A DNA stretch of 64,000 bases from Armatimonadota bacterium (GTDB lineage Bacteria; Armatimonadota; Fimbriimonadia; Fimbriimonadales; Fimbriimonadaceae), in the NCBI GenBank assembly GCA_020161505.1, contig JAIUNY010000006.1:1-64000 (forward strand), written 5' to 3'. How positions within the stretch are numbered: the first letter of the stretch is position 1; every line of letters begins with the position of its first letter. Positions 1 through 64,000 of this stretch are shown piece by piece. The position numbers were made by a program, and so were the translations under genes. Below the pieces are notes generated by a model. The model was not told the origin of the DNA, searched no databases, and was given only the letters and a program-made list of their open reading frames with translations.

Positions 1-246
1 CGCGATTCCGACCGCTCTCCTTTTCCCCCACCGCGCGAGCCGCCCAAGCGAGAGCCCGGTGCGCGGCTGGCAAGCGAGCGTAGCGCTCATCGCTCAGCCA
101 CGCCACCGGAGACTGCCCTCCGCCCGCACCCGCGACATACCACTCCCCTTGGCTCTTCCTCTTCCCCAATCCCTTCATCTCCTCTCATGTGCGGTTCCTT
201 CCCCGCTTTCCCCGGCTCATTGAGCCATTGGGCGACCGCACATCCC

Positions 247-801
247 CTATTGACGGCGGGCCGATTCGACGTGCAACAGATTCTGCCAAGTTTTGCCAAG
301 TTCGCTTGACGCTTTGCGCGCCATTCGCGACCATTGCACCCGAAGAGTGCCCGTCGGAACTCCGAAAGCCTCGGCGATCATCTCCCATTCAAACCCCGCA
401 GCCCGAGCCTCTGCCAGCACCACCAGCTCCGGAAACTTCTCCCGAACCTCCTCGATCATCAGATTCAAGTCGCTCGTCACCGAACTCGACCCATGCTCAT
501 CTTCGAAAGGCACCCACGCCACTTTTTGAATTTGAGATCGCATATCCAAAACCCGATTCCGTGCCAGAATCCAGACCCCTTCCGGGCCGCTCAGCTTTCC
601 CTCCTGAACCCGAATGTAGGTATGCACCACCACCTCCTGCTCGGCATCCTCCGAGTCCTCTCTCCCCAGTCCAACACGCCGAGCCCATGCCCGCGCACAA
701 CGACGAGCCAAGGCTTCCCACTCATCATTCCATCTTGGCAACTCTGTCAACGATTCCATCTCTGACGCGTCCACGCGCCGCAAGCACAACTGTTTGCTCA
801 T
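247..801 (-). CDS. ECF-like RNA polymerase sigma factor
   Basis: The 184-residue protein has a region-2-like helix block at about residues 45-95 (acidic EDSEDAEQE followed by GVWILARNRVLDMRSQ). A region-4 HTH lies at about 130-170 (GFEWEMIAEAFGVPTGTLRV). This is the two-domain layout of extracytoplasmic-function sigma factors, which direct RNA polymerase to a small regulon. No anti-sigma gene sits beside it. Instead it is divergent from an S24-type repressor. On the minus strand a TTGACA (832-837) and a TACTCT (808-813) lie 18 bp apart, with the -10 only 6 nt before the ATG, so the mRNA is probably leaderless. Operator-like repeats overlap this promoter. The family call is good; target genes and inducing signal are unknown. 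Confidence 0.72.
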   Translation of the reverse strand: MSKQLCLRRVDASEMESLTELPRWNDEWEALARRCARAWARRVGLGREDSEDAEQEVVVHTYIRVQEGKLSGPEGVWILARNRVLDMRSQIQKVAWVPFEDEHGSSSVTSDLNLMIEEVREKFPELVVLAEARAAGFEWEMIAEAFGVPTGTLRVQWSRMARKASSELGKTWQNLLHVESARRQ

Positions 802-879
802 GACAATAGAGTAGACGTATGACGACTATATTGTCAACGGGCCTTGACAAAATTTTCCACATCGTGGCAAAATGTCAAA
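801..879. promoter_or_regulatory. Divergent promoter with repeated TTGTCAA/TTGACAA half-sites
   Basis: The spacer between the sigma-factor gene and the S24 repressor contains TGACAATA (801-808) and its exact inverse TATTGTCA (829-836). TTGTCAA (831-837) is followed by its exact inverse TTGACAA (844-850), and another TGTCAAA lies at 874-879. The half-sites overlap the inferred minus-strand promoter. They look like operators for the repressor encoded at 872, giving autoregulation plus control of the sigma factor. A TTTTCCACA at 853-861 is one base from a DnaA box but stands alone. Confidence 0.55.
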
Positions 880-1522
880 CATGGAAGGGATCAGTGCCCA
901 AGAACTCCGCGAGTTCAGGAAGCAAAAGGGATTCACCCAACAGGAAATGGCCGAGAAGCTGGGGATCAAGCGGTCGCGCTATGCCAACTTCGAATCCGGC
1001 CTCAGCACGCCCGATCAAGAGATCCAAGTGCAACTTCGCGCCCTGGGGCTCTCCGACGAAGTCGGCCCCCCAACCATCCCGGCCAGCCAGCTGCAGATTC
1101 CCATCCCCTACCTCGGACTCATCTCCGCCAGCGACCCCGTGCAATGGACAGACCCCTTCGAGAGCGACACGTTCGAGTTCGTTCCTCCGGAAATGGGTGA
1201 CCCCAAGGGCCGATTCTCGTGCCGAGTGGCCAGCGATAGCATGATGCCCCTACTCCAGCCCAATGACCTTTGCATTTTCCAAAAGACCGATGTCCCGCGT
1301 ATCGGGCACGTCATCTTGTTCCGATCATTCGAGCACAAAATCACCATCAAATTGCTCAAGCACGATGGTGAAAACTTCATCCTGACCCCTCTCAACCCGC
1401 GCTACGAGAACGTCGTGGCGCAGGGCAATATGTTGGGCTACCTGGTCGGGATTGTCCGTGAGTTTGGAACGCAAAAAATGACGCTCTACGATGCCACCGG
1501 TATCCGCCACCAGGCGTTCTGA
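872..1522 (+). CDS. XRE-type HTH / S24 (LexA-like) transcriptional repressor
   Basis: The 216-residue protein starts with an XRE helix-turn-helix (residues 8-60, QELREFRKQKGFTQQEMAEK). It ends with an S24/LexA-type peptidase fold. The Ser of the expected Ser-Lys dyad is in VASDSMMPLLQPNDLC and a candidate Lys is in KITIKLLKHDGEN. The linker (YLGLISASDP) has no Ala-Gly pair at the position where LexA/CI proteins usually cut themselves, so self-cleavage is uncertain. A second in-frame ATG lies at 881. It probably represses itself and the divergent sigma gene through the half-sites between them, possibly as a stress or DNA-damage switch. That role is inferred from family and layout. Confidence 0.78.
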   Translation: MSNMEGISAQELREFRKQKGFTQQEMAEKLGIKRSRYANFESGLSTPDQEIQVQLRALGLSDEVGPPTIPASQLQIPIPYLGLISASDPVQWTDPFESDTFEFVPPEMGDPKGRFSCRVASDSMMPLLQPNDLCIFQKTDVPRIGHVILFRSFEHKITIKLLKHDGENFILTPLNPRYENVVAQGNMLGYLVGIVREFGTQKMTLYDATGIRHQAF

Positions 1523-1569
1523 TCCGGCCCTTCAAACAAAACTCAAACCAAACCACCAGATCAGGGCCA

Positions 1570-2748
1570 CTACGCCAAGCCAGCGTAGTTCAGCACTGTC
1601 CGCGCGATCGCCACATCAGTCGATCCTTCCAGCGCGCCCGCAGCCTCAAAATCGCGAGGCTCGCCAGATGACGACTCGGTGCCCAGCACGATCACCCGCT
1701 TCCCATCGGCTCCTCCGACAAACAGCATCTCCCGAATCTCGAGTTCCCGATTCGGCTCCATCTGATTCACCGCGTCGGCTGCCGCCTGAGCAACCGCCTT
1801 CCAAACCGATCCATTCGGCGAAGCGGATCCCACAATCTCCTCGCCTCCACGCTGAAGGTGCACCTCCACCTCTTCCGCCGACGAGACCACGCTCAATCGA
1901 CCCTGCACGGCAGGTGCCACCTCGACTGCCCCTTTCAGGGCCCCCGGCTTGTTGGCCAAGCACGCTTTACTCGCCAGGCCAATCAAGTTGTCAAGAGTGG
2001 CCGCCACGTGCGTCCGCGAAGGTTCCTGCGTCCGCTTTCCGCCCGAAACTCCGTACGAGAATCCAACCGGAGCGGGCACGCCATCAACTTCAAACGAAAG
2101 CTCCCGAAGCTCGCTCAGCAGCCCCAACAGCTCCGCTTGCGACCGAGTGGATCCAATCGCAAACTCGTCGCCGCCGTAGCGCACCAGCACATCTTTGCGC
2201 GTATCCACCAGCCGACCCAGAAGCTCGGCAAAGGCGCGCAGAACCGCATCCCCGACGGTGTGACCATAGAGCTTGTTGTACTGCCCAAAATCGTTGAGAT
2301 CAAAAAACGCGACACTGATCTCCCGTCCCGCTTCCAGCTGCTCAACCCCCCAATCCCGCAGCCGATCGCTCCACGAAAGGCCGGTATGAGCATCAAAACT
2401 GCGACCCAGTTCGGTGATAAACAGCAGGGCCGAAACCAGCCCCACGAATCGATCTCCATCAACGACCACCAAGAAGTCAGCTTGTTGCTGCACAAAAACC
2501 TTTGCCGCCTGACGCACCGGTTCGTCGGCCTGGAGTCGCATGCCGCCGCCTCGCATCAGCTCCGCCACCAGCACCTGGGGCTCGCTCAAAATCACCGCTT
2601 CGATGGTCACCAACCCGCGCAGAGCATCCCCCTCCATCACCGCCGCCGCGCCCACGCCATGACGCTGCATCGCCAGCAAAGCAGTGGCCGCATCATCCGT
2701 GGGCTGCACGGTGAGGGTATTCAAGCTCAAATCCGCGAGGGTTCGCAT
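1570..2748 (-). CDS. CBS-pair GGDEF protein (probable diguanylate cyclase)
   Basis: The 392-residue soluble protein has two CBS repeats (about 1-120) that could bind adenine nucleotides. A GGDEF domain follows (about 135-270) with an intact RYGGDEFAIG signature, so it probably makes cyclic di-GMP from two GTP. No EAL domain or transmembrane segment is visible. The last ~120 residues form an alpha/beta region I cannot place in a family. The gene is followed convergently by the S24 repressor and preceded by a separate minus-strand gene. A link between cellular energy state and c-di-GMP is plausible from the CBS-GGDEF arrangement but not shown. Confidence 0.85.
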   Translation of the reverse strand: MRTLADLSLNTLTVQPTDDAATALLAMQRHGVGAAAVMEGDALRGLVTIEAVILSEPQVLVAELMRGGGMRLQADEPVRQAAKVFVQQQADFLVVVDGDRFVGLVSALLFITELGRSFDAHTGLSWSDRLRDWGVEQLEAGREISVAFFDLNDFGQYNKLYGHTVGDAVLRAFAELLGRLVDTRKDVLVRYGGDEFAIGSTRSQAELLGLLSELRELSFEVDGVPAPVGFSYGVSGGKRTQEPSRTHVAATLDNLIGLASKACLANKPGALKGAVEVAPAVQGRLSVVSSAEEVEVHLQRGGEEIVGSASPNGSVWKAVAQAAADAVNQMEPNRELEIREMLFVGGADGKRVIVLGTESSSGEPRDFEAAGALEGSTDVAIARTVLNYAGLA

Positions 2749-2852
2749 TTCACCATCAATATCCCGACGTTCCGCCGGGGAGGCCGCATCCTACGACCTA
2801 GTCATCCCAAGTCCAGCACAATTCGCGCCAGATCCACTCCAAAACCACCATC

Positions 2853-3998
2853 CTAGGAAATCACGAAGGTCTTGCGAATCTCCGCCCGACATTCATCCAG
2901 TTTGGCCACCAGCCACTCTTCGTCCAGACGCTTCTTCACCGCCTGGCAGCGCCGATACACACTGCTCGGGGTCACCTTGAGGAAGGTCGCGACATCCCCT
3001 TCGGTCAATCCCGTCAGAGTCACCATCAGATAAGCACTGAGATCCCTCAGACTCGGAGAGCCTGCCCAATCCTCCGACTGCGACATCACCCGAAGAATCG
3101 CATCATGCACCGCATCCCGCGGATCCCAGCCATTCTCTCCGAGCACATACGGCATCAGAACCCCACACGCTCGGCACACATCATCGCGACAGGTCCAATT
3201 CGATTTCACCAGGCGGAGCCTCTGCAACGCGCCTCGAATGGATCGCGCGCTCCCATTCAGGTGCATCCCCATGAACTGGGCGACTTCTTGACTGATCTCC
3301 AGTTCCTCGATCCGGGCGAGCCGCTGCGCGACCAGCGCCCGCTCGACACTTTCTGGATGTCCGATTCTCGCGACTCTCCACTCTCGAGCATGCGGCAAAA
3401 GCGAAGCAAGCACGGGCCCTCCTGGCTCGGCGACAATACTGACGAGCGTCGGTCGTCGGTGCCGAACCCGACGCTCCAGCCGCGTGCGGAGTAGCTGCCG
3501 CGCTCTGGGGTGCCGCCAGGCATCTTGCAGATCGTCGAGGATCAACGTTTCCAGAGCGTCCGCTCTTTCCCGCGATCGCGCCCACTCGATCGCCGACCGC
3601 ACGGCGATCGTCTCTCCCGACTCCAACGCCATTGTGCTTGCCGTGGCATCCAGGAGGGCGGTACGCCCCCATCCCGCCGGTCCACTCACCACCAACAGAC
3701 TCTGGAGTCCTTGCGAGAAAAGGGCGCACGCTTGCAGCGCTTCCGCGTTGCTCGGCAAAGGTGCCACCGAAGCAAATCCGGTCGCCAAGGCCGGGCGAGA
3801 GGCGTCGGAAAGGCGATAGAGGGCGCGCCCAGATCGCTCTGGTTCCGCCGCCTGGCTCGGGATATGGTTCACCAACGTGGCAGCCATCAGCCTGTGTCCA
3901 ACTCGAGAAAAGAAAAAGGTGATCCGGGGTGTTTCCCCCGTGGTCACAACGCTAGTTTTAACATCTTTGGCCCTGACTGTCAAGGACTTCCCCGCCAT
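2853..3998 (-). CDS. DnaA/Hda-like AAA+ ATPase with degenerate nucleotide-binding and DNA-binding motifs
   Basis: This 381-residue protein keeps the DnaA order. A FASVAPLPSN segment opens the domain, like the FVVGPSN of DnaA. Then come a Walker A-like GPAGWGRT with Arg for the usual Lys, a Walker B LILDDLQ, and a sensor-2-like segment GSARSIRGALQRLRL. The C-terminal helical domain (about 315-365, AYLMVTLTGLTEGDVATFLK) matches DnaA domain IV, but the DHTTV DNA-contact motif is replaced by TPSSVYRRC. Arg in Walker A also occurs in Hda, the ADP-bound regulator of DnaA. The annotated first Met adds about 37 unconvincing residues; Met38 (3887) may be the true start. It is probably a replication-control or transcription-factor paralogue, not the initiator itself. 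Confidence 0.68.
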   Translation of the reverse strand: MAGKSLTVRAKDVKTSVVTTGETPRITFFFSRVGHRLMAATLVNHIPSQAAEPERSGRALYRLSDASRPALATGFASVAPLPSNAEALQACALFSQGLQSLLVVSGPAGWGRTALLDATASTMALESGETIAVRSAIEWARSRERADALETLILDDLQDAWRHPRARQLLRTRLERRVRHRRPTLVSIVAEPGGPVLASLLPHAREWRVARIGHPESVERALVAQRLARIEELEISQEVAQFMGMHLNGSARSIRGALQRLRLVKSNWTCRDDVCRACGVLMPYVLGENGWDPRDAVHDAILRVMSQSEDWAGSPSLRDLSAYLMVTLTGLTEGDVATFLKVTPSSVYRRCQAVKKRLDEEWLVAKLDECRAEIRKTFVIS

Positions 3999-4104
3999 CT
4001 ATTTCAGCAAGAAAGATGGCCCAAACTTACTCTTATAAGGCACTCTCGAACCTGCGAAAAGTGATTCAACAAAATTCGCGGGTTTCCCACATAGGGGGTG
4101 GAAA

Positions 4105-5343
4105 TCAGTGCTTGATCTTGTCCCAGTAAGTGGCGAAATCGAAGGTCGGCGAATGCTCAGAGTTATGGCAACCGTAGCAACTTTCCGCCCCTTTCTTAGG
4201 CATACGAACCTTTTCCGGAGCCTTCACATGATTCGCCGCCGGGCCATGACAACTTTCGCAGCCAACGTCGGTAAGGTGGGGCGTTTTTTCCCGGGCGACA
4301 AACCCCTGCGTGCTTTCTAGTCCGACAACATGGCAACCAACACATTCGGGATCCGAATCATGGAAATCCCGTTCGAGCGTCGCGAGCGCATCGGCATGCT
4401 GGGTGTCCTTCCAGATCTTGTATTCCTCGGTGTGGCAACTCTTGCACGCCTTCGATCCCGCGTAGGCCGCCTCGCTGGTTCGGGGCATCTGCTCCAGCAA
4501 CTTTTCCGCCCTCACCCTATCCTGATACCGTCGATAGATCCGCGCCGCATCGGGATCGTTCGGCGTCTCGTCATCCAGCCGAACCGCCTCGTAGCCATCA
4601 AGTGCCTCTCCGTTCCATTGCAATCGAAGCATGCCCTGACCCTTGACGCCAGGCGAAACCACCCAAACTCGACCGACCTGCAGGGGAGAAAACGCGATCT
4701 GCGATTCGGACGCGTAAACCACGAGAATCAGCTCAGGAAACTCCTTGGCCAAAGCCTCCCCCTCCTGCCGATTCCCCGCCGTCACCACCATCCAACGTGT
4801 CTCAGGCGAAGACTTCACAATCGCCCCCACCGCATCAATCCCCGCCTTCCCTCTCGCCGGATCGTGGTTCAGCACCCCGAATGGCCCCTTTCGGAACTCC
4901 GGCATCGTCTCCGAACTCGGAATCATCGGCGAGGTATCCAGAAGCGGCGCGCGCGAGAGTCGAGAAACCCCATTCAGCCCCGCATCACCCAAAAATCGAT
5001 CCAGAGGATGCAAAGCGATGACATCCACCGCCGCAAAACGCAAGGTCTCCGCCAGAGTCTCAACCTTCATCTCCGCCTGCCGAGAGAGACCCTGCGAGGG
5101 ATTCCCCTGGGCCAGCCTCCCCGTCTCGATCACCAAGGAAGGATGATCCTTGCAAGCCTCCTTTGTCTGAGTCACTCGGCGTCGAACCCCACCAAGCATC
5201 GGCTTCGTACACCCGCACGGCGTCAGATATCCCTGCGTGTTGCCCCCCACGACAATCGTCCAGGTCTCAGGCTGAGTGGCCTTGCCCTGCTGGAGAAAAA
5301 CGAACGGCACCAGCCCCAGAAGGAGGAGCCAGCCGCGCTTCAT
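4105..5343 (-). CDS. Exported tetraheme cytochrome c with metallophosphatase-like N-terminal domain
   Basis: The 412-residue protein has an N-terminal signal peptide (MKRGWLLLLGLVPFVFL). Four CxxCH heme-binding motifs sit in the last third: CKSCH, CVGCH, CESCH and CYGCH. The pattern resembles cytochrome c554-type electron carriers. The N-terminal ~250 residues, including GGNTQGYLTPCGCTKPMLGG, resemble the 5'-nucleotidase/calcineurin-like fold seen fused to such cytochromes. The expected metal-binding Asp and His residues look missing (VIETGR where VDSGD is usual). Its start overlaps the stop of the upstream DUF1573 gene by 4 bp, so the two are co-translated. It probably acts in periplasmic electron transfer; the redox partner is unknown. 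Confidence 0.82.
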   Translation of the reverse strand: MKRGWLLLLGLVPFVFLQQGKATQPETWTIVVGGNTQGYLTPCGCTKPMLGGVRRRVTQTKEACKDHPSLVIETGRLAQGNPSQGLSRQAEMKVETLAETLRFAAVDVIALHPLDRFLGDAGLNGVSRLSRAPLLDTSPMIPSSETMPEFRKGPFGVLNHDPARGKAGIDAVGAIVKSSPETRWMVVTAGNRQEGEALAKEFPELILVVYASESQIAFSPLQVGRVWVVSPGVKGQGMLRLQWNGEALDGYEAVRLDDETPNDPDAARIYRRYQDRVRAEKLLEQMPRTSEAAYAGSKACKSCHTEEYKIWKDTQHADALATLERDFHDSDPECVGCHVVGLESTQGFVAREKTPHLTDVGCESCHGPAANHVKAPEKVRMPKKGAESCYGCHNSEHSPTFDFATYWDKIKH

Positions 5344-6962
5344 TCAGAGATTCCTTGAATCGGGATCACGATAGGAGGTTGTCCGGGAAGATCGGTGGTG
5401 ACCGTCACGCTCCCGAGCAGAGCCCCCGCTCCCGACTTGCCTTTCCACTCCAAAACGAGCTTGATATCGCCGTTCTCCAGAGTCTCCGGCGTGGCACTGT
5501 AGTCCGGGCTGCTCGTCTCGATCTTCGTGATCTTGAAGGGCTTCCCGAGGCCCTGCAGCACCACATATCCCCGCGCCGCCGACCCCTTAAACTCCCCAAA
5601 GTAGAGAGTGGGAGGGAACGAAGCCACCCCGCGCTGAACATTGAATGCCCGGCTCGAAACCGGGATCAGGGGGTGATTGGTCTCGACAATCACGCTCGCC
5701 GGAACCCTGCCCTTGACGGCAGAAGGACTCAGAAGCACCGAAATCTTATATCCCTTCCGCGGAAGCGCAGGTTCATTGATTTCAGGATCAGCCAGCATCC
5801 CTTCCCACGGCTCCACCCGAGTCACCCCGGAAAGACCATAAACCTGCGTCGAGAGGATCTCCACCGGCTGATCCTCCTCCATCACAAAGTAGAAGACCGA
5901 AGACGCCCCGTTCTCGGTCATCTCCAAGATGCCACCTTCCGGACCGCCCAGCACGCGATGCACCGGTCGAACATAGCTCGTGACATCAATCCGCGTCACC
6001 GCACGCTCTGGGTCATCCGTGTAAACAAAAAGCGCCTTGCGCTGAGGCCCTTTGAAGTCCTTGGAGTTCATCAAGACCGACAGCAACCCAGTTGCCCCCG
6101 GGGCAATCGTGTCCGGAAAATTGAGCGTGAAGCAACTGCAATCCGGAACCACACGAACGGTGAGAGGAGCCTTGCCCCGGTTCACAATCTCGAACCTCTG
6201 CTCGGAAACCGTCCCTTGCACCACGCTCCCGGCATCCCACGATGTCGTCCCGAGATACGCACTCGGCACCGCATAAATCAGGCGCTCCTTGGCGGCCACG
6301 GCTTGCTTCAACCGAGCCACCACGGCCCGATTGGCGGTATGCATTTTTCGATGATCCAACCCAATTGGCCCCAATCGACCCCCGACCCCATCGGTGCGGA
6401 ACATGATCACGCCCGGCCTAGGAGCACGGGCAAAGCCGAGAGTGGCACCAATCGAATAAGCAAAATCGGCCGCAAATTGGTGAGACTCGATCACGGTCCC
6501 CACCGAAAGTCGTCGCAATCCAATCACCGACTCAAACCGAATATCCCCCGGTCCGGCACCATCGAACTCGACCATGCCTTTCGGGAGCCCCGTGACCTCA
6601 TCATTCGGAAGCTTTTCGCTGAACGAAACCGCCAGGTGCGGTATCTCGCCCCGCTTGGCTGGGCGGATCTCCAAGTCGGGAATCCCCCGCTTGAAGCTAG
6701 AGAGAACTTCCTGAACCATCCCCTCAAAGGTCGCCCGCTGAGCGGCGTTGACGCCTTCAAAGTCCACGCGATAAATCAGCACGTCCTCAGGGAACAGCTT
6801 CAGGACGCCTGCCGCAGCATCGAACTTCCCCGCTTCCAAGTGCTTCGCGGCGGTTGCCACCAACCGCTGAAACCCCGCCGACGAATTCACCGAAGGGATC
6901 GGGGCAATCTCTGCCGATCCCGCCGAGGCCACCACCACCATCGCGAGCAACGAACTAACCAT
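5340..6962 (-). CDS. Secreted DUF1573-domain protein
   Basis: The 540-residue protein has a likely signal peptide (first ~18 residues). A DUF1573 immunoglobulin-like domain lies near residues 240-330, with the family hallmark Cys pair in VVPDCSCFTLNFP and the PLTVRVV strand before it. A second beta-rich repeat region follows. The N-terminal part (about 60-200) resembles a matrixin-like or zincin-like scaffold but has no clear HExxH. A GAGGAT lies 8 nt before the ATG. It overlaps the downstream tetraheme cytochrome by 4 bp and is transcribed first, so both probably work at the cell surface or in the periplasm. Precise function is unknown. Confidence 0.75.
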   Translation of the reverse strand: MVSSLLAMVVVASAGSAEIAPIPSVNSSAGFQRLVATAAKHLEAGKFDAAAGVLKLFPEDVLIYRVDFEGVNAAQRATFEGMVQEVLSSFKRGIPDLEIRPAKRGEIPHLAVSFSEKLPNDEVTGLPKGMVEFDGAGPGDIRFESVIGLRRLSVGTVIESHQFAADFAYSIGATLGFARAPRPGVIMFRTDGVGGRLGPIGLDHRKMHTANRAVVARLKQAVAAKERLIYAVPSAYLGTTSWDAGSVVQGTVSEQRFEIVNRGKAPLTVRVVPDCSCFTLNFPDTIAPGATGLLSVLMNSKDFKGPQRKALFVYTDDPERAVTRIDVTSYVRPVHRVLGGPEGGILEMTENGASSVFYFVMEEDQPVEILSTQVYGLSGVTRVEPWEGMLADPEINEPALPRKGYKISVLLSPSAVKGRVPASVIVETNHPLIPVSSRAFNVQRGVASFPPTLYFGEFKGSAARGYVVLQGLGKPFKITKIETSSPDYSATPETLENGDIKLVLEWKGKSGAGALLGSVTVTTDLPGQPPIVIPIQGISE

Positions 6963-7018
6963 CTCTCTCTATCCTCAGACGCTCCAGAAGGGCCACACTG
7001 TTCGCCCCGTCCGACCGA

Positions 7019-8135
7019 CTACTCCACAAAGGCATCTTCGCCGGGCGGACGTTTCAGAAACGCCTCGATGAATCCATCAATTTGCCCATCCATTACCGCG
7101 ACGACATTGCCCGTTTCATGCCCGGTTCGGTGGTCTTTCACCATCGTGTAGGGCTGCATGACGTAACTCCGAATCTGCCGCCCCCATTCCGCCGGGCCGA
7201 TATCTCCTCGAATCGCCTTGGCCTTCTCGGCATCCTCCGCCCGAGCGACCTCCGCCAATCGAGCCGCGAGCATTTTGTAGGCCGCCGCACGATTCTTGTG
7301 TTGCGATCGCTCGTTTTGGCACTGAACCGTGATCCCTGTCGGAAGGTGAACGAGGCGCACCGCGCTCTCCGTTTTGTTGACGTGCTGGCCACCTGCTCCG
7401 CCGGCGCGAAGCGTGTCCTCACGAATCTCGTCGGCATTGATCTGAATCTCCGACTCCTCCATTTCCGGCATCACTTCCACCCGACAAAACGAGGTATGTC
7501 GGCGAGAAGCAGCATCGAACGGAGAGATCCGAACCAACCGGTGAACCCCGCTCTCTGCCTTCAAGAATCCGTAAGCATTCTGCCCGGTGACTTCAAATGA
7601 GATATTCCGATACCCCGTGACATCGCCGGGGGTTTCGCTCATAATTTCCAGCTTAAAGCCTTTTTCTTGAGCATATCGCGAGTACATCCGGAACAAGATC
7701 GAAGCCCAATCACAGGCTTCGCTGCCCCCTGCCCCCGCGCTGATTTCCATGATCGCGGTGCGATCATCGTGCTCGCCGCTGAGGAGAGTCGTGAGCTCGT
7801 AGGCTTCCAGATCCTTGAGAAACTGAATCGCGTTGCCATCGGCCTCTTGCTCAAGAGACTCGTCTGGCTCCAGCTGAAGCATTTCGTAGAACCCAAGAAT
7901 GTCTTCCAGACGCTTGTAGAGCGCAGAAAACGGATGGATGGTTTCCTTCAGACGGGCCATTTTTTGGAGTTGCTTCTGGGCGCTTTGCGGGTCGTCCCAG
8001 AAGTCGGGTTGGCTCGCCCGGTCTTCGTATTCGGTTAGTTGGGTTTGTAGGCGGGGGAGGTCAAAGATGCCCCCGGATAGCGTCTAACTGCCCGCGTGCG
8101 TTAGACAGCGCTTCATGCTGCTCATGGGTCAACAT
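7019..8135 (-). CDS. prfB: Peptide chain release factor 2, with programmed +1 frameshift
   Basis: RF2 ends translation at UGA and UAA. The main frame holds the SPF codon-recognition tripeptide ([14 protein letters not shown]) and the peptidyl-hydrolysis motif GGQ in [15 protein letters not shown]. The gene does not begin at the first ATG of that frame (7960). A 24-codon zero-frame leader from ATG 8135 ([10 protein letters not shown]...) reaches an in-frame TGA at 8061-8063. A +1 shift at CTT TGA C then joins [15 protein letters not shown] to the main frame. The result is 371 residues, the usual RF2 size. A TAGATT lies 7 nt before the ATG. This is autogenous control: scarce RF2 lets the ribosome slip and make more RF2. 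Confidence 0.96.
8061..8075 (-). promoter_or_regulatory. prfB +1 frameshift site
   Basis: On the minus strand the order is CGGGGG (8070-8075, internal Shine-Dalgarno-like), a 3-nt spacer CAT, the slip codon CTT (8064-8066), and stop TGA followed by C (8061-8063). This matches the canonical bacterial RF2 recoding site in motif, spacing and the weak TGAC context. Confidence 0.95.
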
Positions 8136-8259
8136 GAGGCGAAATCTACCTTTATTCTTATCCCGAACGAAGCAAACGGCCCAACCCGTCAGATACAATA
8201 ACACGTCTGTCTGATGGCTTCGTACGAATGGTCATCGGCGGCTCGAGGTTCGAACTAAC

Positions 8260-10341
8260 ATGAGTCATCTTTTGACGCCCCGACGACTCCTCACGTCTTC
8301 TGGGCTGATCGCTGCGCTTTCGGTTGCGTGCATCGCAACTGCTCAAACGCAGCCCACGGTCAGCAACGGAAATGAGGTCACCCCGATCAAGATGGAGCGG
8401 CTGAATGTCCGACCATCGGTGATCAACACCAACTCTTTCCGCCCCCAAGTGGCCCCGACCTTCACCAACCGAGGCGTTCGCCCGTCGAACCCCAAAACGG
8501 GCATCCAGCGCACCCCGCTCGATGCGAATGCGGTTCCGCTTCCCTCCGGGTTTGTTGAAGGCAGCATGAAGGGCCAAAACGTGGCCGCCGCCAGCGCAAA
8601 GTTTCCTGGCATCAACTTCACCGGTGCATTCCCACCCGACCCACACATCGCCGTCGGCCCCACTCACGTGGTGCAGGTGGTCAACAGCCACATCGCGTTT
8701 TTCAACAAGGCCACGGGTCAACAAACGTTCTTCCAACCCCTGAGCGCAGGCGGATTCTGGAATGGAGTTCCTGGCGTCGGCGGGTTCATCTTCGACCCCC
8801 GAGCCGTGTTTGACCCAGAAACCCAGCGATTCTTTGTCATCAGTTTGGATGTTGACTTCGACAACGAAGTCTCTGCCGTCGAAATCGGAATCTCCGACGA
8901 CGCAGATCCCACCGGCAACTGGATCCGCTACCGAATCGAGAACGAATTCGCTGATTCTTGGAGCGACTACCCCAGCCTTGCCGTGAATGACGATCTGCTC
9001 GCCATCACCTACAACCACTTCGGTTGGGCAGGCGGTGCTCAAGGCACCATCCAGGTCTTCAACAAGGATTCGCTCATCAGCGGAACCCCGACCGCTGGCC
9101 TAATCGCCACGGGGCAGTTCACTCTGCAAATGGCCAAGAACTTCAGCACCGGAGGCCCGCTCGTCGGCTTCGGATTGCGAAGCACCAACGGCGCGCGATT
9201 GATCGCGGTCACCGGCCCGGCGAACGCTCCAGTTCTGACCCAACGCGATGTGACGATCCCCAACTTCGCCCCCCAACAAGGCGGCGCGACGATGCTGAAC
9301 GCCTCCATCGACACGATCGGCGACCGCATGATGGATACGTCCTACATTGACGGCGCGCTGGTCTATGCCTTCACCGCAAACGAGGGCCCGGCCGCTGGTC
9401 GATCCCACGTGCGTTGGGGCGAAGTCGCCCTGGGAAGCTGGCCCGCCTCTGGGCTTCCGAGCCTGACGCAAGCCGGTCGGTTCGTCGCCGAAGGCGCGAA
9501 CGACTCCATCCTGATGCCCGCCATCGCCAAGAACTCCGAAGGCAGCATCAGCGTGGTCGCCACCCGAACCGGCCCGAACATGGCGCCGCAGTTCGTCATC
9601 GCTTCTCGAAACGACCTTGATCCCGCCGGTGAACTCGGCCCGGTCACAGTTCTCGGAACATCCGGCAACTTCACCAGCGTGAACTTTGGCGGCACCAGCC
9701 GCTGGGGCGACTACGCAGGAATTGCGATTGATCCCCTTGATGGCACCACATTCTGGGGATGCCACGAGATCTTCACGAACGGCAACGGCAACTGGGGCAC
9801 GGAAATCGGAACCTGGACCGTCCTGCCCAGCTCGATTGTGAGCACAGGCGGCCCGAATGGCGTGGTGCCGATCTTCGGAACCAACATCGCGGGCAACCTC
9901 GCGGGACTCCTCGCCGCAAACGACAGCCAGTCCTACACCGTTCGCTCGAGCATGGTCTCGGGCCGCGGTCAATACGCCGGCTACGACCTGACCTTCAACT
10001 TCGGCAACGTCACCACTGACGTGCGATCGGTAGAAGCCACCATCATCGGAACGACCTCGAGTCCCCGCGTGACCGGTTTCCTCTACATGTTCAACACCTC
10101 CACGGGCCGATGGGATCTCGTTGCCAATGCCCGCGTCACTCGCGACGGAACCACCACCTTCGAGGCCTCTGTCTCCGGTGAAGCCGCGAACAACTACGTC
10201 GCCAAGCCCTCGGGTGATGTGAAGGTGCGAGTCGTCGCCCTCAACTCCACGCGACGGGTGCGAGAAGTTCCTCCCGCGTTCGACCTCGTGACCGACTTTG
10301 CTGAAGTCACCACGCGAGTCGCTCCGCCAGAGGACAACTAA
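8260..10341 (+). CDS. Large secreted protein of unknown function
   Basis: The 693-residue protein has a signal peptide (about residues 1-28, ending near ACIATAQ). The middle (about 115-520) is beta-rich. It contains FPPDPHIAVGPTHVVQVVNS and repeated aromatic/Gly-Asp turns, suggesting a propeller-like fold of the kind found in exported proteins with PDP-x-AVG motifs. No catalytic motif is apparent. The C-terminal ~150 residues (about 545-690) look like a separate beta-sandwich. It is a single-gene unit closed by a strong terminator at 10365-10398. A role at the cell surface or in the envelope is inferred from the signal peptide only. Confidence 0.7.
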   Translation: MSHLLTPRRLLTSSGLIAALSVACIATAQTQPTVSNGNEVTPIKMERLNVRPSVINTNSFRPQVAPTFTNRGVRPSNPKTGIQRTPLDANAVPLPSGFVEGSMKGQNVAAASAKFPGINFTGAFPPDPHIAVGPTHVVQVVNSHIAFFNKATGQQTFFQPLSAGGFWNGVPGVGGFIFDPRAVFDPETQRFFVISLDVDFDNEVSAVEIGISDDADPTGNWIRYRIENEFADSWSDYPSLAVNDDLLAITYNHFGWAGGAQGTIQVFNKDSLISGTPTAGLIATGQFTLQMAKNFSTGGPLVGFGLRSTNGARLIAVTGPANAPVLTQRDVTIPNFAPQQGGATMLNASIDTIGDRMMDTSYIDGALVYAFTANEGPAAGRSHVRWGEVALGSWPASGLPSLTQAGRFVAEGANDSILMPAIAKNSEGSISVVATRTGPNMAPQFVIASRNDLDPAGELGPVTVLGTSGNFTSVNFGGTSRWGDYAGIAIDPLDGTTFWGCHEIFTNGNGNWGTEIGTWTVLPSSIVSTGGPNGVVPIFGTNIAGNLAGLLAANDSQSYTVRSSMVSGRGQYAGYDLTFNFGNVTTDVRSVEATIIGTTSSPRVTGFLYMFNTSTGRWDLVANARVTRDGTTTFEASVSGEAANNYVAKPSGDVKVRVVALNSTRRVREVPPAFDLVTDFAEVTTRVAPPEDN

Positions 10342-10364
10342 GCCCCCAACCTCGAAACAAAAAC

Positions 10365-10398
10365 GGGAGCTCCACCAGGAGCTCCCATTTTTTTTTTT
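10365..10398. terminator. Bidirectional intrinsic terminator
   Basis: A perfect 9-bp stem (GGGAGCTCC 10365-10373 with GGAGCTCCC 10378-10386) with a 4-nt loop is followed by eleven Ts (10388-10398) on the plus strand. On the minus strand it is followed by a shorter T-rich run. It separates the plus-strand secreted protein from convergent rtcB. Confidence 0.93.
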
Positions 10399-10411
10399 GC
10401 GCTGACTGCGT

Positions 10412-11587
10412 TCAGTCTTTGTAGGGATCAAACACATCCGACCCCGCCATTGCGACCCCGACCGGAGTCAGCGTGTGCAGAATCTTCACGGTTTGGCCGT
10501 GGTGCTCCAGCACCTCGGGCAGCCGCTTGTAGACATGCGGAGATTCATCCGGACCTCCGCCCCGCAACTCAACCCCACGCTCCGAAACCCAACGCAGCAT
10601 CGACTTCATCGAAACCGCGCCGCCTTCGTACTCGCGGGTCAGCTTGTTCCACTTGCCAATTGCCTTTCGACGCGACATCACCCGGCCCGCGCCGTGCACG
10701 GTGGAATACAGCCCAGCGCGCGACTCCTCCGAATCCACTCCCTCCAGAATCACCGAGATATCTCCCATCGAGCCACCAACAAACCCGCGTTGACCCGGGA
10801 ACGCCGGAGTCGCACCCTTGCGAACCACCACGAGAGTCTCACCAAAGTGCTCCTCCTTCCAAGCGTAGTTGTGATGGTTGTGGACTTCATCCACCACCTT
10901 CGCTCCAAGGATGCGTCGCACCTGCTCCGTCACCCAGTCGCGCCCGGCATAGGCGTAGAGCCCACCCAAGCGCATTGCTTCCAGATAGTCGTCTCCCACC
11001 GGAGTCCCGAGTTGGAACACCGTCGGGGGCACGAACATCCCTTCCTTGCCGCCACCGACCTCTAAGAAGTGCGTGGCGATTTTGTGGCCAAGCCCCCGCG
11101 ATCCAAAGTGGACACCAATCCACACATTGTCGTTTTCATCGCGGAATAGGTCGACGTAGTGATTCCCACCCCCCACCGTTCCGAGCTGGGCTTGCGCCTT
11201 TTGCTTCAACGGCTTGACCATCGGGAGCTTCCAAGCCACGTCATCGAAGAGCTCGTGTTCGACCCGGAAGTTGTTGCTCAGCCCCATTCCAAAGCTGATC
11301 TGCCCGACGATGTCGTCCATGATCTTCTTGATCGAGCCAGCAATCGCCTCGTACTTCAGATCGAGCCGAACGGCCTTATTTCCGCATCCGATATCGTAGC
11401 CAACCCCGCTCGGGCTGACCGCATTTTGGTACGCCACCACGCCCCCAATCGGCATGGAATAGCCGACGTGGTGGTCAGCCATCAGCGCAGATTTCACTCC
11501 GCCGTGTCGTTGACATTCTTGGATTTGGCTCACGGCATCCGAGTCGACTGGATGCCCCCAAACGGGGATTCCTTCAATGTATTTCAT
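10412..11587 (-). CDS. rtcB: RNA-splicing ligase RtcB
   Basis: RtcB joins RNA 2',3'-cyclic phosphate (or 3'-phosphate) ends to 5'-OH ends through a GMP-histidine intermediate, using Mn2+. The 391-residue protein is full length. It carries the family signatures MADHHVGYSMPIGG, SGVGYDIGCGNKAV (metal-binding Cys), GVHFGSRGLGHK, the NHHNYAW histidine block and HGAGRVMSRRKA with the guanylylated His region. A small gene lies 80 bp upstream on the same strand. No rtcA archease is adjacent. In bacteria it repairs tRNA or rRNA after stress cleavage. Confidence 0.96.
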   Translation of the reverse strand: MKYIEGIPVWGHPVDSDAVSQIQECQRHGGVKSALMADHHVGYSMPIGGVVAYQNAVSPSGVGYDIGCGNKAVRLDLKYEAIAGSIKKIMDDIVGQISFGMGLSNNFRVEHELFDDVAWKLPMVKPLKQKAQAQLGTVGGGNHYVDLFRDENDNVWIGVHFGSRGLGHKIATHFLEVGGGKEGMFVPPTVFQLGTPVGDDYLEAMRLGGLYAYAGRDWVTEQVRRILGAKVVDEVHNHHNYAWKEEHFGETLVVVRKGATPAFPGQRGFVGGSMGDISVILEGVDSEESRAGLYSTVHGAGRVMSRRKAIGKWNKLTREYEGGAVSMKSMLRWVSERGVELRGGGPDESPHVYKRLPEVLEHHGQTVKILHTLTPVGVAMAGSDVFDPYKD

Positions 11588-11667
11588 CTCTCACCTCGCG
11601 AAAACCCAGAGCGGGTTCGGCAAATGCTTGAGTGAGACGACCGGTATCCAGGCCAGGTTGCAAAGTC

Positions 11668-11949
11668 CTACGCGTGGGTTTGCGCGGAATCATCCGGATC
11701 GCTACCCGGACACCGAACCACCGCCATCGGCGCCAAACGAAGCCTCTGAGCCAAAAAGAGCCCGCCGCGGAACGCATGCTCGTGAAGGAGTCCTCCTTCG
11801 GAAAGGTAGTGTCGGTAAAGCGACTCATCGGACTGAGAGAGATCGACACCGGAAGCCCAGGTCATAAAATCCATGATCTGAGCCGTGGGCTGTAGTCGGA
11901 ATGCCGTCACATCCGTTATCGTCTCAAATGCAGTCGCCTTTGACCCCAT
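11668..11949 (-). CDS. Small hypothetical protein
   Basis: The product is a 93-residue soluble protein I do not recognise. The best-looking stretch is MDFMTWASGVDLSQSDESLY. A TAATAT hexamer (11956-11961) sits exactly 6 nt before the ATG, the same spacing seen at other presumed leaderless genes in this window. That favours a real gene and this start. It precedes rtcB by 80 bp and may be co-transcribed with it. An overlapping frame (11574-11849) has Arg/Trp-skewed composition and looks like a shadow. Confidence 0.5.
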   Translation of the reverse strand: MGSKATAFETITDVTAFRLQPTAQIMDFMTWASGVDLSQSDESLYRHYLSEGGLLHEHAFRGGLFLAQRLRLAPMAVVRCPGSDPDDSAQTHA

Positions 11950-12093
11950 AGTTATATATTACTATTGGCTGATGCGTTTCTTTAGCAATTGTCTGAGATT
12001 GGGTCAGGATTTAAGTGATATTTCACCGAAAGATGGGACAACTGTCCGATCTTCACCTCCCGGATTCAGGGCTGGGCCCATTTGAATCTTTGG

Positions 12094-12099
12094 TATTCT
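12094..12099 (+). promoter_or_regulatory. -10 hexamer of presumed leaderless GH52 mRNA
   Basis: TATTCT ends 6 nt before the GTG at 12106. This spacing would place transcription initiation at or next to the start codon, and there is no Shine-Dalgarno sequence. It decides the start chosen for the GH52 gene. Confidence 0.5.
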
Positions 12100-12105
12100 G
12101 ACCTT

Positions 12106-14187
12106 GTGCCTGTTCCCTCTGATCCTTGGTTCAATGCGCACCATAGCCCCTTCGGTGCCTTCGCTTCGCTCACTCTCGGTACGCCAGGATCGCGTGGCGG
12201 ACTCGGTCTCGGACTGACCAAACCGGCGGACTGCCCGATCTATGTGGGATACGAAGTTGAGCCAAATCGATTTGAAGCCCTGCCCTTCTTCGACATGGAT
12301 ATGCGCGATGAAAGCGAGAGATACAGCAGCGAACAGCCCGGCCACGAACGAACACACGCCCGGTTGAAGCATGCCGACCGCGCCAGTATCGCGCGCGAAC
12401 TGGATTCCGTGCTCGATGTGTGGACTTACGGTGACTTCCGATTCGAAATTCTGAGTGCCTCCGCCCAATCGCAAGACCCGGCTTTGATGTCGCGCAGTGC
12501 GAAACGCGAAACGTTTCGACCAAGCCTCTCCCTCCGCCTCACCCTCAATAACCGCGAATCTGCCGCGCCGCGCCGGGTGTTTTTCGGCACCTCCCACCAC
12601 GACCCCTACAGCAACTTCCGCCGGATCGATGAACCCGGCCTCGTCGGATTCGGACAAGGAACCATCACCGGCATCGCCGCCCGCGAAGGCACGATGACCG
12701 TCGGCATGAGCTTTGGCCTGGAGCGCTGCCTCGACATCCCCATTCCAGAAAACCAACATTTTCTCCTTGGCCCCCATGCCGTTCTCATCGGAGAGGTTCC
12801 AGCCGGAGAGGTCGGCGAATTCGACATCGCGATCGGATTCTGGCAAGCCGGGCAGATCACCACCGGCATCCCCGCGAGCTACCTCTACACCACCGTCTTC
12901 GAGGGAATCGACGACGTGCTTCACGAAGCCTTGTCAAGCGCTGACAAGCGACTTGACGCAGCGCGTACCACCCTAGCCCAGCGCGCAGAGGCCCCCCTCT
13001 CGGAGACTCAAAAACTCCTCCAAGACCACGCCATCCGAAGCTACGTCGGTGCATCTCAGATGCTCGTTCGCCCCGACCATTCCCTTCTTTGGGTGATGAA
13101 CGAAGGTGAGTATCGCATGATGAACACCTTCGATCTGGCGGTCGACCACCTCTGGTTCGAGATGGAAAACCTCCCTTGGGCTGTGCGCGATACGTTGCAG
13201 TTATTCGCCGATAGATATTCTTATGAAGACGGAGTGCGCGCCCCTGGCTCCGACGAAATCCTGCCCGGTGGGATCAGCTTTACCCATGATATGGGCGTGG
13301 GAAATCAGTTTTCGCGCCCGGGATATTCATCATACGAGCTCGCCGGACTGGACGACTGTTTCAGCTACATGACCATGGAGCAGCTCGTCAACTGGGTCTG
13401 CTGCGCCGGGGTCTATGCTCAAAGTGGAGACCTGGCTTGGATTCGCTCCCACAAATCCACGCTTGACAAATGCTTGACAAGCTTGGAGAATCGAGATCAC
13501 CCCGATCCGGCCCAGCGCAACGGAATCATGGGCTTCGACGCCGCCCGCTGCCAAGGCGGAGCCGAAATCACCACCTACGATAGCCTCGACGTCTCCTTGG
13601 GTCAATCGCGCAACAACGTCTATCTCGGCGTCAAATCGTGGGCGGCCTACCTTCTTCTCGAGAAGCTGAATACCGAAGTCTTCGGCGATGATGCCAGCGC
13701 GGAGCGGGCCAAAACGCAAGCCGACCGAGCTGCCGCAACCATCGTGGCCTCCGTCCGGCCCGACGGCACGATCCCGGCTGTGCTTTTCGAGGGCGTGGAG
13801 TCCGTCATCATCCCGCTGATCGAAGGACTCGTCTTCCCGATGCAAACCGGGTTGATGCCGCTGGTGGAAGCTCGCTACCCCGATCTCCTCGCCGCCCTGA
13901 AGCGGCACTTCGATACGGTGATCCACGACGGGCGATGCAAGTTCCCGAGCGGAGGCTGGAAACTCAGCTCCACCAGCATCAACTCCTGGTGCAGCAAAAT
14001 CTTCCTCTGCCAACACGTGGCCGCAAAACTCTGGGGCCACCAAGATCCCCAAGCAGACGAGATTCACTGGCAATGGGTGTCGGCGGGAGAGAACGGCTAC
14101 TGGGCCTTCAGCGACCAAATTCTCGATGGTGTCGCGGGCGGCAGCCGCTACTATCCCCGGGGAGTTACTAATGTGTTATGGGGATGA
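12106..14187 (+). CDS. GH52 beta-xylosidase
   Basis: This enzyme releases xylose from the non-reducing end of xylo-oligosaccharides with retention. The ~693-residue protein matches the GH52 family (about 705 residues) along its whole length. It opens with WFNAHHSPFGAFASLTLG. The nucleophile Glu is in WVMNEGEYRMMNTFD (near residue 333), GGISFTHDMGV follows, and the acid/base Asp is in GGAEITTYDSLDVSLGQ. It ends in SRYYPRGVTNVLW. There is no signal peptide, so it is cytoplasmic and acts on imported oligomers. I chose GTG 12106 because of the -10 placed 6 nt upstream; an in-frame TTG at 12082 would add 8 residues. It lies just left of the island, separated by it from the other xylan genes. Confidence 0.95.
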   Translation: MPVPSDPWFNAHHSPFGAFASLTLGTPGSRGGLGLGLTKPADCPIYVGYEVEPNRFEALPFFDMDMRDESERYSSEQPGHERTHARLKHADRASIARELDSVLDVWTYGDFRFEILSASAQSQDPALMSRSAKRETFRPSLSLRLTLNNRESAAPRRVFFGTSHHDPYSNFRRIDEPGLVGFGQGTITGIAAREGTMTVGMSFGLERCLDIPIPENQHFLLGPHAVLIGEVPAGEVGEFDIAIGFWQAGQITTGIPASYLYTTVFEGIDDVLHEALSSADKRLDAARTTLAQRAEAPLSETQKLLQDHAIRSYVGASQMLVRPDHSLLWVMNEGEYRMMNTFDLAVDHLWFEMENLPWAVRDTLQLFADRYSYEDGVRAPGSDEILPGGISFTHDMGVGNQFSRPGYSSYELAGLDDCFSYMTMEQLVNWVCCAGVYAQSGDLAWIRSHKSTLDKCLTSLENRDHPDPAQRNGIMGFDAARCQGGAEITTYDSLDVSLGQSRNNVYLGVKSWAAYLLLEKLNTEVFGDDASAERAKTQADRAAATIVASVRPDGTIPAVLFEGVESVIIPLIEGLVFPMQTGLMPLVEARYPDLLAALKRHFDTVIHDGRCKFPSGGWKLSSTSINSWCSKIFLCQHVAAKLWGHQDPQADEIHWQWVSAGENGYWAFSDQILDGVAGGSRYYPRGVTNVLWG

Positions 14188-14219
14188 TGATCCACCCAAA
14201 CTTACACATGAAGAGAAAT

Positions 14220-14265
14220 TGGTCGGGGCGACAGGATTCGAACCTGCGACCCCCTGCTCCCAAAG
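14220..14265. repeat. Left attachment site (attL), tRNA-Pro 3' fragment
   Basis: 46 bp identical to 33001-33046. It covers the CCA end, acceptor 3' strand, T arm, variable region and anticodon arm up to the anticodon loop (minus strand), then diverges. It lies 32 bp after the GH52 stop codon and is not a functional tRNA because the 5' half is absent. The 115 bp up to the next gene hold no feature I can identify. Confidence 0.95.
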
Positions 14266-14380
14266 TGTTCTGATTTAAGGGAGTATCACTTCCGGTTCAA
14301 AGTGACGATTTCAAGCAGTATTGTACTGATTTCACCGACAAATATCAACTGCCTTCATGACAATCTGCGAACAATGGGCG

Positions 14381-14896
14381 CTAAAGAGGCCACTTTCCAG
14401 AAAGTCGCTCCACAACAAATCGATCCCGCTGGATGTCCGAGAGAGCTGTCGTCCTATTCCCAGTTCGCACATAAATCGTATGCGTCTGCTCGCCCGACTG
14501 AGACTTCTCCCGCAAATACGTTACGCCAGCGGCAGGCTTCACGAAAATTCGGCACACCCATCCCCCGGACGGGTTCACAAACTGCATCGTTACTTTTCCG
14601 ACCGGAAGCGGAAATAGGCATTTGACAATCGCCTCCTGCAAGAGGAGTTCAAATTGATCGAGATGATCTCGGTCGAAAAGCTCGTGGAGCTCGGCATCAA
14701 TCCCCGAGGGCTGTCCGGAATTATCTACACCGATTCTGAGTTCGCCGCCCTCCGTGTTCAGGAAGGCGGCGATCGTCTTCAGCACTCCCAACCTTAGCTT
14801 TGGATCCCTCGACCCCGTCCGAGAATTCCAGATGTAGGCAGCCTTGTTTTCAAGCGTCTGCCCTTCTGGCTTGGAGAGATCAGGAAGTTCGTGCAT
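14381..14896 (-). CDS. Schlafen AlbA_2-type putative nucleic-acid-binding protein
   Basis: The 171-residue protein matches the Schlafen AlbA_2 (divergent AAA_4) domain. The TLENKAAYIW segment holds the conserved Glu and Lys near residues 15-18. The core TIAAFLNTEGGELRIGVDN (about 41-60) is followed by SGID. AlbA_2/Schlafen domains bind or cut RNA/tRNA or DNA, and in bacteria they are often attached to defence or regulatory proteins. Here it stands alone, without the usual helicase or HTH C terminus. It is the last gene of a minus-strand cassette, 7 bp after the 142-aa gene. It may be the effector of that cassette (inference). Confidence 0.75.
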   Translation of the reverse strand: MHELPDLSKPEGQTLENKAAYIWNSRTGSRDPKLRLGVLKTIAAFLNTEGGELRIGVDNSGQPSGIDAELHELFDRDHLDQFELLLQEAIVKCLFPLPVGKVTMQFVNPSGGWVCRIFVKPAAGVTYLREKSQSGEQTHTIYVRTGNRTTALSDIQRDRFVVERLSGKWPL

Positions 14897-14903
14897 TTTT
14901 GCC

Positions 14904-15332
14904 CTAGAAATGCTTCATGCGAACCGTAAAACTCTGGCTTTTAGTCACTCCGTCTTCGAGGAAAGCGAACTCGCCTCGTAAGTAAGTGTATTGCCTTTCG
15001 GAGTACCCTTTGCCAATCAGCCTGAAAAACCGGATCAGCCCGAGTTCAAAGCTGAAAGGGCCAGATCGCGAAATCTCTGAGGCACCCCAGTCAATCGTTT
15101 GATCTAGTAGGCTTACTTCTGTCAGCACTCCATCTACGATATCCAGGGCATATTCCTCAAATTCGGCCACTCCCAAAAAGTTGACGATTCCCTCGGTGAA
15201 GATCTCACCGGGAAGTTCCTGTCCGACCTGACCCACGATCTCGACCATTCCTAGCCCAAAGCGGTACTCAGGATTTGTTGGGTTGACATCAACAGGTGGC
15301 GGAACGATATCTACACCATAACCATTTGGCAT
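14904..15332 (-). CDS. Hypothetical island protein (142 aa)
   Basis: I recognise no family. The protein is acidic and hydrophobic-rich with no signal peptide. Predicted strands (RFGLGMVEIVGQV, ALDIVDGVLTEVSLL, FSFELGLIRFFRLIG) suggest an all-beta or alpha/beta domain. A clear AGGAGA Shine-Dalgarno lies 8 nt before the ATG. It is 42 bp downstream of the STAND ATPase and 7 bp upstream of the AlbA_2 gene, so the three are very likely one operon. Its position between a sensor-like ATPase and a nuclease-like domain makes it a candidate adaptor, regulator or antitoxin. No sequence motif decides between these. Confidence 0.75.
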   Translation of the reverse strand: MPNGYGVDIVPPPVDVNPTNPEYRFGLGMVEIVGQVGQELPGEIFTEGIVNFLGVAEFEEYALDIVDGVLTEVSLLDQTIDWGASEISRSGPFSFELGLIRFFRLIGKGYSERQYTYLRGEFAFLEDGVTKSQSFTVRMKHF

Positions 15333-15374
15333 CTATTTACTCTCCTTTGGTGAGCGATGAATCGCTTCACTCGA

Positions 15375-18026
15375 CTATGTTGACGCCTTCAGTTCAAAAA
15401 GTGCAACCCGAAGTCTTGAAAAAACAGTAGCAGGGTCTTGTGCACGGCCCCTTGCCTCTGCTTGAAGCCACGATTCGGTCCGGAAGGCACGTATCTGCTC
15501 TTCAATCCTGATCCGACCAATGGTTGTTGACGGAGACTTTTCGTAGAGCACCAGCGAGGCACCGAAAATTTCGGCTGCGAAATCTGGGTTAGACTCCGCA
15601 AACAAATGCGCGCACCTGAGAAGTAGCGCCGGCGCCTGCTCCATGCTTCCAAAGGTTTCCAAGACTTCAACCGCGCGTAGAGTAGAATCAAATGCGAGCT
15701 CTGGTTTGCCAGTACTTTGGCAGGCCTCCAGCCAGTTTACCGCGAAGAGAAGTAGAGCTGATTCCCGCATGTAGGGGAATTGCGTCTGAAGTCGGGCTAA
15801 CTCATCGTAGGCGTCAGATGCCTTTCCAAGATCCAGCAAGATTCTTGCCTTGTTGTTGACAAAAAGCCGCATATCCTCAAATTGATCTTGGTTTTCACAA
15901 ACCTTAAGCCCAGCATCGAAGAGCTCGGCCGCGCGAGCAAGCTGGCCCCCGGTTGCCATAATGGTTCCGAAGTTTCTGTAGATCCGTGGAAGCTCGTGCT
16001 TAAGCCCTGTTTGGAGAGCACGATCGAGAACTTTCTGCATAGCACTAGCTGCGGCAGTAAGGTCACCCAAGAGATAAAGAAAGAGAGCGCGGGCCTGCCT
16101 GAGCTCGGAGGAGTTCTCCAGGAGCCATGGAGAACCCGCCAACAGATCTAAACCATCTCTTGCACCACCAAAGCTAAGCCAGTATCTCACCTGCGCTTCA
16201 ATTGCTAACTGCGCCCCCGTCAGCTTCTTGGCTGCACCAAGCTCCAGACAGCATAAAATCATTGTATAGCGGAGCTTTTCATCAACGTAGTCGAACATCG
16301 CGGCTGCCCCGTCAGATGCAGCCCGAGCTTCGATACACATTTGGAATGCACGCGGTGCGTATCGTTCCTTCACATGATCTATCACCTCTTTACTGACGGT
16401 CTCTAACACGAACTGCCTAAACGCCTCTGTCATCTGAAAGTACTGCCGACCATCAACGACTCCAGACTTGCGGACAATGCTTCGGCGATAAAGCTCCCAG
16501 AGCTTCTCCGTCTCCTCAGAAAAGCCGGTGAGAACCCGGAAATCCCGGCTGTCAAACTGCCCTCGGAACACCGCGAGGGTTTCGGTGACGCTCCGCTGCT
16601 CGTCAGATAGCAGGTCAAGACTCCACTTCAAAGTGGCCCTGATTGTCTGGTGCCGCGGCTCATAAGCTGTCTCACTCCCCGAGAGCTTGAGGAGTGACCT
16701 CTCAAGAGATTCCCAGCACTCCTGAACGCCGCTGAGAGCCGCCTGGTAGGCGGCATGCTCGATCGCGAGTGGAACCCCGTCCACCAGGTGAAGGAGACTG
16801 ACAATCGCTGTGACGTCCTTCTCATCCAGCTTGCTGCGCGATCCCTGCTCTTCGAACCGATCCAGAAACAGTTCGCCAGATCCCGTTTCAGATATCTTTT
16901 GAAGTGAATCTATATCTTTTTCAGGCAGATCGAGAGTGTCGAGCTCGAAAACCGCCTCACCCTTGAGTCCAAGAACATGCCTTGAAGTTGCAATAATCCG
17001 GCAAAGTGGAAGTTCATTCAAGATTTCTTGAACAAGTCTTCGCACGCCGAGCTCAACATGCTCGCAATTATCAAGGACGAGAACAAGGTTCTTCCTTCGG
17101 TAGATCTCTAGAATCTCTCCCAGTTTCTGACCGCTTGCCTTGAACGATCTCAGAACCTGGCCTTCAACCTGATCGTCCGAATGGATTTCGGCAAGCGAAA
17201 TGAACCGAACAACCTCGGCCCCAAGATGGCGAGTAGCCGCGGCAAGGTGCATCCCAAACCGGGTCTTCCCGATTCCTCCTGGCCCCTTGATGGTGACGAG
17301 CGGAAACTTCTGCAGTAAGTCCAAGGCGCCCTCAAGCTCTTTGTCCCGGCCAACGAAGCTATCAAAGACGAATGGAAGGTTGTTGTCAAGAAGCGAGAGA
17401 CCGATCTGCTCAAGCCGTGGCCTGATCGCTCCCTTTGGAACAAGGGCAAAGACCGGCTCCGGCGAGAGAAGATCTTCAAACCTCACGATCCCAAGATCTA
17501 CAAAATCGTCTTCATCCCAACCGGAGAGACTCTGCTCTAACGTCCTTCCCACGAGAAGCGGAAAACTGTGTGGCTGGGAATCCAGAAGAGACTTCAGCAT
17601 CCTGCGTCTCACAGAAACCGAAACACCTTCGCACGCCGCTGCTGAAATCCTCGCCTCTGGAACGAGATTCCGAATCTGTCCAACCGTTCCAAACAGTTCT
17701 GAGAATGATGAAGTGAGAAGCTCGAACCAGCACCTGGATCCCTCTTCTCCCAGAATCCGAAACTCTCCCAGTTCCCGCAGAGTAACAACCTTCCCCACCG
17801 ACTCCCGAGGAATCTCCAGTATCGCGAGGTAGGAAAGAAATGAACTCACTCGGAACTGGAGGGTACCACCACAGGGCTGGAATTCCTTAGTTAAATGGGA
17901 ACCGACATATGCCGGGGCACAAGCCCGTGTATGAGCGTCCGTGTCCGAAAGATAGCCGCTGTCACAGGAAGCATAGGCTAAGAACTTGGTCCCAACCGGG
18001 AGCTCCGCGCATGTCAAGTTGGACAT
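15375..18026 (-). CDS. STAND (NB-ARC-like) ATPase with degenerate cyclase-like N terminus and TPR-like C terminus
   Basis: The 883-residue protein has three parts. Residues 1-215 resemble the class III adenylate cyclase module plus linker that precedes many bacterial STAND ATPases (FVDLGIVRFEDLLSPEPVFAL, then NNLPF), but the metal-binding Asp residues and usual GDG motif are absent. The ATPase follows: FVGRDKELEG, Walker A GPGGIGKT (248-255), Walker B LVLVLDN (314-320), IATSRH and GVPLAIEHAAYQAA. The C-terminal ~350 residues are helical repeats (Leu/Ala-rich, TPR-like). STAND proteins oligomerise on ligand binding and often sense phage proteins. It starts 75 bp after the DUF4276 gene and heads a tight three-gene cassette. 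GC is visibly lower than in the host genes. Confidence 0.85.
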   Translation of the reverse strand: MSNLTCAELPVGTKFLAYASCDSGYLSDTDAHTRACAPAYVGSHLTKEFQPCGGTLQFRVSSFLSYLAILEIPRESVGKVVTLRELGEFRILGEEGSRCWFELLTSSFSELFGTVGQIRNLVPEARISAAACEGVSVSVRRRMLKSLLDSQPHSFPLLVGRTLEQSLSGWDEDDFVDLGIVRFEDLLSPEPVFALVPKGAIRPRLEQIGLSLLDNNLPFVFDSFVGRDKELEGALDLLQKFPLVTIKGPGGIGKTRFGMHLAAATRHLGAEVVRFISLAEIHSDDQVEGQVLRSFKASGQKLGEILEIYRRKNLVLVLDNCEHVELGVRRLVQEILNELPLCRIIATSRHVLGLKGEAVFELDTLDLPEKDIDSLQKISETGSGELFLDRFEEQGSRSKLDEKDVTAIVSLLHLVDGVPLAIEHAAYQAALSGVQECWESLERSLLKLSGSETAYEPRHQTIRATLKWSLDLLSDEQRSVTETLAVFRGQFDSRDFRVLTGFSEETEKLWELYRRSIVRKSGVVDGRQYFQMTEAFRQFVLETVSKEVIDHVKERYAPRAFQMCIEARAASDGAAAMFDYVDEKLRYTMILCCLELGAAKKLTGAQLAIEAQVRYWLSFGGARDGLDLLAGSPWLLENSSELRQARALFLYLLGDLTAAASAMQKVLDRALQTGLKHELPRIYRNFGTIMATGGQLARAAELFDAGLKVCENQDQFEDMRLFVNNKARILLDLGKASDAYDELARLQTQFPYMRESALLLFAVNWLEACQSTGKPELAFDSTLRAVEVLETFGSMEQAPALLLRCAHLFAESNPDFAAEIFGASLVLYEKSPSTTIGRIRIEEQIRAFRTESWLQAEARGRAQDPATVFSRLRVALFELKAST

Positions 18027-18101
18027 CGGACATGCTGTGCACCTAGCCCGGCCATGCCGTTACCCTTGGGTAAGGATATAGCGGGCGAACAATATTGTCT
18101 A

Positions 18102-18710
18102 TCAAGTGCCGGCGATTGTTGCTTCGAATGCCTTAAACGACGCGGATCGTCGAAGCTTGGTCAGCTTAGCTTGGCTGAACATAGCCGCATACTCCGGCCC
18201 CGTAGGCGGTCGATTACAGCGAAGATAGAACCATTTATGCAGCCGATGCTTCGGTCTGTCTATAGTGTCTGGTTGGTTCGAGCCTGAGATGCTCGGCATC
18301 GAGCCACGTCCGATGTTTCTCAACATCGAGGAAACCACCGAGGCATCCGTTAAGAGCCATGCTTCTAGTTCCCGCCGAGAACAAACCGTGAAAATGTTTG
18401 CAGGCGGATGTCCGGCATCGTTGATTCCATTCCAAGCGATTGCTTCGCAGGACGCCTGATCCGCATCGAGATCGCCACTCCACGGGGGGCAGTTATCCCA
18501 AACAATTACCACTCGCTGACAGCCTGAAGCGCGCAAAGCAGCAACATGGTTGTTAGCTTCCCGCAACACATCAGGCTTACTTCCGCCCGCTACCACGACC
18601 GGTTCGCGAGAAATCCCCTGTTCCTCTGCAATCCGCAGGCATAGAGCCCGGATGGCGTGTACATCACCGGCATCTTCATTTGAGCCTTCAACGACAAAGC
18701 CGATCCTCAC
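18102..18710 (-). CDS. DUF4276 (TOPRIM-like) protein
   Basis: The 202-residue protein begins MRIGFVVEGSNED, with the TOPRIM-type Glu after a beta strand. It continues with VVIVWDNCPPWSGDLDAD, carrying acidic residues, then RRELEAWLL. This is the layout of DUF4276 proteins, commonly encoded next to OLD/RecF-like ATPases. Its start overlaps the stop of the 405-aa ATPase by 4 bp. By analogy with two-component OLD/TOPRIM nucleases it is probably the nuclease or nucleotidyl-handling partner of that ATPase. Activity is not established from sequence. Confidence 0.8.
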   Translation of the reverse strand: MRIGFVVEGSNEDAGDVHAIRALCLRIAEEQGISREPVVVAGGSKPDVLREANNHVAALRASGCQRVVIVWDNCPPWSGDLDADQASCEAIAWNGINDAGHPPANIFTVCSRRELEAWLLTDASVVSSMLRNIGRGSMPSISGSNQPDTIDRPKHRLHKWFYLRCNRPPTGPEYAAMFSQAKLTKLRRSASFKAFEATIAGT

Positions 18711-19924
18711 TGAAGTTGCCTCGCGGCCTCGGATAAGACTCCCATCGTGTAGAGACGTCCAGGGCTGAAATGATCCCGAAACCCTTCGACGTGGCTGCTC
18801 TCAGAGGGTCTGAGAAAGTGTGGCGCTCCCTCCCGACGCTGAACAAAGAGAACTTGATCCAAATCAACCTGATCAAGAAGATGCGGCGAGTGAGTTGTGG
18901 CGATGACTTGAAGCTTCTTTGATCTGGTGAGGAATTTGATCTCATCCATCACAAGCCCCAGGGTACGTGGGTCAAGGCCGTTCTCGATTTCTTCAATGCA
19001 AAGAAGAGTCGGAGGTTGTGGGCGTCTCAACGCAATCAAAAGAGCTACCAACCGAATAGTTCCAGTAGAGAGCATCCATCCCGGAACTGTATATCCACCT
19101 TCATCAAACTCAATGAAACGACTGGCGATAGCGCCTAAGTCCTGCCTTGGCTCCACTCGTTCACCATAGCCCAGAATGCTTCGCATGGTCTCATCGATAG
19201 ACCAAAAAGCTCGTTGTTCCTCTTCGGAACCATTCGCGAGACGATGGAGAGCCTCAGCGACATCCGACCCGTCGCGGTTCATTGTGTTGACTCGAACATC
19301 AAGGCGCTTAGTAACCGGCAGCCCCATTATCTCTGGGACAAGCCCGAGCATCTGCCAGTGAATGAAGAAGCGGCCCAGTTCTTGTTCCAAGAGCGTTCGT
19401 TCCAGGGGCAATCTTGATGATTCCAGCTTCTGCTTGCTCCCAGACTGGATGCCTTCAACAATGCAATCAAGGTGCCGAAACTTGGACCAAGCTCCTCCAA
19501 TCGATACCAGCTCGTCCGCAACGCGAACCCCTTCAGAATCTCCGTACTTTGCGAGCTCACAGCGAACTTGATAGGCAGAACCGGGCCGAATAGCGTCGGT
19601 CGTGCTCCCATAAACTCGTCCCGCCGCACTAAATTTCAGTCGTTCGGATACCTTGTTCAAGTTCGTTTGCTTAGACAGCTTCCCTTTTTTCCGACCCTTG
19701 TGCACAATGTGTTCGATGGCCTTTGAGCCTCTGAAGGTTTCGTCGAGCGGAGCCGTTGCTAGGCTCCGGAGCAACTCAATGGCTTCAATCAAACTGCTTT
19801 TCCCGGATCCATTGTTTCCAATTAGCAACGTGAACGGACTCAACTCGATTTTTCCAGAATCTACGATCGACTTATAGTTGTTGACTCTGATCGATCTCAG
19901 CGGCAACCAATTGCTTGTGGCCAT
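18707..19924 (-). CDS. AAA family ATPase, RecF/OLD-like (AAA_21)
   Basis: The 405-residue protein has an ABC-type ATPase core. The start LRSIRVNNYKSI leads into Walker A IGNNGSGKSS (about 36-45). Walker B and the catalytic Glu are in LLCIEEIENGLDP (about 305-317), and the H-loop is in VIATTHSPHLLDQV. There is no long coiled coil, so it is of the AAA_21 class rather than SMC or RecN. It overlaps the methylase by 1 bp upstream (TAATG) and the DUF4276 gene by 4 bp downstream. It probably powers or regulates the operon's DNA-targeting complex, as in helicase-methylase-ATPase systems. Confidence 0.88.
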   Translation of the reverse strand: MATSNWLPLRSIRVNNYKSIVDSGKIELSPFTLLIGNNGSGKSSLIEAIELLRSLATAPLDETFRGSKAIEHIVHKGRKKGKLSKQTNLNKVSERLKFSAAGRVYGSTTDAIRPGSAYQVRCELAKYGDSEGVRVADELVSIGGAWSKFRHLDCIVEGIQSGSKQKLESSRLPLERTLLEQELGRFFIHWQMLGLVPEIMGLPVTKRLDVRVNTMNRDGSDVAEALHRLANGSEEEQRAFWSIDETMRSILGYGERVEPRQDLGAIASRFIEFDEGGYTVPGWMLSTGTIRLVALLIALRRPQPPTLLCIEEIENGLDPRTLGLVMDEIKFLTRSKKLQVIATTHSPHLLDQVDLDQVLFVQRREGAPHFLRPSESSHVEGFRDHFSPGRLYTMGVLSEAARQLQ

Positions 19925-22900
19925 TATGCGATTCTCCCCGCTAAAACGGAGCGGTAGGCAGCGAGTCCGGCGTCTTTGACGCCTGAGTCAACGAGGGGGA
20001 AAGTAGAGAGCACATGTTTGAACTCTTCCTCTTGCAGACCATATAGATGAGCAACTAGGGCGTCCAGTTCGGACCGTAGGACAGACCGAACGTGAGGCTC
20101 CGTTGCAGCGAGCGACCTAGCCCAAGGGCACTGACCCGGTTTGGGGTTGGGCGCCGAGGGCTCCAGGCCGATCTCTGCGTCAACTTCATTCCATAGATCG
20201 GCGAACGCCTCGGTGGTGCAGATCAGCCGGGCCGCGCGACGAACGATGGGGGCGAAGTGCGGGTCCGCCTTACTAAGGCGCGGCACCGGAATTTGATAGA
20301 CGAAGAACATTGTTAGCTGAGTCGCTACCCGTTGTCGCAATGCGTAATCCACCGTGAACGAACTCATCAATGCCGAAAGAAGCAGCAACTCAGATTCGGA
20401 CATAGCATAACCTTCTCGCTTCGATGCATTCAGGCTGTGCCCATAAAACACACCCTTGGGCAGAATTGAGCAGACCATTGTGCGTTCATTCGTGTTGCCA
20501 GTAATCGACCGGTGGGCGAAACGGTAACGCTGGTAGTCCAGCACCTGGCCCTTATCCTCCGTGCGTCCCAGGATCGACTTTCGACCGACCTTCTCATCGA
20601 CGAAGTATCGGCCCTCCGCGTACTGGTGGGTGAAGTGCCAAATCATCTTGCCTTCGTACAGCACGAGCTTGCCTGGCCCGTTGTCTCCGAAGAGCGCCGC
20701 ATCGTTGGTCATATCGAACTCCCGGGTCAGCTTCAGTTGCCAAGCACCCGGAACTGCGTCCCCCAGTGCAGGAAAACACATCATCTTTTCCGAGATTTGG
20801 GCATCCAGCGGGTTCTGGAACTCTACGACGGACCAAGTGTCCGGAGAGAGCGACTTCACCGTCTCCATCGTAATCCGCATCCCGACTGACTCCGGGAAGC
20901 GGCTCAGATCCGAGACATCATGCCGCATAAATGCGGCAGGAAATGCTTCCGTATGCCCGCCCTTGCGATAGCTGAGGACGACGAACTTGAAGCTCCGATG
21001 AACACCTTCAAAAATCTCCTTTCGGTTCTCGAAGCAGAACAGCCCAGTCACCGTCGCGTTCGAAAAGAGCAACTTCCTGAGACCCGTTGTTCCGAGGTCG
21101 CTATAGATGCCACTCGGAACGACGATCCCGCAAAGGCCATCCGGACGCAGCAAGTGATAGCACCGCTCGATGAAAAGCTTATAAAGGTTGACATCCGTTC
21201 CCGTCTTCTTTCCGCCAACAATCGCGGACTGGTTGGAGTATTCAGGTGCCGCCCGGAAGTATCCGCTCTGATGGGGGAACTGGGAGAGGTAATCCAAGTA
21301 CTCCGCCCGAATGGAATCGTCCTTGACCAAATCCTTGAGAAGGGCATCAAACTCTTTTGCCGTCGAAAGTCGCCGATTGGCATCCGGCGAATAGGGATAG
21401 CAAAACTCGCGCGAAATCGGCTTCAGAGTTTCCCAAGGTGGGTTGGTGATGATCGCATCAAACCCTCCGCGCATGTTGAGAATCTCGCCGAACTCAAACC
21501 CCCAGTGGAACGGCTCAAGATCCTCGATATCCGCTGCTGTCACCGCGCGCTTTTTCGGCTTGCCCAACTCCCACTTTCTCTCGTCCCAAGTCGCTTGCTC
21601 AAACTTGACATCCAGGTCTTCGAACGCCTGTTGCAGAATGTCCGCCAGCACCGGGCGGGCTTCTGCTTCTTTGTCCTCAACTTCCTTCCGAAGTGAGACT
21701 AGATCGTCGGTCAGGGCACCGGCATAGCGATAGTTGCGGACTGCCCGGTTGCGTTCATCAAGCAATTGGCGGTAAGTCTTGTCCGGAGCGAAGAGGCTCG
21801 CCGTCGTGTTCCTCAATCGCTGAGTGGCTTCGTATTCGGCATCATTCACCCGGGTCAACCCGATCAGCGAGTTCCCCGCCAAGATGTTGAAGTCGATGTT
21901 TGGCAGCGGTTCAAGATCATCTACCGACTTCGCCGACGCGACGAGGGTCATGAACAGCCGGAGCTTGGCGATTTCAGTGGCTTCCTCCATGAGGTCGACC
22001 CCGTACAAGTTGTCGGTGATGATCGCTTTTTTGATCGCATACTGCTCTTTGTCTGGGTTGACCTTCCACTTGGTGGTCAGGTGGTGATCGAGCCACTCTT
22101 TGTCGTGAAAGCGAAGCCAGCCGATGACAGCGGAGTAAACCGTGATCAAGGTTTTCAGTGCCGCCACGAGGAACGCCCCAGAGCCAACTGCGGGGTCCAA
22201 GATTGTTAGGCTGGGGAGCACATCGTGCAAAAGTTTTCGTGCGGTGATCTTGTCCAATCGCACCAATAGTTCGGGCACAGAATCGAACTTCTTGCCCGGG
22301 GGTAAACCATCAATATCGGGCTCACTAATCCGGTCGAGAATCAGCCGGTAGGTCGTCTGTTCACACAGATACTCCGTTATTTCGGGCCGAGTGTAGTAGG
22401 CACCAAACTCCTTCTGGTTGATGTACTTTTCAAAGATGTAACCCAGCACATCGGGATTGATGTCGTCATCGCTTTCCCCGGGGATATCGTTGAGGTTCCA
22501 GGAATAGCGACCGAAGAGTGCGAGCAGCTGCTCAAACGCCTCGTCCGGGACCTCGATTTTGTGTTTCTGCTCCAACTTGTGCGGAAGGAATAAGCCGCCG
22601 TTCAGGTACTTCACCTGGCCGGTCAGTTGGATGGCTTCGGCAGAACGCTTCGATTCCGGTTTGGCGAACGCCTCAAAGAACAGCGCATGGAGAAACTCGG
22701 AGTAGTAGCGATCCTTGCCCTTTTCTTTGCTCTGGGCCAGCTTCCTTTCGAGGTACTCCCCGTCACCATTGTCGATGAAGAACTTCTTCTGAAGGAAGTA
22801 GATGAACATCATCCGGTTGAGCAGGACACTGGCGTACCACCGCCGGTCTTGGTCATCCCGAATGCCTCGGATCAAGTTCGTGAAGTGAACGCGTTGCTCA

Positions 22901-23427
22901 TCGTAGTCCTTGAAGAACTTCTTGATAACCCGCTCGATGTCGAGTGCCCGCTGAACCTTCTTTGCGGCTTCGAGCAGCGCGAGCTGGCCTGAGTCATCCA
23001 GGTCGCTCAGATCCACCGCCATCGCGGCAATTTTTGAGATAAAAAGGTCTCCCGGCTGTCCCTTGAAAAAGTGGTGCTCGCGGGGTAAGCGCTTGTTCCC
23101 GTCACGCTTGACCCAGAACCAAAGGCTCTGGGTTCGCTTTTGATCCACGAAGATCAGCACATGCTCGAACCGAAGCTTGGCGATTTCTTTCGAGACGACT
23201 TGCCGTATGGCTCGGGAAGGTATAGTCCCCGATTCGCTTTGGACTTCAAACGCCTCAATCCCGCCAAGAACGCCCACTCCGCGAAAAGTAAACGCCTCAC
23301 CACTGACGAGGAGCCGTTCAGACTTCCGCTGACTCGGGTTGTTCCACCCGAGCTCTTCGACGAACAGATTCTGAAACCTAAACTCTTGAAGAAGATCGCG
23401 AACTCTACTTACGTTGAGCTTGCTCAT
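19924..23427 (-). CDS. Eco57I-type DNA adenine methyltransferase of a defence operon
   Basis: The 1167-residue protein has an amino-methyltransferase core. Motif I is DPAVGSGAF (411-419). FGAYYTRPEITEYL lies just before it, and motif IV NPPW is near residue 660. A long C-terminal target-recognition-like region follows. The N-terminal ~165 residues contain beta strands with acidic residues (GIEAFEV, HVLIFVDQ) that could be a nuclease-like domain, but I see no complete PD-(D/E)xK motif. An AGAGGT lies 6 nt before the ATG. It overlaps the helicase stop by 4 bp. It probably marks self DNA in a restriction-like system with the helicase and ATPase. Confidence 0.9.
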   Translation of the reverse strand: MSKLNVSRVRDLLQEFRFQNLFVEELGWNNPSQRKSERLLVSGEAFTFRGVGVLGGIEAFEVQSESGTIPSRAIRQVVSKEIAKLRFEHVLIFVDQKRTQSLWFWVKRDGNKRLPREHHFFKGQPGDLFISKIAAMAVDLSDLDDSGQLALLEAAKKVQRALDIERVIKKFFKDYDEQRVHFTNLIRGIRDDQDRRWYASVLLNRMMFIYFLQKKFFIDNGDGEYLERKLAQSKEKGKDRYYSEFLHALFFEAFAKPESKRSAEAIQLTGQVKYLNGGLFLPHKLEQKHKIEVPDEAFEQLLALFGRYSWNLNDIPGESDDDINPDVLGYIFEKYINQKEFGAYYTRPEITEYLCEQTTYRLILDRISEPDIDGLPPGKKFDSVPELLVRLDKITARKLLHDVLPSLTILDPAVGSGAFLVAALKTLITVYSAVIGWLRFHDKEWLDHHLTTKWKVNPDKEQYAIKKAIITDNLYGVDLMEEATEIAKLRLFMTLVASAKSVDDLEPLPNIDFNILAGNSLIGLTRVNDAEYEATQRLRNTTASLFAPDKTYRQLLDERNRAVRNYRYAGALTDDLVSLRKEVEDKEAEARPVLADILQQAFEDLDVKFEQATWDERKWELGKPKKRAVTAADIEDLEPFHWGFEFGEILNMRGGFDAIITNPPWETLKPISREFCYPYSPDANRRLSTAKEFDALLKDLVKDDSIRAEYLDYLSQFPHQSGYFRAAPEYSNQSAIVGGKKTGTDVNLYKLFIERCYHLLRPDGLCGIVVPSGIYSDLGTTGLRKLLFSNATVTGLFCFENRKEIFEGVHRSFKFVVLSYRKGGHTEAFPAAFMRHDVSDLSRFPESVGMRITMETVKSLSPDTWSVVEFQNPLDAQISEKMMCFPALGDAVPGAWQLKLTREFDMTNDAALFGDNGPGKLVLYEGKMIWHFTHQYAEGRYFVDEKVGRKSILGRTEDKGQVLDYQRYRFAHRSITGNTNERTMVCSILPKGVFYGHSLNASKREGYAMSESELLLLSALMSSFTVDYALRQRVATQLTMFFVYQIPVPRLSKADPHFAPIVRRAARLICTTEAFADLWNEVDAEIGLEPSAPNPKPGQCPWARSLAATEPHVRSVLRSELDALVAHLYGLQEEEFKHVLSTFPLVDSGVKDAGLAAYRSVLAGRIA

Positions 23428-26400
23428 GGATTTACCTCTACCAAGCCAAGGGAGCAGATGATGCGCGGCTCTCGATGCTCACGGTCCTCTTCGACAATAC
23501 AGAGACGGTCTTCACTCCTCAAGGCGATGCAAAGTTCGGCGAGAGATTCGTCGGCGATCCCGGCCTTGAGTTGGCGGTTGAGGGAGTCCGTCGCGGTCTG
23601 CCGAAGCGGATAGCGGTAGATGTCCTCGATGGTTCGAAGCAGTTCCTCGCTTTCGAACAGGGTGCCCTTGATCTTCTCGCCGTGAGCTTTGAGCCGCTCA
23701 TAGGTGCGGAATCTCGCGCCGGAAGGCTTGCCGAGTTGCCCGCCGATCTTGGATTCCTCCTCGACCATCCGCTCGACGCCGAGCCTCACGATATCGTGAT
23801 GGTTCGCCGCCTTGGGAGCGGCGGGAGTATCGGGTTTGCAAGCGGCGGCGCGGAGAATCGCCAGGGGCGACTCGGTGACCGCCTTGCCCGTCTGATCCAC
23901 CCAAGACAAGGCGTCTCCGCCGTCGGCAGTCCGCAAGTAGACCAGCGCGCCGTGGGGCTTGCTCGGCTCGGCGGCATGAGCCTTCGCCGAGAAAACGACG
24001 TCGGGAAGCGATTCGATGACGGCTTTGAGGCTCGGATCGGCGTCGGTCGCGTTCTTCCAGATTTGAAGGGCGTGGGAGGACAGATCGACCTCGCTGTCGT
24101 CCTCTCCGTCGAGGACGCCGGACTTCTCGTTGTAGAGGTCGCGATACTTGTCATCGACTTTCAAATCTTCGAAGAATTGCTCATCGGCGCCGACGACTTC
24201 AGCGTTTTCGGTAAGGCGTTGCCGAACCCTACCGCGAAGGTTGATGATGCGGTCCACGCCGTCCATGGGATAGAAGCTGTAGCAGTAAATCTGTTCGTGC
24301 TTCTGGCCGATACGGTCCACACGACCGGCGCGCTGGATGAGCCGGATGATGGCCCAGGGAAGATCGAAGTTCACGACGACGTGAGCGTCTTGGAGGTTCT
24401 GACCTTCAGAGAGAACGTCCGTCGCGATCAGGACGCGAAGTTCTTCGTCTGACTTGATGAGTTCCCGCTTATCGTTGCTGACAGGGCTGAATCGCCACGC
24501 CAGTCGGGTAGGGTTCTCGCTGTCGCCGCTGACCCCCTCAATCTGCTTGACCCCAAGCTTCTTCAGCGCGTCGGTCAAGTAATCGACGGTATCCGCGAAC
24601 TGCGTGAAGACCAGAACCTTCTCGTTCGGGTGAACGACCGTGAGCAGTTCATGAAGCTTCTGAAGCTTCTTGTCGAGCGAGGCGTCCCACGAGCCATGAG
24701 CTTTGAGAATGCCGCATAGGGCGTCACTGTCGGCCTTTAGGTCCTTGAGGAGGGACTCGGCGAACAGGCCAGAGCGAAGCCATTTGAACCGCCGCTTGTA
24801 CTTGCTCGCGTATTGATCGTACACCTCCTTCGCCTTGGCGTTGAACGCTTCCGGGTCGTGCATTGGTGCGCGAACGCTTGGCGCATCGGAGTCGGTCAGG
24901 TCCTCGGTCTCCGCGTCGAAGATGCTTCCGGTGATGGCCGTATCGTCGCTGTCGATGTCCACAACGTCGGTGTCGAGCATCGAAGGATCGGAGGTGCCGA
25001 TTGGAATCGGCAACCCGGCTTCGATGGCATGGATGTAGATGTAGTTGCGGAGGATGTGCCGCTCAAGCGATTGGATGAAGGCGAGGCCGCTGCTTTCTAG
25101 CCGCTTGAAGAGATTGGTCCGGCAGAATCCCATGAGCCGCTTTCCGGCCCGTCCTAGGTCACTCAGAACCTTGGCTTCTGCTGGCGTCGGCGGCGTGTGG
25201 GGCTTGCTGGCGACGTAGTTACCAAGGCCATAGCGCGGAAGATTTAGCTTGTTGATCTCGCGTTCCACGGCGAGGCTGAACAGCTTGGCGTACGGATCGG
25301 TCTTGCTCTTTTCGTCGATCTCGAACTTGACCGTTCGCGGGATGCGATCCGGGAAGTAGGTCCGCTCGCCATTCTCCAGCAGAAGGTGTTTCCGCCCGTT
25401 CTGCTCGTCGGTCTTAGCGTAGTGTTCCTTGATGAATCCGCGCGTCCTGCGGACCATATAGAGCCGCATGAGTTCGCGCCAGTCGTCGGCGTAGGGACTC
25501 TTCTCGAACGCCGCAAGGCTACGAAGCGGACACTGATGCTTCGCTTGGAACTGGACCTCGCCGACCTCGCGGATGAGCATGTCCGGGCGAACGCCGATAT
25601 CTTGATGCTCGGGCACGAAAAGCCGAAGCTGAGCACCGAGGTCGAGGTACGCTTTGTTGTAGGGCGTCGCGCTTAACAGGATGCAGCGAGATTCGTTCTT
25701 GTTGATGTACTCCTGGATCGCTCGGTAACGGCTTCCTTCGCGGTTCCGCAAGTTGTGGCTTTCGTCCAGGATGATTAGCCTGTAACGGCGCATCTCGTGA
25801 AGTCCGCCGTAACGCTCTTCCGTGCCGTCCGCACCCTTGCGTGTCTTGGGAGCAACCTCGGTGATGGAAACGACCTTCGCGCGAAGCCGATACCGATGCG
25901 CGTATTCTTCCCACATCGGCTTGAGGTTCTTCGGGCAGATGATAAGCGTTTCGAGGCCAAGATCGTCCTCAAAGATTCGAGCAAGAGCGGTCGCCATGAG
26001 GGTCTTGCCGAGACCCACGACGTCACCGAGGATGACGCCCCTTCGCCGATCGTTATTGAGGTGATGCGCCGCAATCTTTACGGCGGCAACCTGATATTCG
26101 AAGAGTCGATTGCCGAAGTCGGCAGGAATCTTGAACTCAGATAGGCCGGTTCGCGCTTCCTGGGCAAGGTGATAGGCGATATTCAGATAGATGTGATACG
26201 GCGGGATGACGGTTGGCCTGGCCCAACTCGCCTCGATAATCTCAATGAGCTCCTGCGAGATGTCTAGGCACCACTTATCTGCCCAACGATCCTCGAACCA
26301 CTTGGCGAGCTTCGCCGACGCGTCGCCTTCAACAACGTCAACGTTCAATTCGAACTGCTTCATTAGCCCAGCAAAGGTCAAATTCGAGCTACCGACGTAG

Positions 26401-26867
26401 CCCACGATTGGCGCCGCGATGTCTGCCCGGTGAACAAGATAGAGCTTGGCGTGTAGACTATTCCGAAGAAATAGCTTCACGACGAGCTGTCCAGTTCGAA
26501 GCTGATTTGCCAGGCGCTGGAGATTCTTCTCATCGAATTCGGTAGGTGCACCGATCGTGAGTTGCTTTCGAAACTCCTCGGCCATTTTCTTCCGAAGCTG
26601 AATAGCTTTCGCATTGTCGATGCCGTCCTCCCGAAGGAGGCTGTACACTTGGCGAACCTCTTCTTCGCCCATAGTCTGCATCCCGACTAACAGGCGGCAA
26701 CTCCCCTCATTTCCACCTGGGAACCTGTCTTCCACCACTTGGCCCAGGCGATTCCACCCCCTGAGATTAAAGTAGCCAACGCAAAAGTCCGCGCTCGTCG
26801 CTGTACGAAGCATGTCCTCCAGCGCTGGCATGAACTGCAATTCGATGTTGTCGTAGATTCGCGGCAT
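23424..26867 (-). CDS. SNF2-type helicase with N-terminal phospholipase D domain
   Basis: The N-terminal ~250 residues form a PLD-like nuclease module with one HKD motif (LHAKLYLVHR, then GSSNLTFAGL). The superfamily 2 helicase core follows: motif I GDVVGLGKT, motif II LDESHN, motif III LLSATPYNK and motif VI LIQRAGRVDRIGQ. A central ~250-residue insertion separates the RecA-like lobes. I start at 26867 (MPRIYDNIELQF); an upstream ATG (27098) would add 77 residues of low-complexity, non-conserved look that overlap the leader hairpins. It is the first gene of a four-gene overlapping operon. PLD-helicases of this kind occur in DISARM-like and helicase-methylase-ATPase defence systems. It probably translocates on and cuts invading DNA. 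Confidence 0.88.
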   Translation of the reverse strand: MPRIYDNIELQFMPALEDMLRTATSADFCVGYFNLRGWNRLGQVVEDRFPGGNEGSCRLLVGMQTMGEEEVRQVYSLLREDGIDNAKAIQLRKKMAEEFRKQLTIGAPTEFDEKNLQRLANQLRTGQLVVKLFLRNSLHAKLYLVHRADIAAPIVGYVGSSNLTFAGLMKQFELNVDVVEGDASAKLAKWFEDRWADKWCLDISQELIEIIEASWARPTVIPPYHIYLNIAYHLAQEARTGLSEFKIPADFGNRLFEYQVAAVKIAAHHLNNDRRRGVILGDVVGLGKTLMATALARIFEDDLGLETLIICPKNLKPMWEEYAHRYRLRAKVVSITEVAPKTRKGADGTEERYGGLHEMRRYRLIILDESHNLRNREGSRYRAIQEYINKNESRCILLSATPYNKAYLDLGAQLRLFVPEHQDIGVRPDMLIREVGEVQFQAKHQCPLRSLAAFEKSPYADDWRELMRLYMVRRTRGFIKEHYAKTDEQNGRKHLLLENGERTYFPDRIPRTVKFEIDEKSKTDPYAKLFSLAVEREINKLNLPRYGLGNYVASKPHTPPTPAEAKVLSDLGRAGKRLMGFCRTNLFKRLESSGLAFIQSLERHILRNYIYIHAIEAGLPIPIGTSDPSMLDTDVVDIDSDDTAITGSIFDAETEDLTDSDAPSVRAPMHDPEAFNAKAKEVYDQYASKYKRRFKWLRSGLFAESLLKDLKADSDALCGILKAHGSWDASLDKKLQKLHELLTVVHPNEKVLVFTQFADTVDYLTDALKKLGVKQIEGVSGDSENPTRLAWRFSPVSNDKRELIKSDEELRVLIATDVLSEGQNLQDAHVVVNFDLPWAIIRLIQRAGRVDRIGQKHEQIYCYSFYPMDGVDRIINLRGRVRQRLTENAEVVGADEQFFEDLKVDDKYRDLYNEKSGVLDGEDDSEVDLSSHALQIWKNATDADPSLKAVIESLPDVVFSAKAHAAEPSKPHGALVYLRTADGGDALSWVDQTGKAVTESPLAILRAAACKPDTPAAPKAANHHDIVRLGVERMVEEESKIGGQLGKPSGARFRTYERLKAHGEKIKGTLFESEELLRTIEDIYRYPLRQTATDSLNRQLKAGIADESLAELCIALRSEDRLCIVEEDREHREPRIICSLGLVEVNP

Positions 26868-27032
26868 AGTTAATCGGCTTGCCCCCCCTAAGTTTTTGCC
26901 CCGAGCCCTACCCGCAAGGAGTTGTCGCTCTGGCACGCCATTAGAGTACCACTCACTAAAGGCATCCTGGAAAGCGCAAAGACGAGATCGCTCGTTCGGG
27001 CCGGGCATAGACGTTTCTGGGAAGAATGCGAA

Positions 27033-27115
27033 GGGAGGCAGATGCCTCCCCCGCAAGTCGTGAAGTGCCCGAGTCGGAATGGGCGAATCTCGCCGCACTC
27101 AAGAACTCGGGCACT
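27033..27115 (-). promoter_or_regulatory. Structured leader upstream of the defence operon
   Basis: The 267-bp space between the ArdC-like gene and the helicase holds two strong hairpins. The first is an 11-bp perfect inverted repeat (AGTGCCCGAGT 27064-27074 with ACTCGGGCACT 27105-27115). The second is an 8-bp perfect repeat with a 2-nt gap (GGGAGGCA 27033-27040 with TGCCTCCC 27043-27050). They could end the upstream transcript, attenuate the operon, or be an operator. There is no U-run strong enough to call a terminator. Confidence 0.5.
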
Positions 27116-27134
27116 CGCTTTAGCCCAGCACTCA

Positions 27135-28052
27135 TCACTTGACTTCAGAGAGTTCAGCGACCTGCTCGAAGAGATAGTCGCTGGCTCTTTGAGCCAAGGA
27201 AGCTGCTGAGAACAGAGCTCCAGGATCGTTTTCGAGCCGGAAGAGCCAGGTTGCAAGGTAGGGCGCATGATCCTTGCGAGGATCCAGACCCATCCCAAGC
27301 CGGGCACAGGTGAAGGCTGCGCCAAGTTCTGCTACCAGTTCTTCCATTGCGTAGGATTCACTCCCAAATCTTCCCGTCAAATTCCTTTTGAGCCGGGATT
27401 CGTGGCCTGTCCAGTGGATATGTTCGTGAGCAAGAACGCTGCAAAGAGCTTTCTCGCTTGGAAATCTCCATTTGTCGGGCATCCGAATCGAGTCCGTGAT
27501 CCCAGAGTATCCGGCAACAGTTCCGCAGAATCTGACATCGGAAGGAATCTGGGAGAAGAAGGAGAAGTGATCGGATGCTTCTGGCTCCGCGAAGGAGTCC
27601 CTTATGAATTCATCACGAATCGTTTTGAATCCTTCCACCTGATCTGCATTGAAGACGTGGAAGAGTTTCGCGTAAGGACGGCCCTTCGGACGATCTTCAA
27701 TCCGCTCTTCTTCCGGATCTTTCCCAGAATAGGTGTCCCAGAAGACGATGGGTGTGGAACGCTCTCCTGCACGGACGTAGCATCCAAGCTCAATCCACTG
27801 CTGATAGGTTCCCCACCAAGGGGTTCGGTATTCCCGGAGAATGCCTCGTCCCCAAAGAGAGAGGATATTCACGCCTCTGTAGGCTTTGCGGGAATGGACG
27901 TTGCGCGGGAGTCCAAGCTCGGCGCTGGAGTTCCACGGCATGTTGAAGTCCGCAGCACCTTCGCGGATCGCCCGGACGATGTCCTTGGTGATTTTGAAAG
28001 AAAGGTCGCGGAAGTTGGACGAAGTGACTGGACTTGTAATCGAGTTGATCAT
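27135..28052 (-). CDS. ArdC-like antirestriction / zincin protein
   Basis: The 305-residue protein matches the ArdC family. The N-terminal ssDNA-binding-like domain reads NMPWNSSAELGLPRN, YRGVNILSLW and TYQQWIELGCYVRAGE. The C-terminal zincin-like metallopeptidase domain has HEHIH in SVLAHEHIHWTGHESR and a downstream Glu in AMEELVAELGAAF. ArdC proteins come from mobile elements and protect incoming single-stranded DNA from host restriction. Shine-Dalgarno GAGGA lies 8 nt before the ATG. Presence beside a restriction-like operon in the same element suggests roles in element entry rather than in the defence operon itself. Confidence 0.85.
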   Translation of the reverse strand: MINSITSPVTSSNFRDLSFKITKDIVRAIREGAADFNMPWNSSAELGLPRNVHSRKAYRGVNILSLWGRGILREYRTPWWGTYQQWIELGCYVRAGERSTPIVFWDTYSGKDPEEERIEDRPKGRPYAKLFHVFNADQVEGFKTIRDEFIRDSFAEPEASDHFSFFSQIPSDVRFCGTVAGYSGITDSIRMPDKWRFPSEKALCSVLAHEHIHWTGHESRLKRNLTGRFGSESYAMEELVAELGAAFTCARLGMGLDPRKDHAPYLATWLFRLENDPGALFSAASLAQRASDYLFEQVAELSEVK

Positions 28053-28161
28053 TTTTCAGTTCCTCGTGGGCACCGTTTGCCCACGCCACACAGGCCGCGG
28101 TGCATTGATGAAGAACTGACTGGCTCGACGCGAAATCTAGACGCCACTCCCCGAAGGGGAC

Positions 28162-28195
28162 AAAAAAGCCTGGTTTGGCGTTTCGCTAAACCAGG
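28162..28195 (-). terminator. Intrinsic terminator (minus strand)
   Basis: Stem CCTGGTTTGGC (28169-28179) with GCTAAACCAGG (28185-28195), one G-T pair, loop GTTTC. On the minus strand it is followed by TTTTTT (28162-28167). It stops transcripts of the polymerase-like gene before the ArdC-like gene. Confidence 0.8.
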
Positions 28196-28270
28196 GACAC
28201 TACCGAAGGAAGTCGCAAGAACCCCCTGGGGGTAAGTTTTTGACCTCCCCCCTCTTTCACCTACAAATAG

Positions 28271-28339
28271 GGCCAGAAACCGGGTGGTTTCTGGCCTGTT
28301 TGCGCCACTTTCAGAGAGTTTTGCGTAAGGTTCTCTGAA
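28271..28339. repeat. Two further hairpins after the polymerase-like gene
   Basis: GGCCAGAAACC (28271-28281) and GGTTTCTGGCC (28286-28296) form a perfect 11-bp stem with a GGGT loop. TTCAGAGA (28310-28317) and TCTCTGAA (28332-28339) form an 8-bp stem. With the terminator at 28162-28195 this makes three hairpins in the 300-bp gene-free stretch 28053-28353. Neither has a U-run, so an origin, mRNA-stability or protein-binding role is possible. Confidence 0.6.
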
Positions 28340-28353
28340 GGCTGCGTGGTCTT

Positions 28354-29796
28354 TTACTCGGTCTTGCCAAGCGTCGTGATCTCAAAACTTGAGTTGATCT
28401 CAAGCTCTCCTAGGAGCTTCCTTCCAATCTCAAGAGCTTCTTCCAGCATAGCGGGGTCGTGATCTGGCGGGATGATGAAGCCATCATGCAGCCAGGCGAT
28501 CACGGGCACCTTCTTCTTGAGCAGATGGATCACCAAGGGAGCAAGGACTTTCAGTTCGTAAGACTGAGCTTGAGACCCTGCCATCGATCGAGCACTGGTG
28601 AGGGTGAACAAACCAGAGTGCTTCCCTTTCGGACGCTTAGCGAGCAATTCACAGAGATTTCGGTCGTACGCATCCAGAACCGTATCGGCAGCTCGAAGGT
28701 TTTCGAGGTTTTCTTCGGATCGCTGGAAGAGCTCTGTGATCAGTTTTGTGTCGAGGAAGTCCTCCCACTGATCAAGAGTCATTTCACCGGTCTCCAGGGC
28801 TCGCTTGCGAGTGTTGTAGACCGTCGCGCCGTACATCAGGGAGTAGAACGCCGTCTTGAGAACGGGCTTGGGAGCGCCAGATTCTGCGGTCAATCGCTCC
28901 CAGAATCCTTCCTTCACGTACTCATTGATCGACTCAATTCCGCAAAGTTTGGCTTGAACCGCCGCCTGAAAGTGCTTCAGATCAACCTGGATGCACCCCG
29001 CAAGAAGCTGCTCCCGATCAGCCGATTTCGTTGTTTGCAAGCCGCCTCCCACGGTGTAGAGTCGCAGCGTTCGCTCAACTGCCTTGTAGCATTGCTTTGG
29101 ACTAAGGAAGAAGTCCGAGAATGACCTGAGCCGTGACCGAACCTGGTGCCGATTCGCTTTGCCAAGGTCAACTTGCAGACCAAGTTCGTTTGCCCGCTCT
29201 TGAAGCTCCGCAGCGTCAAACTCCTGTGCGTTGAGCAGTTGCTGAAGCTCCTTGACCTCTTCTACTGGAGAGAGTGCAACCTCGGCCGCCTTTTCCTCCA
29301 AGGGCTCCCCAGACCGAACGTCGATCAGCTGGGAAAACCAGGCCTCTGGCCCAGGAAATCCTTCAGGCAATCGAAGCCGCTCGATTCGGAGTGGTTCATC
29401 GAAGTCTGGCTTTGACGCAACCAGGGTGACCCCCGGGAGCCCAGAAATCGATGCTGCCGTGAACGCAATTCCTGGTACCGCCGGAAGCTGAGACTTCATG
29501 CGCGAAGCCGATGGAAGTTCCGAGCAAAATGTCAGAACCGCAGCAAGCTCAGGATATTCAGACCCCTGATCCTGAAACCACGTCAGAATTTTCTCGGGCA
29601 CAAGAAATGGCGGATAGACGCGTGCATCCGCTCGGATCCCCCTCCCTCTTCCTGGAGCCGCGAAGTCTCTCTTCCGCAAGTCACGCAGCGCGCGTGAGAC
29701 CTTGCTTCGAGATAATCCCGTACGATCAGCTATTTTGGAAGCATCCGTGACTCCCTGCTGAAAGAGATGCAAGACGGAGGATATGATCGTTGCCAT
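28354..29796 (-). CDS. Winged-helix protein with family A / T7-like polymerase palm
   Basis: Residues 1-45 form a winged helix-turn-helix (GVTDASKIADRTGLSRSKVSRALRDL without the first residues would span 15-40). The C-terminal half shows right-hand polymerase motifs in order: motif A IQVDLKHFQAAV (Asp272); motif B K314-x7-Y322-G323 in VLKTAFYSLMYG; a Gln/Lys segment SQAQSYELKVL; and motif C WLHDGF (His437-Asp438). The spacing of motif B equals that of Pol I and T7 RNA polymerase, and motif C HDG is between Pol I HDE and T7 HDS. At 480 residues it lacks room for 3'-5' or 5'-3' exonuclease domains. It is probably a replication initiator, primase or polymerase of the element. I know of no named family. 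Confidence 0.62.
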   Translation of the reverse strand: MATIISSVLHLFQQGVTDASKIADRTGLSRSKVSRALRDLRKRDFAAPGRGRGIRADARVYPPFLVPEKILTWFQDQGSEYPELAAVLTFCSELPSASRMKSQLPAVPGIAFTAASISGLPGVTLVASKPDFDEPLRIERLRLPEGFPGPEAWFSQLIDVRSGEPLEEKAAEVALSPVEEVKELQQLLNAQEFDAAELQERANELGLQVDLGKANRHQVRSRLRSFSDFFLSPKQCYKAVERTLRLYTVGGGLQTTKSADREQLLAGCIQVDLKHFQAAVQAKLCGIESINEYVKEGFWERLTAESGAPKPVLKTAFYSLMYGATVYNTRKRALETGEMTLDQWEDFLDTKLITELFQRSEENLENLRAADTVLDAYDRNLCELLAKRPKGKHSGLFTLTSARSMAGSQAQSYELKVLAPLVIHLLKKKVPVIAWLHDGFIIPPDHDPAMLEEALEIGRKLLGELEINSSFEITTLGKTE

Positions 29797-29851
29797 GATG
29801 TTAGACCATTAACATCTTACGGGGGTGGTATAAGTTAATAGTCCCACCCCC
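29797..29851. promoter_or_regulatory. Paired inverted repeats at the start of the polymerase-like gene
   Basis: GATGTTA (29797-29803) and TAACATC (29810-29816) touch the start codon at 29796. GGGGGTGG (29821-29828) and CCACCCCC (29844-29851) enclose an AT-rich loop. The arrangement suggests an operator for the protein's own winged helix, or a replication-initiator binding site. Confidence 0.5.
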
Positions 29852-29860
29852 ATTAGATCG

Positions 29861-30622
29861 TTAGTTGGTCACCTCCACCGTTGTAGCAGCTCCCTTCTTC
29901 TCTTTCTTCAATGCAACCGTGAGACCAACGTACGAGGCAGTAATCACGTAGCCATATCCCTCGCAGAGATCCCTCATTCCATTGATTTCTTCCCAGAATT
30001 CATCAAGCCGCTTCTGGACTGGCTCAAGTTCCTCGGGGAGACTATCAGGATTAATGCATCCCGACTGCCGAGCCGCCTCAATGATTCGCGCCCGAAGGTC
30101 GAGATCCTTGTTGTAGAGAGCCAGGGTGATCCTCCTTGATCGGCCTCCGACGATTTGCGTGAGCGCGCCGTCGTCATATGTAAACGGACCGAACTGGAGA
30201 TACTGCTCTCGTGTCCCGACCGCTTTCGCATTGAGTCGCTTGAGCAAGGATTGCCACGTTGGCAAGTCGTCCGCAGTAACACCCGAAGACTCCTTTGCAT
30301 CCACAGCCCCTGTCAGGGTCTCACCGTACTGTTGCTCGGATACCGACGCATCTTCACTCTTGGCTTCGCGCGCCTCCTTATCGGCAACCTCGGCAGAACC
30401 TTCTTGGGGCGAAGCGCTTGCACTCGTCTCAACAGGCTTGGGAGCAGGCCGAGCCGATGCGTCTGCCTCACGCGCTTGAGTTTCTCGTTGCTGACCGGTC
30501 GCGGTCAGCGGATCGTGGCCCACCATTTCGTCGTGAGCAGAAGACAAGTTGTTTTCGAAATCATGTGTGTTATTCACTATTCTTTTTTTCTCCAAGAGAT
30601 TTGCCAGATCGCATCCTTTCAT
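29861..30622 (-). CDS. Hypothetical island protein with disordered middle
   Basis: The 253-residue protein has an Ala/Glu/Ser/Pro-rich, probably disordered segment at about 40-120. A folded C-terminal domain (about 125-245) follows, with FGPFTYDDGALTQIVGG and an acidic helix PEELEPVQKRLDEFWEEI. I recognise no family. The start is uncertain: ATG 30622 has no Shine-Dalgarno, and a GTG at codon 16 follows a GGAG. It lies 64 bp upstream of the polymerase-like gene on the same strand, so it may be its accessory or co-regulated partner. Confidence 0.6.
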   Translation of the reverse strand: MKGCDLANLLEKKRIVNNTHDFENNLSSAHDEMVGHDPLTATGQQRETQAREADASARPAPKPVETSASASPQEGSAEVADKEAREAKSEDASVSEQQYGETLTGAVDAKESSGVTADDLPTWQSLLKRLNAKAVGTREQYLQFGPFTYDDGALTQIVGGRSRRITLALYNKDLDLRARIIEAARQSGCINPDSLPEELEPVQKRLDEFWEEINGMRDLCEGYGYVITASYVGLTVALKKEKKGAATTVEVTN

Positions 30623-30675
30623 GCGAGTGGCTTGCTTGGGAGACGGCGCTCGAAGTGTCCTGGATTACACGCAAA

Positions 30676-30701
30676 ACTTGCACCTGAAGAGCCCTGCAAG
30701 T
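30676..30701. promoter_or_regulatory. Inverted repeat in the divergent spacer
   Basis: ACTTGCA (30676-30682) and TGCAAGT (30695-30701) lie in the ~200-bp spacer between the divergent 253-aa and 348-aa genes. This is a plausible operator for the HTH protein encoded at 30822. Confidence 0.4.
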
Positions 30702-30821
30702 GTAAAAATTCCTGCCCAGCTGTTGATGCAAGATCGACCCGTCATGTAAAAATGGGGACGAGGTGTTTCGAGCCGCTCGTCAAGGACTTTTACTAGGACC
30801 CTATCCGGGGAGAGAGAAGAG

Positions 30822-31868
30822 ATGAATCACAACGATGAACAAATCAGTTTCGCCAGAGCAGCGGAGATTCTCAAATGCAGTCGGCAGAACATGACGACCT
30901 GGACGAAGCCGAAGAGTGCGCAAGATACTCAGTCCCTATTGACGCGGGGCGTTAAGGGCAGTTGGACAGTCTCCAAGAATCACTGCACTGCTTACCGGCT
31001 CATGGCGGACTTTCTTCAGTACGACAAGCCTCGTGTCGAGATGTTCACGCGCGATGCCGCGCTCCAGTACATTCTCCGGCTTCATAATGCGCTCGACGTG
31101 AACCAAAGGCACATCGCTGAACTTCAGCGAGAAGTTCAGCCGGGATCGAGTGTGACTGCGGACTCCCCTCCCCAGTCCGGTGTGAAGAATGTAGGTGAGG
31201 CAGCTCCGAAGACAGGGATCGATCAATCTGCAACTTCGGCAAGAACAGACGTGACACAATCCGAAGAGATGAGAGCAGTCGAACCATCGGAGCAACCGAG
31301 CGAGATGCGCCCAGTAGCGGAAGTGATCAAGCCCCAGCCCGAGTCAGATCAACAACACGACGCCCACGTAAAGCACCTGCAGGGCATGATCGCTCGTGGC
31401 TACGTCCCTACGCCTGAGGAAAATCTCCTCCTGCCCGTGCTTAGTCGAGCAAGTCTGTCAATCCATGACGTTGCGCGGTTGACGTCTTGCCCCTTGGCAT
31501 TCGTCGAAGAGATTGCCGCGCAAGGTTTGCTTACCCGGTATCAGACCGGGTACGACCCGATGCAAGTGCTTTCAAAGCGACGAACTTTTGCTCGTGAAGT
31601 GGTCGTTCTTCGGTATCGAATGCAAGATGATAGCGACTTGGATGACGAGGACTATCAAGACTTCGACCCTGATGAGCGCATCTTGGTCGGAATGAGAGTT
31701 TGGGATCTGGGAGCTGGAGACATGACCGGGACAAGTCGCGGATTCATCTATGAAACCGAAGTGCGGATGCTGGACTGGGAGACGCTGATCTCGTACATGG
31801 CAAGTTTGACGAACGCCAGCGTCCCCGATATCGTGTCCTACGCCGCTCAGCGGTTTTGCAAGTCTTAG
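30822..31868 (+). CDS. HTH-containing hypothetical protein (excisionase/regulator-like)
   Basis: The 348-residue protein begins with a MerR/excisionase-like helix-turn-helix (ISFARAAEILKCSRQNMTTW, about 8-27). A Gln/Ser/Pro-rich linker (about 110-180) follows. A second helical module SLSIHDVARLTSCPLAFVEEIAAQ without its last four residues lies near 210-230. The purine-rich GGGGAGAGAGAAGAG directly before the ATG is a strong ribosome-binding site. The end overlaps the convergent integrase by 4 bp. Position and the first HTH suggest an element regulator or recombination directionality factor. Its length is far above that of typical excisionases, so that role is tentative. Confidence 0.62.
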   Translation: MNHNDEQISFARAAEILKCSRQNMTTWTKPKSAQDTQSLLTRGVKGSWTVSKNHCTAYRLMADFLQYDKPRVEMFTRDAALQYILRLHNALDVNQRHIAELQREVQPGSSVTADSPPQSGVKNVGEAAPKTGIDQSATSARTDVTQSEEMRAVEPSEQPSEMRPVAEVIKPQPESDQQHDAHVKHLQGMIARGYVPTPEENLLLPVLSRASLSIHDVARLTSCPLAFVEEIAAQGLLTRYQTGYDPMQVLSKRRTFAREVVVLRYRMQDDSDLDDEDYQDFDPDERILVGMRVWDLGAGDMTGTSRGFIYETEVRMLDWETLISYMASLTNASVPDIVSYAAQRFCKS

Positions 31869-32878
31869 ACTTGCTGCTGAGCAACGCCAAGCTGGCTGAT
31901 CGGGCTCCATTTTTCATGCGCCACCCGAAGATCGTTTTCATCGATCTTGAGGTACCGCTCCAGCGTCCGGATGTCCGCATGACCCATCAGGTCACGAAGC
32001 CGGTAGAGATCACTCCCATTTCGGAGCATCAGAATGGCGAAGGTACGTCGAATCTTGTGAGGAGAGACCGAGAACCCCAGTTCCCTTCCCAGTGTCTTGA
32101 AGATCATCTGAATTCCCGAAGTTCCAAGAGGTCCAAACTGACCAATCCAGAGCTGGGATTCAGCAAGGTCTGGACGCATCCTTACGTACTGCTGCAGATA
32201 CCTCAGAGAGATTGAGCTCAGAAAGACGATTCGATCCTTCTCACCTTTCCCGCTTCGAACGAAGACCCTCCCAGTACGAAGATCCACATCCCCGATCCGG
32301 CAGCTTGATGCTTCGGCCGCCCTCATGCCCGTGTCCAGCAAGAAGTAGAACAAGGCAAGGTTTCGCATCTCAAACAGTTGAAGCCCGGTTCGTTGACTCC
32401 TTGGAGTCTTCTCCCAGCCACTCAGAGACTGAATCACGCGCTGGATCTGATCCGCCGTAAGCGGCTCAAGGATTTTCTTGGGAAGCCTTGGCGCTTTGAG
32501 AGCCTTCACAGGATTGGTCTCGATGATCTCAGAGATCTCAAGAAACTTGAAGAAGCTCCGAAGGACCCGAAATGCTCCGTGAACGTAGCTGGAGCTGCGC
32601 TTTCCTCGTGGCCCTGGTTGCTGATGCCAAATGATGTGCTGGCGCAAGATCTCCGGAGTCAGTTCCTGGATGTCGCGTGCGCCGATCTGCTCGCACCAGG
32701 ATGCAAGACGGGCCAGAAAGAATGAATAGACCTGGATGGTTCGGGGGGAAAGTCTGCGGGCGGTGCAGTCCTCAAGATACTGCTCGATGAGCTCCGAAAT
32801 GAGCGTCGTTTGCCAGGGCCGATTTTGTGCAAGTAGTGTCATGACTGTTCTCGATGAAACAGCCACTTTGAACCTCAT
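31865..32878 (-). CDS. Tyrosine recombinase / integrase
   Basis: The 337-residue XerC/D-like protein has a SAM-like core-binding N domain (about 15-105) and a catalytic domain. The catalytic residues are visible: Arg in LDTGMRAAEA, Lys in GKGEKDR, His-x-x-Arg in SPHKIRRTF, His in LMGHADIRT and Tyr in LERYLKI. It lies 122 bp from the tRNA-Pro that forms the attachment site and is transcribed away from it, the standard layout for tRNA-targeting integrative elements. It probably catalyses integration and excision between attL and attR. Confidence 0.93.
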   Translation of the reverse strand: MRFKVAVSSRTVMTLLAQNRPWQTTLISELIEQYLEDCTARRLSPRTIQVYSFFLARLASWCEQIGARDIQELTPEILRQHIIWHQQPGPRGKRSSSYVHGAFRVLRSFFKFLEISEIIETNPVKALKAPRLPKKILEPLTADQIQRVIQSLSGWEKTPRSQRTGLQLFEMRNLALFYFLLDTGMRAAEASSCRIGDVDLRTGRVFVRSGKGEKDRIVFLSSISLRYLQQYVRMRPDLAESQLWIGQFGPLGTSGIQMIFKTLGRELGFSVSPHKIRRTFAILMLRNGSDLYRLRDLMGHADIRTLERYLKIDENDLRVAHEKWSPISQLGVAQQQV

Positions 32879-32887
32879 AGGGAAACT

Positions 32888-32928
32888 GTCGGGGTTGGCT
32901 CAGCTTGGTAGAGCACCTGCGTCCCGAC
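32888..32928 (+). other. Truncated tRNA-Pro-like hairpin (5' half copy)
   Basis: 32888-32920 copies the 5' half of the adjacent tRNA-Pro (including 2 nt before it, one base missing) on the opposite strand: acceptor 5' strand, complete D arm (GCTC AGCTTGGTA GAGC) and start of the anticodon stem. It is closed by CCCGAC (32923-32928), which pairs with GTCGGG (32888-32893), giving a mini acceptor stem plus D arm. It is not a tRNA. It may be a recombination arm site, a remnant, or a small structured RNA. Confidence 0.6.
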
Positions 32929-33000
32929 CTACTACCTAGAAATCAGTAAAACCTGCAGATTGACCAGAAAATTCGGCGGTTTTGAACCTAAATTTGAATC

Positions 33001-33046
33001 TGGTCGGGGCGACAGGATTCGAACCTGCGACCCCCTGCTCCCAAAG
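33001..33046. repeat. Right attachment site (attR) within tRNA-Pro
   Basis: 46 bp identical to 14220-14265; identity ends inside the anticodon loop. Crossover by the adjacent integrase somewhere in this block would excise a circle of about 18.8 kb and leave one intact tRNA gene. Confidence 0.95.
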
Positions 33047-33077
33047 CAGGTGCTCTACCAAGCTGAGCCACACCCCG
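33001..33077 (-). tRNA. tRNA-Pro (anticodon TGG)
   Basis: A complete cloverleaf reads on the minus strand from C1 at 33077. The 7-bp acceptor stem is CGGGGTG with CGCCCCG, and discriminator A73 plus encoded CCA end at 33001. The D arm holds GGCTCAGCTTGGTAGAGC, the anticodon loop is CTTTGGGAG with TGG, and the T arm is GGTTCGAATCC. Its 3' half is the island attachment site, rebuilt by the integrated element. Proline dehydrogenase follows 49 bp away, probably by chance. Confidence 0.97.
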
Positions 33078-33125
33078 ACGGTTTTCCTATGATACCGCCG
33101 CAGCGGACAAACCACCGATTCGGCC

Positions 33126-34046
33126 CTATTTGTGGAGCAAGCTTCGGGTGATGAACAGCAGATTTGCCGGACGCTCAGCCAGCCGACGCGAGAAATACGG
33201 GTACCACGCCTCGCCGTAGGGGATGTAGATCCTGACTCGGTACCCCGCCGCCAAGAGCCGATGCTGCAAATCGCGCCGAATGCCGTACAGCATCTGGAAC
33301 TCAAAGCGATCTTTCTCGATCCCTCGCGCCTCCACGAAGTCCAGAATCCGGTTGATGAGCAGTTCATCTTGGCTTGCAATCGCCGGATAATGCCCTCGGA
33401 GCAAGAGCTTCTTGGCTTGCTCCAAATACTTCGCATCCACATCGGTTTTTTCCGGGAAAGCCACCTCGGGCGGTTCCAGGTAGGCCCCCTTCACGATCCT
33501 GACGCGGATGCCCGCCGCAATCAGCCGCTCCAAATCGCTATCCGTTCGATAAAGATAACTTTGGAGTACCGTACCTGTATTGGCAAAGCTCCGATGCACC
33601 CGCTCAACAATCTCGACCGTGCGCGCGGTGTATTCCGAAGCTTCCATGTCAGCGCGGACAAAAGTGCCAGATTTCGACGCCGTCTGCAACAAATCGCGAT
33701 AGTTCGCCTCCGCCACCTCGTCGCCCTGATCCAGCCCCAAGGCGGTGAGCTTGATCGAAATGTTGATCATCTCCCGCTGAGGCGATCCCGCGATTCGATC
33801 CAAGACCTGTTGATAGGCCGCCGTGGCTGCATGGGCTTCCTCCAGGGTCGCGACATTTTCACCCAGCAAATCAAGCGAGACGCGGAATCCTTCGTCGACC
33901 AAAGAGGTCGCCGCCGACATCGCATCATCGAGAGTTTCGCCTGCAATAAACCGCCGGACAATCGGGCGGAAAAGGCGGGATTCGCGCACAAACCGTTTGA
34001 CAAACGGAAGCGCGCTCGCTTGCAGAATCAGGGTGCGAAACAGCAT
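33126..34046 (-). CDS. Proline dehydrogenase
   Basis: This FAD enzyme oxidises proline to pyrroline-5-carboxylate, the first step of proline breakdown. At 306 residues it is the compact monofunctional PRODH form (no P5C dehydrogenase). Family landmarks are SLDLLGENV, NISIKLTALGLDQGD, VRADMEAS, VLQSYLYRTDSDL, RIVKGAYLEPPEVAFPEK, FQMLYGIR and the C-terminal YIPYGEAWYPYFSRRLAERP substrate-binding Arg pair. It probably sits on the inner face of the membrane and feeds electrons to quinone. It is the first backbone gene right of the island. Confidence 0.94.
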   Translation of the reverse strand: MLFRTLILQASALPFVKRFVRESRLFRPIVRRFIAGETLDDAMSAATSLVDEGFRVSLDLLGENVATLEEAHAATAAYQQVLDRIAGSPQREMINISIKLTALGLDQGDEVAEANYRDLLQTASKSGTFVRADMEASEYTARTVEIVERVHRSFANTGTVLQSYLYRTDSDLERLIAAGIRVRIVKGAYLEPPEVAFPEKTDVDAKYLEQAKKLLLRGHYPAIASQDELLINRILDFVEARGIEKDRFEFQMLYGIRRDLQHRLLAAGYRVRIYIPYGEAWYPYFSRRLAERPANLLFITRSLLHK

Positions 34047-34101
34047 GGAAACGAACCAATCTTGATTCTACTAATTTCCGAAAGGCTGGCGTCCGAAAGG
34101 C

Positions 34102-35169
34102 TCACGATTCAGGAGAATCGGCGTCGAATCGCTCAAGAAACCCGTGAAGAATCCCGGCCAATTCGTCAATCGAGGAGACTCCCGAGAGCTGACCGCGAAT
34201 CTGCGAAGCCCCTGGCACACCTTTGATGTAGAGAGGCAACTGACCCCGCAAAGCCCGAATCGCTCGAACCTCAAACTCGTGGTAGTCGGGCTTCGAGCGC
34301 GCTTCCTCAAAGGTCTCCGATTCCCCCTCGTGGGCAATCATCATGCGCGCATGGCTCAGCGCGGTACTGATTCGATCCTCCAGCGAGGGCTCATCGGGAA
34401 TCGCCCGGCCCATCACGCCCGCAACAATCCGCGCCAAGGCCCACGGGTTGCTGATCGCCGCGCGACCCACCATCACGCCATCGCACCCGGTTTCCGACAT
34501 CATTCGGATCGCATCCTCGGGGGTTTTCACGTCCCCGTTGCCGAGCAGCGGAATCGTAAGAACTTCTCGTAACTGGCGGATGAGATCCCAGTTCGCCTCT
34601 CCCTCAAATCCTTGTTTGGCAAATCGGGCGTGCAGGGTCATCATCTGTGCTCCTGCATCCTGGAACCGACGAGCGAGATCCGGGGCGGCAAAGAGACTGT
34701 AATCCCAGCCCGCGCGGACCTTCACCGTGACCGGAACCTTGACCGCGTTCACCACGCTCCGCACGATCTTCTCGGCGAGTTCTGGATCCTTGAGAAGCGC
34801 CGCACCGCTCCCCGTGCGACAAACCTTGGGCACCCAGCACCCCATGTTGATGTCCACAATGTCCGCGCCGAACTCCTCCGCCACGCGGGCGGTTTCCGCC
34901 ATGATTTCCGGGTCACCGCCAAAAATCTGGATCCCCAAAGGCCGCTCCTCTGGGTGGATGATCATCTTCTTGTAAGTCTTTTTCGCGTTGTAGTGAATCG
35001 CCATCGCGCTGACGAACTCGGTGAACATCAGCCCCGGGCCAGCAATTTCTTTGCAAACACGGCGAAAGGCCAGATTGCTCACATCCTCCATCGGGGCAAG
35101 CACGACCGGGACATCGACGGGAATCGGGCCGATGTTAAAACCTGCGGGAGCTTGCACGGGAGTCGCCAT
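34102..35169 (-). CDS. dusB: tRNA-dihydrouridine synthase
   Basis: This FMN-dependent enzyme reduces specific uridines in the tRNA D loop using NADPH. The 355-residue TIM-barrel protein shows VVLAPMEDVSNLAFR, DINMGCWVPKV with the catalytic-loop Cys, GSGAALLKDPELAEKIV, VTVKVRAGW, LHARFAKQGFEG, IPLLGNGDV and GCDGVMVGRAAI. The DusB-like subfamily is likely from length and motifs. The 164 bp upstream of its start contain no gene I can support. Confidence 0.94.
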   Translation of the reverse strand: MATPVQAPAGFNIGPIPVDVPVVLAPMEDVSNLAFRRVCKEIAGPGLMFTEFVSAMAIHYNAKKTYKKMIIHPEERPLGIQIFGGDPEIMAETARVAEEFGADIVDINMGCWVPKVCRTGSGAALLKDPELAEKIVRSVVNAVKVPVTVKVRAGWDYSLFAAPDLARRFQDAGAQMMTLHARFAKQGFEGEANWDLIRQLREVLTIPLLGNGDVKTPEDAIRMMSETGCDGVMVGRAAISNPWALARIVAGVMGRAIPDEPSLEDRISTALSHARMMIAHEGESETFEEARSKPDYHEFEVRAIRALRGQLPLYIKGVPGASQIRGQLSGVSSIDELAGILHGFLERFDADSPES

Positions 35170-35333
35170 AAGATCAAGAAAGCGGGATGAACTGCTATTG
35201 TGTCACCCCAAAACGCATCCCGCCCGGGCCGACGGGATCACCGTCAACCCGGAGCGGGTCCGCATTCACTCCACCCTGCCAGGTGGATCGTTTCTGACCA
35301 AGCTGCACGTCACCCGGTCAATCCGGTAGTTCT

Positions 35334-37568
35334 CTAAAGGAGCGCGACCGAAAGAACGCTCTTCGTGCCAGCCTTCACCCGAATCTTCCTCTCAAAGGGT
35401 TGCTTGCCCGCCGCACTGATCTTGACCACGTATTCCCCCCCAAATGCGCGAATCGCCGAGGTTCCCTGAGCATCGGTTTTGAGCGTCGCGTTGGTGCGCC
35501 ACGTATCCACGACCCACTTCCGATAGACCGAAACCGCTGGTCGCTCGCTCCAATCTCGGCGGAACATCGCCGCTTCAGGTCGCCAGTGCCGCCCCTCCCA
35601 GAACCCCCACAGAATGAAACTATCCACGCTCGGATGGCTGAACATCGCAATGAGAGAATCCTCCATATGCTGGGCGTGGGATTCGTCATCCAAGCAGGAG
35701 AAGTCGTATTCCGTGATCTCGAGCGGAAGGCCGAGCTTGGAATCGAGCTCGCCCAAGATTTCCAGAACGCGCGGCATTGGGGTGGCGGGAATCCGGACGT
35801 GGTACTGGATGCCAATCTTGTCGATAGGAGCCCCTGCCTTCATGCGTTCACGCACAATCTCGATGGCCCGCTCCCGATGCCCCGATCCAACTTCGGCTTC
35901 CTCCGTCCAGTTGTAGTCGTTGTAAACCATCGGAGTCTTCGGGTCAACTTCCTTGGCCCACTTGAAGACGTTGTCGAACTGATCCCAGCCAATCTTGTCC
36001 CACAGTTCGCGCTCCGTCACCGCTTCGTTGATCGCATCCCACGACCAAAACTGGCGATCTTTGTACCGGGCCGCATGCTCGCGGACGCGTTGCTCAATCC
36101 TCGCTTTCAGCTCAGCTTCAGAGAGCTGCATCATCCCAGAGGGCAACCAGCGCTGGCTGCCCCAGACAAAGTTGTGGCCCTTCACCTTGAAGTTTCGGGA
36201 ATACAACCAATCAATCGCCCGATCCATCTCCTCTGGGGATGGCTTGCCGTCGCCCCATTTGAGGTCGTTTTCAAACGTAAAGGTGTTGAAGAACTCCTGC
36301 AGGATCGCTTGATACTTGACGGCATCGGCATCGGTGCTCAGCAACCGTTCTGCCGGGCCCGCCGTGCCCCAACGGAATTCGCTCTGAACTTGACGAAGCT
36401 CCACCTCGGCACCGGGGAGCGGATTCCCGTTGGTATCGGTCACTGAGATGGCAAGGTCACCCTTTCGGTGGGTTTCAATTCGTTCAAAGGCGGCTTTTCG
36501 CCAGGCGTCATTCACTGCAGCTGCTCCGTAGGGTTGAAGTTTAAGTCCGAGGGCGTTGGGAGAGGTGGCTCCATAGTTCAGGACCTCAACAGGTCCGAGT
36601 TCGACCGTGCCCGATTCGTGCCCGAGAAACACCACCAGCCGAGCTTCACCTGCCGCGAGATCTTGCAGGGCTTTGCCGAACAGGGTGTATTCCTGCCACT
36701 TGGTTGAGAGTTGGAAGTTCGACGAGGCCGATTTGTCGTGGGGCGGCGACCCGAGCTCGAAGTGCGTGCTCACGGTCATCGGCTGATGCGCCCTCATCCA
36801 GATCTTCCCCACGATCAGGCTTCCCGAGCCAACCGCTCCGCTGGACCATTGGCGCACATTGATCGACCACGGCATCATGCCTTCGGTGACTTTGGTGGTG
36901 AGCTGGGCCGCTTGCGAGAACTTCTGGCCGGTCACTCCCGTGACCTTGGCCGTCCAGCCATTTGTCGAATCCGATTCCCACAGCAAACCGGCATTCTTCA
37001 GCAGAACAACAGGCTTCTCACGAGTGGCTGGATCCGGTAAGACTCGTTCGAGCTTGCAGCCCGCGATCGAAATTTCGCCGGATGCCTTGCCGAGATGGAT
37101 CGCAACCTGCCACGAGCCAGCAGGGAAAGCGCTCGGAGCCGTTCCCCGAACCGAGTACCGCCGCCAATCGCCGCTCACCGTCAGCTCCCGCGAACCAAGG
37201 CCCGTGTACGGCGGACTCGATTGCTGGATGTGGGCGACAATCGGGTAGTCGCTCTTCGCCTTCGCATAGAAGCTGAACTCCAAGCGCTCTCCCGCGACCA
37301 CCGGCGCGGTGACCGACTGCTTGATTTCCACGCTCCAGGGATCGGCACCTGCTGGCACCGCGGTGGTGAACACCGCCGCCTTTCCGCCGATGTTCGGCGG
37401 GGCAGGCTCGAATCGTACGGATGCCCTTTCAGCTGGAACGTCACTCCAACCTTGCAGCTTGGACTCAAATCGCGGATTCTGGAGACTCAATCCAGGGGGA
37501 TCCGCCAGAGACCCCGGTGTTCCGAGATGGGTCAGCGTAGCGGCGCAGAGCAGGGAGAAAATCGACAT
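35334..37568 (-). CDS. Secreted multidomain GH10 endo-xylanase
   Basis: This enzyme cuts internal beta-1,4 bonds in xylan. The 744-residue protein has a signal peptide and two N-terminal carbohydrate-binding-like beta-sandwiches (about 25-165 and 185-330, CBM4/9-like). The GH10 barrel (about 345-665) has the acid/base Glu515 in WDAINEAVTE and the nucleophile Glu620 in LEITEYDF. FENDLKWG, HNFVWGSQ and IQYHV are further GH10 landmarks. A short C-terminal carboxypeptidase-regulatory-like repeat follows (about 675-744). It is the last gene of the LacI/prepilin/lipoprotein operon, 5 bp after the lipoprotein gene. It makes the oligomers that the ABC system imports and GH52 degrades. Confidence 0.95.
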   Translation of the reverse strand: MSIFSLLCAATLTHLGTPGSLADPPGLSLQNPRFESKLQGWSDVPAERASVRFEPAPPNIGGKAAVFTTAVPAGADPWSVEIKQSVTAPVVAGERLEFSFYAKAKSDYPIVAHIQQSSPPYTGLGSRELTVSGDWRRYSVRGTAPSAFPAGSWQVAIHLGKASGEISIAGCKLERVLPDPATREKPVVLLKNAGLLWESDSTNGWTAKVTGVTGQKFSQAAQLTTKVTEGMMPWSINVRQWSSGAVGSGSLIVGKIWMRAHQPMTVSTHFELGSPPHDKSASSNFQLSTKWQEYTLFGKALQDLAAGEARLVVFLGHESGTVELGPVEVLNYGATSPNALGLKLQPYGAAAVNDAWRKAAFERIETHRKGDLAISVTDTNGNPLPGAEVELRQVQSEFRWGTAGPAERLLSTDADAVKYQAILQEFFNTFTFENDLKWGDGKPSPEEMDRAIDWLYSRNFKVKGHNFVWGSQRWLPSGMMQLSEAELKARIEQRVREHAARYKDRQFWSWDAINEAVTERELWDKIGWDQFDNVFKWAKEVDPKTPMVYNDYNWTEEAEVGSGHRERAIEIVRERMKAGAPIDKIGIQYHVRIPATPMPRVLEILGELDSKLGLPLEITEYDFSCLDDESHAQHMEDSLIAMFSHPSVDSFILWGFWEGRHWRPEAAMFRRDWSERPAVSVYRKWVVDTWRTNATLKTDAQGTSAIRAFGGEYVVKISAAGKQPFERKIRVKAGTKSVLSVALL

Positions 37569-37573
37569 ACTGG

Positions 37574-38035
37574 TTACTTCTGATCTGTCGAGGCCGCAGC
37601 GGTGGCCTTACCCGCCTTGGCTCGACGATACTCCATCGTCTTGCGAATCTTCGCCATGGTCAAAGTCAGCGTGTCGCCCTTGATCTCATAGGGGTACTTG
37701 ATCACGGTATGAACCCCGGTCTCGTCCACGTACTCAAAGTAGAACGTATCCTGGGTAGCAGACCAAGTTCCCGACGCCTTGGAGACCTGCTCGCTTCCTC
37801 GGACGTTCATGGTCGATTCCATGCTGCCTTTGCCATCCGGCATCAAATCAAGCGAGGCCTTACCTTCGGTGGCAACCCATCCTCCGGCAAGTGCGGGCAG
37901 AGGTTCGCCTTCGCGGGCCACCGTCGGAGCCGGTGTTTCGCCCATCACCTCAACATCGTCGCCTGGCCCCGCACAACCGGTGAAAATCGATGCGGCGAAT
38001 ACGCAGCAGAGTGCAAACAGAAAAGTGCGTTTCAT
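37574..38035 (-). CDS. Putative lipoprotein
   Basis: The 153-residue protein has a lipoprotein signal peptide with the lipobox Cys in SIFTGC (about residue 21). The mature part contains GGWVATEGKASLDLMPDGKG and SGTWSATQDTFYFEY, a small beta-barrel like lipocalin-type or META-type domains. I cannot assign a function. It lies between another lipoprotein and the xylanase in the same operon, so it may help anchor or protect the surface xylan machinery. Confidence 0.72.
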   Translation of the reverse strand: MKRTFLFALCCVFAASIFTGCAGPGDDVEVMGETPAPTVAREGEPLPALAGGWVATEGKASLDLMPDGKGSMESTMNVRGSEQVSKASGTWSATQDTFYFEYVDETGVHTVIKYPYEIKGDTLTLTMAKIRKTMEYRRAKAGKATAAASTDQK

Positions 38036-38070
38036 GGTGTTCCTCCCGAGCTTGGCTCCGGAGAGGTCGT

Positions 38071-38100
38071 GAGGGCCGGAGACTCTGCGCCCCGGCCCTC
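38071..38100. repeat. Intercistronic hairpin
   Basis: GAGGGCCGG (38071-38079) and CCGGCCCTC (38092-38100) form a perfect 9-bp stem between the two lipoprotein genes. There is no U-run. It probably stabilises or partly uncouples the operon mRNA. Confidence 0.5.
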
Positions 38101-38110
38101 GATGGGAGAC

Positions 38111-38326
38111 TTACTTCCCTTGGGGAGTGTTGGCCTTGGCGTTACCTTCGGCCATCTTCTGAGCGTTCTGAACCCGCTCCCTCGCTTGCGGGGGCATCTG
38201 ATTCAGTTCCTCTTCGGTGTATTCCTGTTTTGGAGGCGGGGGGAGCTCCCCTGGGGAGTTCGAATCCGAACATCCCCCGAGGAGCATCACTCCACCCATC
38301 AACAGCAGCACGATGAGCCCTTTCAT
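38111..38326 (-). CDS. Small putative lipoprotein
   Basis: The product is about 71 residues, with a lipoprotein signal ending in MLLGGC. A short hydrophilic, Pro/Gln/Glu-rich tail follows (PPPPKQEYTEEELNQMPP), ending TPQGK. I start at ATG 38326, 1 bp after the prepilin stop; an ATG four codons upstream would overlap that gene. The small membrane protein after the second prepilin gene (61381-61644) has a similar Pro/Gln-rich tail ending MPQGN. A conserved accessory role to these prepilins is inferred from that parallel. Confidence 0.65.
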   Translation of the reverse strand: MKGLIVLLLMGGVMLLGGCSDSNSPGELPPPPKQEYTEEELNQMPPQARERVQNAQKMAEGNAKANTPQGK

Positions 38327-38327
38327 G

Positions 38328-39221
38328 TTATTGGGCAAAGGCTGCGCATGGGTTGCTTGGGGTGAACATCCAGCTCCAGTCCTCGTTGGATCCCGGAGGG
38401 AAGTGGTTGAAGCCTGGATAGATGTCGCGGCACCAGTTGAGAGCGAACTTCTTCACGTTCTTCGCGTGACTGTCTGCCCAGGCGACGTTCGCCGTGTTGT
38501 TGTAGCGATAGCGCGGCATGGCGCAAGCCGTGTTCACGTTCCAATCGCAGTTGCCAAGGTCGTTATCCCACTTGGCGCCAGAGGTTGGGCCGGTGAAGAC
38601 CGGCGGCCATTGGGCACCGCCGTGGAACCACCAGTCGGATTCCATGGTGTTGGCGGAGGATCCAACGACCTCGCCGCCACCCCAATCGGGGTTGATCCCC
38701 ACCGTAGTCAGCAGAACAATGGAGGCCGGGTTGTTGATTTCGGTTTGGCTGCGCGAGGGTCGCGGACGACCGTTTTGCCCGGTTCCGCAGGCGGCTTCAT
38801 CGTACTGAGCGCCTTGCCACCAGTTGCAGACCTGATCCGGCACAATCGCGTTGTGCGGAGCATATCCGCCGACTGCCGGCTTCGGTTGACTCGGGCTCTC
38901 GAAGATGCCGCCGACCACTTGTCCGCCGTCGATCCAGTTTCCGGTCTTGCGACCATTCTTGATGTACGGCAAGACGATTTCTTTCCAAGTGATCGAGTTC
39001 CCCGAAACGGGCTCCCGGTACGAGCCGCGCATATACATATCGTCATAGTCCGATGCGTAGATGAGCGAGGCCGTGCCCAGCTGCTTGATGTTGCTGAGGT
39101 CTTGGGTTTTCTTGGCCGCTTCTTTAGCTTGCGCAAAAACCGGGAAAAGAATAGCCGCCAGAATCGCGATGATCGCGATCACGACGAGCAGTTCGATGAG
39201 TGTGAATGCACGTAACTTCAT
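38328..39221 (-). CDS. DUF1559-type prepilin-like protein
   Basis: The 297-residue protein begins with a type IV prepilin signal: short basic leader MKLRA, then [24 protein letters not shown]1559-like beta-rich C-terminal domain follows, with [17 protein letters not shown] and [12 protein letters not shown]. Ala, not Gly, precedes the processed Phe. The start overlaps the LacI stop by 4 bp. The protein is probably assembled as a minor pseudopilin or stays membrane-anchored. Its place between a LacI regulator and a xylanase suggests a part in carbohydrate capture. Confidence 0.88.
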
Positions 39222-40246
39222 GATGCAATGTCCTTCTTTGGAGAGGCTGTGCTGCTTCGCACAACCAATTGCGGAGAGAAAATTTGAACGCGGGGCGGTT
39301 GTTGCCCGTCGAGCTTGGCCATGAATGCGCGGAACGCGGCCCGACCGACTTCCTCGAACGGGAAGGTAATGGTGGTCAGAGGCACGGAGGAAACCATGCC
39401 TTCCACGGAGTTATCAACCCCAACAAGGGATAGATCTTCCGGTACGCTCAGGCCGATTTCTTGAGCGGCCCTCACGGCCCCCAGAGCGGTGAAGTCGTTG
39501 GCGCAGACCAGCGCAGTCGGTCGCTCTTTGCTGTGCAGAATCGCCCGGGCAGCGCGCTCGCCAGATTCGAGACTGAACTCGGTATCGGCGATCCACTCGT
39601 GGCGGACTTCCAGATTCATTTCGTGGCAGATTGATTGGAAAGCAGCTTTGCGTTCCTCGCCATCCCAGAGAGTTTGGCGACCTGCCAGATGCCCAATTTT
39701 GGTGTGTCCGAGCGTCCGCAGATGCTCGATCGCCAGCCGCATGGCCGCGACGTTATCCAGCAGAATGTGCGGCGCGGTTCCAATCGGCTTGCCTGCCACC
39801 ACGACGATGGGGAAATTGCGACCCGCCACCAGTTCAATGGTTGTGTCGGATCGCTCCGGAGCGACGAGGATCATGCCATCGGCGCGACCATCGAGTAAGT
39901 AATTGAGGAGTTCTTCCCCATCCAAGATCTTGGCGTGGGTGTAGAGCAAAACATCGTAGCCATCGTCGATTGCGGCGTCGGTTACCCCGCTCATTGTCGG
40001 CCCGATCATGGGGAGTCCGAGGAAGTGTTCTCGGATGTTGGTGTGGGCGAGTCCGACGATCTTGCTTCGCCGGGTTTTCATCGACTTCGCGAGCTGGTTC
40101 GGTCGGTAATCGAGTTCTGCCGCAACCGCCTTGATGCGCTCCTTGAGATCAGCCGCAACGGGTTTCGGGCCATCATTGAGCGCGTAGCTGACCGTACTGA
40201 CGGACACTCCCACTTGTCTTGCGATATCTTTCAGCGAGGCTCTCAT
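39218..40246 (-). CDS. LacI-family transcriptional regulator
   Basis: The ~342-residue protein has an N-terminal LacI HTH ([20 protein letters not shown], residues 4-23) and a hinge. A periplasmic-binding-like sugar domain follows ([36 protein letters not shown]). The true start is ATG 40246 with AAAGGTG 5 nt upstream; the longer frame from 40300 would place 18 unrelated residues before the HTH. It overlaps the prepilin gene by 4 bp. It probably represses the transporter-xylanase cluster until a xylo-oligosaccharide binds, acting on the palindromes at 40321-40336 and 43770-43779. Confidence 0.92.
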
Positions 40247-40320
40247 GACGACACCTTTGTCGATCCCGAGGCGGATCGAACCCGGATGGCTTCCAAGCAT
40301 TTCTCCTGGATGGCGACCAA

Positions 40321-40387
40321 GTCGAACCGTTTCGACTTTATTATACGGAGTTTTCTCATATTTGCAAGTTTTTTGTCGAAAATTTTC
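40321..40387. promoter_or_regulatory. LacI-type operators upstream of the lacI-like gene
   Basis: GTCGAA (40321-40326) CCGT TTCGAC (40331-40336) is a 16-bp near-perfect palindrome with the central CG typical of LacI-family sites. A second palindrome GAAAATTTTC lies at 40378-40387. The spacing suits autoregulation. Confidence 0.65.
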
Positions 40388-40406
40388 TCCACCAGATTCG
40401 GGAGAG

Positions 40407-41279
40407 CTATTTTCCGCCCGTCATCACGATGCCCTTGACGAAGAACTTCTGCCCCGCCAAGAAGATGATGACGAGAGGGATAAGGACGAGAACCGACGCG
40501 GCCATCAGGAGCTCCCATCGCTCCATTTGAAGGGTCTGATAGGTTCGGAGTCCAAGTTCCAGGGTTTGCTTCTCGGGGTCATTCAGGTAGATGAGCGGCC
40601 CCATAAAGTCGCGCCAGTTATAGATGAAGCTGAACACACCGACCGTCGCGAGAGCCGCCCCGCTCAGCGGCATGATGACCCGCCAAAACACCGTGGCATG
40701 GCTCGCCCCATCGATCAGGGCTGCTTCATCCAGCTCTCGCGGGATGCCGAGAAAGAACTGGCGCAGAAGGAAAATGTTGTAAGCGCCTCCGCCGAACCAG
40801 GCCGGCACCCATAGGGGGAGATGCGTATCCACCCAGCCAATCCTCGCGAACAGCACGTACTGCGGAATCATCGTGACGACACCCGGAAGCATCATGGTGC
40901 TGAGAAGCAGCATAAACAGCTGATCGCGGCCCCTGAACTGCATGCGCGCAAACGCATAGGCGACCATCGCCGAGGTGATGAGGACTCCGGCCGTTCCGAG
41001 GATCGAGATCACGAACGAGTTCTTAAAGAACAGAAAGAAGTTGGCATTCGGATTGGTGAGAACGGTTCGATAGTTCTCCCACGTGATCTCCTTCGGAAAA
41101 GCCCACGGGGAGGAGTTCGCAATCTCAAATGGAGTTTTGAGTGACATCACCACGCTGACCCACATCGGAATCATGAAAATGATTGCCCCGACGGCCATGA
41201 TGATGAAAAGCACACTGCGCCTCAGACGTTCGAGCGCCACTACCGTGCGGACTCGACTAGCGCTTGACATCTGACTCAT
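40407..41279 (-). CDS. Carbohydrate ABC transporter permease (MalG-type)
   Basis: The 290-residue protein has six predicted membrane helices (first at about 18-40). The EAA loop in ELDEAALIDGASHATVFWRVIMP contacts the ATPase. It overlaps the upstream fused transporter gene by 23 bp and forms the second permease half. No ATPase gene is in the cluster, so a shared MsmK-type ATPase encoded elsewhere is expected. The substrate is probably xylo-oligosaccharide, judged from the xylanase, GH52 and xylulokinase neighbours. Confidence 0.92.
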   Translation of the reverse strand: MSQMSSASRVRTVVALERLRRSVLFIIMAVGAIIFMIPMWVSVVMSLKTPFEIANSSPWAFPKEITWENYRTVLTNPNANFFLFFKNSFVISILGTAGVLITSAMVAYAFARMQFRGRDQLFMLLLSTMMLPGVVTMIPQYVLFARIGWVDTHLPLWVPAWFGGGAYNIFLLRQFFLGIPRELDEAALIDGASHATVFWRVIMPLSGAALATVGVFSFIYNWRDFMGPLIYLNDPEKQTLELGLRTYQTLQMERWELLMAASVLVLIPLVIIFLAGQKFFVKGIVMTGGK

Positions 41280-43716
41280 AGTAAACCCACTTGCTTCCTT
41301 TGAATTGAATCACGGTAAAGATGAGAATGATAAAGAAGAGAAGCCAAGCGAGAGCACTGGCATATCCCATCCTCAGACTTGTGAAGGCCTGGTTGTAGAG
41401 GTGCAACATATAGAGCAACGTGGCATCATTGGGGCCGCCACCTGTCATGACAAATGCTTGCGCAAAGGTCTGGAAGGAGCCAATGAACCCGGTCACTAAG
41501 CTGAAGAAGATTGCTGGGGTGAGAAGAGGCAGTGTGACATTCTTGAACTTATGCCAAGGCCCTGCGCCATCAACCGTTGCTGCTTCGTAGTAATGCTGCG
41601 GAATGCCCTGGAGTCCCGCGAGCAAGATCACCATTCCGCCCCCGACGCCCCAAAGGCTCATGATGACAAAACTCGGAAGAGCCAGGGTTTCACTGCCTAA
41701 CCAGTTCACCGATTCGCCTGGCTTACCGGCAAAGTCTTGCAGCCAAGGCTGGAATCCAAGAATGTTCCTCGTCCCGTCGCCGAAGATCAGCTGGTTGAGC
41801 AATCCTCCTTCTGCGGAGAAGATCCTTCTCCAAATCAGCGAAGCCGCCACCAAACTTGCCAATGAAGGCAGATAGTACATGGCCCGGAAGAGCGGAACCC
41901 CGCGCACTTTCTGATTGAGCAACATCGCCAGAATCAGGGCAAAGATGAGACCAATCGGTACAGAGAAGAACGTATAAACCAACGTGACCGTGAGCGACTT
42001 GAGTACCCGCGGATCGACCACGAATGCTTCGTGATAGTTGCCGACTCCACGCCACCGGGCTTCCCGAATAATGTCCCAGTCGGCAAAGGACATCAGTAAG
42101 GACAGCAGCATCGGACCGAGGGTGAGAGTGATGAAACCAAACAACCACGGAAAAATGAAGAGATACGCCGAGCGGCTCTCTCGCTTTTCACGCCAGGTGA
42201 GCTTACGATTTCTCTCCGGCCAATAGACATATCCCGCAATGGCACCTGCGATCAGAGTCGCAATCCCGACTCCTGCCGCCCAAGGGAACGGCGGAAGCGA
42301 CTGCTCCCCTCGGAGGACATTGAGTCGAGCTTGAGACTCCTTTTGTGCTTGCGCAATCGCTTCTTTTGCCGGAGTTGTTCCGCTGTAGATTGCCGAGATT
42401 CTGCCACCAATGATCCCATTGATCTCAGGCCAAAGATCACTGTTCGGAGTCAGTGCAACATCCTGCACGGCTTGATCGGTAAGAATCCGGCTCGGAGGGT
42501 AACGTTGCTCGATCGGGGTATTCGGGCCAGGCAGCCACGCATCGCTCAGGGCTAGTTCGCGGATGCCCGGTTGGGCGATACCTGCTTTGGCCATCGCAAT
42601 CATTCCAGGTTTCCCTGCCATGTATTGAACAAGCTTCCAGGCAGCTTCTGGATGCTTGGTCGACTTAAAGATGGAGTATCCCGAACCGCCGGTCGGGAAA
42701 CGACGTTCCCCTTTCGCATACGCCGGAGCCAAAGCGATATCCCATTCAAAGAATCCCTTTTCGCCAGGCTTGAGCGATTTGCGAATATTCGGAACCTGCC
42801 AGATTCCGCTTTGCATCATCGCGCAGTCTCCGCTAATGAACATCAGAGGAGCGTTGGACTGAACAACGTTGGTAAGCTCGCTCTGATTCGGCAGATAGCG
42901 CTTCTTGGATGTCAGATCCTCATAGAACTCATAGATCTTTGTCCAACCAGGATCATCGAGTTTGACCTTAGTGGGATTCTCAATATCATCAGCATAGTCG
43001 AGCCCATACCCAAAGGCCAGTGTATCCATAAAGAACCCGATCCAGTCGGGAACGAAAGCCCACTGAGTGACCTTGCCATTGCCATCAACCTCCTTGAGTT
43101 GTTCCATCACCCAAAGGAAGTCTTTCTCGCGAAGCTCGGGCCGGATTTCGAAGTCCCATGTCCACGAACCATCTGGGTACGGAAGCCCCGCCTTGTCAAA
43201 CAAAGACTTGTTGTAGTAAATCAGCCCCATTGGGGCGATATCGCGTGGCAGGACATAGACATTCCCTTTGTAGGAATGCATGTCCACCAAAGTCTTGTAG
43301 TACGAATCAATATCGAAGCCAGGTGTCTGATCAAAGAACTGATTCAGAGCATAGATGGCATCGCGCTTGGCAAGTGCTTGGAAGTGCCCCGGATCCATCA
43401 TCGCGACATCCGGCGCGACACCGGCGGCGTACTGAGTCAGCATTTTTTGGTGATAAAGGTTGTAGTCACCAAAGTTCTCGACCTTCACCTTAATCCCGGG
43501 ATTCTCGCGCTCAAAATCCTTCACAACCGCGCGCAATACTTTCAGGGATTCATCGCCGTCCCACACGGTGAAGCGAATGGTCACATCCGAGGAGGTGGTG
43601 GCAGATTGGCAACCAGCAAGCGAGCCAAGGAAAACGGCAAGGATCCAGAGGAAAAGCCACGCCCGGCGCCCGATCGCCGCTGCTGGCCGAGTGAAGACAT
43701 CTGCGTCTTGTCTCAT
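41257..43716 (-). CDS. Fused sugar-binding lipoprotein and MalF-type ABC permease
   Basis: The 819-residue protein joins two normally separate subunits. Residues 1-455 are a family-1 extracellular sugar-binding protein (VTIRFTVWDGDESLK, VAPDVAMMDPGHF, GGSGYSIFKSTKHPEAAWK) with a lipobox LAGC at 33-36. A connecting membrane helix lies near 475-492. Residues 505-819 are a MalF-like permease with the EAA loop YYEAATVDGAGPWHKFKNVTLP. The single frame is open throughout with no sign of sequencing error. Shine-Dalgarno GAGGAG lies 3 nt before the ATG; the promoter carries a LacI-type palindrome. Fusion fixes one binding domain to each transporter, which may raise capture at low sugar levels. Confidence 0.92.
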   Translation of the reverse strand: MRQDADVFTRPAAAIGRRAWLFLWILAVFLGSLAGCQSATTSSDVTIRFTVWDGDESLKVLRAVVKDFERENPGIKVKVENFGDYNLYHQKMLTQYAAGVAPDVAMMDPGHFQALAKRDAIYALNQFFDQTPGFDIDSYYKTLVDMHSYKGNVYVLPRDIAPMGLIYYNKSLFDKAGLPYPDGSWTWDFEIRPELREKDFLWVMEQLKEVDGNGKVTQWAFVPDWIGFFMDTLAFGYGLDYADDIENPTKVKLDDPGWTKIYEFYEDLTSKKRYLPNQSELTNVVQSNAPLMFISGDCAMMQSGIWQVPNIRKSLKPGEKGFFEWDIALAPAYAKGERRFPTGGSGYSIFKSTKHPEAAWKLVQYMAGKPGMIAMAKAGIAQPGIRELALSDAWLPGPNTPIEQRYPPSRILTDQAVQDVALTPNSDLWPEINGIIGGRISAIYSGTTPAKEAIAQAQKESQARLNVLRGEQSLPPFPWAAGVGIATLIAGAIAGYVYWPERNRKLTWREKRESRSAYLFIFPWLFGFITLTLGPMLLSLLMSFADWDIIREARWRGVGNYHEAFVVDPRVLKSLTVTLVYTFFSVPIGLIFALILAMLLNQKVRGVPLFRAMYYLPSLASLVAASLIWRRIFSAEGGLLNQLIFGDGTRNILGFQPWLQDFAGKPGESVNWLGSETLALPSFVIMSLWGVGGGMVILLAGLQGIPQHYYEAATVDGAGPWHKFKNVTLPLLTPAIFFSLVTGFIGSFQTFAQAFVMTGGGPNDATLLYMLHLYNQAFTSLRMGYASALAWLLFFIILIFTVIQFKGSKWVYYESDVKR

Positions 43717-43763
43717 GGTCTCCTCGCTTCCTCGGCCTATGAGCGAGGATCGCCCCGGGCCGC

Positions 43764-43826
43764 TTTATAGAAACGTTTCGACTAGTCTATCCCCAAAACC
43801 CAGCTTTTGCAAGCGAAACTTTTCGA
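43764..43826 (-). promoter_or_regulatory. Transporter promoter with LacI-type operators
   Basis: On the minus strand TATAAA (43764-43769) directly follows a perfect palindrome GAAACGTTTC (43770-43779). A related CGAAA CT TTTCG lies at 43814-43825. Operators beside or upstream of the -10 fit repression by the LacI-family protein encoded at 39218-40246. Confidence 0.68.
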
Positions 43827-43837
43827 CACCCCTCGGA

Positions 43838-44803
43838 TCAGCCTTGCGGCACCACCGAGATCGACTCGATCAGTCGATTTGCCATCTTGGCCGACTCCGG
43901 TTTCTGCGGGTCGATGAACGCCACCACCACCCGGATTTCATTGTTCTGAATCAGCCCGATACCCCGGATATTGATCCGGACACCCTGAATCGTCACATGC
44001 CCTTCGATCGAATACCCCGGAAGCCCAGATTTCTGAACCGGCTTCAGATCCAGCTCGCTTCGAGCCCCCTGGACAAACCCGCCCAACCACTGAGTGAGAC
44101 CTTTCCTCAGCTGCTCGGATGTCGAAAAGTCCAACGACTGTCGATCCCACTTCCCTGCTGCGGCTCCGAATGGAATTGAGTCACTTTGGAGGGAAAAACT
44201 TGTCGCAAAGTCGAGCGGCGCATCGGAAGCGGGCAGGAAGGCATGCCCGAGATAGCTCCGGAGCCCGATCGCTCCGATCTCCCTCTCAGGAAAGTCGCCG
44301 GTCACCGGATCGATGTACTGGATACTCCCGAGCATTTTCTCAATCATCGGCTGCTCACGCCGAGAACTCCGAGCATTCAAAGTATATCGCCAGCCGTCGA
44401 TTCGCACGTACTGCCATGCCACCGCAAAGCCCCCTTCCGCATCAATTTCGAGCACAAATCCGATCGAATCATCGGCCCGAAACATGAAGGCCTCAGGCAC
44501 CGGCGCCTCGTTCATGATGCTCTTGATCTGCTTGCCGTGCTTCGTTTGGAACTCGCGAAACTTCTCGCTGTAGAGCCCGCCAGAGGTCGGTCGCGAAGAC
44601 TCTTCGTCCCGAACGGCGACAATTTCGACCGTGAAAGTCTTGTCCTTGGCCGTCAGAACCACCGAGTTCGACCCCATTTCGACCTTCGGCTTCACCGGGA
44701 GCTGGAGCCGCAGCCCGGTTTCTCCCATGCGAAACTGATCCCAAACCACCTCTTCGCGCGGCTGGGCAAGAATCAGGGAGGAAAAGATCAGACTCGAAAT
44801 CAT
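43838..44803 (-). CDS. Secreted hypothetical protein
   Basis: The ~321-residue protein has a signal peptide (MISSLIFSSLILAQ). A mixed alpha/beta body follows, with FRMGETGLRLQLPVKPKVEMG and a C-terminal half containing SLDFSTSEQLRKGLTQWLGG. No known family is recognised. I start at ATG 44803 because GAGGAA lies 4 nt upstream; a GTG at 44833 would add ten residues. It follows xylulokinase by 45 bp on the same strand and may be co-transcribed. Confidence 0.68.
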   Translation of the reverse strand: MISSLIFSSLILAQPREEVVWDQFRMGETGLRLQLPVKPKVEMGSNSVVLTAKDKTFTVEIVAVRDEESSRPTSGGLYSEKFREFQTKHGKQIKSIMNEAPVPEAFMFRADDSIGFVLEIDAEGGFAVAWQYVRIDGWRYTLNARSSRREQPMIEKMLGSIQYIDPVTGDFPEREIGAIGLRSYLGHAFLPASDAPLDFATSFSLQSDSIPFGAAAGKWDRQSLDFSTSEQLRKGLTQWLGGFVQGARSELDLKPVQKSGLPGYSIEGHVTIQGVRINIRGIGLIQNNEIRVVVAFIDPQKPESAKMANRLIESISVVPQG

Positions 44804-44848
44804 GGCGTTCCTCAGTATGACGCGCGAGCTCACTGATTGAGTCGGGGC

Positions 44849-46342
44849 TCAGGCGGAAACCGAGGCACGGCGGAGAGCCAACCCCCAACGATCTTGCGCC
44901 TCCGCCCATGCCTCCAAGTTGTCGTCCGACCGACGATAAACCTTCTGCTGAACCAGCATCGAACGAATCTCGGCAGGCTGCCAAACCCCCGCTCCGACGC
45001 CCGCGCCGAAAGCCGCTCCGAGGGCCCCGTCCGATTCCAGAAGCTCCAGCTCGGCTCCGGTGAGATCGGCGAAACCTTGCGCAAAAACCTCGCTCAGAAA
45101 GAGATTCGCCCGACCCGCGCGCACCTTCTTGCACTCCACTCCGACCGAGGCCATCGCGGCCAATCCATCGATCATCGCGAAGAGGATTCCTTCCTGCGCG
45201 GCGCGGGCAAGATCCCCGAGGCCATGGTCGGCAAACCTGAGCCCGTGCACCGAAGCCCCCAGGTCTCGGTTCCCCAGGGTCCGCTCCGCTCCGTTGCCAA
45301 AAGGAAGCATCGAAACGCCCTTTGCGCCGATCTCCGAGCACTCCGCCAGAGCGTTCAGCTCGGCAAAGCCCATCCCGGGAGCAAAGGTGCGCCGCACCCA
45401 ACTGTAGAGCGATCCGGCTCCGTTCAAGCACAGAAGCACGCCGCGCCGGGGAGCCTCGGAGGTGTGGGTGACGTGCAAAAAGGTGTTCACCCGACCTTCC
45501 GGGTCCCACCGAGTGGTATCCGTCACCCCATAAATCACGCCGCTGGTTCCGGCGGTCGTGGCCACTTCGCCGGGATCGCAAACTCCGAGGGAAAGCGCAT
45601 TGTTCGGCTGATCCCCGGCTCGATAGAGCACCCTTGCCGTCCGAGGCAAACCAAGCGCGTCCGCAACCGACGGATCAACCGTCCCCTGATCGCCGAAAGT
45701 GGGAACGACCGGAGGAACCATCTCGATTCGACCTCCGGTCTGGGCAAAGAGACGCGACGCGATCTCGTCCGCTTGAAAATCCCAAAGGATCATTTCGCTG
45801 AGCCCACTCGCCGTGGTTGCGGATGCTCCGGTGAGCTTTGCCGCCAACCAATCGCCGGGAAGCATCATCCATCGCGATCCCTTCAATTTTTCCGCCTGAT
45901 GCTGAGCAACCCAAGCGAGCTTCGCCGCTGTAAAATTCCCTGGCTGATTCAACAGGTGCTGCCAAGCATAGTCCGGCCCCACCGCCATCGACAGGCTCTC
46001 TCCCGCCTCCACGGCGCGGCTATCGCACCAAATCATCGCCGGACGAGTTGGGTACAGGGCCTCGTCGCACAGAACCAAGCCATGCATCTGGTAGGCAATC
46101 CCGATCCCTTCCACTTCCGCCAAACCTGCGGCGTGCTCGGAGCGAATCTGGGCTATCGCCTCCTTGGCGTGATGCCACCAAACCAGAGGATCCTGCTCGG
46201 CGAATCCCGGGGCCGGCGACTGGATTTTTTGTTCCCCCGTGCTCGGCGCCGAGGCCCGGGCGAGCACAGCTCCCGTGGAGCCGTCAATCAAGGTCGCTTT
46301 GATTGCCGAAGTGCCGAGATCGAGTCCGAGGAACGTGCCCAC
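44849..46342 (-). CDS. xylB: Xylulokinase (FGGY family)
   Basis: This kinase phosphorylates D-xylulose to xylulose 5-phosphate for the pentose phosphate pathway. At 497 residues it is full length. The FGGY N-terminal phosphate loop is in FLGLDLGTSAIKATLIDG. The substrate-contact MHG is in YQMHGLVLCDE. Other landmarks are IWCDSRAVEAGE, GDQPNNALSLGVCDPGEVATTAGTSG (in two parts) and a C-terminal GAALGAA-like segment, here GALGAAFGAGVG. The start is GTG with TAGGGT (46349-46354) 6 nt upstream. It completes the route xylan, xylo-oligomer, xylose, xylulose; xylose isomerase is not in the window. Confidence 0.93.
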   Translation of the reverse strand: MGTFLGLDLGTSAIKATLIDGSTGAVLARASAPSTGEQKIQSPAPGFAEQDPLVWWHHAKEAIAQIRSEHAAGLAEVEGIGIAYQMHGLVLCDEALYPTRPAMIWCDSRAVEAGESLSMAVGPDYAWQHLLNQPGNFTAAKLAWVAQHQAEKLKGSRWMMLPGDWLAAKLTGASATTASGLSEMILWDFQADEIASRLFAQTGGRIEMVPPVVPTFGDQGTVDPSVADALGLPRTARVLYRAGDQPNNALSLGVCDPGEVATTAGTSGVIYGVTDTTRWDPEGRVNTFLHVTHTSEAPRRGVLLCLNGAGSLYSWVRRTFAPGMGFAELNALAECSEIGAKGVSMLPFGNGAERTLGNRDLGASVHGLRFADHGLGDLARAAQEGILFAMIDGLAAMASVGVECKKVRAGRANLFLSEVFAQGFADLTGAELELLESDGALGAAFGAGVGAGVWQPAEIRSMLVQQKVYRRSDDNLEAWAEAQDRWGLALRRASVSA

Positions 46343-46402
46343 GGATTCACCCTACCTAATCGAAAGCATTCGACAAAACCCCTCAGCGATCCCCAGCGCC
46401 GA

Positions 46403-47794
46403 TCAAACGATCTCGCCGTGGAATCCCCAAAGGTGGCTCTGGGTGGTGCGCACCGTGACGGTTTCGCCCCTTAACTTACCCACATCGCCCGCAAAGTGGA
46501 TCATGCGGAAGCATCGCGAATAGCCCTGGAGTAGGCCGGGATTCTTCGGCGTTGGCCCTTCGACCAGCACTTCAAATTCCTCACCCACCAGCGATTCATT
46601 GATCTCGCAGGAGATCGCATTTTGAATCTGAATCAGCTTTTCCAGTCTGGCCTTGCTCACTTCCACCGGAACCTGATCCATCTCCGCGGCTGGGGTGCCG
46701 GGGCGGGGCGAATAGCGGAACATGTATGCGCCATCGAACCTAAACTCTCGCATCGCCGCCAGCGTCCCCTCGAACTCCTCCTCAGTTTCGCCCGGAAAAC
46801 CAACGATCACGTCGGTCGTCAGGCCGATTCCAGGAACCGTGGCCCGAAGTTCCGTGAGAATCTCGCGAAAGCTCTCGACGGTGTAGAGCCGCTTCATGCG
46901 CTTCAACAAATCGTTGTGTCCGCCTTGCAAGGGCATGTGGCAGTGCTCCATCACCTCCGGAACATCGCGGATGATCTCGATGAGATCCGTTTTGAAGTCA
47001 CGCGGATAGGGCGAGGTGTACCGAATGCGCTCGATTCCCGGGATCCCGCCGAGAATCTGGAGGAGCTTGCTGAAGGGAACACGGCCCTCGGCGAGGTTCT
47101 TTCCGTAACTATTCACGGTCTGCCCGAGCAGGGTGATCTCCTTCGTTCCCAACTCGGCGAGACGGCGAACCTCTTCGACCAAATGCTCGGTCGGGCGACT
47201 TCGCTCCCGTCCCCTGGTGGTCGGGACGATGCAGAAAGTACAAAACTTGTCGCAACCGTACTGAATCGGAACAAACGCCTTGAGCTTCCCCGTGCGCTCG
47301 ACATTCCGCTGGGGGATGTCGGTAACGATCGCCCCTTTTCGCTCGGGCAGATCCAGTCGCTTTTGGAATCGCTTACCCTGGAGGGCCTCTTCCACCAAGC
47401 CAGGGATCGAGCTGACCTGGGCGGTTCCGACGACGAAATCAACGTGGGGATTGCGCTTGCGGATCTCGTCAGCGCGCACCTGAGCCATGCATCCGGCGAC
47501 ACCAATGACCATATCGGGCCGCCCTTTTTTGAGCAAAGCCAGTTCACCGAGAAAAGAAAACGCCTTATCCTCTGGCTTCTTACGGACGCTGCAGGTGTTG
47601 AGCAGAACCACTTGGGCCTCGCGAACATCTTTCGCGGCAGCAAAACCCATTTCCTGCAGGTAGAGCGCCATTTGCTCGCTGTCCTCTTCGTTCATCTGGC
47701 ACCCCCAGGTTTGAACAAAATAGGTGCCCCGCTTGGTGGAGTTTCCGCGCGGGAATGGGCTCGATCCAGGTTGAAGAAGGGTGACGTTGCTCAT
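46403..47794 (-). CDS. miaB: tRNA-2-methylthio-N6-dimethylallyladenosine synthase MiaB
   Basis: This radical SAM methylthiotransferase adds a methylthio group to isopentenyladenosine-37 of tRNAs reading U-starting codons. The 463-residue protein has all three parts. The N-terminal UPF0004 domain begins TWGCQMNEEDSEQM, with LNTCSVRKKPEDKAF and GCMAQ. The radical SAM cluster is in GCDKFCTFCIVPTTRGRERS. The C-terminal TRAM domain lies at about 390-460. Two [4Fe-4S] clusters are expected. It stands 60 bp upstream of xylB on the same strand and may read through. Confidence 0.96.
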   Translation of the reverse strand: MSNVTLLQPGSSPFPRGNSTKRGTYFVQTWGCQMNEEDSEQMALYLQEMGFAAAKDVREAQVVLLNTCSVRKKPEDKAFSFLGELALLKKGRPDMVIGVAGCMAQVRADEIRKRNPHVDFVVGTAQVSSIPGLVEEALQGKRFQKRLDLPERKGAIVTDIPQRNVERTGKLKAFVPIQYGCDKFCTFCIVPTTRGRERSRPTEHLVEEVRRLAELGTKEITLLGQTVNSYGKNLAEGRVPFSKLLQILGGIPGIERIRYTSPYPRDFKTDLIEIIRDVPEVMEHCHMPLQGGHNDLLKRMKRLYTVESFREILTELRATVPGIGLTTDVIVGFPGETEEEFEGTLAAMREFRFDGAYMFRYSPRPGTPAAEMDQVPVEVSKARLEKLIQIQNAISCEINESLVGEEFEVLVEGPTPKNPGLLQGYSRCFRMIHFAGDVGKLRGETVTVRTTQSHLWGFHGEIV

Positions 47795-47891
47795 GCCGTC
47801 TCAATGGGTTGTGCCCTCCAGGATACCCGTCTCCTTTTTGCCTCCGAGCCAAGCTGAGAGGCCGTCCGGCACGGAATGACCCTGGGAATCG

Positions 47892-47897
47892 TATAAT
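47892..47897 (+). promoter_or_regulatory. Consensus -10 of presumed leaderless VKOR mRNA
   Basis: A perfect TATAAT ends 6 nt before the GTG at 47904, with no Shine-Dalgarno. It is the clearest example in the window of the TAnnnT-N6-start pattern. Confidence 0.65.
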
Positions 47898-47903
47898 CCT
47901 CAC

Positions 47904-49064
47904 GTGCGCGCCCATCTCTACAACCGAATCGCTTTGGCGTTGAGTGCCGTTGGCATTTACATCGCCGGCGTTCTGACCGTTTCCCACTTCGGAGGCGTGC
48001 AAGTGCCCTGTGCGGCCAACTCCACAGTGAACTGCGCAGCGGTTGTGAATAGTCCAGCTGGGCAGTTGTTCGGAATTCCCGTGGCTCTCCTGGGTTTGAT
48101 CGCCTACGCGGCCATCGCCGGATTCGCTTTCATGCGCGGCTCGCTGATCCAATTGAAGTGGCGCCAGTCGGCAAACATCGGGTTCCTGCTCACCGGCGTG
48201 GGGATGCTTTTCAGCCTCTATCTGCAAACCGTGTCGATCGTGCAGATTCGTCAGCTCTGCGGCTGGTGTCTCAGTTCAGCCATCACGATGTTCGTGCTGT
48301 TCGTCGTGCACGGCCTGATGCTGCAAACCGGCGGCCCCAGCGAAGAGGCCGAAACCCCAACCGACACCAAGATCACCACCTTGGCTGCAGCTGCCCTGAT
48401 CCTGGCGATCAGCGGAATCGGCATCACGCGCATGCAAATGAAGAACGCGGCCGCCGAATTTTATGCGGGAATCTCGTTCCAGGGCGTCGAAATCGAGGAG
48501 ATCATCCCGCAAGCGAGCCGAACCAAGGGCAACGCCGATGCCAAGGTCACGCTCGTCGAATTTGCTGATATCAACTGTCCGGCATGCCGTACCACCGCTG
48601 TTCAGGTGAAGAAGGTTTACGACAAGTTCGGGGGTCGGCTCCGCCTCGGTTTCCGACACTTCCCGCTTTTCGACAAGGAAGGACACGAGACCTCAGCTCC
48701 TGGCGCCATGATGCTCGAGTATGCCGCCGACCAAGGCAAGTACTTCGACCTTCTCGACAAGTTCTTTGCTGAGCAAAACACCCAACGTGTGACCACGGAG
48801 AGCGGACTCTATGGCATGGCTGAGGAAGTCGGTCTGAAGCCAGAAGAGGTGCGCAAGGCGCTTTCCCTCGACGACAACGATCAAAACGTCTACCTCGACC
48901 GCGTGCTCGCCGATTTCAGCATGGCGATGGAGCGACTGAAGCTTCCTGGCACCCCGGCCTTCATCCTGATTGCCGAGGGTCAGGCTCCGCGCGCCGTACC
49001 TTTCACCGACATCGAAGCCACGCTGACCCGCGAGCCCTATGCCAGCTTGCTCAAGGGAGGATAA
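47904..49064 (+). CDS. VKOR-thioredoxin fusion (disulfide formation)
   Basis: The 386-residue membrane protein combines a vitamin K epoxide reductase domain (about 1-150, four helices) with a DsbA-like thioredoxin domain (about 190-385). Redox Cys pairs are visible: VPCAANSTVNC, the CGWC active site in IRQLCGWCLS, and CPAC in FADINCPACRTTAV. The cis-Pro loop is in LPGTPAFILIAEG. Such fusions replace DsbA/DsbB: the thioredoxin part oxidises exported proteins and VKOR passes electrons to quinone. The start is GTG with TATAAT 6 nt upstream. It is followed directly by mnmA (TAAATG). Confidence 0.93.
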   Translation: MRAHLYNRIALALSAVGIYIAGVLTVSHFGGVQVPCAANSTVNCAAVVNSPAGQLFGIPVALLGLIAYAAIAGFAFMRGSLIQLKWRQSANIGFLLTGVGMLFSLYLQTVSIVQIRQLCGWCLSSAITMFVLFVVHGLMLQTGGPSEEAETPTDTKITTLAAAALILAISGIGITRMQMKNAAAEFYAGISFQGVEIEEIIPQASRTKGNADAKVTLVEFADINCPACRTTAVQVKKVYDKFGGRLRLGFRHFPLFDKEGHETSAPGAMMLEYAADQGKYFDLLDKFFAEQNTQRVTTESGLYGMAEEVGLKPEEVRKALSLDDNDQNVYLDRVLADFSMAMERLKLPGTPAFILIAEGQAPRAVPFTDIEATLTREPYASLLKGG

Positions 49065-50141
49065 ATGCCGAAGAAGCCCCTCGTTTGTGTCGCGATGTCT
49101 GGCGGAGTGGACAGCAGTGTCGTCCCCGCCATGCTCAAGAAGCGCGGATACGATGTCATCGGCGTGACGATGCAGATTTGGCAAGAGAGCCAAAAGGATC
49201 CGCGTCACGCGGGATGCTGCTCGCTCGGTGCGGTGGAAGATGCTCGCCGCGTGGCTCGCATGCTGGATATCCCCCACTACGTCATCAACTTCAAGGACAC
49301 CTTCCGGGAGACCGTGATTGACGAGTTTGTGGATGAATACGCGAAGGGCCGCACGCCGAACCCCTGCGTGACCTGCAACAAGAAGGTCAAGTTCGAAGCT
49401 CTGCTCAAGACGATGAAGGAGCTCGGATGCGACAAGCTCGCCACGGGCCACTACGCCCGAATCCGTCACGACAAGGCCACCGGGCGCTACCGACTGCTCC
49501 GCGCGAAGGGCGGACAAAAGGATCAGAGCTACGTGCTCTACGCCATGGCCCAAGAGCAACTCTCCCAGGTCATGTTCCCCTTGGGCGAACTGGGCGACAA
49601 GGCGGAAACCCGCCGCATGGCGCGAGAATCCAATCTGCCCGTTGCCGATAAGCCGGACAGCCAAGAAATCTGCTTTGTCAGCGACGCCGGCGGCTACCGC
49701 GAGTTCCTCAAGAACAAGCGTCCCGAGATGTTCAGCAAGGGTGAGCTCGTGGATACAAGCGGTCGCACGATCGGCGAACATGAAGGTGTCGCGGGATTCA
49801 CGGTCGGTCAACGACGGGGCCTCGGCGTATCCAGCGAGCGTCCGCTCTACGTGATTGGCATTCAGCCGGAAACAAACCGAGTGATCGTGGGCAGCGATGA
49901 CGATCTCAAGCAAACTCAGGTCGTGCTTCAAGATGTGACTTGGTCCAGCATCGAGCCAGGCCAAGCTCCGATCCGCGTGAAGGCGAAGATTCGGTACAAC
50001 ATGGAGGCGCAGCCCGCCATGCTCTACGCTCTCCCCGAACCCACGCTCGTTTTCGATCAGCCAGTGCGCGCAGTGACTCCGGGTCAGATCGCGGTGGCGT
50101 ATCGAGGCGAAACCGTGGTAGCCGGAGGCACGATCCGATGA
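49065..50141 (+). CDS. mnmA: tRNA-specific 2-thiouridylase MnmA
   Basis: MnmA puts sulfur at position 2 of wobble uridine-34 in tRNA-Glu, -Gln and -Lys, using ATP. The 358-residue protein has the PP-loop VAMSGGVDSSV (residues 7-17). The first catalytic Cys is in NPCVTCNKKVKF and the second in SQEICFVSD. The C-terminal beta-barrel contains GFTVGQRRGLG. GGAGG lies 4 nt before the ATG, and the gene abuts the VKOR fusion. Pairing of two sulfur-chemistry genes may be more than coincidence but is not known to be functional. Confidence 0.96.
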   Translation: MPKKPLVCVAMSGGVDSSVVPAMLKKRGYDVIGVTMQIWQESQKDPRHAGCCSLGAVEDARRVARMLDIPHYVINFKDTFRETVIDEFVDEYAKGRTPNPCVTCNKKVKFEALLKTMKELGCDKLATGHYARIRHDKATGRYRLLRAKGGQKDQSYVLYAMAQEQLSQVMFPLGELGDKAETRRMARESNLPVADKPDSQEICFVSDAGGYREFLKNKRPEMFSKGELVDTSGRTIGEHEGVAGFTVGQRRGLGVSSERPLYVIGIQPETNRVIVGSDDDLKQTQVVLQDVTWSSIEPGQAPIRVKAKIRYNMEAQPAMLYALPEPTLVFDQPVRAVTPGQIAVAYRGETVVAGGTIR

Positions 50142-50506
50142 ACGGTTTCCTCTTTTTTCTGATCCTGTTCAACGTTCTTGCCCTGGTAGGACTGCTTGTC
50201 ACGATTGTGATGATCGTGCGTCAGAACACCCAGTTCCGCAAGGCGATGATGCTCATCGAGAAGCGGATCGAAAAGTGCGAATCTCGCCTCGGCGGACACG
50301 ACTCTCAGCTGGCGGCTCTGCGTGCAGAATTGGCGGCGCTGCAGGCCAATCCGACGAACGAGATCACGCAAGCCATCGACGTTTGGCGAAAACGTGGCCC
50401 ACTTCCGGCAATTCTCGCCTTGGGAGGACGCCTGTTTGCGTCATACTTTAAGAAGCAGCGGGCGGCGGTTAAGGCAGCCCCCGCAAAGGAGAAGGCTCTA
50501 CCATGA
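50138..50506 (+). CDS. Small membrane protein with coiled coil
   Basis: The 122-residue protein has one N-terminal transmembrane helix (MNGFLFFLILFNVLALVGLL) followed by a probable coiled coil (about 30-75, EKRIEKCESRLGGHDSQLAALR). A basic tail completes it. No family is recognised. It overlaps mnmA by 4 bp (ATGA) and the next YtxH-like gene by 4 bp, so it is translationally coupled to both. It could be a small envelope-organising protein. Confidence 0.75.
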   Translation: MNGFLFFLILFNVLALVGLLVTIVMIVRQNTQFRKAMMLIEKRIEKCESRLGGHDSQLAALRAELAALQANPTNEITQAIDVWRKRGPLPAILALGGRLFASYFKKQRAAVKAAPAKEKALP

Positions 50507-50736
50507 GTGCAAATGACGACAAGAACGGTTTGATTTATCTGTTGGCTGGTTTCGGACTGGGCGCGCTGATCGGCGCGATCGCTGGCATCCTGTTTGCCCC
50601 CAAGGCAGGCGAAGAGACCCGCGATGAACTGTCCCACAAGCTGAAGGAAGCCAAGGACAAGACGGAAGATTGGATCGCCGAGCAACGCGCCAAGCGCGGC
50701 CCCAAGGCGATTGAAAGCGAAGAAATCGGCGCCTAA
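50503..50736 (+). CDS. YtxH-domain protein
   Basis: The 77-residue protein has the YtxH (gas vesicle-like) pattern. A single Gly-rich membrane helix (LLAGFGLGALIGAIAGILFA) runs into PKAGEETRDELSHKLKEA, then an amphipathic tail. Such proteins are linked to envelope stress in other bacteria, with unclear function. It overlaps the upstream membrane protein by 4 bp and precedes the AI-2E-family permease. Confidence 0.85.
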   Translation: MSANDDKNGLIYLLAGFGLGALIGAIAGILFAPKAGEETRDELSHKLKEAKDKTEDWIAEQRAKRGPKAIESEEIGA

Positions 50737-50791
50737 CCGCCCACTCTTGCATTCACAAATCGACTAACGCAAGGAGGCAAGGAGGACACCC

Positions 50792-52003
50792 ATGGCTGGC
50801 TGGAGACTATTTCTCTGGGTTGTCGTGGTGGTTGCCCTCCTTGCTTTTTTGTGGGCCGTCCGCGCCGTTCTGCTCCCCTTCTTGCTCGCCTGGCTGATCG
50901 CGGTTTTGCTGGAGCCGATGGTGAAGGGCCTCAAAAAAATGGGGCTTCCCCGCCCTGCCGCCGTCTTTGCCATCACGATTGTGTTCTTTGGTGCGGTCGG
51001 CGGAGTGTTCGCCTGGCTCGCCCCGCAGGTCAGCCGACAGGTCAACGAAGTGCGCGTCGCCATCCAAGGTTTGACTCGCCAGCTTGCTGAGGAATCCGCC
51101 GACGACAACCCCTTTGTGAGGTGGAATCCCGCCGTTCGCGCGAAACCGGAAGGGCCACTTGGTCAGGTGGATCAGTACCTCGCCACTTACCGAGGAACTC
51201 TCGAACAATTCGGACTCCCCACCACCCGTCGCGCTCTGACCGCCGAGTACGTCGATCCCTATCGTGAGAACATCAGCGCCGGGCTCACAGGTGCGTTCAA
51301 CAGCTTTATTGCCGGAGTGGGAGCGGCCGCGAGCAGCCTCATCCTGCTCGCCTTCACCCCTCTCTTTGCTATCTTCTTGATGATGGACTTGGAGATGTTC
51401 CGCACCCGGCTCGCCTCATGGATTCCCCCCGGAATTCGGAAAGGCACCACTCAGCTCCTTGATGATGTCGGCGACGTGCTCCAGGGCTACATCCGGGGCG
51501 TGACGATCAACATTGCGATCTACAGCGCGGTCATGGCTCTCGTGCTGACGATCATGGGCGCGCCCTATTCGTACCTCTTCGCGCTCGTCGCGGGCGCGCT
51601 GTACCTGATCCCGAACATCGGCGGGCTCATCAGCATGTCTGTGCTCTTCCTCGTCACAGGATTTACGGGCACCAGGAGCAATGCCTTTCTGAGCATGCCG
51701 AACGCATGGGCGTTTGCCGCCGTTCTGGCCCTCGTCTTCACCATCATCACGATGACTTGGGATCTCGTGATCACGCCGAGGGTCGTCGGCAAAGCCGTGA
51801 AACTCCATCCCTTCGTCGGGATGTTTGTCGTGTTCTGCGGCGGCGCGCTCTTCGGGCTCATCGGCATGATGTTCGCCTACCCAGTTGCCGGTGTCATCAA
51901 ATTGATGCTGGAGCGGGTGCTGAATATCACCAACAAGCCAGTGAAAACCTCACTTGGTCTACCCGCGAGGCCCCTGCGCCACAAAGGCGAAACCACGGCT
52001 TAA
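50792..52003 (+). CDS. AI-2E family transporter (UPF0118 permease)
   Basis: The 403-residue protein has about eight membrane helices, beginning with FLWVVVVVALLAFLWAV and LLPFLLAWLIAVLLEP. The central and C-terminal family landmarks are GYIRGVTINIAIYS, ALVAGALYLIPNIGGLIS and TPRVVGKAVKLHPFVGMFVVF. Family members export small molecules such as autoinducer-2 or act as Na+/H+ antiporters; the substrate cannot be told from sequence. A strong AGGAGG lies before the ATG. Confidence 0.9.
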   Translation: MAGWRLFLWVVVVVALLAFLWAVRAVLLPFLLAWLIAVLLEPMVKGLKKMGLPRPAAVFAITIVFFGAVGGVFAWLAPQVSRQVNEVRVAIQGLTRQLAEESADDNPFVRWNPAVRAKPEGPLGQVDQYLATYRGTLEQFGLPTTRRALTAEYVDPYRENISAGLTGAFNSFIAGVGAAASSLILLAFTPLFAIFLMMDLEMFRTRLASWIPPGIRKGTTQLLDDVGDVLQGYIRGVTINIAIYSAVMALVLTIMGAPYSYLFALVAGALYLIPNIGGLISMSVLFLVTGFTGTRSNAFLSMPNAWAFAAVLALVFTIITMTWDLVITPRVVGKAVKLHPFVGMFVVFCGGALFGLIGMMFAYPVAGVIKLMLERVLNITNKPVKTSLGLPARPLRHKGETTA

Positions 52004-52060
52004 CTAGGACTCCCCGCTGAATCTGTTGCCCCCAAGGGCGTTAGAATCGTCAAACCTATT

Positions 52061-53083
52061 ATGACAAGCCTCCTGCTTGCCGCCGCCCTTGCGCCGGCCG
52101 CTTATCAGTGGACACCCGGCACCACCGCCAGCTACGATGTCGCGGTGGTCTTCGATGGATTCCTCCCGATTCTCGGCGGGAACACGGGCAAGGCCGAAGT
52201 CGCCATGACGGTGAAGGTCGATGGCGTGACCGCCGAGGCCGAGACCCAAAGCGCAAGCAGCGAAATGACCGCATTCGAGATCAAGTTCAACGGCTTTCCG
52301 CTGCCACTCGCTCTCGAAGACGCCCAGGGTTACTTCCCCAAAACCACTGTGCAGATGACCCCGTTCGGCAAGATCACCAAAAGTGATGCGCCGGACATCG
52401 CCCTCCCCGTGCGGCTTCCCGGCCTCGATGTCAAGCGATTCCCCGACATCACCTACCTCCCGATCGAGCTCCCGGCGAACGGCTGGGAAAAGGGTCAGAA
52501 ATGGGAGTTCACCAAGGCGTTTGGCGATAGCGACATGAGCTATTCCTGCGAAACCGTCGACCTGACGGGCGAAGTCGCGACAGTGGATGTCACGGTGAAG
52601 CAAGACTACACCGTGCTCGAAAACGACGCACTTGAAGTCGTGAAGGACGAAAAGGATGCGGTCAGCAAGGTCAACACGGCCCTGCGCGGCACGGGCAAAA
52701 TCCAGTTTCATGTCGGCAAGGGCCGCGTCATCAAGGTTGAGATGAAGAACAGCTCGACCAGCGCGGTGATGAATATCAAGTCCGGCAAGTCGAGTGGCGA
52801 GCGCAAGCTGGCGTCTCAACTCACGGTCGTCGACAAAGCGCTTCAGGCAAGTCTCGGCACCTCCGGCGGTACCAAGCCCGCTCCGAAAGCGGCGACCCGA
52901 TCCTCCGCTCCCCAGTGGCTAACCAACGCCTGGAACACCGCCGTCCAGACCGGGCAAACCTGGTGGGAAAAGGGCGCAGGAATGCTGGCGATGGCGCGGA
53001 TGATGCTGAGCTTTTTGGGTGCATCGGTACCCGGATTTGCCCCGATCCAAGGCATCCTCGGTGGCGGCACCATCCGGAACTGA
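52061..53083 (+). CDS. Secreted hypothetical protein
   Basis: The 340-residue protein has a short signal peptide (MTSLLLAAALAPAAYQ). The body is beta-rich, with many alternating-strand segments such as AEVAMTVKVDGVTAEAETQS and AKIQFHVGKGRVIKVEMK-like stretches. A C-terminal hydrophobic patch near 315-335 lies close to a Gly-rich end. I recognise no family. A TAGAAT at 52042-52047 would give a leader of about 7 nt. It is followed by the repeat-rich spacer. Confidence 0.7.
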   Translation: MTSLLLAAALAPAAYQWTPGTTASYDVAVVFDGFLPILGGNTGKAEVAMTVKVDGVTAEAETQSASSEMTAFEIKFNGFPLPLALEDAQGYFPKTTVQMTPFGKITKSDAPDIALPVRLPGLDVKRFPDITYLPIELPANGWEKGQKWEFTKAFGDSDMSYSCETVDLTGEVATVDVTVKQDYTVLENDALEVVKDEKDAVSKVNTALRGTGKIQFHVGKGRVIKVEMKNSSTSAVMNIKSGKSSGERKLASQLTVVDKALQASLGTSGGTKPAPKAATRSSAPQWLTNAWNTAVQTGQTWWEKGAGMLAMARMMLSFLGASVPGFAPIQGILGGGTIRN

Positions 53084-53095
53084 GAACACCCCTGA

Positions 53096-53118
53096 GTGCC
53101 CCGATCCCTTTAGGGTCC
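53096..53118 (-). repeat. REP-like palindrome, copy 1 (inverted)
   Basis: GTGCCCCGATCCCTTTAGGG and the next bases are the reverse complement of the unit at 60292-60316 and 53408-53435. The centre (CCCTTTAGGG) is self-complementary. It lies 13 bp after the stop of the secreted protein. Confidence 0.65.
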
Positions 53119-53161
53119 TGTGCCTCGATTTCGTCTACATTGGGGCGATCCCCCTCGGGAT

Positions 53162-53744
53162 CACGGGCCGATTTTTGGACTCGCCCGCCACCGACTCCCG
53201 TCGGGGGAGGGTGCCCGAAGGGCGGGAGGGGGAAATCCGAATCCTCGAAGAGGATTCGGCGGGCCGCAGGCCCGATTCAAAACAAGCAGAGCGCGGGCTC
53301 GATTAGGCTACCGCCCAACCGAGTACGGATTCCCCCTCCTGGGCTTTGCCCATCCTCCCCCAAATCGGGAGATTTGAGGGAGGACGTCGCTTGAGAGTTC
53401 GTGGTATCCCGACCCTGAAGGGATCGGGGCACCCAATATGGGGCGAGTTTGGGACAATGAACTTCGGAACTGGAGGACGACTCTTGGACTCGCCCTCCAC
53501 CGATTCCCATCGGGGGTAGGGTGGCCAAAGGCCGGGTGGGGGAAATCCGAATCCTCGAAGAGAATTCGGCGGGCCGCAGGCCCGATTCAGACCAAGTGGC
53601 AAGCGGGCTCGATTGGGCTAACGCCCAACCGAGTACGGAACCCCCTCCTGCCCCCTCGGGGCATCCTCCCCCAAATCGGGAGATTTGGGGGAGGACGTCG
53701 ATTGAGAGTCGGTGGTTCCCGACCCTGAAAAGTCGGGGCACCCA
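53162..53744. repeat. Two diverged copies of a ~270-bp direct repeat with REP-like palindromes
   Basis: Copy A (about 53162-53435) and copy B (about 53475-53744) share long blocks in the same order, about 310 bp apart: GACTCGCCC, GGGGGAAATCCGAATCCTCG, GCGGGCCGCAGGCCCGATTC, CGCCCAACCGAGTACGGA, CATCCTCCCCCAAATCGGGA and the REP-like CCCGACCCTGAA...TCGGGGCACCCA (53408-53435, 53718-53744). Each copy contains several hairpins (TCCTCGAAGAGGA, GGGCCGCAGGCCC, CAAATCGGGAGATTTG). A shorter relative lies at 53802-53828. The gene-free stretch 53084-53864 holds nothing else. It is probably an expanded REP/BIME-like array. Confidence 0.75.
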
Positions 53745-53864
53745 GGGCTCGATAAACCGCCCGACCTTCGACGAACCGGTCACCGAGGGCTCGATTCAAA
53801 TCCCGACACCCAAGGGTCCGGGCACCCAGGTGTGACGGTCACTCCTCCAAACCTCATCCAGCTC

Positions 53865-56093
53865 CTACTGCCAGCCCCACACGGTTTTGAACTGCCACTG
53901 CCGCGCGAGATCAGCCTGATTGTTGGCAAAGGGGCCGCTCTCTGCGACTCCCGGCGAAGCGACCGACCTGGCCGAGGTCCACAAGTTGAACTCGGTGATG
54001 TGGATATACGTGCCCCGATTGTTGTAGGGGATCGGGTCGCCTTGCACGACGGGCATCGTGCCGGCGCGATACTTCCACTGCGCGGGAGCGTTGCCCATGC
54101 GCGACTTGAGCACAGGGAGGGCACTCGCCAGAGCCTCGTTCGCGATTTGCGCGTTGCTCCGGCCCTTCCGAACGTCGATCTTGGTGTCTCCCTCAATCGC
54201 TCGCAGCATCACTGAGGGCTGGAGCACCTGGTCAAACAGGGATTCGTTGGTGAAGTTGCCGTACACCTCCATGAAGAGCGCGCGGCGGAGTCCGCGAACG
54301 GCTTCGCGGTACGCGGCCGCCGAACCCGACCCCTCGACATCCCAGCCATCAAACCCTGCGACCAGACGGGCGAGGGCCCCTGCATCTCCGGTCGATTCAG
54401 TGGATTGACGCAGGAAATCCACAAAGCTGGCGTTGTCATCGGCTTCTCGGCGGGCGATCGTCCAGGCGGCTTTCTCCAAGTCCATGCTGCTCAATTTTCC
54501 CGCAGGGATCGAATCATTGAGCACCGCGTTTCGGAAAATCCTGCCCCAAACCGGAGTATCTCCGTTCGGCCACCAGGAGACCGGCTTGTTGTTCCAGTTC
54601 GTGATGATTCCGGATTCAGGGTTGTCGGTTTTGGGCATCTGCACGCTCGGGACAATGCCCCGCCACTGGTTCTCGGCGGTGTCCGGAGTGGGGAATCGGG
54701 GATCGACGCCTTTCGCGCGTAAGGGCATGAACCCGCAGAATCGATAGCCAATATCTCCGCTTTTCGTCGCGAAGAAGAGGTTGAAGGTCATCGGGAAAGC
54801 CTGGCTGACCGCCGTGAAATCGCGCGGAGTTTGGGCGGAGTAAAGCCGGTAAAGGCTCGCAATCCCCGCGATTTCGCGCATCCAAAACGAGGATTTGAGG
54901 CTGTAAACCGCTTTCGAGGAGGGACTTTTTAGCAGGACTGGCCCGTGGGGAGTGCGTTCTTGGACGAACTCCACCGTATCCTGGCCCTTGACTGGGATCG
55001 CGAATGTGATTTTGGTCAGCGGCACCGAAGCACCGTTGGAGAGGATGTTTCCATCCGGTTGCAGCGCGCTCACGAAGACGTCTTCGATATCCGCGACGCC
55101 GCTCGTGAATCCCCAGGCGGCGTCCGGGGAATTGCCGATGAGAATGCCGGGGATCCCCGGAACCGCCATTCCTGCGACCTTGACCTCGGGTGATTGGATG
55201 GCGGCTTCGTAGACCACATTCGGCAGGGTGTGACCCATCTGCGGGGCGCTGAGGAGCAGAGGGGTGCCGCTGGCGCTTCGTCGAGGGCTGACCGCGATCG
55301 CGTAACTTCCGACCTTGTGGGGGACGCCGAGGGATTCTGCGACCAGTTCCTGATCCTCCAGATTTGCCGCCCGGATAGCCGGCATGATCTCGAAAATCGT
55401 GGTCGGGGGAAGGGCGGCCACGTGTTTCTCACTCTCGGCACGCGTGAAATCCCAGATTTTCGGAGGATTGAAAACGAGGTCATCCCGCTTGCCGACGGTT
55501 GTCGGGGAAAGCGGCTCGTTCTGCCACGCTAAATCGTCGAGGGCGTCGAGTTCCTTACCTTTGAGGGCTGGTCGAGTTTTGAGATACTGGTAGAGAGCAA
55601 AATTACGCAGTTCGCCCGCGCCGCCTCGGCCGAATTGGCGGGCGAGTTCGACACTGATCGCACAGGTGTCGATGATCGTCCAGGGCTGAGGCTCGAAGCC
55701 GTTCTTCGCGTAGCCCTCGGGGAGCGTTCCCGCAGCTTTGCGCTTGGCGATGGTTTCGTTGACTCCCTCGGCGTAGGCTTCAAAGGCCGCTCGGATCTCC
55801 GTCGGGAGTTGGCGGAACATCGCCGCCATTTCTTCCTCGGTGTAGGCATCACGGAGGGCGTCCCGGTCGCTGGCGAGGAAGTTTGGGCCAAGGACTTCGC
55901 TGAGCCGGCCCCGGGCCGATCGACGGCTCATTTCCATTTGCCACAGCCGATCTTCGGCAACCGCTCGCCCGAGGCCTCGCATCGAGGCAGTGAACGAGCT
56001 TGCGTTGATCATCGGCACGCCGTAGGCGTCGCGCTGTATCGTGATGTCGCTGGTTTGAGTCGCCAGAATCGCGCCGAGAGCCAAGGAGAGCAT
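53865..56093 (-). CDS. Penicillin acylase family (Ntn-hydrolase) protein
   Basis: The 742-residue protein has a signal peptide (MLSLALGAILATQ). The order is alpha chain, linker, beta chain: TIQRDAYGVPMINASS, DRLWQMEMSRRSARGRLSEV, then the self-cleavage site VGSYAIAVSPRRSASG whose Ser would become the N-terminal nucleophile. LLLSAPQMGHTLPNVVYEA and NSPDAAWGFTSG follow. The usual Ser-Asn-x-Trp after cleavage is Ser-Tyr-Ala-Ile here, so activity or specificity may differ. Members hydrolyse amide bonds of beta-lactams, acyl-homoserine lactones or cyclic lipopeptides. The substrate is unknown. Confidence 0.88.
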   Translation of the reverse strand: MLSLALGAILATQTSDITIQRDAYGVPMINASSFTASMRGLGRAVAEDRLWQMEMSRRSARGRLSEVLGPNFLASDRDALRDAYTEEEMAAMFRQLPTEIRAAFEAYAEGVNETIAKRKAAGTLPEGYAKNGFEPQPWTIIDTCAISVELARQFGRGGAGELRNFALYQYLKTRPALKGKELDALDDLAWQNEPLSPTTVGKRDDLVFNPPKIWDFTRAESEKHVAALPPTTIFEIMPAIRAANLEDQELVAESLGVPHKVGSYAIAVSPRRSASGTPLLLSAPQMGHTLPNVVYEAAIQSPEVKVAGMAVPGIPGILIGNSPDAAWGFTSGVADIEDVFVSALQPDGNILSNGASVPLTKITFAIPVKGQDTVEFVQERTPHGPVLLKSPSSKAVYSLKSSFWMREIAGIASLYRLYSAQTPRDFTAVSQAFPMTFNLFFATKSGDIGYRFCGFMPLRAKGVDPRFPTPDTAENQWRGIVPSVQMPKTDNPESGIITNWNNKPVSWWPNGDTPVWGRIFRNAVLNDSIPAGKLSSMDLEKAAWTIARREADDNASFVDFLRQSTESTGDAGALARLVAGFDGWDVEGSGSAAAYREAVRGLRRALFMEVYGNFTNESLFDQVLQPSVMLRAIEGDTKIDVRKGRSNAQIANEALASALPVLKSRMGNAPAQWKYRAGTMPVVQGDPIPYNNRGTYIHITEFNLWTSARSVASPGVAESGPFANNQADLARQWQFKTVWGWQ

Positions 56094-56134
56094 GGTCGGG
56101 GTTTACCCGATTCTCCGGCTCAGCGAGGTGCGGC

Positions 56135-56356
56135 TCACGGAAGGCGCTTGCGTTCGCCGGGGAGAGCTTTGTCGCCGCCGGTGACCCGGTAGGCCACATA
56201 GAGCACGCCGAGAACGAGGGCGACCGGGATCGCGAGCTTGATGACGAGGCCGAGCAAGCCAACCAAGCCAGCGAAGACAAATCCGAGAAGCTGGAAGCCC
56301 AGCCAGACCGCGACAATCGCGCCGAGAATGGTGAGGATGGTTTTTCCCGTGGACAT
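56135..56356 (-). CDS. Small two-helix membrane protein
   Basis: The 73-residue protein is almost wholly membrane-embedded (TILGAIVAVWLGFQLLGFVF and LVIKLAIPVALVLGVLYVAY), with a short basic tail GERKRLP. AAGGA lies 10 nt before the ATG. The longer frame extending to 56668 overlaps the nadE promoter and is not conserved-looking. Function unknown. Confidence 0.65.
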   Translation of the reverse strand: MSTGKTILTILGAIVAVWLGFQLLGFVFAGLVGLLGLVIKLAIPVALVLGVLYVAYRVTGGDKALPGERKRLP

Positions 56357-56486
56357 CTTGTTGTGATCCTTGTTTGTTGAGACGAGGGCAACGGGCCGAA
56401 GTCTCACCGATTGATACGCCAGGCCGCAGTCGGGGTTGCCGGGGCCTATTTTTGTCTTATTCCCAGGCTCGCGGTACCATGAATCT

Positions 56487-57350
56487 ATGCCGATTCCCGT
56501 GAAGCGTGCGGATCTTGATCTGTCTTGGCCGCTGAAAATGCTCGATACCGATCCGGTGCTGCTGGAGCGGTATTTGGTCGAGTTTCTGCGGGACGAGGTC
56601 GTCCGCCGTCGCAAGATGAGCAAAGCAGTGGTTGGACTCAGCGGTGGGGTTGATTCGGCAGTTACCACTTATCTGGCCGCCAAAGCATTCGGGCCGGAGA
56701 ATGTGCATGTGATCCGGATGCCGTACAAGATCAGCTCGTCGGCGAGCCTGGATCATGCCCAACTCGCGATCGATGATCTCGGGCTTCCCGCGCAGACCAT
56801 CGAGATCACGGGGATGGTCGATGGCTACGTGCAGCAGGCTGATCCTGAGATGTCGGGCCACCGGATTGGCAATATCTGCGCTCGGTGCCGGATGACGATT
56901 CTCTACGATCAGGGGGCGAAACTAGGCGCGATTCCTCTCGGCACAGGCAACAAGACGGAGCGGTACTTTGGCTACTACACCTGGCATGGCGATGACGCTC
57001 CTCCGATCAATCCTCTGGGAGATTTGTTCAAGACTCAGGTCTGGGAACTCGCCCGGCACCTCGGCGTTCCGGCAGAAATCGTCGACAAAGCTCCGACCGC
57101 TGATCTCGTCGCGGGACAAACCGATGAAGGCGACTTTGGGATCAGCTATCACAAAGCGGATCAGATTTTGGTGATGCACACCTCGGGTTATCCCGATGCC
57201 AAGATCGCCTCATTTGGGTTCACGGAATCCGAAATCGCCATCGTCAAGAAACGCGTGGCGGGAACTCATTGGAAGCGAAAACTCTCGACTGTCGCGATGA
57301 TCAGCGACACGGCGATCAACGAATTCTATTTGCGCCCGGTTGACTACTGA
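56487..57350 (+). CDS. nadE: NAD+ synthetase
   Basis: NadE amidates nicotinic acid adenine dinucleotide to NAD+, the last step of NAD synthesis. The 287-residue protein has the PP-loop VGLSGGVDSAV and a DHAQLAIDDLGL segment. ARCRMTILYDQGAKLGAIPLG-type contact residues and GTGNKTERYFGYYTWHGDDA follow. There is no glutaminase (nitrilase) domain, so it uses ammonia. ATG 56487 is chosen because TACCAT (56475-56480) lies 6 nt upstream and upstream codons do not match the family. It overlaps the acylphosphatase gene by 1 bp. Confidence 0.94.
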   Translation: MPIPVKRADLDLSWPLKMLDTDPVLLERYLVEFLRDEVVRRRKMSKAVVGLSGGVDSAVTTYLAAKAFGPENVHVIRMPYKISSSASLDHAQLAIDDLGLPAQTIEITGMVDGYVQQADPEMSGHRIGNICARCRMTILYDQGAKLGAIPLGTGNKTERYFGYYTWHGDDAPPINPLGDLFKTQVWELARHLGVPAEIVDKAPTADLVAGQTDEGDFGISYHKADQILVMHTSGYPDAKIASFGFTESEIAIVKKRVAGTHWKRKLSTVAMISDTAINEFYLRPVDY

Positions 57351-57628
57351 TGCCGACACGCCGCGTTCTCTTTTCCGGTCACGTGCAGGGCGTCGGATTC
57401 CGCGCCTATGTGGCGCAGCAGGCAGGGAGGGCATCGGTGCATGGTGAGTGCTGGAATCGGACGGATGGCAAAGTCGAAGCGATTTTTCATCACGAGAAGG
57501 ACTCAGTCCTCGATGCTCTGGTGGAACGGCTCGCGGGTGGTCGGGGGCGCGTGGACGATGTCGTGACCATGCCCTGCGAGCTTGTTGTCGCGGAAGGTTT
57601 CATCATCCGTCCCACCCAGCGCGTGTGA
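57350..57628 (+). CDS. acyP: Acylphosphatase
   Basis: This small enzyme hydrolyses carboxyl-phosphate bonds such as acetyl phosphate or 1,3-bisphosphoglycerate. The 92-residue protein has the family signature FSGHVQGVGFRAYV with the catalytic Arg, and the active-site Asn in GECWNRTDGKVEAIF. Length and fold are standard. It is translationally coupled to nadE (TGATG). Confidence 0.93.
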   Translation: MPTRRVLFSGHVQGVGFRAYVAQQAGRASVHGECWNRTDGKVEAIFHHEKDSVLDALVERLAGGRGRVDDVVTMPCELVVAEGFIIRPTQRV

Positions 57629-57714
57629 GGGATTTGGCGTTGTAGTTGGAGCAGGCGCGTGAAGCCCAAGCTCCCAACCGAGAAGCTGTCGGGGCAAACC
57701 AACGGAATCGGAGC

Positions 57715-58125
57715 CTAAACGGACGGTGTGAGGCGATCCGCGATCATCGCCTGCATCAGATCAACGCGCAGCACAACACCAATCAGGCGATTCTCCTCCA
57801 CGACGGGCAAGATTGTCAGGCCGCTATCCAGCATGATGTGAAGGGCGTCACCGATTTCGGTATCCGGGTGGGCGCACGTGGGGTCTTGACTAGCAAATGG
57901 CCGAACCGTTTGCGTGGCAAGGTCGGAAAGATTGCCCTGTTGCTGCACCGCGCGCACGATGTCGCCTTCCGTCACCACATGGGTCGGCGCCAGTTCAGGG
58001 GTGACCATCACGAGGGCAGGGAACTGGTAGATGTCCATCTTATCGACGGCATCGCGGACAGTGGCCTCCTGGCTCAGGGTCGGGATATGGGCGTGCAAGA
58101 CCTCACGCAAGGTCATGCCGATCAT
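57715..58125 (-). CDS. CBS-domain pair protein
   Basis: The 136-residue stand-alone CBS pair (about 5-65 and 75-130) contains ATVRDAVDKMDIYQFPALVM, VVTEGDIVRAV and GLTILPVVEENRLIGVVLRVDLM without its first two residues. Stand-alone CBS proteins bind AMP/ATP or SAM-like ligands and control partner enzymes. No partner is evident nearby. The start could be Met1 or Met4. Confidence 0.85.
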   Translation of the reverse strand: MIGMTLREVLHAHIPTLSQEATVRDAVDKMDIYQFPALVMVTPELAPTHVVTEGDIVRAVQQQGNLSDLATQTVRPFASQDPTCAHPDTEIGDALHIMLDSGLTILPVVEENRLIGVVLRVDLMQAMIADRLTPSV

Positions 58126-58164
58126 TGTGACACCGGGGGGCAGAGTCGCGCCGGGGGAATGCCC

Positions 58165-58626
58165 TCACCAGTAGGGCGGGAAGGTCATGCCGTCCTTGCC
58201 GCGATCAAACGAGTCGATGAACTCGTAGGATTTGGGAACCCACTTTCCCTTCTTCTTCACGAGTTCAGCGCGAAGAACACAGCTTTCTGAATCGTTCGTC
58301 GTGGTTTTTTCCTTCGCCACGATGATGATCTCGGCGCGACTCTCATCCACCTTGGTCACCCGGAAGAATTTCGCTTCGCCTTTGATCTTGGCTTGCTTCA
58401 CGGTGCGTTCGACCGCTTTCTCCATGCCTGCGCCATTCATCTTGGTGAGAGATTCGGCGTAAACGTACGGGGCAAACGACACAAGAAGACCAAAGACAAC
58501 CATGTATCGCCACGAGCGAAAGTTGTCGTGGTTCTTCACCGACCGAAAGATGCTGACGATAAGCGTCAGGATCGCCCCGATGACGAAGCATCCAAACAGG
58601 TACGCGATCATGCCCAGTGCGCTCAT
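58165..58626 (-). CDS. Hypothetical membrane protein
   Basis: The ~153-residue protein has two N-terminal membrane helices (MIAYLFGCFVIGAILTLIV and YMVVFGLLVSFAPYVYA). A soluble C-terminal domain (about 70-150) contains a FFRVTKVDESRAEIIIVAKE strand pair. Start ATG 58626 has GGAGAAGGG upstream; a longer frame to 58737 lacks support. No family recognised. Confidence 0.68.
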   Translation of the reverse strand: MSALGMIAYLFGCFVIGAILTLIVSIFRSVKNHDNFRSWRYMVVFGLLVSFAPYVYAESLTKMNGAGMEKAVERTVKQAKIKGEAKFFRVTKVDESRAEIIIVAKEKTTTNDSESCVLRAELVKKKGKWVPKSYEFIDSFDRGKDGMTFPPYW

Positions 58627-58754
58627 AGAGTTACCCTTCTCCTGCCCTTGTTCCATGTTTCTTGCCCAAACCATCACAAGTCGCGGAAGGATAGGGCTCG
58701 CCGCTGAAAATGTATTGAGGAATCCAGATCCAGCCACCGAAATTTAACAGGAAC

Positions 58755-59084
58755 ATGGCGCAAACGAGAGTGACCCCGACGACCCCCGATCTGTTGCTCT
58801 GTCGCGCCGAGATTGAACAGTTCATGGTCTGCCCGCTATGCGGCGCGCTCAATGTCTGCGAAAACGAGGAGTGCTTTGTCTGCCGATGGTCGGGCGAGTT
58901 TGACCTTACTCCGACCTTGGTGCACTTACGCATTCGCGAGCTGATTGAAGCTTGCCCCGAACTCCAAGATCTGCTTCTTGAGCGAGAGATCATGATTCGA
59001 CGGGAAGTCCGCCCTGGCTTCGTCGGACGGATGCAGCGATTCTTAGCTCAAATCTTCCGTCGCAAGCTCGATTTCCGAGCCTGA
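58755..59084 (+). CDS. Small zinc-ribbon protein
   Basis: The 109-residue protein has two CxxC knuckles (MVCPLCGALNVC and ECFVCRWSGEFD, about residues 25-50) that should bind one zinc. A basic helical tail follows (FVGRMQRFLAQIFRRKL). No catalytic motif is seen. It may bind nucleic acid or membrane through the basic tail. Function unknown. Confidence 0.68.
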   Translation: MAQTRVTPTTPDLLLCRAEIEQFMVCPLCGALNVCENEECFVCRWSGEFDLTPTLVHLRIRELIEACPELQDLLLEREIMIRREVRPGFVGRMQRFLAQIFRRKLDFRA

Positions 59085-59146
59085 CGCAGGCAACGGGTCC
59101 CCGCGAACCCGGGGGGTCACCCAGGCGTCGCAGTATCATGCGAATC

Positions 59147-60196
59147 ATGCCTCGCACCGCTTTTCGCGCTGCCCTTTTCGCTCTTTGCGCTTCTCTGCTT
59201 GTCGGATCTGCGACCGCGCAGAACCGGATTCCTGCGAAGGAAGCTGACACCACCCGGATGATGACTTACAACATCCAGTGGTTCCACAACGGAGACAACC
59301 CAGAACGCATCACGAACCTCAAAACGGTTCTTACCAATGTGGCCCCGGATATCGTCGGAGTGCAGGAAGTGGAAGGTCGCGCGGCTTTGCGGCAGGTTTT
59401 TGACACTCAGTGGACGATTGGGATGCTGGACGATCCGCAAGAGTTTCAAGAGCTCGGAATTGCGGTGCGGAAGCCGTACCAGCTGGAGTCGTATGAGATG
59501 CTCTTCACAGGGCCGGAGCTGGACTACGCTTTTCCTGGTAAGCGAGATGTTCTGCGCGCGGTTGTGAAGACTCCCCAGGGGAACACCCTGGTGGTATACG
59601 TGAATCACTTCAAGAGCCGAAGCGGCGGACGACTCAGCACCGACCTGCAGCGGCAGATGGCTGCCGGCATGCTCGCGAGCTACATTGCCTACAAGAAGGA
59701 CGAGAACGTGGTTTTGATGGGCGACTTCAATGACTCGCCGAATGATGCGATGGCGAATATCTTGGAGAGTGGGAACATCCTTGCCAAGGGTGGTGAGGCG
59801 AATGATTACACCCTGCTCGCGAATACGGTGGAATCACTGTGGGAGCAGGATTACGTCACCATCGGGCTCCATGATCTGTTCTACGGTGATCCGATCTCCC
59901 CGATTGTGAAGGGTGCCAAGGAAGACAACGACCGTCTGCGCGGGCGAGACTATCGCTTCCCGCAAGATGTGAAAGTCACCCAGACCATGATGGATCAGAT
60001 CTTGGTTTCGCCGAAGCTGTGGGCACGGCAGGTGAAGTCCTATGTGTATGTTGGGAACGAGGCCGTGAAGGGTCTCCCCGGTCGCGTGCAGGTCTCCGAA
60101 GACGAGCGGACTGGGGCGCGCACGGTCAAGTACCTGGAAAAGGGCACTCGAGCCAGCGACCACGTCCCCGTGGTGGCGGATATCAAGTTGCGGTAG
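59147..60196 (+). CDS. Secreted endonuclease/exonuclease/phosphatase-fold protein
   Basis: The ~349-residue protein has a signal peptide (MPRTAFRAALFALCASLLVG). The EEP catalytic series follows: Asn in MTYNIQWFHNGDN, Glu in VGVQEVEG, VVYVNHFKSRSGG, Asp-x-Asn in VLMGDFNDSPND and the final Asp-His in ASDHVPVVADI. Members hydrolyse phosphodiester bonds in DNA, RNA or lipids; the export signal favours nutrient scavenging or extracellular DNase. ATG 59147 is chosen with TATCAT (59134-59139) 7 nt upstream over ATG 59138, which overlaps that hexamer. Confidence 0.88.
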   Translation: MPRTAFRAALFALCASLLVGSATAQNRIPAKEADTTRMMTYNIQWFHNGDNPERITNLKTVLTNVAPDIVGVQEVEGRAALRQVFDTQWTIGMLDDPQEFQELGIAVRKPYQLESYEMLFTGPELDYAFPGKRDVLRAVVKTPQGNTLVVYVNHFKSRSGGRLSTDLQRQMAAGMLASYIAYKKDENVVLMGDFNDSPNDAMANILESGNILAKGGEANDYTLLANTVESLWEQDYVTIGLHDLFYGDPISPIVKGAKEDNDRLRGRDYRFPQDVKVTQTMMDQILVSPKLWARQVKSYVYVGNEAVKGLPGRVQVSEDERTGARTVKYLEKGTRASDHVPVVADIKLR

Positions 60197-60235
60197 GGCC
60201 GTTCCGAGGTTTGCGAGACTGCGGGCGTGGTTTCT

Positions 60236-60316
60236 GGGTCGGGAGTGCGTGTGTACTCCCGACCCGTTGGCTGTGGCCTCGCTCTCAACGTCCCGACCCT
60301 AAAGGGATCGGGGCAC
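60236..60316. repeat. Convergent-gene hairpin and REP-like palindrome
   Basis: A perfect 11-bp inverted repeat (GGGTCGGGAGT 60236-60246 with ACTCCCGACCC 60255-60265) is followed by a REP-like unit CCCGACCCTAAAGGGATCGG (60292 onward, to 60316). This unit is the same as that in the 53-kb array. It lies between convergent genes, a usual REP location, and could serve as a two-way transcription stop. Confidence 0.68.
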
Positions 60317-60331
60317 GGGAGCCACGTGTTG

Positions 60332-61267
60332 CTACTCGATCTTCGCTTCTAGGAAGCTTGCGATGTCGGCTTCGTTCACCGCAGGCTCGCCGGGAGAGAC
60401 ATTGCTGAGGCGGCCGTCTTTCATCCAGACCTCCAGCTCATCGACCAGCGAGAAGAGGTGGTCGAACGAATCCACCACGAACAGCAGCGGTTGGTAGTGG
60501 TCGATTTCGAAATACTGGTTGACCACCCATTCCAGTTGAACCGGATAGCGCTGGACATCGGGGGAGGTCAGGGAGTATTCGAGTTCGCCGTAGCTGCTCA
60601 GAAGGCCGGATCCGTAAGCGCGCAGGCCGCCATCGGGGTGCTTCATCAGGCCGAACTCGATGGTGAACCAGAAGAATCGGGCCATCGCCTTGATGATGCT
60701 GCTGAGGCGGTGGACGCGGTCTTCGCCGAGGGGCATCTCTTGGGCAATGATCGCAGCGGTACGGGCGCATTCGCCGAATCGCACCAGGGTATCGGCAAAG
60801 GCGCGATCGGTGTGCATCGGCACGTGTCCGGCGATGTCATGGAAGATATCTGGTTCCGGCAGGTAGTCCAGATTGGCGAGTTTGCGCACCGTGATGGTGG
60901 TCGGGAAATCGCGCTGGCGCAGGCAATCGAAGAAGAGAAACGCGGGCACATAGCCGCTGACTGGCTTGGCGCGGAACCCAGTGAGGGGGTTCAGGAACTG
61001 GTTGACATCATCCAGCAAGGGAACTCGCTTGGGGTTGAGGCACAGGTTTTCGATGCCCTGGAGGAAGTGCTTGTTGGCGTATTTCTCCCATTGCGGGATC
61101 ATGCGGGCGTAGAGCCGCCGCCAGGCCTCATGGTTTTCGTCGGAGTAGAGCTCGTAGGGCTGCTCAATGTAGAGCTTGCCATCGGCTTGGGCTTTTTCGA
61201 TGAAAGGGGCTTCGGTGGTGGTCATCCCGATGCCAGGGGGGAAGTCGGCGTTGACTGAACTGGCCAT
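60332..61267 (-). CDS. phhA: Phenylalanine 4-hydroxylase (aromatic amino acid hydroxylase)
   Basis: This pterin- and iron-dependent enzyme converts phenylalanine to tyrosine. The 311-residue protein is the short bacterial form without the ACT domain. The Fe ligands are visible: two His in PDIFHDIAGHVPMH and Glu in FWFTIEFGL. VSGYVPAFLFFDCLRQRDFP and YGSGLLSSYGELEYSL are further family landmarks. Tryptophan hydroxylase specificity is possible but less likely. No pterin carbinolamine dehydratase gene lies nearby. Confidence 0.93.
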   Translation of the reverse strand: MASSVNADFPPGIGMTTTEAPFIEKAQADGKLYIEQPYELYSDENHEAWRRLYARMIPQWEKYANKHFLQGIENLCLNPKRVPLLDDVNQFLNPLTGFRAKPVSGYVPAFLFFDCLRQRDFPTTITVRKLANLDYLPEPDIFHDIAGHVPMHTDRAFADTLVRFGECARTAAIIAQEMPLGEDRVHRLSSIIKAMARFFWFTIEFGLMKHPDGGLRAYGSGLLSSYGELEYSLTSPDVQRYPVQLEWVVNQYFEIDHYQPLLFVVDSFDHLFSLVDELEVWMKDGRLSNVSPGEPAVNEADIASFLEAKIE

Positions 61268-61320
61268 GTTTGGTTGTCCTGTCAGTGTAGACGGGGGAGG
61301 GGGTGAAAGGGAAGCTGTCC

Positions 61321-61361
61321 CAAAAAGACCTCCGGCCCTGGTCGGTTGACCAGGGCCGGAG
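61321..61361 (-). terminator. Intrinsic terminator of the starch/prepilin operon
   Basis: A perfect 14-bp stem (61330-61343 with 61348-61361; CTCCGGCCCTGGTC and its complement) with a GGTT loop is followed on the minus strand by a T run (61322-61327). It lies 20 bp after the last gene of the operon. Confidence 0.9.
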
Positions 61362-61380
61362 CGTCCGAGCGGCTGAGTAC

Positions 61381-61644
61381 CTAATTGCCTTGGGGCATAG
61401 CTTCCCGTGCCGCCTGTTCACCAGATGGCGGGGGCATACCCGGTACGGCTGGCTGCTGTTGCGCAGCCCCGGTATTCGACTGAGTCATGCCTGCTTGAGC
61501 TTCGGCTTGTTTGCGCTGGAGCTCCTGGCTCGGCTCATTGTTCCCGCCGGGGCCCGACCAGAACATGAAGCCAAAGACAATGAGCGCAAGGACTCCAAGG
61601 CCGATTGCGGCCCAAGTGACGGCTGGCGGAAGTTCTTTTTTCAT
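61381..61644 (-). CDS. Small membrane protein after prepilin gene
   Basis: The 87-residue protein has one membrane helix (WAAIGLGVLALIVFGFMFW) and a hydrophilic Gln/Ala/Pro-rich tail with PAVPGMPPPSGEQ, ending MPQGN. It follows the prepilin gene by 24 bp and is the last gene before the terminator. Position and tail composition parallel the lipoprotein at 38111-38326, suggesting a partner of DUF1559 prepilins. Confidence 0.72.
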   Translation of the reverse strand: MKKELPPAVTWAAIGLGVLALIVFGFMFWSGPGGNNEPSQELQRKQAEAQAGMTQSNTGAAQQQPAVPGMPPPSGEQAAREAMPQGN

Positions 61645-61668
61645 GTTGGTAGTCTTCGGGGAGAGAGT

Positions 61669-62532
61669 TTACTCGCCTGGGATGGTGCAGCGGTTGATGA
61701 CGCCTGGGCCAGTGAACCAGGCCCAGTCCATGCAGACGACGCCGTTGTCCCAGTAGGTATTGCTCGGCACCCAGTTGCCCGGGCTTGGATAGTAGCCTGG
61801 GAGAACCGTTCCGTGGAGCATTCCGTCGCTGGCATAGCCGTTGGTTTTCAGGAACTTAGCCGAGCTGTCGGCGAAGATCCAGACAGAACCGTCCCCGTAG
61901 CTGTTCGCAATTTCGCCGTACTGTGCGCGCGGGTCGTTTGCCGGCATATTGTCTCGTCGAGTGTTGTTGATTGACACGCCCCAGAACCACTCGTCTCGCG
62001 AGCGGAAGTTTGCCGCCGTCACACCGTTCGTTCCGATGTAGTTCGGTTGTCGCTTTTCACCAAACATCACCGTGCGGCTAACTTCCGGTGCAGAAGTACC
62101 CGAGAGGGGAGCCCAACCGTTGTTGCTGCTGTGCTGCACGCCTCGGAAGTAGTTGCCCGCAGGAGCGAAGCCGCGGCGATATTGACCAACGCCCGGAACA
62201 TCAGCCTTGGCACGGGTATCGGCACCGGAGGTCATGATCGTCCAGTTCTTCGTGTACGGCTGAACGATGTCATCCCAGGTCATGGCAAAGTAAGGATCTC
62301 CGCCACCTTGAGCAGGGCCGAAGCCAAATCGAACCTTCGGCGGGGTCATGTCATCGTAGTCCGTCATGTAGATCAGGACTGAGGTACCCACTTGCTTCAT
62401 TTGCGCGAGAGCTTGGGTCTTCTTGGCAGCTTGCTTCGCTTGAGCGAAGACAGGGAAGAGGATCGCGGCGAGGATCGCGATGATCGCGATCACGACGAGC
62501 AGTTCGATAAGCGTGAATGCCTTGTTTTTCAT
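61669..62532 (-). CDS. DUF1559-type prepilin-like protein (second copy)
   Basis: The 287-residue protein has the prepilin leader MKNKA and then [20 protein letters not shown], identical over this stretch to the copy at 38328-39221. The C-terminal domain differs (IYMTDYDDMTPPKVRFGFGP, SYGDGSVWIFADSSAKFLKT). Ala again precedes the processed Phe. It overlaps the alpha-amylase stop by 4 bp and so is co-translated with a starch-degrading enzyme. It probably forms a surface or periplasm-facing pseudopilin subunit. Confidence 0.88.
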   Translation of the reverse strand: MKNKAFTLIELLVVIAIIAILAAILFPVFAQAKQAAKKTQALAQMKQVGTSVLIYMTDYDDMTPPKVRFGFGPAQGGGDPYFAMTWDDIVQPYTKNWTIMTSGADTRAKADVPGVGQYRRGFAPAGNYFRGVQHSSNNGWAPLSGTSAPEVSRTVMFGEKRQPNYIGTNGVTAANFRSRDEWFWGVSINNTRRDNMPANDPRAQYGEIANSYGDGSVWIFADSSAKFLKTNGYASDGMLHGTVLPGYYPSPGNWVPSNTYWDNGVVCMDWAWFTGPGVINRCTIPGE

Positions 62533-64000
62533 TGTAGAGTCACCAATGACTTTTGAGAATTGCGTGTGAGTAAAGTCGGGTCCGCGTGCGGTCGCAAAAG
62601 CGCGGCCGACTTTGGCGGAAGAGTGATGCGAAGAGTGTCGCCCTGAGGAGCAGTGATTGTTCCGTTAACGACATCGTGAAAAGCGTTGACCTTCGGGAGC
62701 CCTTTCAGGTTCACAGAGAGGGTGGCGGGTGCATCGGCTCGATTAAAAAGAACCAAAGCAAGATCGTTGCCAAGGACACGACCGAAACCAGAAGTTTGGG
62801 TGGTTCCTTGGATGCTCAGCCGAACCGGGTCGCCGGATTGGAGAGCCTGGCTGGCATTCCGCGCGGAAATCAGCCGCTGGTAGAGCCCGAGCAGCTTGTT
62901 GGAGTCGGTGGCGCGCTCCCATTCCATGCCGCGACGATTCATCGGATCGGCGCCGCCGGTCATGCCGAGTTCATCGCCGTAATAGATGCAGGGCGTTCCG
63001 ACCCAGCTCATCAGAGCCACCGCGCCCATCGCGGCGAGCGCAGAATCATCGCCGCACTCGTGCATGAACCGAGGGACATCGTGGGAGCTAATCAGGTTCA
63101 GCATATTGCGGCTGACCTGAGGCGGATACCAGGCGTAGACCGTGAACAGTTGATCCAAGAACTGATCGCCCGAGGCAGTGCCTTTGGCGATGTATTCGAG
63201 GGTTGCGGTTCGGAACGGGTAGTTCATCGCACTATCCCACTGGTCACCTTGGAGCCATTCGGAGCTGTTGGTCCAGTTCTCGCCGATGATCCATGTATTC
63301 GTATTCTTGGACTTAAGATGCGAGCGAAATGTTCGCCAAAACGGCTTGGGCACTTCGTTGGCGACATCGAGTCGCCACCCATCGATTTGAGCTTCGTTGT
63401 CCCAGAAGTCCGTGACACCGAGGAGGAACCGCGTGACATCCGGGTTCATCACGTTCAGCTTGGGCATCGACTGGAATCCGAACCAGGCTTCGTAGCTCGG
63501 CTTCTCGTTCGCCGGGAGATTCACACGCACCGGGAATTGATTCACGAAGTACCAATTCTTGAATCCGCTGGTCTCGCCATCGCGGCGCACGCCTTGGAAG
63601 GCGGGGAAGTCGATGCTGGTGTGGTTGAAAACGCCATCGAGCACCGTGCGGATGCCTCGCTTTTTGAGGTCACCCACCAGGGATTTGAACTCCTCGTTCG
63701 ATCCCAATCGCCAGTCGATGGTTGTGTACGACGTGGTTTCGTAGCGGTGGTTGCTCGGCCCGTAGAACACGGGATTGAAGTAGATGCCGGTGATTCCCAG
63801 CTTGCTCAGGTAGTTGAGGTTCTGGCTCATCCCGGCGAGATCACCCCCGTGGAAGCTCCAGTAATCCGGGCGAGCATCCCACGGGCGAACGTCCATCGGA
63901 TCGTTGGTGGCATCGCCGTTGGCGAATCGATCGGGGAAGATTTGATAGAAAACGGTCTGTTCGACCCACTTCGGTACTTCGAAGGGTTGGAAGGTTTGGG
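62529..64000 (-). CDS. Alpha-amylase family GH13 enzyme (5' end outside window)
   Basis: The frame is open to the window edge. Upstream of the first ATG (63896) it encodes VEQTVFYQIFPDRFANGD, a GH13 start, so the gene is longer than seen. Catalytic regions are present: VLDGVFNHTS (region I), GWRLDVANEVP with the nucleophile Asp (II), WIIGENW with the acid/base Glu (III) and ISSHDVPRFM (IV). A C-terminal beta domain ends the protein. FHGGDLAGMSQNLNYL suggests a neopullulanase/cyclomaltodextrinase or maltogenic subtype. It overlaps the prepilin gene by 4 bp. Confidence 0.93.
   Translation of the reverse strand, partial: QTFQPFEVPKWVEQTVFYQIFPDRFANGDATNDPMDVRPWDARPDYWSFHGGDLAGMSQNLNYLSKLGITGIYFNPVFYGPSNHRYETTSYTTIDWRLGSNEEFKSLVGDLKKRGIRTVLDGVFNHTSIDFPAFQGVRRDGETSGFKNWYFVNQFPVRVNLPANEKPSYEAWFGFQSMPKLNVMNPDVTRFLLGVTDFWDNEAQIDGWRLDVANEVPKPFWRTFRSHLKSKNTNTWIIGENWTNSSEWLQGDQWDSAMNYPFRTATLEYIAKGTASGDQFLDQLFTVYAWYPPQVSRNMLNLISSHDVPRFMHECGDDSALAAMGAVALMSWVGTPCIYYGDELGMTGGADPMNRRGMEWERATDSNKLLGLYQRLISARNASQALQSGDPVRLSIQGTTQTSGFGRVLGNDLALVLFNRADAPATLSVNLKGLPKVNAFHDVVNGTITAPQGDTLRITLPPKSAALLRPHADPTLLTRNSQKSLVTLQ

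Follow-up and report, generated by a model that had tools for sequence, protein, structure and literature searches.

The window, a stretch of 64,000 nucleotides from an Armatimonadota bacterium of the Fimbriimonadaceae (contig JAIUNY010000006.1), carries a three-gene cassette inside a tRNA-borne mobile element. The features of the cassette and of the element are as follows:

14220-14265: left attachment repeat, 46 bp, an exact copy of part of tRNA-Pro (sequence repeat)
14381-14896, minus strand: solo AlbA_2 protein (Schlafen/SAMD9-type), predicted RNase, 171 aa (PF04326, E 3.8e-15)
14904-15332, minus strand: 142-aa protein, possible STAND partner, between the STAND and AlbA_2 genes (ORF; no family match)
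15375-18026, minus strand: STAND ATPase, 883 aa (ORF; weak Pfam matches to AAA_16, nSTAND3 and TPR_12)
31865-32878, minus strand: tyrosine integrase of the cassette-bearing element (PF00589, E 1.2e-27)
33001-33046: right attachment repeat, inside tRNA-Pro (sequence repeat)
33001-33077, minus strand: tRNA-Pro

The first-pass annotation had described three close minus-strand genes at the left end of a tRNA-borne island, and both points were borne out: gaps of 42 bp (STAND/142-aa) and 7 bp (142-aa/AlbA_2) separate the ORFs, and the cassette lies directly inside the left repeat. The island also carries restriction and HEC-01-like genes. An association of the AlbA_2 and 142-aa genes with these HEC-01-like neighbours was rejected, as none was seen among ORFs of at least 200 aa at the two other loci with the 142-aa gene. 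A search for an empty integration site yielded none: the GH52 flank had no match in the 7 other genomes of the genus, and of 6 loci scanned for the gene of the right flank, 2 had tRNA-Pro next to it. Genes labelled thiolase, RHS-like, S9 peptidase, TIR and PutA-like were named by eye.

To describe the recurrence of the cassette, we used profile searches that covered Armatimonadota and, beyond that phylum, one pattern scan of genome contigs. Of 291 Armatimonadota genomes, 3 had a member of the 142-aa family, one of them being the genome of the window, and the gene order STAND-142aa-AlbA_2 was identical at all three loci with the 142-aa gene (the window, G037 and G038), while their surroundings differed. 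The three genes are found together at two further loci, so that the refuting case named in the first reading, homologues never found together, does not hold, and the proposed co-occurrence in the same order beyond chance agrees with the repeated order at both. Two of the three loci are independent tRNA islands with direct repeats of 46 and 50 bp, and the island outside the window carries AbiEii. A fourth STAND and AlbA_2 pair, in which the genes overlap by ATGA, was located on contig 2 of the window's genome. Considering that this pair has no 142-aa gene, STAND and AlbA_2 constitute the core of the cassette; of the three-part cassette proposed earlier, the STAND/AlbA_2 pairing stands, but the 142-aa protein is not an essential part of the layout. 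Neither the surroundings of the G037 cassette nor the 13 kb read around the contig-2 pair contained a tRNA. STAND and AlbA_2 are linked at all four loci, with matching clades in the trees of the two proteins, and these four copies, the only ones found, belong to one bacterial family and one clade. An AlbA_2 copy in G037 that has no STAND within the 13 kb examined is missing an in-frame start.

Between the three cassettes, sequence identity was 46-53% for AlbA_2 and 41-47% for the 142-aa protein, and 33-45%, 18-29% and 19-26% for the NTPase region, TPR part and N part of STAND, respectively. At the level of sequence, this pattern resembles that of a conserved effector combined with a rapidly evolving sensor. 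A search by title and abstract, with preprints and most subscription literature outside its scope, found no published description of a STAND and solo AlbA_2 pair. Likewise, the cassette was absent from every catalogue searched, in agreement with the earlier statement that it matches no named system.

By eye, the STAND protein was divided into a decayed class III cyclase-like region (residues ~1-209), a STAND NTPase with Walker A K254 and Walker B D319 (~210-560) and TPR-like repeats (~561-883), the last of which supports the helical-repeat C terminus expected from the first reading. AAA_16, nSTAND3 and TPR_12 were its sole Pfam matches, all sub-threshold, and no HTH was matched in Pfam at E<=1. 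The Walker A lysine K254 and a DNCEH motif containing D319 were common to 4 of 4 related STANDs in the alignment; Walker A reads GKT in the window, G037 and G038 proteins and GKS in the contig-2 copy. The cassette STANDs, 807-883 aa in length, formed one clade in two trees (100/99 and 100/100), both of which carry a warning of long branches, two of which meet.

A profile of the four cassette STANDs found cyclase-STAND-TPR relatives with scores of up to 420 bits. This family is large, with a match at E<=1e-40 in 80 of the 113 genomes of the order, and judging from sequence comparison the cassette STANDs are derived from it. Both metal-binding Asp residues of the cyclase were present in 27 of the 28 relatives that bear this domain and in none of the four cassette STANDs, although the N-domain alignment is uncertain and, for three of the four, shows an Asp in one of its two metal columns; all five cyclase residues checked were kept in only 20 of the 28. 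PF00211 matched 2 of 2 relatives scanned and 0 of 4 cassette STANDs, in which the cyclase-like end is still recognisable by eye and the catalytic motifs are gone. As such, the comparison with cyclase-bearing relatives confirms the suggested decay of the N domain. These relatives in Fimbriimonadia (e.g. L173 on G037 contig 2 and L174 on G038 contig 175) share with the cassette the STAND family, the domain order and a small next gene, but they have intact cyclase residues and no adjoining AlbA_2. No AlbA_2 was present in the DNA read around the 28 cyclase-bearing relatives, and the AlbA_2 profile, which found 5 of 5 controls, had no match in 35 STAND loci or in 55 regions downstream of STAND relatives (3 of 58, L148, L158 and L171, were dropped where the contig end was reached). 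The STAND clade with the decayed cyclase is thus the one clade with AlbA_2 alongside; since the cassette copies form one clade, this coincidence counts as a single event.

The AlbA_2 protein scored 56.9 bits against PF04326 (curated cut-off 25.3) and the contig-2 copy 52.1, which upholds its reading as a free-standing Schlafen AlbA_2 domain. The solo AlbA_2 proteins formed one clade (100/99) in a tree of 35 rows, three of which (L034, L043 and L047) represent noise from reading the wrong strand, and nine scanned relatives were domains within larger proteins. In an alignment of 31 rows, E11, E16 and K18 were near-invariant, while the usual third acidic Asp is replaced by N59 in the window protein and is Asp in the three other cassette copies. 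By sequence position, E11, E16 and N59 would correspond to the RNase acidic residues E205/E210/D248 of SLFN13 (PMC5862951), two of the three being acidic in the window protein. The predicted model (pLDDT 93.5) was closest to the tRNase domains of SAMD9 (7ksp, Z 13.0, 158 residues at rmsd 3.5; 9o0d, Z 12.3, 154 residues at rmsd 3.7), tied with the uncharacterised bacterial protein DIP2311 (3lmm, Z 12.2), and matched Schlafens at Z of about 10; by TM-score the matches were modest, 0.45-0.54 in the top rows. The sequence profile ranked Schlafens above SAMD9 (SLFN14, E 3e-10; rSAMD9, E 7.7e-6). The modelled fold points to a SAMD9/Schlafen-type RNase, for which tRNA would be the most likely target by analogy. 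The profile also matched 'CbCash' (9ylu) at E 6.8e-6, a name for which the literature search found no paper. No match was obtained in phages. Three plasmid relatives are annotated as ATP-binding, amid transport or metabolic genes, and of 8 matching plasmid records the 4 inspected, the gene tables of which are incomplete, had no STAND annotated beside AlbA_2.

The 142-aa protein, noted as unrecognised in the first-pass annotation, had no family in Pfam (E<=1), PADLOC, NCBIfam or PHROGs and no match in the PDB or in plasmids, and its AF2 model was unusable (pLDDT 35.8). Pattern scans gave 62 stretches in viral contigs, none confirmed, and 53 in genome contigs, of which the one confirmed was the G038 contig. 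Its homologues in the two other genomes keep the position between STAND and AlbA_2. In the same subclade, several STANDs that lack AlbA_2 likewise have a small gene behind them, and the 142-aa protein therefore seems to be an accessory that goes with STAND, judging from where it lies, a motif identified post hoc and a by-eye tree label. It may restrain or bridge, as put forward in the first reading; a role as adaptor or co-sensor is our guess. Homology to the other small STAND-linked proteins was considered and rejected, as a profile of the three members matched none among 3,078 ORFs. The good conservation of the protein among the cassettes sits ill with its dispensability.

Among known systems, the animal antiviral tRNases SAMD9/SAMD9L are described (PMC5445408 and PMC12331169) as AlbA_2-SIR2-STAND P-loop-TPR-OB in a single chain. 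The cassette shares with them the AlbA_2 nuclease fold paired with STAND NTPase and TPR, an E-x-K motif like E196-x-K198 and, in N59, a parallel to the Asp-to-Asn change reported at the acidic site D241 of some SAMD9L. Unlike in the SAMD9 family, AlbA_2 and STAND-TPR are on separate genes, Pfam matches to SIR2 or OB are absent, the Walker A motif is GKT/GKS rather than the GGT/S described in PMC5445408, and a 142-aa protein and a decayed cyclase at the STAND N terminus are added. With Schlafen RNases, the cassette shares the AlbA_2 domain and an E11/E16 spacing like that of E205/E210 in SLFN13, but its AlbA_2, of 171 aa, has no helicase or kinase part and seems to be controlled by the separate STAND; bacterial Schlafens appear in a preprint of Taboada et al., cited in PMC12839542. 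Avs/bNACHT antiviral STAND proteins (PMC10907252) have an effector fused at the N terminus and a C-terminal repeat region. The cassette STAND has the same NTPase and C-terminal repeats but a decayed cyclase-like N part, with the effector on a separate gene, the second or third of the cassette, and no PADLOC model matched it at E 0.01 (nearest PD-T4-6, E 0.038, and PDC-S60, E 0.058). Type IIG restriction enzymes (L075, L077, L080 and L181) also carry a C-terminal AlbA_2, a domain of the same phylum-wide set, but it is fused to a methyltransferase and is without STAND.

Taken all together, we favor, with a probability of roughly 55%, a STAND-gated, split-gene defence module in which an AlbA_2 RNase, probably tRNA-cutting, would bring about abortive infection, the defensive role being one that we infer. 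The TPR part of STAND would recognise an infection product, and ATP-dependent oligomerisation of the STAND domain would recruit or activate the separate AlbA_2. As a metal-dependent RNase acting most likely on tRNA, AlbA_2 would then stop translation in the infected cell. Considering that the cassette STANDs without cyclase motifs all have AlbA_2 and that the cyclase-bearing relatives have none, we tentatively suggest an effector swap, somewhat short of an even chance: one clade of cyclase-STAND-TPR receptors may have lost its built-in second-messenger enzyme, and a free AlbA_2 tRNase may have taken over the output, gated in trans as a two- or three-gene SAMD9 arrangement with the small protein as adaptor.

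AfsR-type regulators are STAND-type signal-dependent switches of gene expression, and AlbA_2 could be a DNA/RNA-binding regulator under such a switch, with no nuclease. The weakening of the active site by N59, the annotations and gene surroundings of the plasmid relatives and the sheer size of the STAND family would suit this explanation, but the near-invariant E11, E16 and K18, the nearest folds, which include SAMD9 and Schlafen RNases, the STAND without an HTH match and the other defence genes in two island loci make it unlikely. Mere co-transfer, in which STAND works with the 142-aa protein and AlbA_2 acts alone as a neighbour by descent, was given a small chance: the pair recurs in four contexts, its clades match and its genes overlap once by ATGA, and the presence of AlbA_2 coincides with cyclase loss, even though a small gene lies downstream of several STAND relatives where AlbA_2 is absent and the nine scanned AlbA_2 relatives belong to larger proteins. 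A slim chance was left to a toxin-antitoxin-like addiction module that maintains the mobile element, where STAND or the 142-aa protein would silence an AlbA_2 toxin. Small genes, tight spacing, tRNA elements and the broken state of the unaccompanied AlbA_2 copy in G037 are what it would lead one to expect, but an ATPase of 807-883 aa with a fast-changing TPR part would be unusual as an antitoxin, and the contig-2 pair has neither the small gene nor, in the 13 kb read, a tRNA.

If the effector-swap reading is true, a STAND immune receptor can drop one output and acquire another in trans, and the cassette would offer, in bacteria and on a small scale, a counterpart to the way SAMD9 controls an AlbA_2 tRNase. 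Such control is difficult to investigate in the human protein, which has >1,500 residues, and with the genes split, separate parts can be combined to test the gating step. The reading would further mark the numerous cyclase-STAND-TPR genes of Fimbriimonadia as candidate immune receptors.

ORF calling confirmed three minus-strand genes, separated by 42 and 7 bp, which the first-pass annotation had put forward as a candidate undescribed defence cassette. The first encodes, as proposed, an ATPase of the STAND type, in which the AAA/nSTAND and TPR matches were weak. The second encodes the 142-aa protein, described as unrecognised and indeed without a family in four libraries (Pfam, PADLOC, NCBIfam, PHROGs), and the product of the last clearly belongs to the SLFN_AlbA_2 domain family (E 3.8e-15), matching its earlier assignment as AlbA_2. 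In an alignment, the Walker A lysine K254 and DNCEH of the window STAND were kept in its three closest relatives, where the TPR matches were clearer than in the window protein. The cassette lies at the left end of a tRNA-Pro element with these features:

14220-14265: exact repeat of 46 bp of the tRNA-Pro
14381-14896, minus strand: solo AlbA_2 protein
14904-15332, minus strand: 142-aa protein
15375-18026, minus strand: STAND ATPase
18102-19924, minus strand: overlapping pair adjoining the cassette, OLD-like AAA ATPase, then DUF4276 protein
19924-27098, minus strand: type IIG restriction-methylase (PADLOC E 3.6e-114), whose gene overlaps that of a 1,224-aa PLD and SNF2 helicase protein
27135-28052, minus strand: ArdC-type protein (ArdcN and zincin-like metallopeptidase), sharing the element with the restriction genes
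33001-33077: tRNA-Pro

Because of the exact repeat, the stretch between it and the tRNA is taken as an integrated element. It encodes a tyrosine integrase besides the ArdC-like protein, and the description as tRNA-borne holds. The defence-type cargo comprises the PLD/SNF2 helicase and type IIG enzyme, possibly a single restriction unit, and the OLD-like AAA and DUF4276 pair, which is near HEC-01: the ATPase matches HEC-01A (E 1.1e-44), and the DUF4276 protein, under the Pfam cut-off, weakly matches HEC-01B. The tRNA-Pro adjoins the same right-flank gene in two same-genus genomes.

True matches to the 142-aa protein or its profile were found in 3/113 genomes of the order and 3/291 of the phylum, with the window genome counted in and 22 further phylum genomes at E 0.07-0.9 excluded. 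Each of the three loci carries STAND, small protein and AlbA_2 in this order and on a single strand, and the three genes thus co-occur elsewhere, in the genomes G037 and G038, in the order seen in the window. The surroundings of the three loci differ. G038 belongs to the same family as the window genome, its contig being recorded under Fimbriimonadaceae (Armatimonadota). Here the cassette sits inside a 9.8-kb stretch with a tRNA-Trp at one end and a 50-bp repeat of that tRNA at the other. This stretch, with a G+C of 0.57 versus 0.62 and 0.61 in the flanks, also holds an AbiEii gene, and no integrase was seen among its ORFs. The G037 cassette is flanked by a thiolase and an RHS-like gene (labels by eye), with no tRNA nearby.

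Searching with a profile built from the AlbA_2 proteins of these three loci gave matches in 42/291 genomes (E<=1e-5), the five best being the three cassette proteins and one contig-2 copy each from G037 and the window genome. The copy in the window genome lies directly 3' of a same-group STAND, the stop codon of the STAND gene overlapping the AlbA_2 start codon; this pair lacks the 142-aa gene. Therefore, STAND and AlbA_2 make up the core, to which the small protein is an optional addition; the three-part cassette was borne out in this core but not in the 142-aa gene as a constant part. The second solo AlbA_2 copy of G037 (contig 2, stretch L061, about 6390-6900) is broken near its 5' end, with no in-frame start at the expected place, and the 13 kb read around it contain no STAND.

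STANDs of the cassette's family were found at E<=1e-40 in 80/113 genomes of the order. Among 28 cyclase-bearing relatives (L112, with a different N domain, was excluded), both metal-binding Asp of the class III cyclase were kept in 27 and all five residues checked in 20; PF00211 matched both relatives scanned. In the four AlbA_2-linked STANDs we found neither the TDxEGS, GD and NxxxR motifs nor a PF00211 match. In the alignment, which is unsure here, one metal column out of two held an Asp in 3/4 of them and both columns in 0/4. The end of the domain can still be made out, and comparison with the relatives bears out a decayed cyclase-like N domain, as initially suspected. A 31-sequence AlbA_2 profile, which recovered 5/5 controls, found none in 55 downstream regions or 35 STAND loci of the relatives. 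AlbA_2 is thus present just where the built-in output has been lost (4/4 versus 0/28), which we read as a possible effector swap. In a tree of 31 rows, one branch (support 100/99) separated the four STANDs from the rest, and they again grouped among 18 rows including the two next-closest STANDs (100/100), although both trees flag long branches, two of which, the window and contig-2 STANDs, meet. Because these STANDs form one clade, cyclase loss with AlbA_2 counts as a single evolutionary event rather than four. The solo AlbA_2 proteins were likewise one clade among 35 rows (100/99; three rows misread), and G037 and G038 paired up in both STAND and AlbA_2 trees. Elsewhere in the family, a cyclase-STAND gene (L140, G019 contig 5) is followed 111 bp on by an 859-aa protein starting like a TIR domain (by eye), and L177 (G067 contig 279) holds a tandem pair of cyclase-STAND-TPR genes, then a 167-aa small protein.

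The identity of the 142-aa protein among the three cassettes, 41-47% and mostly above that of the STAND NTPase region, indicates that it is under constraint. Structure prediction gave no usable fold, and sequence profiles detected no homology to other small STAND-linked proteins. Several same-subclade STANDs have a small gene within about 60 bp 3' (138 and 139 aa in the two closest relatives, 145 aa in G008, 196 aa in G046), and in 23/55 downstream regions an ORF of 100-320 aa lies on the same strand no more than 120 bp away. A G-x-x-P-I type motif, picked after the data were seen, occurred in 6/23 of these versus 42/1,866 ORFs in all DNA fetched, a background containing repeated copies. Presence of a small gene, labelled by eye, required 2 changes on the tree versus a shuffled mean of 8.6 and minimum of 5 (300 shuffles; one row excluded). 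Tentatively, the 142-aa protein could be a partner inherited along with the STAND. In L132, L176 (G008 contig 76) and L127 (G064 contig 3), two small proteins with GYVPII or GFDPII motifs come in succession after the STAND, which suggests a duplicating partner family.

The AlbA_2 model, built from a 31-sequence alignment (pLDDT 93.5, pTM 0.89), was closest in VIA-align to SAMD9 tRNase domains (7ksp, Z 13.0; 9o0d, Z 12.3). DIP2311 (3lmm, Z 12.2), an uncharacterised protein, was level with these; Schlafens 14, 5, 11 and 13 came next (Z 10.0-10.6) and RNase E scored about 5. Foldseek also placed SAMD9 on top (E 3.4e-6), with modest top-row TM-scores of 0.45-0.54, while by sequence profile Schlafens led, with SLFN14 at E 3e-10 against E 7.7e-6 for rSAMD9. 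E11, E16 and K18 are near-invariant in that alignment; by spacing, E11 and E16 would correspond to E205 and E210 of SLFN13 (in the text available of PMC5862951), and E16 and K18 to the E196-x-K198 pair of SAMD9 (excerpts of PMC12331169). At the third acidic position the window protein has N59, where the remaining three cassette copies have Asp. Some SAMD9L proteins have an Asp-to-Asn change at D241 (same excerpts), presumably the same position. CbCash, a solved 297-aa protein (PDB 9ylu) for which a literature search found no paper, matched positions 18-144 out of 157 in the AlbA_2 profile (E 6.8e-6). Nine other phylum AlbA_2 proteins were scanned: four are type IIG (Eco57I-like) methyltransferases of 1,227-1,304 aa whose C-terminal domain is AlbA_2 (L075 4746-8630, L077 3461-7372, L080 4677-8531, L181 2189-5869), a possible RNase tail on a restriction enzyme, and five, of 361-647 aa, had no further Pfam match. 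In the three genomes read (L063, L067, L076), AlbA_2-ending proteins of 420-647 aa adjoin an S9 peptidase-like gene.

No PADLOC or NCBIfam model fits the cassette, and no title or abstract in the literature searched describes a STAND with a solo AlbA_2, in keeping with the initial view that no named system has these parts. Schlafen RNases have been described near BREX loci, in the portion available of PMC12839542, but are fused there to a kinase-like part and wHTH, whereas the AlbA_2 of the cassette is solo. SAMD9 carries AlbA_2, SIR2, STAND P-loop, TPR and OB in a single chain with a P-loop GGT/S (PMC5445408, in part); therefore the cassette is not a SAMD9 family member. Antiviral STAND proteins have an N-terminal effector, central NTPase and C-terminal sensor (PMC10907252, in part). 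By analogy, the TPR part would be the sensor, the NTPase would oligomerise and AlbA_2 would act in trans as effector, with tRNA as its likeliest target, judging from how AlbA_2 resembles SAMD9 and SLFN13. Identity between cassettes was lowest in the TPR part (18-29%) and decayed N part (19-26%), and reached 33-45% in the NTPase region and 46-53% in AlbA_2. We infer sensing, oligomerisation, nuclease activity and defence for the cassette, which we rate as a variant of the STAND-plus-effector kind and which may work in a SAMD9-like manner.

Follow-up and report, generated by a model that had tools for sequence, protein, structure and literature searches.

The 480-aa protein encoded on the reverse strand at 28354..29796 of the 64,000-nucleotide stretch of Armatimonadota DNA analyzed here (the window) is most likely the DNA polymerase of an 18.8-kb integrative element and perhaps also its primase. 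Sequence comparison places it very probably within the TV-Pol family, and it probably acts as the element's winged-helix-guided polymerase, extending or making primers. Computed support comes from a family-A fold, catalytic residues that are conserved among homologues, kinship with TV-Pols, and an element bounded by an integrase and att repeats. The TV-Pol family, its mobile-element context, and a proposed primase-polymerase role have been known since 2008 (PMC2579912). Features of the element are, in order along the window:

14220..14265: attL, an exact 46-bp direct copy of the tRNA-Pro 3' part
14381..27098, reverse strand: cargo genes, assigned from family-model matches
27135..28052, reverse strand: ArdC-type anti-restriction protein (ArdC N domain and zincin), in the same place in G001
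28169-28195, 28271-28296, and 28303-28346: three inverted repeats downstream of the polymerase gene, candidates for a terminator, leader, or origin
28228..28252, forward strand: noncoding motif GGGGGTAAGTTTTTGACCTCCCCCC, also in the same interval of the G001 element
28354..29796, reverse strand: TV-Pol-type polymerase gene, 480 aa, an open frame without stops
29797-29803/29810-29816: 7-bp perfect inverted repeat, operator candidate
29814-29828/29844-29858: 15-nt inverted repeat with an 8-bp G/C-rich core, operator candidate
29861..30622, reverse strand: 253-aa protein, directly upstream of the polymerase, without a family match
30822..31868, forward strand: divergent protein of 348 aa, whose N-terminus looks HTH-like by eye
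31865..32878, reverse strand: tyrosine integrase (PF00589, 1e-27)
33001..33077, reverse strand: intact tRNA-Pro (TGG), whose 3' 46 bp (33001-33046) form attR

The element occupies 14220-33046 (~18.8 kb) between the 46-bp tRNA-Pro repeats, and its G+C content is slightly below that of its flanks. Three genomes of the same genus (G002, G003, G004) each carry one intact tRNA-Pro near an orthologous proline dehydrogenase. An Rfam search returned tRNA only. Cargo genes encode a SLFN_AlbA_2 protein, a STAND-like NTPase with TPR repeats, a type IIG restriction-modification methylase, an HKD+SNF2 helicase, and a DUF4276 protein with an AAA ATPase (a HEC-01-like pair). The STAND-like NTPase (883 aa, 15375-18026) adjoins the AAA/DUF4276 pair, which resembles the HEC-01 candidate defense system. 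The divergent 348-aa protein had no Pfam match, and the divergent gene that takes its place in G001 shares no detectable sequence similarity with it. No second recognizable replication protein was found in the element besides the polymerase. The initial annotation had regarded the polymerase as the element's own, and the position of its gene within an integrative element with integrase and att repeats bears this out. An inverted copy of the tRNA-Pro 5' half (32888-32920) sits next to the integrase. In G063 the arrangement is mirrored (L075 13855-13888): the integrase is on the 5' side, and the inverted copy is of the 3' half. The element may carry both tRNA halves for insertion in either orientation.

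A genome search showed that the polymerase ORF is single copy in the host genome. With the 480-aa protein alone as query, Pfam, PHROGs, NCBIfam, and PDB searches returned the winged helix only, residues ~7-54 matching the TrmB (5e-5) and IclR (7e-5) family models, and family-model searches gave no nuclease family match. The polymerase domain was revealed by profiles only. A profile of six homologues reached Taq Pol I (E 9e-4), and one of 13 sequences matched Taq Pol I (8e-8), pol nu (2e-7), pol theta (1e-6), and Klenow (7e-6), the Taq match being in register across motifs A-B-C; a nine-sequence profile also retrieved Pol I-sized genes of Armatimonadota. The resulting architecture is:

residues ~7-54: winged helix, matching several HTH models
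residues ~55-165: linker, poorly modeled
residues ~170-231: thumb
strands 237-239 and 246-248: beta-hairpin, with Arg245 between the strands
residues 261-480: palm and fingers, with D272, K310/K314, Y318, YG322-323, Q411, and H437-D438-G439

Motif A (Asp272), motif B (Lys310/Lys314...Tyr318-x3-Tyr322-Gly323), the Gln411/Glu414/Lys416 helix that sits between motifs B and C, and motif C (His437-Asp438-Gly439) are all present in the order first annotated and conserved in 13 homologues. R245, D272, K314, G323, Q411, E414, D438, and G439 are invariant across these 13 aligned sequences, which share ~20% identity with the 480-aa protein.

Structure prediction, proposed initially as a check, returned a family-A palm fold with VIA Z scores of 17-19. 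In the AlphaFold model of the 480-aa protein, pLDDT exceeded 90 for most of residues 261-480 and was mostly below 50 in residues 43-164. Foldseek placed the model among family-A DNA polymerases, and VIA-align gave Z scores of 18.7 to pol theta, 17.7 to Klenow, and 17.5 to T7 DNA polymerase, over about 280-300 residues (~170-480) with rmsd 3.4-4.2. The family exemplar L028 modeled better (pLDDT 88, pTM 0.85), and its match to Bst Pol I (Z 19.5) starts at the thumb. Since alignment to Pol I begins at the thumb, this is a polymerase family without an exonuclease domain. In the predicted L028 structure, residues 27-105 follow a helix-strand-helix-helix-strand-strand order, which suggests an N-terminal winged helix there as well. 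The motif residues of the polymerase occupy the same alignment columns as those of Pol I, and by that alignment D272 and D438 would be expected to meet in space. A family-A fold is almost certain, and we predict with high confidence that the protein is an active DNA polymerase. Profiles, HTH models, and predicted structure together uphold the original description: a minimal family-A polymerase of 480 aa that begins with a winged helix and has no exonuclease.

TV-Pols were defined by a thumb, a hairpin Arg, two palm Asp residues, an RxxxK fingers motif, and the absence of a nuclease (Iyer, Abhiman, and Aravind 2008; PMC2579912). We compared the family with three TV-Pols, MAP_030 of Microcystis phage Ma-LMM01 and plasmid homologues from Calothrix and Polaromonas, of which the phage is the one source named in the defining paper. 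MAP_030 was chosen by position and motifs and then confirmed by HMM-HMM comparison; a family-profile search of Ma-LMM01 gave no match, and MAP_014 was considered and dropped. On Calothrix plasmid6 (13.7 kb), the TV-Pol gene runs over the record start (L072 12314-13693 plus the start), and the gene table does not list it. HMM-HMM alignment (hhalign, each value from a single comparison) was strongest to TV-Pols (E 2.4e-13, 98% probability), followed by host-phylum Pol I (E 1.8e-8) and T7 DNA polymerase (E 5e-7), the latter two at 92-95% probability, with no match to T7 RNA polymerase (0.5%). The T7-like character first proposed, between DNA polymerase and T7 RNA polymerase, is thus not supported. 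In the tree, the family and TV-Pols fell on one side and Pol I and T7 DNA polymerase on the other (100/99), although branches were long and most inner forks weakly supported. Both comparisons suggested at the outset, HMM-HMM search and phylogeny, place the family nearer to TV-Pols than to Pol I.

Individual alignment columns give the same picture. D272 and D438 align with the metal-binding Asp residues of Pol I and TV-Pols, and R245 falls in the column that holds the Arg in TV-Pols, Pol I, and T7 DNA polymerase. The fingers motif takes the conservative form K310-xxx-K314 in the 480-aa polymerase and R-xxx-K in two relatives. Motif-C HDG and a Gln or His at the Glu710 position are common to the family and TV-Pols; those columns hold HDE and Glu in Pol I and T7 DNA polymerase. 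HDG had been taken for a form intermediate between polymerase classes; it is instead common to known TV-Pols. TV-Pols occur in mobile elements with an integrase, resolvase, or transposase, and such a context, with an integrase, was found at the polymerase locus. Alignment of the N-terminal domains with those of known TV-Pols was not significant, an N-terminal helical domain being a trait of the integrase-linked TV-Pol subset and not of all TV-Pols. No D5-like helicase, fused or adjacent, was found in the 18.8-kb element; hence the polymerase is not placed in the helicase-linked subset, which this helicase defines without defining the whole family. We accept TV-Pol membership because of the HMM-HMM comparison, the motif columns, and the tree.

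Relatives were found in the host family by tblastn, on the Deinococcus peraridilitoris plasmid pDEIPE01, and, by profile search, in further Armatimonadota. None occurred in phage records or in IMG/VR, and a wider scan of genome contigs with two poor peptide patterns was almost empty. Restriction-modification or DISARM genes adjoin the polymerase at eight of the 14 Armatimonadota loci (G000, G001, G028, both loci of G034, G017, G040, and G222), and the systems vary, including type I, type IIG-like, DISARM DrmD/DrmMI, and Mod-type; at the other six, no restriction neighbor was present within the examined stretch. An integrase or serine recombinase lies near the polymerase in G000, G063, G079, G137, G017, G040, and G222. 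Gene order in G001, of the same genus, equals that of the element, with a divergent gene, a 664-aa polymerase, ArdC, a helicase, and a methylase. The G001 ArdC (L074 8541-9530) is split into an N-domain ORF and a metallopeptidase ORF, perhaps by a frameshift. The G079 TV-Pol is truncated and lacks motif A; L076 3580-9147 is a 5.5-kb tRNA-Ala element (47-bp repeat, 98%) that encodes an integrase and a TV-Pol truncated so that motif A is missing. G017 and G040 have FDG or YDG in place of the motif-C HDG. In these two genomes (L083 9023-11199 and L077 8270-10452), an ATPase-like gene, with a P-loop by eye and no Pfam match, overlaps the polymerase start by 4 bp, which suggests translational coupling.

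The noncoding intervals on both sides of the polymerase gene contain repeats. Operators had been proposed at its start, and two inverted repeats do lie there (29814-29858 and 29797-29816), between the 253-aa gene and the polymerase start codon, as operator candidates only; the region 29797..29858 folds better than its shuffles (z -4.2). The three hairpins reported after the gene are present as sequence, two folding much better than shuffles (z -3.5 and -6.6) and the third slightly (z -1.7). Within the window, the pattern GGGGGTN{8,24}CCCCC is confined to two sites, 28228-28252 and 29821-29851, which flank the polymerase gene, a count that is weak because 13 of 100 shuffles gave as many matches. 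Of the two, the downstream site recurs at the equivalent position in G001. The only IMG/VR match to the shared noncoding motif fell within an integrase gene and was regarded as a chance hit.

The 253-aa protein upstream had no family match in the family-model search, and no homologue of it was found in the host family. Its C-terminal half gave a near-ungapped alignment over 110 residues with the N-terminal extension of the G001 664-aa polymerase (z 3.4, 9 of 1,000 shuffles), a score that applies to the chosen sub-region and is not significant over full length; a BLAST comparison was negative. The resemblance is suggestive only and does not establish that G001 has the 253-aa protein fused to its polymerase.

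We propose that the integrase would excise the element as a circle, or that the element would enter the cell in single-stranded form. The polymerase would then be recruited to element DNA by its winged helix, possibly partnered by the 253-aa protein, docking perhaps at the inverted repeats that flank its gene; binding to these repeats is a tentative suggestion. The palm would then synthesize DNA by two-metal catalysis (D272, D438), and the enzyme would extend a primer or make its own, as CcPol-MP of SCCmec does. Participation in element replication or second-strand synthesis is likely. De novo priming, argued by analogy, we put at somewhat below an even chance, and an initiator-primase role would be plausible by analogy with TV-Pols and CcPol-MP. 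CcPol-MP is a precedent for primase activity in which the MP partner, not the polymerase alone, confers priming (PMC7581432), and the TV-Pol relative whose primase activity is proven is found together with a D5-type helicase and an SSB (PMC7581432, PMC10061031). The element has no D5-type helicase or recognized SSB partner, which counts against the proposed mechanism, as do the N-terminal domains that do not align significantly with those of known TV-Pols, the two relatives without the motif-C His, the low model confidence over residues 43-164, and the long branches of the tree. It is unlikely that a single protein serves as initiator, primase, and polymerase, its winged helix reading the GGGGGT...CCCCC sites and its palm priming and copying the excised element without a dedicated helicase.

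Other explanations account for parts of these data. The polymerase could be a primer-dependent gap-filling or translesion enzyme that works with host primase and helicase and does no priming, its winged helix serving only autoregulation. The structurally nearest family-A polymerases are primer-dependent, CcPol without its partner merely extends primers (PMC7581432, PMC10061031), and inverted repeats lie directly ahead of the polymerase start codon; however, a DNA-binding domain fused to the polymerase and a small integrative element without another recognizable replication protein both point to a dedicated role, and we regard the gap-filling explanation as improbable. About as improbable is a working part of the neighboring restriction or defense island, for example one that fills in or copies ends made by helicases and nucleases. 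Restriction-modification or DISARM genes do flank the polymerase at more than half of the Armatimonadota loci, and polymerase, ArdC, SNF2 helicase, and methylase are consecutive on one strand in G000 and G001. Yet the neighboring systems differ while the polymerase family stays constant, which fits a carrier, not a component; such neighbors are absent from the stretch examined at six loci; and TV-Pol genes are known from mobile elements with integrases and from hot spots of restriction-modification operons (PMC2579912).

Loss of catalysis, with the protein kept as a DNA-binding regulator, might be suspected from the truncated G079 copy without motif A and from the varying motif-C His in two relatives, but it is very unlikely for the 480-aa polymerase, whose catalytic residues are all intact and whose invariance in 13 divergent homologues indicates selection on catalysis. 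A T7-like RNA polymerase or RNA primase is the least probable identity. T7 RNA polymerase is a member of the same superfamily, and the motif-A Glu that helps Pol I exclude ribonucleotides is Gln here; against this stand the hhalign probabilities (0.5% to T7 RNA polymerase versus 92-98% to DNA polymerases and TV-Pols) and Tyr318, which is the DNA-polymerase form. The absence of T7 RNA polymerase from the structural match lists was given no weight.

Within TV-Pols, only the CcPol branch has been tested in the literature cited here. The Armatimonadota/Deinococcus branch is compact, is missed by standard family models, and has a 480-aa member with its own DNA-binding domain; it thus offers a simple protein for testing how a family-A palm could start DNA synthesis. 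A further lesson is that such a polymerase recurs in the restriction-rich integrative elements of Armatimonadota, a phylum that has received little study.

The Armatimonadota/Deinococcus group is a divergent TV-Pol branch, with a winged helix recognizable in its 480-aa member and an element without a helicase. Like TV-Pols such as MAP_030, the polymerase has a minimal core (thumb, beta-hairpin Arg, two palm Asp, R/K-xxx-K fingers), HDG, Gln or His at the Glu710 position, no nuclease domain, and a lambda-type integrase and restriction genes close by. Unlike known TV-Pols, the group is missed by Pfam, NCBIfam, and PHROGs models at their cut-offs, and the 480-aa member combines a TrmB/IclR-type winged helix with an element lacking a D5 helicase. 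It shares the thumb-palm-fingers fold and active-site residues with Pol I (Klenow, Taq) but lacks the 5' and 3' exonucleases, has HDG for HDE and Gln for the motif-A Glu, and is an element-borne 480-aa polymerase with an N-terminal winged helix. The CcPol-MP/PolA-SSB primases of SCCmec and Bacillota elements, a proposed TV-Pol subset, are likewise family-A polymerases of mobile elements, and their neighbors similarly include another small protein and a site-specific recombinase (PMC7581432, PMC10061031). In contrast to CcPol-MP, the Armatimonadota element has no recognized OB-fold SSB partner or helicase, and CcPol-type polymerases, which retain the exonuclease domain in part or in full, are much nearer to housekeeping Pol I. 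Foldseek also matched the palm part to replication proteins of virophages (Zamilon, Qinghai Lake virophage), where it is linked to a D5-like helicase (for Sputnik, PMC2579912).
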